Shown here: positions 1-34,628 of the stretch, in pieces
Numbering within the stretch: the first letter of the stretch is position 1
Layout: each line of letters begins with the position of its first letter
Source: Chloroflexota bacterium
GTDB taxonomy: Bacteria; Chloroflexota; Anaerolineae; Anaerolineales; UBA11858
Length of the DNA: 34,628 nt
NCBI GenBank assembly: GCA_030666985.1
Contig: DAOUWT010000004.1
Span: 1-34,628 of the forward strand
Reading direction: 5' to 3'
Program-made: the position numbers and the translations under genes
Notes under the pieces: model-generated
Seen by the model: only the letters and a program-made list of their open reading frames with translations
Databases searched by the model: none
What the model was told of the DNA's origin: nothing

Positions 1-342
1 AAAAGAATTTTGGACGCAGATTTTCCTGATTAAGGCAGATTTTTAACCGTTTAAGCAGGTTTAAATCAGCATTTATCTGCTTAGCCAAGTGTAGGTCTTG
101 GCCGTCAGCGTCCCATTTTGACTTCTCCGACAGCCTGCTAGGGGGATGTTTCGCGATGAAATGTGAAAGGTCCTCTTGGGGCGGTATAAGCCGAGCGTGC
201 TTCGCGATGTGATTATAACATTTGTGAGTATGAAGGTGGCTACAAATGCAAGTGAATTCGTTATGAGTTGACAGGATGGTTAAAACATTCATTAAAACTG
301 ATATAATGAAGAAAGGATATCGATTATGCAGAAAGAGGGCCT

Positions 343-1911
343 ATGAACGAGATTTCAAAAGAATCAATATTAATACTTGATGAAGATAGAGGCATTACTG
401 AACTTTGTGTTCGCGCCTTAAATGAGGCTGGATACCATGCTCTTGGTGTTAACTTCCCTGATGAGGGCATTGAAATCTTAGAGCGGCAGCCTATTGATGT
501 CTTGATGGTTGCTGCCCGAATGACTGGAATGGATAGCCGTCAATTTATAGAAATTGCCTGGCAGCAACAACCAGGTTTGGCCGTTGTGTTGATGACTGGC
601 TTGGGAGACATAGAGACAGCGATAAATTATCTTCTAAACCGAGTGGATGGTATTCTTATCAAGCATTTTAGTGAAGAAGAATTAGTCGAATGTGTTCAGC
701 AGGCGCTTCTTCATCGCCGTCAGAAATTAGTATCCATGCGTTTGCAGGCTTTAGAGCCACTCTTGAAAATTCTGAAAAATATCTTCGAGGTTCAAAGTTT
801 GGATGAGCTAGCAGAATTGGTCTTGCAGGCCATGAAAACCTTTTTGGGGTGCGAAAACGCAGCTATTTTCTTGCGCCGAGAAGGTATGAAAGGTGTATTC
901 GAGATCAGCCATGGCTATGGCAAAGTGCCTCCCCTATCTAAAATTTACAAAATCTATAAACCTGGCTTTGCCAACGTGATTGATCAATCGCTTTGTGTTG
1001 GCGCGGATGTTCTGGAGCAATATAGCCTGACCTCCTTGCTATGGATACCGATTTATGACTCCGAAGACCACTTGGGCGTTGTCGTTGCGGGGCGAAATAA
1101 AAAAGGACATGATTTTAGCAACATCGATTTAGAAGTAGCGAGCATATTTATTGGGCATATTGCGGGCGCCATAAGAAATTTGAAAGAGCAAATTGAGATT
1201 AGAGCACAAAGACAGCAAATTGAAGAGGCTCAGGAGTTGTTAGCACATATTCAGGCATCACGTCCCCTTGAGAGTTTAATGACCACTGTGGCTCATGAGG
1301 TGAATAATCCTTTACAGGCTATCCAGAGTAATCTGGAGTTGGTAGAAAGAGCAACTTCGCCTGAAAATCGTGCATATTATCTAGCCGTTGTGAAGCAGGA
1401 ACTTTCTCGTTTACGCGAAGTGGTGGCGAATATGCTGGATCTATATCGCCCTGGTCAGAAATCTAAAACCTCGTTTTCAATCAATGCAGCCCTTCAGCAG
1501 GTTCTAAACCTCTATGCCCCGAAACTTTCAGAGCAGGATATTAGCGTCCATACAAATTTTGCTGAAGATCTACCTGAAGTGTGGGGCTTGCAAGCCAGGA
1601 TGGAACAAGTGTTTGTTAATCTGATCATCAATGCCCTAGAGGCCATGCCCGAAGGAGGAAAGTTATTTGCATCAACAGAGTTGCAAAAAAACGGAATATC
1701 AATTATTATTAAGGATACAGGACATGGCATTCTTCCTGAGAACAAAAATAGGGTTTTCAAGCCCTTTTTTACCACAAAAGAGGATGGTCATGGACTCGGA
1801 CTAACAATTTGTGATAATATTATTAGTACAGAGCATCAAGGGAAAATAGAGTTACAAGCAAATAATGGAGAAGGCGCTTGTTTTGTTATGACTTTACCTT
1901 TTGGAGGGTGA
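343..1911 (+). CDS. Sensor histidine kinase: degenerate receiver - GAF - HisKA - HATPase
   Basis: H-box TTVAHEVNNPLQAIQSNLELV, N-box NLIINALEAMPEGG, G-boxes DTGHGILPENKNRVFKPFFTTKEDGHGLGLTI; N-terminus has receiver fold but VLMVAARMTGMD at the phosphoacceptor site. Confidence 0.93.
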   Translation: MNEISKESILILDEDRGITELCVRALNEAGYHALGVNFPDEGIEILERQPIDVLMVAARMTGMDSRQFIEIAWQQQPGLAVVLMTGLGDIETAINYLLNRVDGILIKHFSEEELVECVQQALLHRRQKLVSMRLQALEPLLKILKNIFEVQSLDELAELVLQAMKTFLGCENAAIFLRREGMKGVFEISHGYGKVPPLSKIYKIYKPGFANVIDQSLCVGADVLEQYSLTSLLWIPIYDSEDHLGVVVAGRNKKGHDFSNIDLEVASIFIGHIAGAIRNLKEQIEIRAQRQQIEEAQELLAHIQASRPLESLMTTVAHEVNNPLQAIQSNLELVERATSPENRAYYLAVVKQELSRLREVVANMLDLYRPGQKSKTSFSINAALQQVLNLYAPKLSEQDISVHTNFAEDLPEVWGLQARMEQVFVNLIINALEAMPEGGKLFASTELQKNGISIIIKDTGHGILPENKNRVFKPFFTTKEDGHGLGLTICDNIISTEHQGKIELQANNGEGACFVMTLPFGG

Positions 1912-1913
1912 TT

Positions 1914-2693
1914 ATGTCTACAGAAATTTTGATTGTTGATGATGAAAAAGCAGTTCGTGAATCTCTTCAGGATATTTTAGAGTTGGAAGGCTACGATGTA
2001 GAAGCTGTAGCTAGTGGTGAAGATGCTCTCGAGAGGCTAAATGAAGAAAAGTATGATCTCATACTCTTAGATCTTAAGATGGCCGGTATTGATGGGGTCG
2101 AGGTGATGCACCAGGCCAACCTATTGTATCCCTCGACTAAGATAATTGTCCTCACCGGTCATGGGTCTTTGGAATCGGCCATCGAAGCTGTTCAAATTGG
2201 CGCTCACGACTACCTCTTGAAACCTTTTGAAACCGAGGATATTCTAGCCAGCATTGAGCGTAGTTTTACTGCGAAGACTGAACGGCAGCGCAAAGAGTTG
2301 TTAATTGAGCAATTGGAATCTTCTCTTAATCAACTCAAGGATGTGGAAGGTATTACTACGCCAGACTTGCCCAGTCGCCGGATAGTTTCATTGCCCCAAG
2401 GGATCATGGTGGATTTGGAGCGCAGGGAAATATGGCGTGGTAACACGCGTTCTCACCTCACACCGACGGAAGGCAAATTGTTTGGGGCCTTCTTGGAGAA
2501 TCGCGCTCGGGTTATGACTCACCAGGAGGTTGTTTTCTTGGTACAGGGTTATGAAATAAATGAATGGGAAGCCCCTGAAGTCTTGCGCCCAATGATCAGC
2601 CGCTTGAGGAAGAAATTGGCTATCTTCCCTGGCATGGAGGATTGGGTGGGCAATGTCCGTGGGACTGGATACGTGTTTGACCCGAATCTGTAA
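1914..2693 (+). CDS. Response regulator, receiver + OmpR-type winged helix
   Basis: ILIVDDEKAVRESL, LILLDLKMAGIDG, VLTGHGS, DYLLKPF; C-terminal LTPTEGKLFGAFLENRARVMTHQEV...RPMISRLRKKL...VRGTGYVF. ATG at 1914 follows GGAGGGTG and the upstream stop; the ORF-track start at 1878 overlaps the upstream gene. Confidence 0.93.
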   Translation: MSTEILIVDDEKAVRESLQDILELEGYDVEAVASGEDALERLNEEKYDLILLDLKMAGIDGVEVMHQANLLYPSTKIIVLTGHGSLESAIEAVQIGAHDYLLKPFETEDILASIERSFTAKTERQRKELLIEQLESSLNQLKDVEGITTPDLPSRRIVSLPQGIMVDLERREIWRGNTRSHLTPTEGKLFGAFLENRARVMTHQEVVFLVQGYEINEWEAPEVLRPMISRLRKKLAIFPGMEDWVGNVRGTGYVFDPNL

Positions 2694-2760
2694 ATAGGAC
2701 TCGTCACACTGCGGGCCTGGCTTGCTTTGCATGCCTAAAGTGGTGTCCCTACTCTGAAAG

Positions 2761-2796
2761 AAAAACCTTCCCGGATTACCCTGGGAAGGTTTTTTT
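2761..2796 (+). terminator. Rho-independent terminator, possibly bidirectional
   Basis: AAAAACCTTCCC-ggattaccct-GGGAAGGTTTTTTT, perfect stem plus T tract, about 70 nt after the response regulator stop. Confidence 0.85.
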
Positions 2797-2829
2797 AGGA
2801 ACCGCGTTCCTCCGAGGAACGCGGTTCCT
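2797..2829. repeat. Perfect 15-bp inverted repeat AGGAACCGCGTTCCT-ccg-AGGAACGCGGTTCCT
   Basis: Both arms read directly; the left-arm 15-mer recurs identically at 7126-7140. Confidence 0.9.
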
Positions 2830-2934
2830 AATTTTGGGGGAGGGCGCCACGCGGGGGCGTGAGAGCAAACCCCAAGCGCAGTGCCACGCCTGAACGGGGA
2901 AAAACCCTGGGGGGGACGGGGGGGTGAGAAGAAC
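2830..2934 (+). repeat. Dispersed intergenic element, copy 1 (truncated)
   Basis: attttgggggagggcgccacgcgggggcgtgagagcaaaccccaagcgcagtgccacgcctgaacggggaaaaaccctggggg matches copies near 7745, 15013 and 26790. Confidence 0.8.
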
Positions 2935-2935
2935 T

Positions 2936-3005
2936 TCAGCGATCGGGCTGCCAGGGCACATCTCCTGAGAGGCGGGGTGCGCTCAACCAACTGAGCCATC
3001 CCCCA
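2936..3005 (-). other. tRNA-like fragment (5' acceptor and D-arm only)
   Basis: Reverse complement GGGGGATGGCTCAGTTGGTTGAGCGCACC has a tRNA 5' acceptor/D-arm pattern, but no convincing anticodon arm or GTTCGA T-loop follows. Confidence 0.4.
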
Positions 3006-3973
3006 GGCCTCTGTTTTGCCCGAGAGGTTTTCTTATCCCATCCTACTAGAATTAAGCTGACGCTCAACAGTGCCGCGCCGGCCCATTGGTAGAGGCTCAA
3101 TGATTCTTTAAGCCAGAAGTGGGCCACGATGATGGTCACAATCAGCTCGCTTAGGCCTAGCAAGGCGGTTTGCATTCCCCCAATGTTTTTTACCCCTAAA
3201 AATAACGTTAGCCGGGAACTGAATGTTACCAGGGTTAGGCCAATAAGCGGCCCCCAGGCAGGCAAAGTTGTTGGTAGGCCTCCCGACCCAGAGAAGATGA
3301 AAGTGGGTACTACGAGAGCGCTCATTGCTACAAGTGTGTAAAGGGTAACCGTGGGGGCTGGCATATCGTAGAGTACCCTTTGGTTGATAGGGAGATGGAG
3401 GGCATATAGGGCCGCCGCGATCAACATCTGGATAGCGCCAATAACATGAATGCTGCCCCCATCGGTTTTCATGAGCAGAGCGGCAGCCGGGATGGCCAAG
3501 GAAAGGCGGAATATAGTCATCTTGCTGGGTTTATTGCGGTCAAGGATCATCCAGAACGCCACAAAGACGGGATAGAAGGAGTTCAAGAGTTGGCCGATTC
3601 CAGCGTCTAAGTGGCTGAGAGAACTGTAGTAAAAGAGAGAACCCAGGCCATTTGTCCAGCCCGCCATGAGGCAGCCTAAAACCCCGGCGGGGTATATGTA
3701 GAGGTATTTTCGCTTGAAAATGGCTATCACGACAAAGAGCAAAAAAGTAGCCAAAAAGGTTCGGATGCCGACCACTGCCAGGGGTGGGACACCCAACAAG
3801 ATGGCCTTCTTCCCGAAGACGGGAGACATCCCCAGAAAGAACGCAGATGCCAGAGCAGAATAAATGCCTGTGGCGCGTTCTCCTCGGAACGATTCTTTGA
3901 AGGGATGTGTTATTTGCCTTCTAAACCTCGCGAGAGGGAAGGCTGTGCTAGTGTTTTCTGTGTTGTTTGTCAT
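2936..3973 (-). CDS. EamA/DMT-family transporter, C-terminus extended into tRNA-like sequence
   Basis: Ten-TM-like protein with two EamA-type repeats (SALASAFFLGMSPVFGKKAI, IGAIQMLIAAALYALHLPINQ); the tail GGWLSWLSAPRLSGDVPWQPDR is encoded by tRNA-like/repeat DNA. Confidence 0.85.
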   Translation of the reverse strand: MTNNTENTSTAFPLARFRRQITHPFKESFRGERATGIYSALASAFFLGMSPVFGKKAILLGVPPLAVVGIRTFLATFLLFVVIAIFKRKYLYIYPAGVLGCLMAGWTNGLGSLFYYSSLSHLDAGIGQLLNSFYPVFVAFWMILDRNKPSKMTIFRLSLAIPAAALLMKTDGGSIHVIGAIQMLIAAALYALHLPINQRVLYDMPAPTVTLYTLVAMSALVVPTFIFSGSGGLPTTLPAWGPLIGLTLVTFSSRLTLFLGVKNIGGMQTALLGLSELIVTIIVAHFWLKESLSLYQWAGAALLSVSLILVGWDKKTSRAKQRPGGWLSWLSAPRLSGDVPWQPDR

Positions 3974-4044
3974 GGATGAGGGGGATGCTGCTAAAGGTAA
4001 TTATTCAATGTCATTTAAGTTAAGGCTGCCGAATCCATCGTCCA

Positions 4045-4120
4045 GGGATAGTGAAGGTCTCCAGACCGAATGGTACCGCGTGTCAAAGGGGTGCCGCTCG
4101 GTTACAAACCTTCGCTATCC
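4045..4120. repeat. Palindromic intergenic element
   Basis: GGATAGTGAAGGT ... ACCTTCGCTATCC arms (12/13), with further inner pairing around ACCGAATGG/GCCGCTCGGT. Confidence 0.65.
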
Positions 4121-4149
4121 ATATTAGGCTGAACTGGCGGAGGTGACAG

Positions 4150-5835
4150 TTACTTGGTCAGACTTTTAACCTCTTCTAAGAGTTCATTGTCCATGAAATT
4201 GCCTTTTTGGAGTAAGGCATGGATGCGGCCCTGGAGACGCTGTTTTTCCTGGGGCGTGAGTGTTTTTGCCGTAACGACAATGACCGGGATAGAAGCTGTT
4301 TCGGGTTGGGAGCGAAGCTGATCGAGGACGGTGAAACCATCTTGTTTGGGCATCATCAAGTCGAGGATCATCAAGTCGGGAAGTTTCTCTTGGGCTATTC
4401 GAATGGCCTCGCTTCCATTTTGTGCTTCATAGAAAGTATACTCCCCTTGGGATTGGAGAATGCGCCGGATGAGGCGTCTGGCGTGGGGATGGTCATCCAC
4501 AATAGCAATGTGAGAATACTTGTCTGGTGTAACGCGGCTGAGCGCGGACAGGATGCCGTCCTCGGGGAATATTTCTGCTTCTTCTTCGGCGCGAGGAGGA
4601 AGGCTTACATCACGGGACCAGTCATCATCAAGGATCATCTTTTCAGTGGGAAGGGTGTGACCGGTGCAGTTGACGACGATGACTTCGTCGGGGTCAATTT
4701 GCCCGGCCCGGGTCATTTTGATCAATCCTGCAAAGGCGACGGCAGCCGCCGGTTCCATGGACATCCCCTCCATCTCGGCCAAAACGTGCATGGCGCGGAA
4801 GGCTTCTTCATCGGTGATGCTTTCGAAAGTGCCGCCCCGTTCTTCTAGCATCCACTTCCTAAGGAGGGTATAGGTCCGGCCTGGGTCTCCGGTGGCAAGG
4901 GTGGCTATTTTGGTGTGAGGTGTTAAAACGGGGTCTGCTACGTCTTGGTTGGCTTTCCAGGCTTTTGCCATGGGGGCGCAGCCAGCAGATTGAATCCCGG
5001 CAATTTGGGGGACATCATCCACCAGGCCCATTTGCCTTAGCTCGCGGTACCCTTTCATTACCCCCACTGCGCCTACTCCTCCGCTGAGGGACTGAAAATA
5101 CCAGTCTGGTGTTCGCCAGGGCGTGGTGGCGCTCCCTGGGGAGAGTTTCTCGGCGAGTTGTTCAGCTATCTCGAAGGCGACCGTTTTCATGGATTCCAAA
5201 GTGGAAATAGACCGTGTGCCCCTTTCGAGGTAAAGGCCGCCGGCTTGTTGCTTGGCAAATTGAGCCGCTAATGCCTTGGCCTGGTCGTAAGACGCGGTTA
5301 CTTTTATGACTTGGCTGCCATAAATTGCTACTTCGCGCATTTTTTCGGCCGGGACTAAGCTGGTTATGAAAGTCCACAATTTGATACCGGCCCGGGAGGC
5401 ATAAGCGGAATAAGAAATGGCGACATTACCCGTGGAGGCTAAGACAGCTTCGTTGACACCTGCTTCTTTGAGAGCCGAGATAGTGAGGATGGCTTGGCGG
5501 TCTTTGAAGGAGTTGGTTGGGTTCTGGCGTTCGTCTTTGATGTAGAGGTTCTTAAGCCCCAGCATCAGTCCCAGATTCTCTGCGCGGAGGAGCGGGGTAC
5601 CCCCCTCGCCCATGCTGATTTCAGAGCGCTCCTTGATAGGGAGAAGTTCAATACACCGCCAGAAGTCAAAGGGGCGACTTTTTATACGCTCTAGTAATTT
5701 TTTGCCTAGTGCGGGGTCTTCTTCATAACGAGCTACCCGCCACTTTCCATTGCATGCAGGGCAGCGAGACTCATGGAGACGATATTCGGTTTTGTGCCCA
5801 CAATCTAGGCATTCGATGTAAAAAATTTCGGCCAT
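4150..5835 (-). CDS. thrC: Threonine synthase (PLP-dependent) fused to a C-terminal response-regulator receiver domain
   Basis: Threonine synthase motifs: N-terminal CLDCGHKT/CPACNGKW zinc-ribbon-like region, GEGGTPLL, NPTNSFKDRQA (PLP lysine), STGNVAISYSAYASRAG, SGGVGAVGVMKGY. C-terminal receiver: IAIVDDHPHARRL, LMILDLMMPKQDGF, PVIVVTAKT. Start set at 5835 (MAEIFYIECLDCG) because the upstream 51 codons translate a heptamer repeat. Confidence 0.92.
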   Translation of the reverse strand: MAEIFYIECLDCGHKTEYRLHESRCPACNGKWRVARYEEDPALGKKLLERIKSRPFDFWRCIELLPIKERSEISMGEGGTPLLRAENLGLMLGLKNLYIKDERQNPTNSFKDRQAILTISALKEAGVNEAVLASTGNVAISYSAYASRAGIKLWTFITSLVPAEKMREVAIYGSQVIKVTASYDQAKALAAQFAKQQAGGLYLERGTRSISTLESMKTVAFEIAEQLAEKLSPGSATTPWRTPDWYFQSLSGGVGAVGVMKGYRELRQMGLVDDVPQIAGIQSAGCAPMAKAWKANQDVADPVLTPHTKIATLATGDPGRTYTLLRKWMLEERGGTFESITDEEAFRAMHVLAEMEGMSMEPAAAVAFAGLIKMTRAGQIDPDEVIVVNCTGHTLPTEKMILDDDWSRDVSLPPRAEEEAEIFPEDGILSALSRVTPDKYSHIAIVDDHPHARRLIRRILQSQGEYTFYEAQNGSEAIRIAQEKLPDLMILDLMMPKQDGFTVLDQLRSQPETASIPVIVVTAKTLTPQEKQRLQGRIHALLQKGNFMDNELLEEVKSLTK

Positions 5836-5897
5836 GTTATGTGATATCCTTTTGTACTCATCATGAAGAGAATTTGTGAGATTATTTTGATTGAAAT

Positions 5898-5960
5898 GCG
5901 TGTAGCGTGTAGCGTGTTGCGTGTAGCGTGTTGCGTGTAGCGTGAGTTCACGTTTCACGG
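5898..5960. repeat. Heptanucleotide tandem array (GCGTGTA/GCGTGTT, then TTCACGT/TTCACGG)
   Basis: Seven GCGTGWN units followed by two TTCACGN units. Confidence 0.95.
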
Positions 5961-6105
5961 TGGGATAGATTATTTTTTTGACATCCAATTACGTTCATGC
6001 TCATATATTCTACCAAGAAAACGTTGGAATGTTGAAGGGAATGTCAGGGCAATTGCTCTGGTTAGAACAGCCTGCGTTTTTCACCTTACAATCGCTTTTC
6101 GATTT

Positions 6106-6274
6106 CTTTTCGGTTTGCAGCAATTCTAAATTTGGCTGTCATACCGCAAGGGTATACCCGTTGGTATTGCGAGGCGGTTTTTTCGCCGAAGCAATCCCCC
6201 CCACCATCGAGGAGACTGCCACGCCGGAAAGCGTCGGCTCGCAGTGACATATTGAGAATTGCTTTTCGGTTTGC
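6106..6274. mobile_element. MITE-like inverted-repeat element with possible target duplication
   Basis: GCAATTCTAAAT (6120-6131) inverted against ATTGAGAATTGC (6251-6262); inner TATTGCGAGGCGG...CTCGCAGTGACA; 13-bp direct repeat CTTTTCGGTTTGC at 6106-6118 and 6262-6274. Confidence 0.65.
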
Positions 6275-6345
6275 CCTTTCCTTGCTTAATAATAAGCTAC
6301 TTGGTAAAATACAGCCCATAAGTTGAGTTTTTCTCAGCAAATTAT

Positions 6346-6417
6346 GCGGGTGTCGCCAAGTGGTAAGGCATCAGCTTCCCAAGCTGACATTCGTCGGTTC
6401 GAATCCGATCACCCGCT
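6346..6417 (+). tRNA. tRNA-Gly (anticodon CCC)
   Basis: GCGGGTG/CACCCGC acceptor, GCC...GGC D-arm, TCAGC-TTCCCAA-GCTGA anticodon arm, GTCGG-TTCGAAT-CCGAT T-arm; CCA not encoded. Confidence 0.95.
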
Positions 6418-6511
6418 CTTTTATGTCCCGCCTGTAGGGGGTATTCCCTTTGATACAAACATGACATCACTGCTAGATCGGAAGATTTTCGCTACAAGCG
6501 GAAGGTATAAG

Positions 6512-6681
6512 TTAATTGTAGTTGCCCAAAATCACGGTGGTAGAACTGCATTGCACTTGGGAAAGTGCGTACCCTGTTGGGGCATAATAATTGTAGTTCG
6601 GGTTTCATGGACAGACTCGTGGTGCAACGCATCCAAAAGCAGATGCAATGCACCACTAACATTTTGAGCAATTACAATTAA
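6512..6681. mobile_element. MITE-like element, about 170 bp, 21-bp imperfect terminal inverted repeats
   Basis: TTAATTGTAGTTGCCCAAAAT (6512-6532) against reverse complement of ATTTTGAGCAATTACAATTAA (6661-6681), 19/21; internal hairpin GTGGTGCAACGCATC...GATGCAATGCACCAC. Confidence 0.7.
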
Positions 6682-6732
6682 TTCTCTTCATGGACTTATA
6701 ACACGTTTTATTAAGGAGCAGTCTTTTCAAAC

Positions 6733-7116
6733 ATGAGTTCACAACCAATTATACTCTGCGTAGAAGATAACTTGAGAAACCGGGTTTTACTCAAGCGCAT
6801 ACTCCAACATCAAGGGTATGAAGTCCAAGAAGCTAAAGACGCCCATCAGGCTCTAGAAATCTTGAAAACACTCGTCCCAGATTTGATTCTGATGGATATA
6901 AACATGCCTGATGTAGATGGCTTTGCATTGACTCAAAAACTAAGAAGAAAACCCAAATTAGCAGATGTTCCCATAATCGCGATTACCGCGAACGTCATGA
7001 AAGGGGATCGAGAACGCGTACTCGAAGCCGGTTGTGATGGCTATATTGAAAAGCCAATTGATATTGACGAATTAACCTCTCAAGTAAGCTTGTTCTTAGG
7101 CGTCGTCAAGAAATAA
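6733..7116 (+). CDS. Stand-alone CheY-like receiver
   Basis: CVEDNLRNRVLL, LILMDINMPDVDG, AITANVM, YIEKPID. Confidence 0.93.
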   Translation: MSSQPIILCVEDNLRNRVLLKRILQHQGYEVQEAKDAHQALEILKTLVPDLILMDINMPDVDGFALTQKLRRKPKLADVPIIAITANVMKGDRERVLEAGCDGYIEKPIDIDELTSQVSLFLGVVKK

Positions 7117-7121
7117 CTTTC

Positions 7122-7154
7122 GCTGAGGAACCGCGTTCCTCTGAGTTCCTCAGC
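7122..7154. repeat. Hairpin downstream of receiver gene; shares 15-mer with 2797-2811
   Basis: GCTGAGGAAC...GTTCCTCAGC stem; AGGAACCGCGTTCCT at 7126-7140. Confidence 0.7.
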
Positions 7155-7212
7155 TTGATGAAAACTACAAAGTTAATAATAGACAGCCCCTTAGATTACG
7201 ACGGGAAAAACA

Positions 7213-7659
7213 ATGACTAACACAGACCCCAAAAACACAAACACCGCCCAAGGCAAAATTCCAAAAGAGACCACTATTCTCGTAGTCGAAGATAACGTCT
7301 CTAACTTTGTGCTCATTGCCCGGCTCCTGGGGTATATGGGCATTCATTGTGAATGGAAAACTTCAGGGTACGAAGTTGTAGAGTACGCCGATACCCTCCC
7401 CCGTCTGGATCTTGTGCTGATGGACATCCGCTTGCCCTACGAAGATGGATATGGTGCTCTGAAACAGATCCGCTCCGCGCCAAGACTGGAAGATACCCTT
7501 ATTGTGGCAGTGACCGCTCACGCCAGTCAAGAAGAGATGAAAAAATGTCGGGAAGCCGGTTTTGATGGTTTTATTGCCAAACCTATTGATCCGGACCGGT
7601 TCCCGGAGCAAGTCAAGAGGATATTAGCAGGCGAGTCCATTTGGAATTTGGGTCAGTAG
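7213..7659 (+). CDS. Stand-alone CheY-like receiver
   Basis: ILVVEDNVSNFVLI, LVLMDIRLPYEDGYG, AVTAHAS, FIAKPIDPDRF. Confidence 0.92.
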   Translation: MTNTDPKNTNTAQGKIPKETTILVVEDNVSNFVLIARLLGYMGIHCEWKTSGYEVVEYADTLPRLDLVLMDIRLPYEDGYGALKQIRSAPRLEDTLIVAVTAHASQEEMKKCREAGFDGFIAKPIDPDRFPEQVKRILAGESIWNLGQ

Positions 7660-7660
7660 T

Positions 7661-7737
7661 GCGTGCTGCGTGTTGCGTGCTGCGTGTTGCGTGCTGCGTG
7701 TTGCGTGCTGCGTGTTGCGTGCTGCGTGTTGCGTGTC
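7661..7737. repeat. Heptanucleotide array, alternating GCGTGCT/GCGTGTT (14-bp higher-order period)
   Basis: Eleven heptamers; five near-perfect 14-bp repeats. Confidence 0.97.
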
Positions 7738-7744
7738 CCTACGC

Positions 7745-7929
7745 CTGGGGATTAGTGGGAACGCAAGCGGCTGGAGGCTAGGGATAGGCAAAACCTCGCC
7801 ACCCCCGCTTCGCAACCCCCAAGGTTTTTCCCCGTTTGTGCGTGGGGCCAGGCTTGGGGCTTGGTCTCACGCCCCCCCGTCCCCCCCGCGTGGCACCCTC
7901 CCCCAACAATCCACGAGGTCTGAATAATC
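7745..7929 (-). repeat. Dispersed intergenic element, copy 2 (inverted)
   Basis: Reverse complement has the gggggagggtgccacgcggggggg...ggcgtgag / ggggaaaaacctt / gcttgcgttccc blocks of the other copies; outer end TGAATAATC. Confidence 0.75.
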
Positions 7930-7937
7930 ACAAATCG

Positions 7938-8060
7938 TAACTGCTCAGGTGTCATTTCGAACGGAGTGAGAAATCTTGCATTCGATGGCAAAGATTTCTC
8001 CTAATTCAGCCAGTATTTGGCTGAAACATCCTCGTCGAAATGACAATGGGTGAGTAGTTA
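7938..8060. mobile_element. MITE-like inverted-repeat element
   Basis: Outer arms TAACTGCTCA (7938-7947)/TGAGTAGTTA (8051-8060); inner arms TGTCATTTCGA (7950-7960)/TCGAAATGACA (8035-8045), AAATCTT/AAGATTT. Confidence 0.7.
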
Positions 8061-8091
8061 CCACAAATCTTTATAGTTCGAGGAGCAAGGC

Positions 8092-10989
8092 ATGCCCCAA
8101 GCCACACCCACCTCTAAGCCCAGATTCCGCGGTAAGCTCTCCCGCACTATGCTGTTGCTCATCATACCCATTACTCTAGTACCAATCTTAATTGTGGGGA
8201 GCATTGCTTACTTTGGGGCTAGAGACTTGCTTAAAGAGCGAAGTTTTGCCCAACTCTCCACAATAGAAAAAAGCATAGAAAGCCAAATCAACTCCTGGAT
8301 TGGAGAGAAACATGTTTTTCTATATAACACAGCTAAGGAAAGCGAATTCTCTGATGCTATTGATGAATTCCTCTCCCTAGAGAAAGAAGACCCAGGGTTT
8401 AGCACCACAGGGGAAACTATCCTCTCGGAACTCGATCAAGCCAACGCCCAAAGATTGCAACCTGTTTTCGATTACTTCGTTGTCGTAGACCAGGAGGGGG
8501 AAATACTCGCTGCTCCGCTCGCTGACTGGATAGGCGACACAGTAAACGACGAAGATTTTTTCACCAGCTTAAGCAAAGGTTCGGCTCAGTCTAAAATCAC
8601 CTTCAGGCTTCATCCTTTCCAAGCAAGCGATACCATCATTCTCACAGCAGTGCCAATCCTTGATGAAAACGCCTCATTAGCAGGAGCTATTCTTGCTATC
8701 ACACGAGATGATGACCTAAGAGAATTCCTACGATTAGCCCAAATCTTTCCCGCCAGCCGGGCATATTTCATCAATACAGACAAAATGTACCTGGGAGTTA
8801 CAGAGCTTCTCAAGAAAGTTACCCGCTTGGAACCAACAATAGAACAAAAACAAGTTCTGGAAGCAGGCCTTGCCGAAGGTATGGAAAGTGGGGAGAGTTA
8901 CCTGGAAATGGCTTACCCCTCCTTCAAATCTGAGACGGTTTTCGGGACATTCACCTGGATTTCGAGCCTCAATAGCGGCATAGTGGTGGAAATACCGACA
9001 TCTGAAGTATATGCCCATCTAAACGATTTGTTCCCTCTAGCGGGAGGATTGATAGTTATTCTCGGCGTGGTTCTAGGGACATTAATTCGATTTGGCGCGA
9101 ACCGGATCGTTGGGCCCATCATCCAGATAGCGGAAACGGCCAACAATATCGCCCAAGGGGACTGGCAAAAAAGAGTCCCCGAGACACGCCGCGATGAAAT
9201 TGGCCTGTTGGCTTATTCCTTCAATGAGATGACTGACCAATTAGTAGAATTCTACAGGTTAATGGAAGCAAAAGTCCAGGAGCGAACTGAGCAAATCTAT
9301 GCTATCTCGGAGATTGAGGGTGAGATGAGTTCGGTGTCTACGGTGAGAGAGTTACTTGATGTCACGATCCGGAGCATTGATGAGAAATTCGATTTTTCTC
9401 ACATTGCCATCTACGAACTAAATCCTTCCCGACAATATGCCGTATTACGAAGAATTGCTGGGGAACGAGAGCCACAAATGCTCTCTGATCGCTATACGCT
9501 GAATATAAGTTCGCACGCCTTAATGAAATCTGCTGTCAACACCCTACAGCCCAGCACAACCTACAGTGGTGATGAAAAGGTTCAATTCGGTCATGACCGT
9601 CTTCCCGAATCCCAGGCGGCAGCGATTTTCCCCATCCTCTTCCGAGGAGAAGTATATGGCATTCTCAGCCTACAAAGCAAACATACCCTTGCTTTTAGTG
9701 AGAGCATGCTGGCTGCGGTACGAATCATTACCGAACACGTTACGTTTTCCATGCAAAATATCCGTTCACAACAAGCCACAGAAATCGACTTGGCCGAAAC
9801 CTCCCATCTTTATCTAGCCGGTCAGCGCATATCACAAGCTGAAAACTGGGGCGAGATCGTAGAAATCATAGCCGAGACCTTTGAAGACATCTCATTTATC
9901 TCAGGGATTTTTGTCACCGAAGGCAATCGATTCCGGATAAGATCAATAGTTGATCCCGAAGACAAGCGGCTTATTCCTCACGCAAAATGGCTGCCGGTCT
10001 CTGTGCAAGAGGTGGAAGCCTCCCTTCCAGGAACAGAGCCTTTCCTGGTTATCAAAGATTTGGAGAATCCCCAGGGAATTCCCTCCCAACTGCTTGAAAT
10101 CCCCCGAGGGCTTGATTGCCAAGATTTAGCGATTTTCCCAATCTACGGAGGTGAACGTTTATCCGCGCTCATCCTGCTCGGGTCGCGGGAAACGGATTCC
10201 ATCAATCCTTCTACGATCCAACCCTATACAAATTTCATTGCCATGACAAGCGTAGCTTTTGCAAAAATATCGACCATGCACACGATCAACCAACAGCTTG
10301 CCGAACTTCAAACAATCCAAGAGATCAGCCAAGCCGTTACCCAAGAAACGAATCTTGCTAAACTCTACCAAGCACTCCACGAACAGGTCCGAAAAGTTAT
10401 GGGGGATGTCAGCTTCCTGATTACTATCTACGATCAAGAGGCGAAACAAATTCATATCCCATACATGTATGCGAAAGAATCTGGCCTAGCCACCGTCCCC
10501 CCTTTCCCGCTAGGAGAAGGGTTAACTTCCATCGTCATCAAGACTAAAAAACCTCTGATGCTCGTAGAAAACACTCAAGAAAGAGCCGAAGCTCTAGGCG
10601 CAAAAATAGTGGGAATACCTGCTCAATCCTGGTTAGGCGTCCCAATGATCGTACAAGGGGAACCAATTGGCACAATCACAATCCAGGACACGAAACACGA
10701 ACAAGCCTTCGACGAAGAAGACATGGAGTTATTGACCACATTGGCATCGCAAATCGGGATTGCTATCCGCAATATAATCTACCTGGAAGCAACCCAAGAA
10801 CGTTCTCTACGCCAACAACAGCTTTTCGAAGCTACCAGCAAACTCAGGAGTTCTACGGATATGCAGACAATCCTGGAAACTACCGTCCAAGAAGTCGGCA
10901 AAATGTTTGGCACCAAAAGCGCCAGGATAAAAGTTTTCCCCCGCCAAGAACCCTCTCCTCAATTCGGTAAGGAGGAGGTAAAGGCATGA
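8092..10989 (+). CDS. Membrane sensor, dCache-like - HAMP - multiple GAF, no kinase domain
   Basis: N-terminal TM, long periplasmic segment, second TM at FPLAGGLIVILGVVLGTLIRF, HAMP-like region NRIVGPIIQIAETANNIAQGDW...RRDEIGLLAYSFNEM, then GAF repeats; no HisKA/HATPase motifs. Confidence 0.88.
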   Translation: MPQATPTSKPRFRGKLSRTMLLLIIPITLVPILIVGSIAYFGARDLLKERSFAQLSTIEKSIESQINSWIGEKHVFLYNTAKESEFSDAIDEFLSLEKEDPGFSTTGETILSELDQANAQRLQPVFDYFVVVDQEGEILAAPLADWIGDTVNDEDFFTSLSKGSAQSKITFRLHPFQASDTIILTAVPILDENASLAGAILAITRDDDLREFLRLAQIFPASRAYFINTDKMYLGVTELLKKVTRLEPTIEQKQVLEAGLAEGMESGESYLEMAYPSFKSETVFGTFTWISSLNSGIVVEIPTSEVYAHLNDLFPLAGGLIVILGVVLGTLIRFGANRIVGPIIQIAETANNIAQGDWQKRVPETRRDEIGLLAYSFNEMTDQLVEFYRLMEAKVQERTEQIYAISEIEGEMSSVSTVRELLDVTIRSIDEKFDFSHIAIYELNPSRQYAVLRRIAGEREPQMLSDRYTLNISSHALMKSAVNTLQPSTTYSGDEKVQFGHDRLPESQAAAIFPILFRGEVYGILSLQSKHTLAFSESMLAAVRIITEHVTFSMQNIRSQQATEIDLAETSHLYLAGQRISQAENWGEIVEIIAETFEDISFISGIFVTEGNRFRIRSIVDPEDKRLIPHAKWLPVSVQEVEASLPGTEPFLVIKDLENPQGIPSQLLEIPRGLDCQDLAIFPIYGGERLSALILLGSRETDSINPSTIQPYTNFIAMTSVAFAKISTMHTINQQLAELQTIQEISQAVTQETNLAKLYQALHEQVRKVMGDVSFLITIYDQEAKQIHIPYMYAKESGLATVPPFPLGEGLTSIVIKTKKPLMLVENTQERAEALGAKIVGIPAQSWLGVPMIVQGEPIGTITIQDTKHEQAFDEEDMELLTTLASQIGIAIRNIIYLEATQERSLRQQQLFEATSKLRSSTDMQTILETTVQEVGKMFGTKSARIKVFPRQEPSPQFGKEEVKA

Positions 10990-12605
10990 AATTTCTATCT
11001 TCGCTCTCCTCTAAACCAGGAATGGGCTTCCTCCCAAAAGAGAACGCCGAAATCGGTAAGCTCCGAGAAAAGCTTTTAGCCGTACTCCTCTACGTAGCTC
11101 TAGGGCCCGGTTTAGCTGTATATTACATCAGCATCCGAGACGCTGTCGCGCTCCGGGAATGGGGGTTAGTAGCTTTCTACACAATAGTATTTGGCTGGGT
11201 AATGGCAATAACATTCTACCGCCGTCTGTCCTATAATCTCAGGGCTGGCAGTTTGGTCGGGATTCTTTATATGCTTGGAGTAGGTGTCTCCATACTATAC
11301 GGGCTAGGAGGTGATGGGCGGATATGGATGCTGGGATTCACCGCGCTAACGTCGATCTTCTTCAGCCCTCAATTGAGCATTATTATCACCCTATTAGGTA
11401 CAGTGAGCTTAGCAGGCATAGGATGGGCACTAAATCAGGGCTTGATTTCTACCCAGACCCTTTTCCTTTATCCCGTGTCTAGTTGGATCCCAACAGTCAT
11501 TACTTTCCTCCTTGTCAGCCTTATCATAGGAGGCACTACTGGTTACCTGCTGGCTATTCTTGCGGAACGCTTGGTAAGGGAACGCGATCTCAGCGATGAA
11601 TTAGAACACGACCGCCAAGAACTGAGAGAAAAAGCCACCGGCTTAGAACGGAGACAACGCCAATTACGCACAGCAGCCGATATTTCCCAAACAATCGCGG
11701 CCGAGCTAGACCCTCTTACCCTCTTCCAGCAAACGGTCAACCTCTTAACTAAACGCTTTGGCTTATATTACGCTGGCGTATTTGTAGTAGACGAAGAAGA
11801 ACAATACGCCATACTTCAAGCCGGTTCCGGGGAAGCTGGGCAGGCAATGCTCGCTGAAAAGCACCAACTGATAATCGGCGGGAGTTCTATGATCGGCTGG
11901 ACGATAGCCCACAAGCAACCCCGCATCGCTCTTGATGTGGGAAGAGAAGCTGTCCGCTTCGACAACCCTCACCTCCCCCTGACCCGTTCCGAGCTTGCTC
12001 TACCCATGACCAGCCGTGGTCGGGCCTTGGGCGCACTTACCATCCAATCCGCTGAGGCAGAAGCTTTCGACGAGGACGACATTACCATCTTGCAGACAAT
12101 CGCCGATAGTTTGGCCACAGCGCTTGAGAACGCCCAACTCTACCAACAATCGCAGAGCAACCTGGGAGAAATCCGCACGCTCCACCGTCAATACCTCCAA
12201 CAGGCCTGGGAAACGGTTGCCCAAAACCGCACCGATCTTGAATATGCATTCGAAAGCGAGCAGCTCTCCCAATATGAAGGGGAGCTATCGATCATAGAGG
12301 CTCCTCTCATCCTACGCGGACAGCAAATTGGCAATTTGGTACTCAAGACTGACAACCCAGAGTTAACTGCAGAAGAGGAGAGCATGTTGAATGCCATCAC
12401 CACGCAGGCGGCTCTCGCCCTGGAAAACGCCCGTCTGATCGAGGAAGCCCAAAAACGCTCCCAGCAAGATCGCATTGTTTCCGAGATTGCCGGCAAAGTG
12501 CAGCGTGCTACAAAAATCGATGAAGCCCTGAAAACAACGCTCCGGGAATTGGGACAGACCTTGGGTGCTTCCGAAGGAACGATTCACTTGGAGATAAGAG
12601 AATGA
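10986..12605 (+). CDS. 6-TM sensor - GAF protein, no kinase domain
   Basis: Hydrophobic N-terminus with FYRRLSYNLRAGSLVGILYMLG and GDGRIWMLGF; GAF RIALDVGREAVRFDNPHLPLTRSELALPM; ATGA overlap with upstream gene. Confidence 0.88.
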   Translation: MKFLSSLSSKPGMGFLPKENAEIGKLREKLLAVLLYVALGPGLAVYYISIRDAVALREWGLVAFYTIVFGWVMAITFYRRLSYNLRAGSLVGILYMLGVGVSILYGLGGDGRIWMLGFTALTSIFFSPQLSIIITLLGTVSLAGIGWALNQGLISTQTLFLYPVSSWIPTVITFLLVSLIIGGTTGYLLAILAERLVRERDLSDELEHDRQELREKATGLERRQRQLRTAADISQTIAAELDPLTLFQQTVNLLTKRFGLYYAGVFVVDEEEQYAILQAGSGEAGQAMLAEKHQLIIGGSSMIGWTIAHKQPRIALDVGREAVRFDNPHLPLTRSELALPMTSRGRALGALTIQSAEAEAFDEDDITILQTIADSLATALENAQLYQQSQSNLGEIRTLHRQYLQQAWETVAQNRTDLEYAFESEQLSQYEGELSIIEAPLILRGQQIGNLVLKTDNPELTAEEESMLNAITTQAALALENARLIEEAQKRSQQDRIVSEIAGKVQRATKIDEALKTTLRELGQTLGASEGTIHLEIRE

Positions 12606-15010
12606 GCTTACCCAACTCACCAGGAACTGAACAACAGGTCCCGCCTCCTTCCACTTTTCAGGAAGCAGAAAACTCCCTCCGATCCCAACCGCGAGTGCGG
12701 TTCTCGATGCAGGCCAAACTCATCCTCGGTTTCCTAGGTATTGCCCTTATAGCCATGGGGGTGATGGCTTTCTTCATTATCAACACAACCCGGACTGCCT
12801 TGATAGACGCCGCAAATCAAAACCTGCTCGGGACTGCTAAACAAATTTCAACAGAAATCGATGACTATCTGAAAGCAAACATCACCAGCCTGCAAGCTGA
12901 GGCCCAAATAACAGGCATCCAAGACTTTGCTAGAACGCCTGAAATGCTGCCGCTCTTCGAACAAATAAGGGTAAATAACTCACTAGTATCTTTAAAAAAC
13001 AAAGACTCTTATATTCTCTCTTATAGTTTGCTGGACAAAGAAGGCCAAGTTATAGCTGATACCAGAGTGGACAAAACAGGCCAAGTTATAGAGGGTACCA
13101 TGGTTTGGGGCCCAAACGAGATTCCCGCCTATCTTGGCGCAGATGCCTCTCTGCAACGGGAATTCGAATCCGCCATGACATTCAACCGACCTTATATCTC
13201 CCCCCTAAAATTCGAAGAAGAAGGTTCGCTCTTCTATTTTGTAGCTCCAGTCTTGGACATTGGAGGCGATCCAATTGGGCTTTTGGTAGCCCGCTATGAC
13301 AGTGAGGTATTTCAGAATCTTATTGAAGAAAATAACGACCTGGCAGGGGTCGGTTCGTATGGCGTCCTATACCTGCAAATTCAGCACAACTTCCTTCACA
13401 TAGCCCATGGCACTTCGCCAGAACTCATCGCCAAATCCATAGCGACGTACTCATCCCAACGAATACGCGACCTTCAAGAAAGCCATCTTCTCCCAAACTT
13501 ACCGGCTGATGAACTCTCCCTAGACCTTCCCGGCTTGATAACGAACTTAGAAGATACTCTCCGGGAGCCTTATTTCACCTACACAGAGGAAGGCCTCACA
13601 AGCCAAGTAGCGATTGTCCAGCTCGAAGAAAAACCATGGCTGTTGGCCTTTTACCAACCCCAAGAAACGTTCTTGGCGCCCATAGCTCAGCAAACAACCT
13701 TGGCCGTCTTCCTGGCAATTATCGTGGGAGGATTGACATCACTGGTGGCCTATCTCGCAGCCCGAAGCTTTACTTCCCCGCTTATCCATCTGGCGGAAAT
13801 TGCCCAAAAAGTGGGGTGGGGAGACCTGAGCGCTCGCGCGGAAGTCAAAACACGGGACGAAATTGGCGTGCTTGCTGCAACCTTCAACGCTACAACAGGC
13901 CAACTCCAGCATACCCTGGAAACACTGGAACAACGGGTGGCCGAGCGCACACAAGACCTGGCCCAACGCGCAATCCAACTTCGGACAGCATCTGAGGTAG
14001 CCCGGGACGCAACTACTATCCGGGAACGGGAACGGTTACTGAATCGGGTCACACAACTGATCGCCGGCCGCTTTGGTTTCTATCATGCGGGGATTTTCCT
14101 CTTGGCGGGAAACTACGCCGTGTTGCAGGCCGCCAACAGTGAAGGGGGACAACGCATGCTGGTGCGGGGACACCGCCTTGGGGTTGGGGAGACCGGCATT
14201 GTAGGGTATGCCGCAGCGACAGGCCTGGCGCGTATCGCCTTGGATGTGGGCGAAGATGCCGTTTTCTTCGACAATCCCGATCTGCCGGAAACTCGCTCCG
14301 AGATGGCTTTGCCGTTGAAAATCGAGAACCAGGTTATCGGAGTGCTTGACGTGCAATCAAAGCGATCTGGAGCCTTTAGCACAGAAGACATCGAAATCCT
14401 CCAGGTTTTAGCTGACCAGGTAGCGGTTGCCTTGGATAACGCCCGCCTCTTGGAACAAAGCCAAAAAGCCTTAGCAGAAATCGACACCCTATACGGAGAA
14501 GAGATTCGAGCAAGTTGGAAGCAATACTTAAAAACCCAAACTGGCGCTTATCGCTACCTTTCCGGCATGGTGACACCCCTCACCTATGCGCCTAAGGGCC
14601 AAGATAACGTTCAAGCAGCGTCCAAACGCCCCGTCCAAGATGAGCAAAGGCTCATCGTCCCCCTTAAAGTGCGCGGGCAAAACGTAGGGACAATCTCCCT
14701 CCAAAGAGAAGCAAACCAATCCCCCTGGACAGAAGACGACTTTGGATTGGTCAGAGAGACAATAGAACAAATTGGCCCAGTGTTGGAAACTACACGTCTC
14801 CATGAAGACACCCAACGCCGGGCAGCCCGCGAGCAGTTGACCGGACAAATCACAGACAAGATACACCGCGCCGCCGGAGTGGATAGAATCATCCACACAG
14901 TATTGGACGAGCTTTATGAGGCATTAGGCACATCGCGTGCTTACGTACAGCTGGGAAATATGCCCTCGCAGGCAAAAGAAGAGAAAATATCAAACACTGA
15001 TGAGACGTGA
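12602..15010 (+). CDS. Membrane sensor, Cache-like - HAMP - GAF, no kinase domain
   Basis: TM LILGFLGIALIAMGVMAFFIINTT, second TM near TTLAVFLAIIVGGLTSLVAYLAAR, HAMP LIHLAEIAQKVGWGDLSARAEVKTRDEIGVLAATFN, GAF RIALDVGEDAVFFDNPDLPETRSEMALPL; ATGA overlap. Confidence 0.88.
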   Translation: MSLPNSPGTEQQVPPPSTFQEAENSLRSQPRVRFSMQAKLILGFLGIALIAMGVMAFFIINTTRTALIDAANQNLLGTAKQISTEIDDYLKANITSLQAEAQITGIQDFARTPEMLPLFEQIRVNNSLVSLKNKDSYILSYSLLDKEGQVIADTRVDKTGQVIEGTMVWGPNEIPAYLGADASLQREFESAMTFNRPYISPLKFEEEGSLFYFVAPVLDIGGDPIGLLVARYDSEVFQNLIEENNDLAGVGSYGVLYLQIQHNFLHIAHGTSPELIAKSIATYSSQRIRDLQESHLLPNLPADELSLDLPGLITNLEDTLREPYFTYTEEGLTSQVAIVQLEEKPWLLAFYQPQETFLAPIAQQTTLAVFLAIIVGGLTSLVAYLAARSFTSPLIHLAEIAQKVGWGDLSARAEVKTRDEIGVLAATFNATTGQLQHTLETLEQRVAERTQDLAQRAIQLRTASEVARDATTIRERERLLNRVTQLIAGRFGFYHAGIFLLAGNYAVLQAANSEGGQRMLVRGHRLGVGETGIVGYAAATGLARIALDVGEDAVFFDNPDLPETRSEMALPLKIENQVIGVLDVQSKRSGAFSTEDIEILQVLADQVAVALDNARLLEQSQKALAEIDTLYGEEIRASWKQYLKTQTGAYRYLSGMVTPLTYAPKGQDNVQAASKRPVQDEQRLIVPLKVRGQNVGTISLQREANQSPWTEDDFGLVRETIEQIGPVLETTRLHEDTQRRAAREQLTGQITDKIHRAAGVDRIIHTVLDELYEALGTSRAYVQLGNMPSQAKEEKISNTDET

Positions 15011-15012
15011 TC

Positions 15013-15189
15013 ATTCAAATCCCGTGGATTTTTGGGAGAGGGCCCCACGCGGGGGCGTGAGAGCAACCCCCAGGCACAACGCCACGCTTGAGCGGGGAAA
15101 ACCCTGGGGGGTGGCATCGCGCTGGGGCGAGGTTTTTCCATCCCCCAGCCGCTTGCGTCCCCGCCAACATCCAACATGGAGTGAATGAT
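15013..15189 (+). mobile_element. Dispersed intergenic element, copy 3, 177 bp with 8-bp terminal inverted repeats
   Basis: ATCATTCA (15013-15020) ... TGAATGAT (15182-15189); internal hairpin CACGCggggGCGTG at 15049-15062. Confidence 0.8.
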
Positions 15190-18100
15190 TATGATAAGAC
15201 AAGGAATGAATCAGGAGACAGCAAAGATGGCTAAGAAAGACGAGGTCACCGAACACAAACGAGTAGAGGAAACACTCGAAGAAGAACTAAGATTCCTCTG
15301 GCGCGTCATAGATACCGCTCCCAACTTCATCTTCGTCAGAGACCGCGAAGGAAAATTCCTCCTGGCAAACGAGGCTATGGCCCAGGCTTATGGCTCCACC
15401 GTCGAAGATATCACAGGCAAAACCGACGCCGACTTCAACCCAAATCCGGAGGAAGTTGAACTTTTTCTCCATGACGATCTTGAAGTAATGAACTCTCTTC
15501 AGAAAAAATTTCTTCCTGAGCGAACTATTACTGATGCAAAAGGAAACGTGCGCTGGCTGGAAATTGTCAAATTCCCGCTCGTAGATGAGGATGGCGTAGC
15601 CCGGCGTGTACTCGGCATTGCTAACGACATCACTGACCGGGTGCAGGCGAAGAAAGCAGTAGAAAGACGAGCCGCCCAGTTAGCGATGCTCAATCGCATT
15701 GGACGCAATGTTACCCACATCCTCGATCGGGAGGAGCTGTTCCAGCGGGCCATTGACGCCGTGCAGGAAGACTTGGGCTATCTCCGGGCAGCTATTCTGT
15801 TGATAGATAAGGAAGTAGACGAACTCTATGTAGCAGCCGCTACCAAGGACTTTTGGGATATCATCCCCGATGGCTACCGGCAGCCTGTGGACAAGGGCGC
15901 GATCGGGATGGCCGCTGGGAGCGGCGAAGTAGTTTTGGTCACAGATGCTTCCACTGACCCTCGTCCCTACAAGGTCGGGGAGTGGCTTGCTCGTTCCTCG
16001 CTTTCGGTGCCCATCACAATTGGCGGGCAAGTGAGCGGGGTTTTGGAGGTTGAAGACAATCTGGTCGGTGTCTTCGACGAGAATGATGTGCTTGCGCTCA
16101 ATACACTAGCCGACCAGGTTGGCGTGGCAATAGAGAATGCGCGGCTGTACGAACAGGCCAGACAAGAGATCACCGAACGGGTGCAAATGGAGCAACAAAT
16201 CCGCGAATCTCTGGAGCGTCGCAGCCGGCAAGTGCAACTCACCACCGAGATTGCCCAAGAGATCACCGGGGCGCCTGGCCTGGGAGAAATTTACAACTAC
16301 GTCGTCACCTCGGTCAAAGAAGGCTTCGGCTATTACCACGTTCAGATATTCCGCCACGACCCAGAAAAAGACGCCATGGTGGTCATAGAAGGCTCCGGAG
16401 AAGCGGGGGAGAAAATGCTAGCCGCCGGGCATAGCCTGCCCTTCGGCACAGGCGTCGTCGGGACTGCCGCCGCTACCGGCGAGCCAGTCCTGGCCTCGAA
16501 CGTGACCGATGACCCCCACTGGGTACCGCATCCCGATCTACCCGATACCAAAGGCGAGTTGGCTGTACCTATCAAGTGGCAAGATGAAGTGCTAGGCATC
16601 CTCGACGTCCAGCACAACGAACCTGATGCACTGACCGAGGAAGACCAGGTAATGCTGCTGGGGCTGGCTGGACAAATTGCCAGCGCGGTCGAAAGCGCCC
16701 GCCTGTTCGAGGAGACCCAACAAACCCTGACCAATACCCAGATTCTCTATCGCCTCAGCCGCGATCTGCTCGGCCACGACAATGTATCCGATATATTACA
16801 AACCGTGATTGACGGCATGGTCAATGCCCTGGAGGCTGATCGGATTACGATAATCACTTTTAATCTGGAGGCACAGCAAGTAATCGACTTTGCCCAAGGC
16901 GGGCCAGGAGCAGGTCAGGTTATCCATGTCTCGTTCGACGAATTGTGGGATGGCCTAAGTGGGTGGGTATTACAGGAACGGAAACCGGCCCTCTCCCCCA
17001 AAGGGAAGCCAGACCCACGGGAGAGTCCCCGCGTGCAAAAGCGCCGCGAGGAAACTAATTGCGGATCAATCGTCGTCGTGCCGCTGATGCAGCGGGGCAA
17101 AGTACTAGGCACAATGACGGCCATCAACCGCCTGGAAGAACCTGACTTCACACAGCGTGACGCGGACCTGATGATGACTATCGGCAACCAGGCTGCCGCG
17201 GCATTGGAGAACATCCGCCTCTTCGAGGAAACACAACTCTCCCTAAGCGAAGCAGAAACACTCTACCGGGTGGCGCAAAACCTGGGCCAAATGAATGAAG
17301 AACAAGACATGTTCGAGTTCATTTTGCCCGAATACCTGAAATATTTGGGATTCTCGCAAGGCGGTATTTTAATTCTCAATGCAGAAAACACCCAGGGAAC
17401 TCTGAAGGCTCTGATACAAAAAGGCCAACTGGTTGAAGTTGGATTACAAATTCCTGTAGCAGGCAATTTGCCTCTGGAAGAAATATTGGAGACCAAAGAG
17501 CCTGTTGCCATTACAGACGCATGCCACAGCGAGCAGCCAGTGTCGGTACGCAATTTGGCTGAGGAATTAGGTTATAAATCCCTTTTATTAGTACCTCTCA
17601 TCATCCAGGACAAGGTGATAGGCGCATTGGGAGCAGACGCAACTGAAAGCGTTCACGAATTCACAGAGAGAGAAATCAACCTGGTTCAGGCTATAGCCTA
17701 CCAATTAGCAACTGCTATGGCAAATTTGCGCTCCCTAGAGGATGTCCAGGCCGCACTAAGTGAAGTAGAGGCCGTCCAAAGACTCTACCTGCGCGAGGAA
17801 TGGGAAAGGTTCGTCCCCGAACAAGTTACTCCACTCTATGAGCGTGTCCGAGAAGCCCCCCCCTCCCTGGGGGATAACACCATCCCCCAGGAGGAGGGGG
17901 AGGCAACAAGGCTAGCCGTCCCCCTCACCCTGCGTGGGGAAACTATTGGCACGCTGGGCTTGGAAAAACCAGAGGGCGAGCAAACCTGGTCGGGAGAGGA
18001 GATGGCTCTCGTAGAATCCGTAGCCGAACAATTGACAGTGGCCCTAGAAAGTGCCCGCCTGCTGGATGAAACCCGGGGTCGCGCCGCTCGCGAACGCTTG

Positions 18101-18256
18101 ACAGGTGAAATAACATCCAGGCTGCGAGAGACACTGAACGTCGATTCTGTAATGAGAACCGCTGTAAATGAAATATACGAGACAATAGAGCTAGAACAAG
18201 TCACAATCCGGCTAGAAGCCGGCAGCACCCATTCTCAAGAGGAGCGTCCAGCATGA
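15185..18256 (+). CDS. Soluble PAS - multi-GAF protein, no kinase domain
   Basis: PAS VIDTAPNFIFVRDREGKFLLANEAMAQAYG...; at least four GAF-like segments; no HisKA/HATPase. The start is uncertain: ATG 15185 lies inside the repeat TIR, and ATG 15227 (MAKKDEV) preceded by AGGAG is a plausible true start. Confidence 0.87.
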   Translation: MIMIRQGMNQETAKMAKKDEVTEHKRVEETLEEELRFLWRVIDTAPNFIFVRDREGKFLLANEAMAQAYGSTVEDITGKTDADFNPNPEEVELFLHDDLEVMNSLQKKFLPERTITDAKGNVRWLEIVKFPLVDEDGVARRVLGIANDITDRVQAKKAVERRAAQLAMLNRIGRNVTHILDREELFQRAIDAVQEDLGYLRAAILLIDKEVDELYVAAATKDFWDIIPDGYRQPVDKGAIGMAAGSGEVVLVTDASTDPRPYKVGEWLARSSLSVPITIGGQVSGVLEVEDNLVGVFDENDVLALNTLADQVGVAIENARLYEQARQEITERVQMEQQIRESLERRSRQVQLTTEIAQEITGAPGLGEIYNYVVTSVKEGFGYYHVQIFRHDPEKDAMVVIEGSGEAGEKMLAAGHSLPFGTGVVGTAAATGEPVLASNVTDDPHWVPHPDLPDTKGELAVPIKWQDEVLGILDVQHNEPDALTEEDQVMLLGLAGQIASAVESARLFEETQQTLTNTQILYRLSRDLLGHDNVSDILQTVIDGMVNALEADRITIITFNLEAQQVIDFAQGGPGAGQVIHVSFDELWDGLSGWVLQERKPALSPKGKPDPRESPRVQKRREETNCGSIVVVPLMQRGKVLGTMTAINRLEEPDFTQRDADLMMTIGNQAAAALENIRLFEETQLSLSEAETLYRVAQNLGQMNEEQDMFEFILPEYLKYLGFSQGGILILNAENTQGTLKALIQKGQLVEVGLQIPVAGNLPLEEILETKEPVAITDACHSEQPVSVRNLAEELGYKSLLLVPLIIQDKVIGALGADATESVHEFTEREINLVQAIAYQLATAMANLRSLEDVQAALSEVEAVQRLYLREEWERFVPEQVTPLYERVREAPPSLGDNTIPQEEGEATRLAVPLTLRGETIGTLGLEKPEGEQTWSGEEMALVESVAEQLTVALESARLLDETRGRAARERLTGEITSRLRETLNVDSVMRTAVNEIYETIELEQVTIRLEAGSTHSQEERPA

Positions 18257-19950
18257 AAGTGCCCCACTTCTTGGAACCACTCTTAGTTCAAAAATCGGCT
18301 GAGGAGATCGCTAGCCTGCAAACCTGGCGAGAACGTGTCTTTTCGATCATCATGGCCATAGGGGCCTCATTAGGGTTTATCATTATTGTCCTAGCCATAT
18401 ATGATCAAATCCAAAGAGGAAATCCACTTCTTCTTGGTATCTACATCCTAGCCTATGCTTGGATACTCACCATCACCTTCGTAAGGCGCTTGCCTTATAC
18501 CCTGAGAGCAAGCTGTCTCGTCATAAGCCTTTATTTGCTCGGCGTTTTATCCACCCTAGATACTGGCATAACAGGAGATGGCCGCGTATGGCTTTTGGCG
18601 GCCTCTATGCTGGCGGCCATCTTTATTGGTGGCAAGGCTGGTCTCATAACTACCGTACTAAGCTTTGGTACATGGCTATTCCTTGGTTTTTCCTTCCAAG
18701 AAGGATGGCTTACTTTCCCTTACCAACACATGGAAGAAATGCTCCGTAATGAATTCAAACCATGGTTCAATACAGGGATAACGGCTTTTGCCACAACCTT
18801 AGCTCTCGCCGCTTCAGTAACAGCTCTCATCAATAACCTTCTCATCACTCTTCAAAAAAGCCTCACCCTAACCGAGGGTCTGGAAGATAAAACCAGCCAG
18901 TTAGAAGAACAAGCCGCCGTACTGAAACGTCGTTCGCAAACCTTAGAAACCTCGGCAGAGATCAGCCGCACAGTCACGTCCCTCCTTGAACCGGAACAGA
19001 TTCTCCACCGGGCAACGAACTTAGTGAATGAAGCATTTGGTTTACTCCAAACCAGCATATTCCTTCTTGACCAGTCAGGTGCTTCGGTTTCACTGAAGGC
19101 CAGCAGCGGCGGGGAGGGAAGGACAGTACCCGCCCCGGGTTACCGCATCCCCCTGAGGGAAGGGTTGATTGACTGGGTCATCAAAAACTCGCAGCCACGT
19201 GCCATCGCAGAAGATGACGAGTCAGGCCACCTTTTAGAAGTACGGCTGGCGGATAGCCGTTCGCAGGCTGTGCTGCCTCTTCGCACACGGGAGAAAGTCC
19301 TGGGCGTAATTGTTCTCCAAAGCCAAGAACCACGCGCTTTTGACCCTAACACGTTAACAAGCTTGCAAATCATGGCCGATCAAATCGCTATCCAACTCGA
19401 TAATGCCCGCTTATTTAGCGAACGGGAAATCGCCCTGGAATCTGAGCGACGCGCGTATGGACAAATAACATACTCCACTTGGAAAGACTTTCTCCAAACC
19501 CATGTCCAGAGAGGTTACCGGCGCGACCAGGATGGTATTAGAGCCATTACCTCCGCTGCCGATGCCAAAGCAAAAGATGATACAAGAACCCGCACAATAC
19601 CAATCCAGGTGCGCGGGCAAGTAATTGGCTACATAGATGCCCAAAAATCATCCGGCAACACCTGGAATCCTACAGAAAAGGAATTCTTAGAGACCCTGAC
19701 CAAACGGCTGGAATCGGCCATGGATACCGCGCGTCTCTACGAAGAAACGCAAAAACGAGCCGCCTATGAACATATCGTCAGTGAAACAACAGCCAGAATG
19801 CGCGAGACTCTAGATTTGGAATCCATATTGAAAACCGCAACCCAAGAATTGCGTACAGTCCTAGATTTAGCTGAAGTTGAGGTACGAATGGGAACCGGGG
19901 CACAGGCGAAGCGCAATTACCCCCAAAACAAGAATGGAGAGGATCAATAA
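18253..19950 (+). CDS. 6-TM sensor - GAF protein, paralog of 10986-12605
   Basis: FVRRLPYTLRASCLVISLYLLG and GDGRVWLLAASMLAAIFIGG parallel the 10986 protein; ATGA overlap. Confidence 0.87.
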   Translation: MKVPHFLEPLLVQKSAEEIASLQTWRERVFSIIMAIGASLGFIIIVLAIYDQIQRGNPLLLGIYILAYAWILTITFVRRLPYTLRASCLVISLYLLGVLSTLDTGITGDGRVWLLAASMLAAIFIGGKAGLITTVLSFGTWLFLGFSFQEGWLTFPYQHMEEMLRNEFKPWFNTGITAFATTLALAASVTALINNLLITLQKSLTLTEGLEDKTSQLEEQAAVLKRRSQTLETSAEISRTVTSLLEPEQILHRATNLVNEAFGLLQTSIFLLDQSGASVSLKASSGGEGRTVPAPGYRIPLREGLIDWVIKNSQPRAIAEDDESGHLLEVRLADSRSQAVLPLRTREKVLGVIVLQSQEPRAFDPNTLTSLQIMADQIAIQLDNARLFSEREIALESERRAYGQITYSTWKDFLQTHVQRGYRRDQDGIRAITSAADAKAKDDTRTRTIPIQVRGQVIGYIDAQKSSGNTWNPTEKEFLETLTKRLESAMDTARLYEETQKRAAYEHIVSETTARMRETLDLESILKTATQELRTVLDLAEVEVRMGTGAQAKRNYPQNKNGEDQ

Positions 19951-19952
19951 CA

Positions 19953-22052
19953 ATGCAGTGGCAATTTAACTCATACGTGTTAACGCTGGCTATAATTGGT
20001 GCAATATCAGTAGTTGTCGCTTCCTTCGCATGGAGACACCGCTCTACCTCTGGCGCTGCGGCCTTGTTTTACCTCATGCTGGGCGGATGTATTTGGTCGT
20101 GGACTTACGCTGTGGAGATTGGCAGCTACGATCTCCCTACCAAAGTTTTTATGAGCCAGATGATGTACATTGGTGTTGTCAGTGTTCCGGTGATGTGGCT
20201 GATCATGGCATTTCAATACGCTGGTCGCGATAGGTGGTTAACAACGCGTAACTTGGTTCTCTTGTGGATCATACCTGTAATCACGCTGGCGCTTTCCTGG
20301 ACGAATGGGGTCAACGATGGGCACGGCTTGATTTGGAAGTATATTGAACTTGACTTCAGCGGGTCGTTTGCTGCCTGGGATGTAACCTATGGCTCATTTT
20401 TCTGGGTTTCGGCTGGATACGGATACCTGTTAATTTTGCTTGGTTCTTTACAACTTATCTCCACAGTAACCCGCTTGTCGCAATTTTACCGCGGTCAAAT
20501 TGGACTTATGTTAACTGCCTCGCTTACACCATTAGTGGGGAACGTATTATATCTCTCGGGCATGAATCCTTTCCCTGGCCTTGACCTGACACCCTTCGTA
20601 TTCACACTATCAGGGTTGATGATGTTATGGGCAATCCTTCGCTTTCGATTATTTGATTTCGATATTGTACCTGTGACACGCGATGCCATCATGGAAGGTT
20701 TAAGCTACAGTGTGCTTATATTGAACACACAAAACCGAGTCGTAGACCTCAACCCAAATGCAGAGCAGATCACTGGTCACCCTGCAGTAGAAATAATAGG
20801 GCAAAGGATCAAACAGGTATTCCCCCACCAGGCTAGCGTGTTCGAATACTATCAGGATATTGAAGATGCACATACAGACTTCCTTGTAGGGCAAGGGGAA
20901 ACGCGACGTACTTACGATATGCATATCTCCCCATTATACGTGGGTAAGCATAAACACCTTTCTGGGCGGATGGTAACCTTACAGGATATTACAGAGCGAA
21001 GACGGGAGCAAGTAACCCTGGAACGCCGCTCACAACAACTTCAGGCAGCCGCAGAGGTTGGACGTGCTGCGGCTACGATCCGCAATATTGAAGACCTCCT
21101 ATCCCAGGTGGCTCACCTGATTAGTGAAAGATTCGGCTTCTACCATGTAGGCGTCTTTCTTGTCGACGAAAATAAGGAATACGCTGTGTTACAAGCTGCC
21201 AACAGTGAAGGTGGAGAGCAGATGCTAGCAAGAGGGCATCGCTTAAAGATTGGCGAAGTTGGCATTGTAGGATATGTCACCGCCCAACAAGAAGCGCGTA
21301 TCGCTCTGGACGTAGGCGGGGATGCGGTCTACTTCGATAATCTTGACCTGCCCGAAACACGCTCCGAGATGGCTCTTCCCCTCATGGTTGGGGATGAGTT
21401 ATTGGGCGCTCTCGACGTGCAAAGCAAACGCGAGGCTGCCTTCTCCAAGGAAGACATTGCCGTCTTGCAGACTCTGGCAGACCAGATCGCCGTTGCTATC
21501 GAAAACGCGCGTTTGTTCAGCGAACGCCAGGAAGCGTTGGAAGCTGCCCAACGGGCTTATGGTGAGCTTAGCCAGGAAGCCTGGGGTGAATTGCTGCGTA
21601 CTCAACCTGAGCTTGGTTTCCTCTCCACTCTCACCCATCAGGCTCGCCCGGCTGCGGGTGACTGGTCTCCCGGTATGCTAGAAGCCACCCAGCGAGGCAG
21701 GATCACGCCCATTGACCAAAGGACAATCGCCATCCCCATTATCTTGCGTGACCAGGTGCTCGGTGTCGTGCGACTCCAAAAACCCGAAAACGCCAATCCC
21801 TGGCATGAAGATGAAATCGAACTCATGGACACCCTCATTGACCAGCTTGAAGTCGCTTTAGAAAGCGCCCGTCTCTACAAAGAGACACAACAACGCGCTG
21901 AACGAGAACGTCTGGTGACAGACATCACCACCAAGATACGCTCCACCACCGATCCCGAGCAAATGCTGCAAACTGCGGTTGAGGAACTCAAACGAGCGTT
22001 AAATACCTCTCAGGCTCACTTTGTAGTCCCCCAGGCAGAAAGGGTTGAGTGA
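19953..22052 (+). CDS. HisKA_7TM-like N-terminal sensor - PAS - GAF protein, no kinase domain
   Basis: LFYLMLGGCIWSWTYAVEI...VPVMWLIMAFQYAGRDRWL...NGVNDGHGLIW; PAS VLILNTQNRVVDLNPNAEQITGH; GAF RIALDVGGDAVYFDNLDLPETRSEMALPL. Confidence 0.88.
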   Translation: MQWQFNSYVLTLAIIGAISVVVASFAWRHRSTSGAAALFYLMLGGCIWSWTYAVEIGSYDLPTKVFMSQMMYIGVVSVPVMWLIMAFQYAGRDRWLTTRNLVLLWIIPVITLALSWTNGVNDGHGLIWKYIELDFSGSFAAWDVTYGSFFWVSAGYGYLLILLGSLQLISTVTRLSQFYRGQIGLMLTASLTPLVGNVLYLSGMNPFPGLDLTPFVFTLSGLMMLWAILRFRLFDFDIVPVTRDAIMEGLSYSVLILNTQNRVVDLNPNAEQITGHPAVEIIGQRIKQVFPHQASVFEYYQDIEDAHTDFLVGQGETRRTYDMHISPLYVGKHKHLSGRMVTLQDITERRREQVTLERRSQQLQAAAEVGRAAATIRNIEDLLSQVAHLISERFGFYHVGVFLVDENKEYAVLQAANSEGGEQMLARGHRLKIGEVGIVGYVTAQQEARIALDVGGDAVYFDNLDLPETRSEMALPLMVGDELLGALDVQSKREAAFSKEDIAVLQTLADQIAVAIENARLFSERQEALEAAQRAYGELSQEAWGELLRTQPELGFLSTLTHQARPAAGDWSPGMLEATQRGRITPIDQRTIAIPIILRDQVLGVVRLQKPENANPWHEDEIELMDTLIDQLEVALESARLYKETQQRAERERLVTDITTKIRSTTDPEQMLQTAVEELKRALNTSQAHFVVPQAERVE

Positions 22053-22107
22053 CGAGTGAGGAGTGAATCACGTTTCACGTTTCACGTCTTCACGTTTCAC
22101 GCTTCAC
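22048..22107. repeat. Heptanucleotide array (TTCACGT type)
   Basis: tcacgtttcacgtttcacgtcttcacgtttcacgcttcaca. Confidence 0.9.
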
Positions 22108-22126
22108 AGATAGTACGAGGTTTAGA

Positions 22127-22891
22127 ATGACCCAAATCATTGCCCTAGCCAACGAAAAAGGCGGTGTAGCCAAAACCACAACCGCAGCCTCCTTGGGGGG
22201 CGCTCTGGTAGAGGGTGGCCAGGAAGTCCTCTTGGTGGATCTTGACCCTCAGGCCAGCCTAACCCTGGCCCTGGGCATCCCCCCCCACAAAGTGAGCCAC
22301 TCTGTGGTTGATCTCCTCCTCAGCGCCAACACTCCCTTGAGTGTGAGCGTGGAAACCTCCCTGGCGGGGCTGGACATCATCCCCTCCAATTCAGAGATGA
22401 CCCTGGCAGAACGCTTTTTACCTATTCGTGAAAACTACAAACACATCCTCCGCAACAGCCTTCGTCAGGCGACAATGTACGATACGATCTTGATAGATTG
22501 TCCACCCTCTATGGGAGCCGTTACTCAAAACGCCCTCGTGGCGGCAGATTTAGTAATCATCCCAACCCAACCGGAATACTTATCCGCTTACGCCCTCCGG
22601 AATATGCTCCCCATTATCAAAAACATCCGGGAAAACGAGAATGCTGACCTCAAATACCGTATACTCATCACCATGCTCGATATCCGTTTGAACTCGCATA
22701 ACTATATTGCCAAGCAGCTTCGATCTAAATTGGGTAACATAGTGTTCAAGACGAATATCCAAGTAGACAGTAAATTACGTGAGTGTACCATAGAAGGTTT
22801 ACCTATTACTCATTTCACCCCGCAAAGCCGTGGGGCTAAACAATACCGCGCTTTGGCTCAGGAGTTGAGTTCGAATGCCAACACAAGATAA
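22127..22891 (+). CDS. ParA/Soj-like partitioning ATPase
   Basis: Deviant Walker A NEKGGVAKTTTAASLG, VLLVDLDPQASLT, DTILIDCPPSMG; overlaps the start of the next CDS. Confidence 0.93.
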   Translation: MTQIIALANEKGGVAKTTTAASLGGALVEGGQEVLLVDLDPQASLTLALGIPPHKVSHSVVDLLLSANTPLSVSVETSLAGLDIIPSNSEMTLAERFLPIRENYKHILRNSLRQATMYDTILIDCPPSMGAVTQNALVAADLVIIPTQPEYLSAYALRNMLPIIKNIRENENADLKYRILITMLDIRLNSHNYIAKQLRSKLGNIVFKTNIQVDSKLRECTIEGLPITHFTPQSRGAKQYRALAQELSSNANTR

Positions 22892-25800
22892 ATTCTCAAG
22901 ACTTGAAGAACTTTTTATAGACCTCGGAGAAGCGCCCCGCCCGCTTTCTCGAAAAGAGTCCCCCAAAACCTTGGGTTGGACCTGGGAATGTGATAGCAAG
23001 GGGTCGTACGCCACTTGCAGTTCTTCAGTAGAGGACGCCTTGGGCTACACTCCAAATGATTTCATAGGGCAAGCGTTCACTGAATTTGCGGTGGATGAGG
23101 GATCACAATCTGAGCTAGCCACTACCTTCATCAAAACCTTAGAGGCTCAACACTGTCCCGTTGAGGTTTCGATCAACTATCAAAGTGCCACAGGGAAAAA
23201 GATCCCGGTCATTGTTCACATCCTCAGCTCTCCCCAACCTGGGGAAGAGGAAGGGAGGTGGCAAGGCTTTAGCGAAGTCCCCCCCCCCATGCCCCCCTTG
23301 CCCCCCCCGACCCCCTCTATCCCCCCTTCACCCCTGCCGGCCTTGGTATATAAGCCGGGTGCTGTCCCCATCACACAAATTGGTTATAGAAGTCTCCAAA
23401 CGAGAAGCGTCATAGCCGGACATTCCGCTTTGGCAGTTCCAGTAGAAATGCAAGGAAACCAAGTTGGTTTATTGGAATTCACTGATGAGAATAGGCCGCA
23501 GTGGAGCAAAGAGGAACAGCAATTAGTCAAAGAAGTAGCCCTCCAACTCTCTCTCGCTTTAGAAAACGCCAGCCTTTTCGAGGAAACCCAACAACGCTCC
23601 CAAGAGCTAACTCTCATTAACCGCATTGTCTCTGAAGTGGCGGCCTCACTTGACCTCACCAAGAGCTTGGAAGTCGTGGCCGAAGAGGTAGGCAAGGCTC
23701 TGAACGTGCAAACGGGCATTGCTCTAACCAACGCAAGTGGAAGTGCTTCAACAATCGTTGCAGATTACTCGCCCAACCCGGACCGCCCCTCCCCCAAGGG
23801 TCTTGAAATCCCCATTATAGGAAATCCTTCTAGTGAACGTGTTATGGAGACCAAGAGGCCGGTCATAATCGAGAAAGCTCAAGAAGACCCCCTCACCGCC
23901 CCCATTCAAGAAATGCTGCGGCAGCACAATGTTCACGGTTTAGGGATTTTCCCCCTCATTGCCCAAGACGAAGTAATTGGAACCGTTGGCCTGGATATAC
24001 TCGAAGAAAGACGCTCTTTCACAGAGGACGAGATCCGCTTAGTTGAGACGATCATCACCCAAGCGGCAACAGCAATCCAAAACGCTCAACTCTTCGATGA
24101 AGTGCAAAGGCGCAGCGTCCAACTCCAGGCCGCGGCCGAAGTCTCTCGAGCTGCCAGCAGTACCCTGGAGACTAATCTCCTCCTCCAGCAAACTGTGGGG
24201 TTGATCCGTGACCGCTTTGACTTATATTACGTTGGCATTTTCCTAATAGATGAAAAAGGGATATGGTCAGACGAAGCCGGGCACTGGGCCGTCCTGCGGG
24301 CTGGAACGGGGGAAGCGGGACGCCTTCAAGTAGAACGAAGACACAAACTTGAAATTGGCGGCCGTTCGATGATTGGAGAATGTATTACCACTGGAGAGGC
24401 AAATATCTCTCAACTAGCCCCAGAGGAAGCACGCCGCTTTGCTAATCCTCTTCTGCCAGATACTAAATCGGAAATGGCTCTTCCTCTGATCAGCCGTGGG
24501 AAAGTGATTGGGGCCATGAGTATTCAAGATGTAGAAACAAACGCTTTCTCCAAAGAAGATATTTCTGTCTTCCAAACCATGGCCGACCAGGTGGCCAACG
24601 CGCTGCAAAACACTACTCTCGTCTTTCAAACCCAGCAAAACGCAAAAGAATTGGAGGTTCTCAACGAAATGGGCCAGGTGTTGAGCAGCCAACTAGACAC
24701 CGACAAGATTATCAGCACCATTTATCAATACGTCTCACGGCTTATGGACACAAGCTACTTTTTTGTGGCGTTGTACGAAGACCAAAAAGAAATGTTGTCT
24801 TTCCCCTTGGTCGTTGAAAACAATCAGCAAAGCCAAATTCCACCCATGAAAAAAAGCAGGGGATTGACACAACACGTCATTGACTCAAAAGAACCCCTGC
24901 TCATAACCGAAAATGTAGAAGGGGTGATCGCAGACCTCGGCCTAGAGCGCATAATCGTAGGGGAACCCGCCAAATCCTGGCTGGGCGTGCCCATGATAAT
25001 TGGTGATGAAGTGCTCGGAGTGATCTCGACTCAAAACGCAACTAAGCCCAAGATGTTCGATGAGCATCACCGCGAGTTGCTCCTGGCAGTCGCCCGGCAA
25101 TCTGCTATCGCCCTCCAAAATGCGCACCTCTTCGAACAGACACAGCGCCAACTGGCAAACATTTCTACCATTCAGGAAACCACCGCCGGCCTGAGCGCAG
25201 CCCTGACCTTTGACGGGGTTGTCAATACGCTGCTGGCACATATCTCTGCGGCAATTAAGGTAGATGTATCTAGCTTGTACATAATCGAAGGAGACCATCT
25301 TATACGAGTAGGAGTATACCCGGCGAGCGAAGGCTCCCCAGTCACTGGCGAAAAGCTCCCCTTATCTAAGTATCCTCTAACTAAATCCGTCATTGAAAAT
25401 AGAGAAGCCCTAGCACTCTCTGCAGATGATCCACGACTGCAAGAACACGCTCACGAAGCTTTCGAAGCCGCTGGAATCGCTTTCAACGCCACAATTCCCA
25501 TCACCGGTCCCGAGGGTATACTAGGATTGATCTCTCTCAGCCGCAACCACCCAACCGATAGGTTCACCGAGGAAGAAATCAGCCTGCTCAGCACGCTGGC
25601 AAACCAGGCTGCCGTAGCTCTTGACAACGCCCGTTTGTATGAAGAACAACGGGAGACCTCCGAGGAACTCCGTGAGTTAGATAAACTTAAATCACAATTC
25701 CTGGCCAATATGTCGCACGAGCTGCGCACCCCGCTCAATTCCATCATCGGCTTCTCGCGCGTGATCATGAAAGGCATCGATGGACCTGTCACCGATCTCC

Positions 25801-26756
25801 AAACACAAGACCTCAGCGCCATCCACGAATCAGGCCAACACCTCCTGACTATGATCAACGATATTCTTGACATCTCTAAAATCGAATCTGGGAAGATGGC
25901 CCTTTCTCTCGAAGTTCTAAACATACCAGACATCATAGATAGTATTCTCACCACTGTGGCTGGCTTAATAAAAGACAAACCAATCGAGTTGCGAAAAGAG
26001 ATCGAGCCAAACCTTCCTGAAGCCCGTGCTGACCCTGTTCGCATCAGACAGGTACTGCTCAATTTCTTTTCCAATGCTGCCAAGTTCACCGAAGAAGGCA
26101 CTATCACTGTCACAGCAGAGACAACTGATATAAAAGAAGAAATTCGCATCAGCGTCACCGATAGTGGGCCAGGGATTTCAAAAGAGGATCAGAAAAAATT
26201 ATTCAAACCTTTCTCGCAAATAGATGGTACCACCACTCGTGAAGAAGGCGGAACCGGGCTGGGGCTTTCCATCTCCCGCCAACTCATCGCCATGCAAGGC
26301 GGGACAATTGGCGTAGAAAGCGACTCCGGTGAAGGAAGCACTTTCTTCTTCACCATCCCTGTAGCACTCCCAACGAAAATCCCCCAAAAAACCGAGGTCA
26401 AAACGATCTTGGCAATTGAGAACGATGAAAACCTGATCGATCTCTATAAGCGTTATCTTACCCATAGCGAATATCACGTCATCCCTCTCACCGAATCTGA
26501 CCTTGCAATGCAATATGCTAGAACTCTAGAACCAGCTTTCATCATACTGGATGTTCTCTTCTCTCACGAAGAGGGATGGGAAATCCTAGAAGCCCTCAAA
26601 GACGATCCTCAACTAAGCTCCATCCCCGTTATCATCTGCAGCATCCTGGACGAGAAAGAAAAAGGTCTAGCTTTAGGGGCGGATGCCTATTTGACCAAGC
26701 CAATCCTAGAAAACGATCTAATAGCAAGCATCGAGGAACTTAAAGGGAGGGAGTAG
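22875..26756 (+). CDS. Hybrid histidine kinase: PAS - multi-GAF - HisKA - HATPase - receiver
   Basis: H-box FLANMSHELRTPLNSIIGFSRVI, N-box VLLNFFSNAAKFTEEG, G-boxes DSGPGISKEDQKKLF and GGTGLGLSISRQL, C-terminal receiver AFIILDVLFSHEEGWE...AYLTKPI. Confidence 0.95.
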   Translation: MPTQDKFSRLEELFIDLGEAPRPLSRKESPKTLGWTWECDSKGSYATCSSSVEDALGYTPNDFIGQAFTEFAVDEGSQSELATTFIKTLEAQHCPVEVSINYQSATGKKIPVIVHILSSPQPGEEEGRWQGFSEVPPPMPPLPPPTPSIPPSPLPALVYKPGAVPITQIGYRSLQTRSVIAGHSALAVPVEMQGNQVGLLEFTDENRPQWSKEEQQLVKEVALQLSLALENASLFEETQQRSQELTLINRIVSEVAASLDLTKSLEVVAEEVGKALNVQTGIALTNASGSASTIVADYSPNPDRPSPKGLEIPIIGNPSSERVMETKRPVIIEKAQEDPLTAPIQEMLRQHNVHGLGIFPLIAQDEVIGTVGLDILEERRSFTEDEIRLVETIITQAATAIQNAQLFDEVQRRSVQLQAAAEVSRAASSTLETNLLLQQTVGLIRDRFDLYYVGIFLIDEKGIWSDEAGHWAVLRAGTGEAGRLQVERRHKLEIGGRSMIGECITTGEANISQLAPEEARRFANPLLPDTKSEMALPLISRGKVIGAMSIQDVETNAFSKEDISVFQTMADQVANALQNTTLVFQTQQNAKELEVLNEMGQVLSSQLDTDKIISTIYQYVSRLMDTSYFFVALYEDQKEMLSFPLVVENNQQSQIPPMKKSRGLTQHVIDSKEPLLITENVEGVIADLGLERIIVGEPAKSWLGVPMIIGDEVLGVISTQNATKPKMFDEHHRELLLAVARQSAIALQNAHLFEQTQRQLANISTIQETTAGLSAALTFDGVVNTLLAHISAAIKVDVSSLYIIEGDHLIRVGVYPASEGSPVTGEKLPLSKYPLTKSVIENREALALSADDPRLQEHAHEAFEAAGIAFNATIPITGPEGILGLISLSRNHPTDRFTEEEISLLSTLANQAAVALDNARLYEEQRETSEELRELDKLKSQFLANMSHELRTPLNSIIGFSRVIMKGIDGPVTDLQTQDLSAIHESGQHLLTMINDILDISKIESGKMALSLEVLNIPDIIDSILTTVAGLIKDKPIELRKEIEPNLPEARADPVRIRQVLLNFFSNAAKFTEEGTITVTAETTDIKEEIRISVTDSGPGISKEDQKKLFKPFSQIDGTTTREEGGTGLGLSISRQLIAMQGGTIGVESDSGEGSTFFFTIPVALPTKIPQKTEVKTILAIENDENLIDLYKRYLTHSEYHVIPLTESDLAMQYARTLEPAFIILDVLFSHEEGWEILEALKDDPQLSSIPVIICSILDEKEKGLALGADAYLTKPILENDLIASIEELKGRE

Positions 26757-26789
26757 ACAGGTGTGCAAGTGGCACAGATGGCAAGCCTA

Positions 26790-27018
26790 ATCATTCAGCC
26801 CCCGTGGATTTTTGGGGGAGGGGCCCACGCGGGGGCGTGAGACGCTGATGTACATTGCGCATCGGCGGACAGGGCGCCACCGCGGGGGAGATGAGCAAGC
26901 CCCAGGCGCGGCGCATAAGCGGGGAAAAACCCTGGGGCATGGTGTCACGCCGGGGCGAGGCCGTACTCCACCCCAACCGTTTGCGCTCCCACCAATCTCC
27001 AACGGTGAGTGAATAGTT
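26790..27018 (+). mobile_element. Dispersed intergenic element, copy 4, with internal insertion/duplication
   Basis: ATCATTCA at 26790 ... TGAATAGT at 27010; shares cccgtggatttttgggggagggg, cacgcgggggcgtgag, ggggaaaaaccctgggg with copy 3; about 50 bp longer. Confidence 0.75.
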
Positions 27019-27060
27019 ACCCCTTGTCGTCTCCTCACGCACCACGCAAAGGCTTAAAAT

Positions 27061-29085
27061 ATGCCCAATGTAAAAAACAAGCAATACCCAGAAGAACGCA
27101 GATTGGTCACAGTCCTCTTTGCCGATGTGCGGGGCTTCACCCCTCTGGCCGACCAACTGGATTTCGAGGTGGTGAGCGACCTCATGCGCAATGTGTGGCT
27201 TAAATTAGACCGCGTCATCGAGAAGCATGGAGGCTTTATCGACAAGCACATGGGAGATGCCTTCATGGTCGTTTGGGGAGCGCCCCAGGCCCGCGAGGAC
27301 GATGCCGAAAGGGCCGTTGCTGCTGGCTTGGCCATCCTCGAGGCCTTGGAGGCGTATAAAAAAGAGGCTGCCATCCCAGAAGCCCAACAACTAGAGCTTG
27401 GAGTGGGGATTCACTCCGGTTTGGCTCTGGCGGGGTACGTGGGACTGAGGGGAGAGTACACCGTTTTAGGAGATACCGTCAATGTTGCCAAACGCCTCGA
27501 AGAAGCAGCCCAACCAGGCACACTTGTCATCGGCGAATCCACATATCAATTTGTCCGAGGAGCCTTCCGGATGAGTGCTCTTGACCCCTTGAAATTGCGG
27601 GGCAAAGAGGAGCGAGTGCAGGCCTACCAAGTTATTGAAACTTTGCAGCAACCCACTAAACTGCGCTACCGGAGCATGGGAGGACTGGAGACCAACCTCG
27701 TAAGCCGGGAAGAAGAACTCAGGCACTTAGAGGAACTGTACCACAAAGCGCAGAATGGAGAACGCCCTATCCTGGCACTCCTCGTCGGAGAGTTGGGGCT
27801 TGGGAAGTCGCGCCTGATGATGGAATTTGCCAGCCGTTTAGAAACCGAAGAACCCCATTTGACCCTGATTTCCAGCCGGGCCTTCCAGCAGGTTTCTAAG
27901 GTGCCCTTTTATCTCTGGCGGATATTGTGGGCGAACCTTTTCAATGTGCAGGAAAACGATTCCCCAGAAGTTGCACGGCAGAAATTTATCGAGGGCGTTG
28001 GCTCCTTATGGGGGCAGTATTTGGGGACAATCTCTATAGTAGAGACCGCTCATTTCATCGGTGATCTTGTGGGGATCAACTGGCCAGGTAGCCGTTATTT
28101 AGTCCCTTTGCAGGATCATCCCGGCCAAAAATTGCAGCGAGCCTTTGCTCTCCATAGTAGTTTTCTATTTCGCGCCCGGAGCAGCGGCCCCCTGGTTTTG
28201 GCACTGGATGATTTACAGTGGGCCGATCAGGGAAGTATTAATTTGTTGTCCTATTTGATGCTGTCTGAAAACGGCAGGCTGCCCATATTCATCTTATGTG
28301 GGTGCCGTCCTCAAGCTCTTCAACAGTATCCCCAACTTCGAGAGGTAGCAGAGATCATCACTCTGAAACCGCTCCCAATAGACCCTGGGATAGTTCGCGA
28401 AGCGTATCCGGCCTTGGCATCCGTTCCTTCCGAAGTCCTCTCTCAGCTTGTGCAGCGTGCAGAAGGCAACCCCTTTTACTTGGAAGAGCTGGTGAAAAAC
28501 TTGCTTCGCTCCGGGCATGAGGATTTCTCTGAGCTAGACCCATCAGGAAATCTCCCTCGCTCACTGCATTTGTTGCTCCAAGCCCGTTTGGATTCCCTTT
28601 CCCCCGAAGCGCGTGGAGTGGCCCTGTTGGCTGCCGTTGTGGGGCGTGTATTTTGGACCGGAGCCGTGATGGCCGCCATGCGGGAAGCCTCAGGGACGAC
28701 AACCATCCTGGATGTTTCTACATTGAAGATGGTAGAAAGAGCCCAAAATGCTTTTGATGAACTTGTAGAGGCGGAATTGGCTTTTCCCCGGGCCGGAAGT
28801 ACTTTTACTGATGACCAAGAGTTTATCTTCAAGCATCCCTTGTTCCGTGATGTCGCCTACAGCCTGCTGCCTCATAAGTACCGTGGAAATTGTCACCATG
28901 CCGTAGCTCGATGGCTGGCAGAGCGCGTTGGCCCAGAACTGAGCGTCATGGTGGCCGAACACTACGAAAAAGCTGGCGATCTCGACGAGGCCCGCCAATA
29001 CTACCTCCAAGCCGCCGACCACGCCCGCAGCCAGGGAAACCTAGACGACGCCCATTCTCTAGAACAGCACCTGAAAGCCCTTTAG
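27061..29085 (+). CDS. Class III adenylate/guanylate cyclase - AAA ATPase
   Basis: VTVLFADVRGFTPLAD, GGFIDKHMGDAFMVVWGAP, GDTVNVAKRLEEAA; Walker A VGELGLGKSRL, Walker B LVLALDDLQWAD. Confidence 0.93.
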   Translation: MPNVKNKQYPEERRLVTVLFADVRGFTPLADQLDFEVVSDLMRNVWLKLDRVIEKHGGFIDKHMGDAFMVVWGAPQAREDDAERAVAAGLAILEALEAYKKEAAIPEAQQLELGVGIHSGLALAGYVGLRGEYTVLGDTVNVAKRLEEAAQPGTLVIGESTYQFVRGAFRMSALDPLKLRGKEERVQAYQVIETLQQPTKLRYRSMGGLETNLVSREEELRHLEELYHKAQNGERPILALLVGELGLGKSRLMMEFASRLETEEPHLTLISSRAFQQVSKVPFYLWRILWANLFNVQENDSPEVARQKFIEGVGSLWGQYLGTISIVETAHFIGDLVGINWPGSRYLVPLQDHPGQKLQRAFALHSSFLFRARSSGPLVLALDDLQWADQGSINLLSYLMLSENGRLPIFILCGCRPQALQQYPQLREVAEIITLKPLPIDPGIVREAYPALASVPSEVLSQLVQRAEGNPFYLEELVKNLLRSGHEDFSELDPSGNLPRSLHLLLQARLDSLSPEARGVALLAAVVGRVFWTGAVMAAMREASGTTTILDVSTLKMVERAQNAFDELVEAELAFPRAGSTFTDDQEFIFKHPLFRDVAYSLLPHKYRGNCHHAVARWLAERVGPELSVMVAEHYEKAGDLDEARQYYLQAADHARSQGNLDDAHSLEQHLKAL

Positions 29086-29095
29086 ATTTCAGTGA

Positions 29096-29190
29096 ACAGT
29101 GTTCAGTTTTCAGTATTCAGTAACCGACACGAGTTCCTATTCGACTACCCGACTACTGACTACCCGACTATCAGACTACATGACTATCTA
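29096..29190. repeat. Heptanucleotide-type repeats (TTCAGTA/TTCAGTT, then GACTACC/GACTATC)
   Basis: gttcagttttcagtattcagtaa ... gactacccgactactgactacccgactatcagactacatgactatc. Confidence 0.8.
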
Positions 29191-31135
29191 CCTCCACGAC
29201 ATCCCCCTCCCCAATGCTATAGCACGCCTAAACGAAGCCCTCGCCGATAGTGAAGGTTTGCAACCGAACGCCGAAACCATCCCCCTGGACATCCACGCCC
29301 TGGGACGGGTTTTAGCCTCCCCCGTGTGGGCAAAAATCTCCTCCCCCCACTACCACGCCTCCGCCATGGATGGATTTGCCGTCCGCGCCAAAGACACCAA
29401 CGGCGCCTTGCAGACCCGCCCCATCACCCTGGATTATGGCACACGGGCCGAATACGTGGACACGGGCGATCCCCTCCCCGCCTGGGCAAACGCCGTCATC
29501 CCCATTGAGAACGTTGAAGCGCTGGGGGGGGATGACGCCCCTGCGGGGGATCCCCGTCACCCGGCCCAAATTCGCGTCCGGGCAGCGACCCCGCCCTGGG
29601 GCCACGTTCGTCCCATGGGAGAGGACATGGTCGCCACGCAGCTTGTCCTCCCCGCCGGGCACACCCTCCGCCCCGTGGATTTGGGAGCCGTTGCGGGTTG
29701 CGGCCACGCCTCCGTGACGGTCACACGCCCCCCCCGCGTGGCCATTCTCCCCACCGGCACAGAGCTGGTTCCCGTCGGCCATCCCGTCCAAAAAGGCGAC
29801 ATCATCGAATACAACTCCCTCGTCTTGGCGGCGCAGATACGGGAGTGGGGCGGGGTTCCTACGCGCTACCCCATCATCCCCGATGATTTCGAAGCCATCC
29901 GCGACCGGGTGCGGGAAGCCGCGGAGGAGCATGACCTGGTTTTGGTAAACGCTGGTTCATCGGCAGGTTCAGAGGATTACACTGCCAGTGTGGTGGAGGA
30001 GTTGGGCGACCTTTTGGTACACGGAGTCGCTGTCCGCCCCGGCCATCCCGTCATTTTGGGGATTATTCACGCACGGGATAAGCGCGTGCCCATCATTGGC
30101 GTGCCCGGCTACCCCGTTTCGGCGGCCCTTACGGGGGAGATTTTCGTGGAGCCGCTCCTGGCCCAGTGGCTGGGACGCTCCCCCCGCCAGCCGGTGGAGA
30201 TGGAAGCCACCCTGACGCGGAAAATCACCTCGCCTGCGGGGGACGATGACTACATGCGCGTCGCCGTGGGGCAGGTTGGGGAGCGGATTTTGGCAGCCCC
30301 CCTCTCGCGCGGGTCGGGCGTGATAACCTCCCTGGTGCGGGCCGATGGCATTGTGATCGTTCCCCGTGGCTCGCAAGGCTACCCCGCCGGGGAGCGCGTG
30401 AAGGTGCGGCTATACCGTCCCCCCAGCGACATCCAAAAGACCATTTTTGCCATCGGTTCCCACGACCTCACTTTGGATGTTTTAGCCCAATTCCTCACCG
30501 GACACGACCGCCGCCTGGCCTCGGCTAATGTTGGCAGCCTGGGGGGATTAGTAGCCCTGCGGCGCGGAGAAGCCCACCTGGCCGGGGCGCACTTGCTAGA
30601 CCTCGAAAGCGGGCAATATAATTTACCGTACATTGCTCAATATTTGCCCGACCAGCCTGTGCGTGTGGTTGCCTTGGTGGGGCGCACCCAGGGATTATTC
30701 CTTCCCCAGGGGAATCCCAAAGGCATTGGGGGCTTGGTTGACCTACAGCGCGACGATATACTCTTCGTCAACCGCCAGCGGGGAGCGGGCACGCGCTTGC
30801 TATTGGATTATCATCTTGGGTTGGAGGATATTCAACCGGGAGATGTGGCCGGATACGAGCGCGAAGAATATACCCATTTGGCGGTAGCCGCAGCCGTAGC
30901 CTCCGGGCGGGCCGATTGCGGCCTGGGCATAGAAGCCGCTGCCCACGCCCTAGATTTGGATTTCATCCCCCTCTTCAGCGAGCGTTACGACCTCATTATC
31001 CCCAAAATCCACGCCGAAAGCGAGCTTTTGACCCCTCTCTTCGCTCTCCTAGAAGACCCCGTCTTCCGCCAAGCCGTAGCCCAGCGTCCCGGGTATGACG
31101 TGGAGGTGATGGGGGAAGTGATGAGTAAAACGTGA
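29180..31135 (+). CDS. moeA: Molybdopterin molybdenumtransferase (MoeA) fused to a PBP-like/LysR-substrate-binding-like domain
   Basis: ALGRVLASPVWAKISSPHYHASAMDGFAVRA, RPMGEDMV, ILPTGTEL, NAGSSAGSEDYTASV; C-terminus IFAIGSHDLTLDVLAQFL...NRQRGAGTRLLLDYHLG...SGRADCGLGIEAAA. Start moved from 29099 to ATG 29180, since the first 27 codons translate repeats. Confidence 0.9.
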   Translation: MTIYLHDIPLPNAIARLNEALADSEGLQPNAETIPLDIHALGRVLASPVWAKISSPHYHASAMDGFAVRAKDTNGALQTRPITLDYGTRAEYVDTGDPLPAWANAVIPIENVEALGGDDAPAGDPRHPAQIRVRAATPPWGHVRPMGEDMVATQLVLPAGHTLRPVDLGAVAGCGHASVTVTRPPRVAILPTGTELVPVGHPVQKGDIIEYNSLVLAAQIREWGGVPTRYPIIPDDFEAIRDRVREAAEEHDLVLVNAGSSAGSEDYTASVVEELGDLLVHGVAVRPGHPVILGIIHARDKRVPIIGVPGYPVSAALTGEIFVEPLLAQWLGRSPRQPVEMEATLTRKITSPAGDDDYMRVAVGQVGERILAAPLSRGSGVITSLVRADGIVIVPRGSQGYPAGERVKVRLYRPPSDIQKTIFAIGSHDLTLDVLAQFLTGHDRRLASANVGSLGGLVALRRGEAHLAGAHLLDLESGQYNLPYIAQYLPDQPVRVVALVGRTQGLFLPQGNPKGIGGLVDLQRDDILFVNRQRGAGTRLLLDYHLGLEDIQPGDVAGYEREEYTHLAVAAAVASGRADCGLGIEAAAHALDLDFIPLFSERYDLIIPKIHAESELLTPLFALLEDPVFRQAVAQRPGYDVEVMGEVMSKT

Positions 31136-31187
31136 AACGTGAAGACGTGAAACGTGAAACGTGATTGCGTGAAACGTGAAACGTGAG
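31128..31187. repeat. Heptanucleotide array (CGTGAAA type)
   Basis: aaaacgtgaaacgtgaagacgtgaaacgtgaaacgtgattgcgtgaaacgtgaaacgtgagc; includes the moeA stop codon. Confidence 0.92.
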
Positions 31188-31217
31188 CAAACTACCCGAC
31201 TAAGGACTATCAGACTA

Positions 31218-31619
31218 ATGACTAATTCAAACAAAACCTGCTCGAATACCCGATACTTGTATATCGTCATTCCCTTCCTACTCTTTTTGGGATACATCTA
31301 TTGGTGGCTGACGCGCCCCACCGAAAAGCGGATGTCTTCTATAGAGATAGAAACTCCTACACCGACCGGAGCGCCTCTGCCAACCAAACCGGACGACCTC
31401 ACCAAAATAAAGGGCATAGGCCCTAAAATTTCAGAGGCATTCTATTCTCGGGGAATACGCCTCTACTCCCAAATAGCCCTCATGTCCGAAGCCGACTTGC
31501 GCGAATTCCTCTCCGATGCTGGAGTGCGTATTGCCAACACCAGCACCTGGCCCGAGCAAGCCCGCCTGGCAGCCCTGGCAAAATGGGAGCAGCTTGAGGA
31601 ACTTCAGGATTCGATTTGA
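31218..31619 (+). CDS. Small membrane-anchored helix-hairpin-helix protein
   Basis: TM YLYIVIPFLLFLGYIYWWL; HhH-like DDLTKIKGIGPKISEAFYSRGIRLYSQIALMSEADLREFL; start moved from 31176 to ATG 31218. Confidence 0.75.
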   Translation: MTNSNKTCSNTRYLYIVIPFLLFLGYIYWWLTRPTEKRMSSIEIETPTPTGAPLPTKPDDLTKIKGIGPKISEAFYSRGIRLYSQIALMSEADLREFLSDAGVRIANTSTWPEQARLAALAKWEQLEELQDSI

Positions 31620-31719
31620 GGCTGGTATATTGGGAAACTGGGAAATTAGTAGATTGGGAATCAGGGGAGCAGGAATCAGTATTTCTAGTATAAACGAAAA
31701 AAGACATCCCCGCAAGCAA

Positions 31720-31834
31720 TTCCCCAACTCAACTACCCAATATCTAATACCAAATATCAAATACCCCCATTCTTCACTCCCTTCCCAAGCCCCAACTACC
31801 CAATTACTCAACTATCTAACTACCCAACTATCTT
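31720..31834. repeat. Degenerate heptamer/octamer array (ACCCAAT, CAACTAC, CCCAACT)
   Basis: ccaactcaactacccaatatctaataccaaatatcaaata...ccaactacccaattactcaactatctaactacccaactatct. Confidence 0.7.
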
Positions 31835-34440
31835 GACACCGTCACCTTCACCACCTTCCCCTTCTCATCTAAAGTGACCCGCGCATAATGCCGGTGAACT
31901 GACTTCGATCCATTTTGAGGCACACTCACGTCTTTGCGCATAGTCACCACCCGGCGGTGGGGTGTGCCATTCGGTAGAGACTTAGCTCCCAATTGCGAAG
32001 TCGGGCAGATGTGACCTTCGCCTTGGCATGAGCCGTGCTCCTCGCTAATACTCATATCAGCGCCTTCCATGCCAGGGAGATATTTTTTCACCACCTGTCT
32101 GACCTGCTTGAGCACATCAGTCGGAATACTCTCTGAAAGCATACATCTGGCACAAACAGTCTTCACATGTGGGGGGCATTCTTGTGACCGTCCCAAAATT
32201 TTCGCCTGACTCTTTTTCCCGTTTTGGAGGCTGGCCAACGGATCCCCGTAGAGCACAAAAGAAATCAGGGTTTTTTGGTCTTCGCCGTCCAGGTATCCCT
32301 GCCGCTTGTGCATCTTTTGGGCCAGGGCAATTTTAGCTTTTTGCAAAGCACCCCCGCTCGAATATCCCTGCTTGAGATATTGCCAAAACTCACTGCTCAG
32401 CAAATCCGCCGCAATGAGAGGCCCGGCTACCGAACCATACGACGTGACCGTAGACCCCGCCACCACACGACTTCCACAAACTAAAAACTTGAGCGCAATA
32501 GAGTCCTCAATACCCCGCTTGTCCACATGCGCACCGAAACAAGCCTCGCTAAAGACAATCGCGGGTACACCATCCTTCTTCCGGATATCTTCCGGGCGCA
32601 GGGCAATGGGATAAGGTGTACCCGAACCAGCTTTAGTCATATCCCGTTGGCCGTACCAGGGAGCGTTATCTTCCACCCCATGGAGATTGAAATACCCCAG
32701 CCGCGCCGCCGGGATCGGAATCACGTAATCATCTCCATAAGGGGGAGATGTTACCAAATCGGCCTTATCCCCAATTGGGCGGAAGACCTCCCAAGAAGCG
32801 TTTTCCCAAGCCTCCGCCGCGTATCCAAAATTGCTCATCTGCTCTCGAGAGCGCGAGAACAACCCTCCTATCCAAGCCCACACCGCTTTCCACCACTTCC
32901 GTTTTGCATTAACAGCATCGCGGTGATAGCTTGCAGCCTCCCTCAGCATACTCAATAGGGGGCCGGGGTCGCTCCCCGCACCCCCAGGCAAACGTCCCAC
33001 CTGCCATTCAGGGATAAAATAATTTTCATCCCGCGTGGCATAAGGATTATCCGAAGGCACGTCCGCGTCGGCGTCTTCCAGCGGATTGGGGAGATGGTGA
33101 AACGGCACCACCTCTGGGCCGCCCACAATCAGCACCGCCCCAATCATCAGCCCTTTTTTCGCGAAGGCCGCGTCCAGGTCAGCCAGCGCCAATTTCAATT
33201 CCCAGGCGTCATGCACGCGCACCGGCTTCAACCCAAATTGCGCCATGCAGCTCGCGTCATCGACCAAAACCGTCGCCGCCCCCCAGCCCGGTTTATCACG
33301 CACCGCGCGGGCGAGTTTCTCCATTTCGCCCTTGAGCACCTGAGTGGTCTTCGGGCCATATTTCTTCTCTAACCCGCGCCGAGTGCTGAACACCACGTAC
33401 ATGGGAAATCGCCCATCCCGCTTGGCAATTTGGGGATGTCCCAACCGCCGGGCCGCTTTTTCTAATTCTTGTTGGATAGAAAGCAGCCTTTCGGGGGATG
33501 GATTTCCCTCTCCTCGTAGGAGAGGGCTAGGGAGAGGTGGGGACTCGCGGGGAGGTTTTTCCGGACCTGGAGCGGCCAGCCCGCTTGAGGCTGGGGTTGC
33601 CCCCAGGGGGAGCAGATTCCACCCCAGGGCGGCCCGCACCCCGGCGGGGACACGCGCATCCAGATGGGCCTGCAAATCCCCCGGCCACAGGTCGCGGTAA
33701 GGATGCTCCTCCCCCCACAAGCGCCGCGCCACCTGCCCGGTCACATCCTCCGTGGTGGCCTGGTGCAGCATCCCCACCCCCTGCTCGGATTGGCCGCTTT
33801 TGATGAGCGTATCCGCCAGCACCAGCGCGGGAACCAAACACCCCGGCCACTTCTCGTGATAATGCTCCGCTAGATTGCGTATAGCCATTACGGGAGTTTC
33901 CGGGTCGGCGCTCATCACCCGCAAATGAGTCACAGCTGCCAAAGGAGTTTCTATTTCGTAGGCCATGGCCTCCTGAATGTGCTCCGCCGCGGACGCCACA
34001 TTACCTGTCCTCAACGCCCAGCGTGCCTGGGCCACCTTTTTGCTCCAGGCCGGAACAGCGCTCCTCACCCCCGGGGATGACTGGGGAAAATCTTGAGGAG
34101 CCAATGCGAAAACAACTCCCCAAGTTTCATCTATTTCTTGATGGCCCTGGGCTTCCTGCAGCACAGTCAATAGCTTTTGGGCTTCGAGGTACTCCGGATC
34201 TGTCTGGCACAAAACGCTCACGCGGGAGAGAGCCTGCTCAATGCGCTTCTCCCCCCATAGCGCCAAAGCGTGGGTGAACTGAAGGGGTAAATCTCCCGCA
34301 TAAACAGATAACCAACCCAGCGTTGCCCGGCGCACGAAAGCATATTCGTTCACGCTCAAAGCCACGTGCAGCATTCGGACAAGATAATCCCGTGTCCAGG
34401 CCTGGTTGGGGGAGAGGGGAGTTAGTGTGTGTTGTTTCAT
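31828..34440 (-). CDS. TPR-like N-terminus - clan CD (caspase/gingipain C25-like) peptidase candidate - Cys-rich C-terminus
   Basis: LGYFNLHGVEDNAPWYGQRD (candidate catalytic His) and GVPAIVFSEACFGAH (candidate catalytic Cys), GSRVVAGSTVTSYGSVAGPLIAADLL, FVLYGDPLASL; helical repeat N-terminus. Confidence 0.75.
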   Translation of the reverse strand: MKQHTLTPLSPNQAWTRDYLVRMLHVALSVNEYAFVRRATLGWLSVYAGDLPLQFTHALALWGEKRIEQALSRVSVLCQTDPEYLEAQKLLTVLQEAQGHQEIDETWGVVFALAPQDFPQSSPGVRSAVPAWSKKVAQARWALRTGNVASAAEHIQEAMAYEIETPLAAVTHLRVMSADPETPVMAIRNLAEHYHEKWPGCLVPALVLADTLIKSGQSEQGVGMLHQATTEDVTGQVARRLWGEEHPYRDLWPGDLQAHLDARVPAGVRAALGWNLLPLGATPASSGLAAPGPEKPPRESPPLPSPLLRGEGNPSPERLLSIQQELEKAARRLGHPQIAKRDGRFPMYVVFSTRRGLEKKYGPKTTQVLKGEMEKLARAVRDKPGWGAATVLVDDASCMAQFGLKPVRVHDAWELKLALADLDAAFAKKGLMIGAVLIVGGPEVVPFHHLPNPLEDADADVPSDNPYATRDENYFIPEWQVGRLPGGAGSDPGPLLSMLREAASYHRDAVNAKRKWWKAVWAWIGGLFSRSREQMSNFGYAAEAWENASWEVFRPIGDKADLVTSPPYGDDYVIPIPAARLGYFNLHGVEDNAPWYGQRDMTKAGSGTPYPIALRPEDIRKKDGVPAIVFSEACFGAHVDKRGIEDSIALKFLVCGSRVVAGSTVTSYGSVAGPLIAADLLSSEFWQYLKQGYSSGGALQKAKIALAQKMHKRQGYLDGEDQKTLISFVLYGDPLASLQNGKKSQAKILGRSQECPPHVKTVCARCMLSESIPTDVLKQVRQVVKKYLPGMEGADMSISEEHGSCQGEGHICPTSQLGAKSLPNGTPHRRVVTMRKDVSVPQNGSKSVHRHYARVTLDEKGKVVKVTVSR
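33506..33526. repeat. Palindromic repeat CCCTCTCCT-cgt-AGGAGAGGG inside the peptidase CDS
   Basis: Perfect 9-bp stem, followed by ctagggagagg; encodes PLPSPLLRGEGNPSP in frame. Confidence 0.85.
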
Positions 34441-34453
34441 ATTAAATACCATT

Positions 34454-34512
34454 GATGCGTGAAACGTGAAAACGTGAGGAGTGAAGGGTGAAACGTGATG
34501 CGTGAAACACGT
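34454..34512. repeat. Heptanucleotide array (CGTGAAA type)
   Basis: gcgtgaaacgtgaaaacgtgaggagtgaagggtgaaacgtgatgcgtgaaacacg. Confidence 0.85.
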
Positions 34513-34628
34513 GTCGCAATTGACTATATTTATGAAATCCGCATAGGCAGCCCCCTCCCAGCCTCCCCCAAATGTGACGAAGTGCGTGTCAAATTTTGGG
34601 GAGGGGCAGAATCTCGTGCGCGAAGTAA

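Follow-up and report, generated by a model that had tools for sequence, protein, structure and literature searches.

A threonine synthase-like PLP protein fused to a receiver domain and linked to histidine kinase and EamA transporter genes in Anaerolineae

Receiver domains joined to metabolic-type enzymes are recurrent in bacteria and archaea, and the examples described, which include KaiC-like proteins, a BcsA-like glycosyltransferase, thioredoxin reductase and pyruvate phosphate dikinase, are narrow in their distribution (PMC5847659). A receiver-like domain, the N-terminal 'wing', is also carried by the extended AAT-fold decarboxylases of lysine, ornithine and arginine, according to a second study (PMC8503589). 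We analyzed a 34,628-nucleotide stretch of a Chloroflexota genome (the window, meaning the whole of that stretch) which encodes, in one protein, a zinc ribbon, a fold-type-II PLP domain resembling threonine synthase (ThrC) and a receiver (REC). This protein, referred to here as the fusion, differs in its enzyme from the response regulators with enzymatic output in the first study, in the text of which the words pyridoxal and threonine are absent. The decarboxylases of the second study share with the fusion the pairing of a PLP enzyme with a receiver-derived domain, but they have another PLP fold and their receiver is N-terminal; in the passages on them a linked kinase is unmentioned, and no word in phosphorylat- occurs in the text. 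Threonine synthases (TIGR00260) are the best matches by sequence and fold, with the fold-type-II PLP core, the NPTxSFKDR lysine motif, the STGN loop and the TGH motif in common, whereas the fusion has a replaced phosphate-binding signature and GNAGN loop, a score below the family cut-off, a clade of its own and a C-terminal receiver. The PRK08197/NF006050 family has the same N-terminal zinc ribbon and domain order, but its member in the source genome has YRLEGKKT and GGGTG, and the fusions are without both. No paper on a ThrC-like/REC fusion was found in a search of the open-access literature. Fusions of receivers with metabolic enzymes are already known as a kind, and it is the wide conservation and the kinase and exporter linkage that set this one apart.

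The fusion is read on the minus strand from an ATG at 5835 to a stop codon ending at 4150 and has 561 aa; starting at a TTG further upstream (5988) would lengthen it to 612 aa, but the alignment of relatives begins at the ATG instead. The preliminary description had proposed that one ORF holds a PLP enzyme and a C-terminal receiver, and this is borne out, as both Pfam domains are present (PALP, PF00291, 4.6e-62; Response_reg, PF00072, 8.1e-23) along with all of the motifs quoted at that time. In the enzyme domain these are the Schiff-base lysine K111 within NPTNSFKDRQ (codon 5503-5505), ASTGN with STGN at residues 134-137 and the SGGVGAV loop, with TGHT present as well, and in the receiver they are IVDDH (D447, D448), the acceptor aspartate D492 within LMILDLMMP (codon 4360-4362), VVTAK (T522) and QKGN (K544). 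Across an alignment of 121 fusion ORFs, which counts some genomes twice because it draws on two collections and so does not amount to 121 independent genomes, K111, S134-N137 of STGN, SGGxG, the GH motif, D448, D492 and K544 are invariant, while position 447 is D or E and position 522 is T or S. All 121 sequences therefore have the acidic pair, acceptor Asp, Thr/Ser and Lys expected of a response regulator, and the fusion also has the fold-type-II PLP core and Schiff-base lysine expected of a threonine synthase, as judged by Pfam, K111 and fold matches. An AlphaFold2 model built from an alignment of 46 fusions had a mean pLDDT of 80.6, with weak stretches in the linker (~390-430) and at the C-terminal end, the last receiver helix being poorly modelled; Foldseek grouped its enzyme domain with the threonine synthases 2zsj, 2d1f, 6nmx and 1v7c.

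Table 1. Positions of the fusion, its domains and associated genes in the window
Feature	Positions	Strand	Basis
Zn-ribbon / PLP fold-type-II (ThrC-like) / receiver (REC) fusion	4150..5835	-	ORF, Pfam, full-length homologs
N-terminal zinc-ribbon motif of fusion, C9-x2-C12 ... C25-x2-C28	5752..5811	-	Four Cys invariant, 121 sequences
PALP catalytic domain of fusion	4660..5619	-	Pfam PF00291, conservation, ThrC fold match
Linker of fusion, consensus EEGLLAAL, conserved G427, L429, A431, L432	4513..4608	-	Invariant alignment columns; model helix 428-432
Receiver domain of fusion	4168..4509	-	Pfam PF00072, conserved site residues
EamA-family transporter, next gene 3' of fusion	2936..3973	-	Pfam PF00892 6.6e-25
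Receiver + winged-helix response regulator, convergent conserved neighbour	1878..2693	+	Pfam; 78% identity to syntenic G007 gene
REC-GAF-HisKA-HATPase histidine kinase beside the response regulator	343..1911	+	Pfam
Multi-GAF hybrid histidine kinase, ortholog of the relatives' fusion-upstream kinase	22875..26756	+	Pfam; 68% identity to L013 kinase; SHELRTP H-box
ParA-type ATPase, same signalling cluster	22127..22891	+	Pfam AAA_31; 80% identity to L013 ParA / G007 ortholog
7TM-PAS-GAF sensor protein, same cluster	19953..22052	+	Pfam; GAF part 78% identical to L013 gene upstream of ParA

With 429 contigs the assembly of the source genome is fragmented, and the cluster appears locally rearranged in the window; both points would favor the idea that assembly or annotation had joined a thrC-like gene to a receiver gene. 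We regard the likelihood of such an artefact as negligible, given that the full-length architecture is repeated in many independent assemblies, including those of cultured isolates; the same observation rules out a frameshift or a chimeric join between the domains. At the junction around 4500-4620, which had been singled out as the place to check, the frame is open and continuous in relatives, both in the closest one (G007, same genus, 82% identity) and in others at 45-68% identity. Of the 396 genomes sampled from the class Anaerolineae, 145 had the architecture (91 of 233 in the better-quality subset), as did 29 of 251 genomes sampled phylum-wide. Among the best 80 loci listed in a scan of named genomes, nearly all were titled Chloroflexi or Anaerolineae/Anaerolineales, and one bore a Blastopirellula title. 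Isolates with the fusion include Thermanaerothrix daxensis, Anaerolinea thermolimosa, Bellilinea caldifistulae, Longilinea arvoryzae and Ornatilinea apprima. Among plasmid records there was none covering 80% of the query. Two unusual forms were set aside: in G370 a 1784-aa open frame suggested a one-piece fusion of kinase and enzyme, but neither a kinase nor a GAF domain could be detected in its N-terminal part, which looks like a spurious GC-rich frame, and the 812-aa form in L163 and L214 is a variant with tandem receivers and a spurious-looking N-terminal extension.

Having been named a threonine synthase in the preliminary description, the enzyme domain was compared with curated families and solved structures. 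The fusion scored 146-148 bits against the thrC model (TIGR00260), for which the cut-off is 167.1, and 226.7 bits against PRK08197/NF006050, which was still its top-scoring NCBIfam model although the cut-off there is 303. Five solved ThrCs (PDB 2zsj, 1uim, 2d1f, 6cgq, 1e5x) have in common NSxNxxRxEGQKT, which includes residues that hold the phosphate of phosphohomoserine, whereas most of the fused clade has [DE]-x-G-x-x-x-x-x-x-x-E-x-[MF]-K-T at this place and SGG[LMV]G[PA] in place of the GNAGN/GNLGN loop. The fused PALP domains form one separate clade (support 1.0) on a long branch. Three other proteins of the source genome are above the thrC cut-off, and the best of them (contig C44) retains the signature and is encoded near a homoserine dehydrogenase gene, so that the fusion is ruled out as the sole housekeeping ThrC. 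No homoserine kinase above the thrB cut-off was found in this genome, which is 88% complete. In view of the scores below cut-off, the replaced signature, the separate clade and the other ThrCs in the genome, threonine synthase is, on sequence grounds, a weak label for the fusion, and this part of the preliminary description was not upheld.

It could nevertheless be argued that the fusion is a true threonine synthase, converting O-phospho-L-homoserine to threonine under two-component control, with the EamA protein exporting threonine or homoserine. Threonine synthases are its best solved relatives, EamA relatives include threonine/homoserine exporters, and a gene for a PRK08197-type threonine synthase is located downstream of the fusion in six clade-B loci. 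Set against these points are the curated cut-offs for both families, the loss of the NSxNxxRxEGQKT and GNAGN elements from the fused clade, and the presence of three further proteins over the thrC cut-off, one of them on a contig with homoserine dehydrogenase. We consider a phosphorylation-controlled true ThrC to be quite improbable, and it ranks second among the rival explanations.

In relatives the cluster is ordered as GAF sensor protein(s), a ParA-type ATPase, a giant multi-GAF hybrid histidine kinase, the fusion and an EamA transporter, with a winged-helix response regulator and a REC-GAF kinase on the opposite strand; the order of the latter two is as in the window in L020, L023, L025, L026 and L028 as well. 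Among the matches listed, and with ORF calls and small home-made HMMs rather than curated gene models as the basis of the counts, a multi-GAF histidine kinase gene is immediately 5' of the fusion on the same strand at 75 of 78 named loci, EamA is immediately 3' at 74 of 77 and the convergent response regulator is found at 52 of 77. The three kinase exceptions have the look of split or miscalled cases: in L052 and L113 the upstream gene resembles the receiver end of a kinase that has been split, and in L112 a small antisense ORF lies between. The gap between kinase and fusion is mostly -4 to ~80 bases, and the SHELRTP H-box was present in 110 of the 115 kinases upstream of a fusion. The linkage of kinase, fusion and EamA genes is well supported. 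The suggestion that two-component signaling controls amino-acid synthesis was thus sustained in its first half, there being a kinase gene directly upstream at nearly all of the named loci among the matches listed, and not in the half concerning threonine synthase and amino-acid synthesis.

The layout of the window itself is exceptional in that the orthologous ParA and kinase genes are 16-21 kb from the fusion. Relative to G007, a block carrying the fusion and EamA genes together with those of the response regulator and the second kinase is inverted (343-5835), and the apparent breakpoint of the cluster is at 5.8-6.8 kb, where a tRNA-Gly is encoded (6346-6418). The operon was split in the window either by rearrangement or by an assembly join near 6 kb, and in either case the fusion is untouched. 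By the breakpoint are two consecutive stand-alone receiver genes (6733-7116 and 7213-7659, plus strand), the first of which has 44-49% identity to clade-B stand-alone receivers. Beyond them, also on the plus strand, six sensor-type genes run from 8092 to 22052 (dCache-HAMP-GAF, MASE11-GAF, PAS-GAF and HisKA_7TM-PAS-GAF) ahead of the ParA and giant kinase genes; Pfam detected GAF domains in the six and found no HisKA or HATPase domains. The remainder of the window holds a plus-strand ORF with an adenylate/guanylate cyclase domain and an AAA_16 ATPase domain (27061-29085), a MoeA-like molybdopterin enzyme with a fused C-terminal PBP-like domain (29099-31135, plus strand) and a minus-strand ORF of 874 aa (31828-34452) with no Pfam match at E 0.001.

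Three subtypes were distinguished by the placement of receivers. In subtype A, which includes the window, the kinase bears one or two receivers and an EamA gene is present; in subtype B the kinase is receiver-less and the fusion is usually followed by a stand-alone receiver gene; and in subtype C the enzyme carries two receivers (about 700-720 aa). Within subtype C the immediately upstream kinase is without a receiver in L210, L211, L212 and L214, while in L213 a receiver gene intervenes and in L209 an upstream kinase was not seen. In six clade-B loci (L033, L164-L168) the PRK08197-type gene adjoins the fusion or follows the stand-alone receiver. A receiver tree in which the first receiver of the kinase (REC1) clusters with the stand-alone receivers had moderate support and is suggestive of receivers having moved between kinase, fusion and stand-alone gene. 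Kinase and enzyme remain associated whether a receiver is attached to the former, attached to the latter or encoded separately, as would be expected of one phosphorelay. Likewise, the subtypes with receiver-less kinases keep the fusion, mostly with an adjoining stand-alone receiver gene, as expected if the receiver of the fusion is the target of the kinase. Since most subtype-A kinases have one or two receivers of their own, phosphate might also pass elsewhere, and since no EamA gene adjoins the fusion in clade-B and several other loci, any export would not be universal.

Based on the upstream kinase and downstream EamA genes at the named loci among the matches listed, the fusion is most likely an enzymatic response regulator of its neighbor kinase, with phosphorylation altering the PLP enzyme and EamA perhaps exporting the product; we put the probability of this reading at roughly 0.6. 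Counting in its favor are that both active sites are invariant over the 121 sequences, that the tandem-receiver variants too adjoin kinases, that the window retains the orthologous kinase (68%) and ParA (80%), albeit at a distance, and that housekeeping ThrC is separate and the fused PALPs are a clade of their own, whereas the absence of the kinase from beside the fusion in this window counts against it. The kinase would integrate signals received by its own GAF and PAS domains and by the cluster's membrane GAF proteins, and would phosphorylate D492 of the fusion, either directly or by way of its own receivers. Once D492 is phosphorylated, the PLP enzyme would change in activity; the conserved linker helix might bring this about through a shift in dimer packing. 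Less certainly, the compound that the enzyme makes or breaks may be amino-acid-like without being threonine, and the EamA permease encoded alongside may export it. In the chief rival explanation the PLP domain serves as a ligand sensor and does not act as an enzyme, in which case binding of an amino acid or a PLP adduct would set phosphorylation of the receiver, or its behavior as a phosphate sink, and so tune the neighbor kinase. PLP folds act as sensors in transcription factors (MocR/GabR), the context of the fusion is one of signaling throughout, and the separate clade of fused PALPs has changed substrate residues. However, an invariant Schiff-base lysine together with STGN, SGGxG and GH exceeds what a binding-only domain would seem to need, and an exporter gene is attached in most loci. 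The invariant catalytic lysine and the linked exporter gene thus favor an active enzyme, and a sensor role appears unlikely.

Proteins of this family that carry a threonine synthase annotation may have a different function, and such annotations should be treated with caution. Most two-component systems act on transcription. In the present one, a large multi-sensor kinase seems to have an enzyme of metabolic type as its direct output, in an arrangement conserved across a large and poorly understood bacterial group. The kinase, fusion and EamA gene order across this large group of Chloroflexota suggests that the kinase may switch the making and export of an amino-acid-like molecule. We speculate, tentatively, that Anaerolineae and their relatives use a multi-sensor kinase whose output is not a DNA-binding regulator but a PLP enzyme gated by phosphorylation; this enzyme would make a new amino-acid-like metabolite for export by EamA, possibly as a cell-to-cell signal. 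Should the enzyme prove to make a small molecule and the permease to export it, environmental sensing would be connected to metabolite release by a new route, one that the proteins of cultured species allow to be tested.
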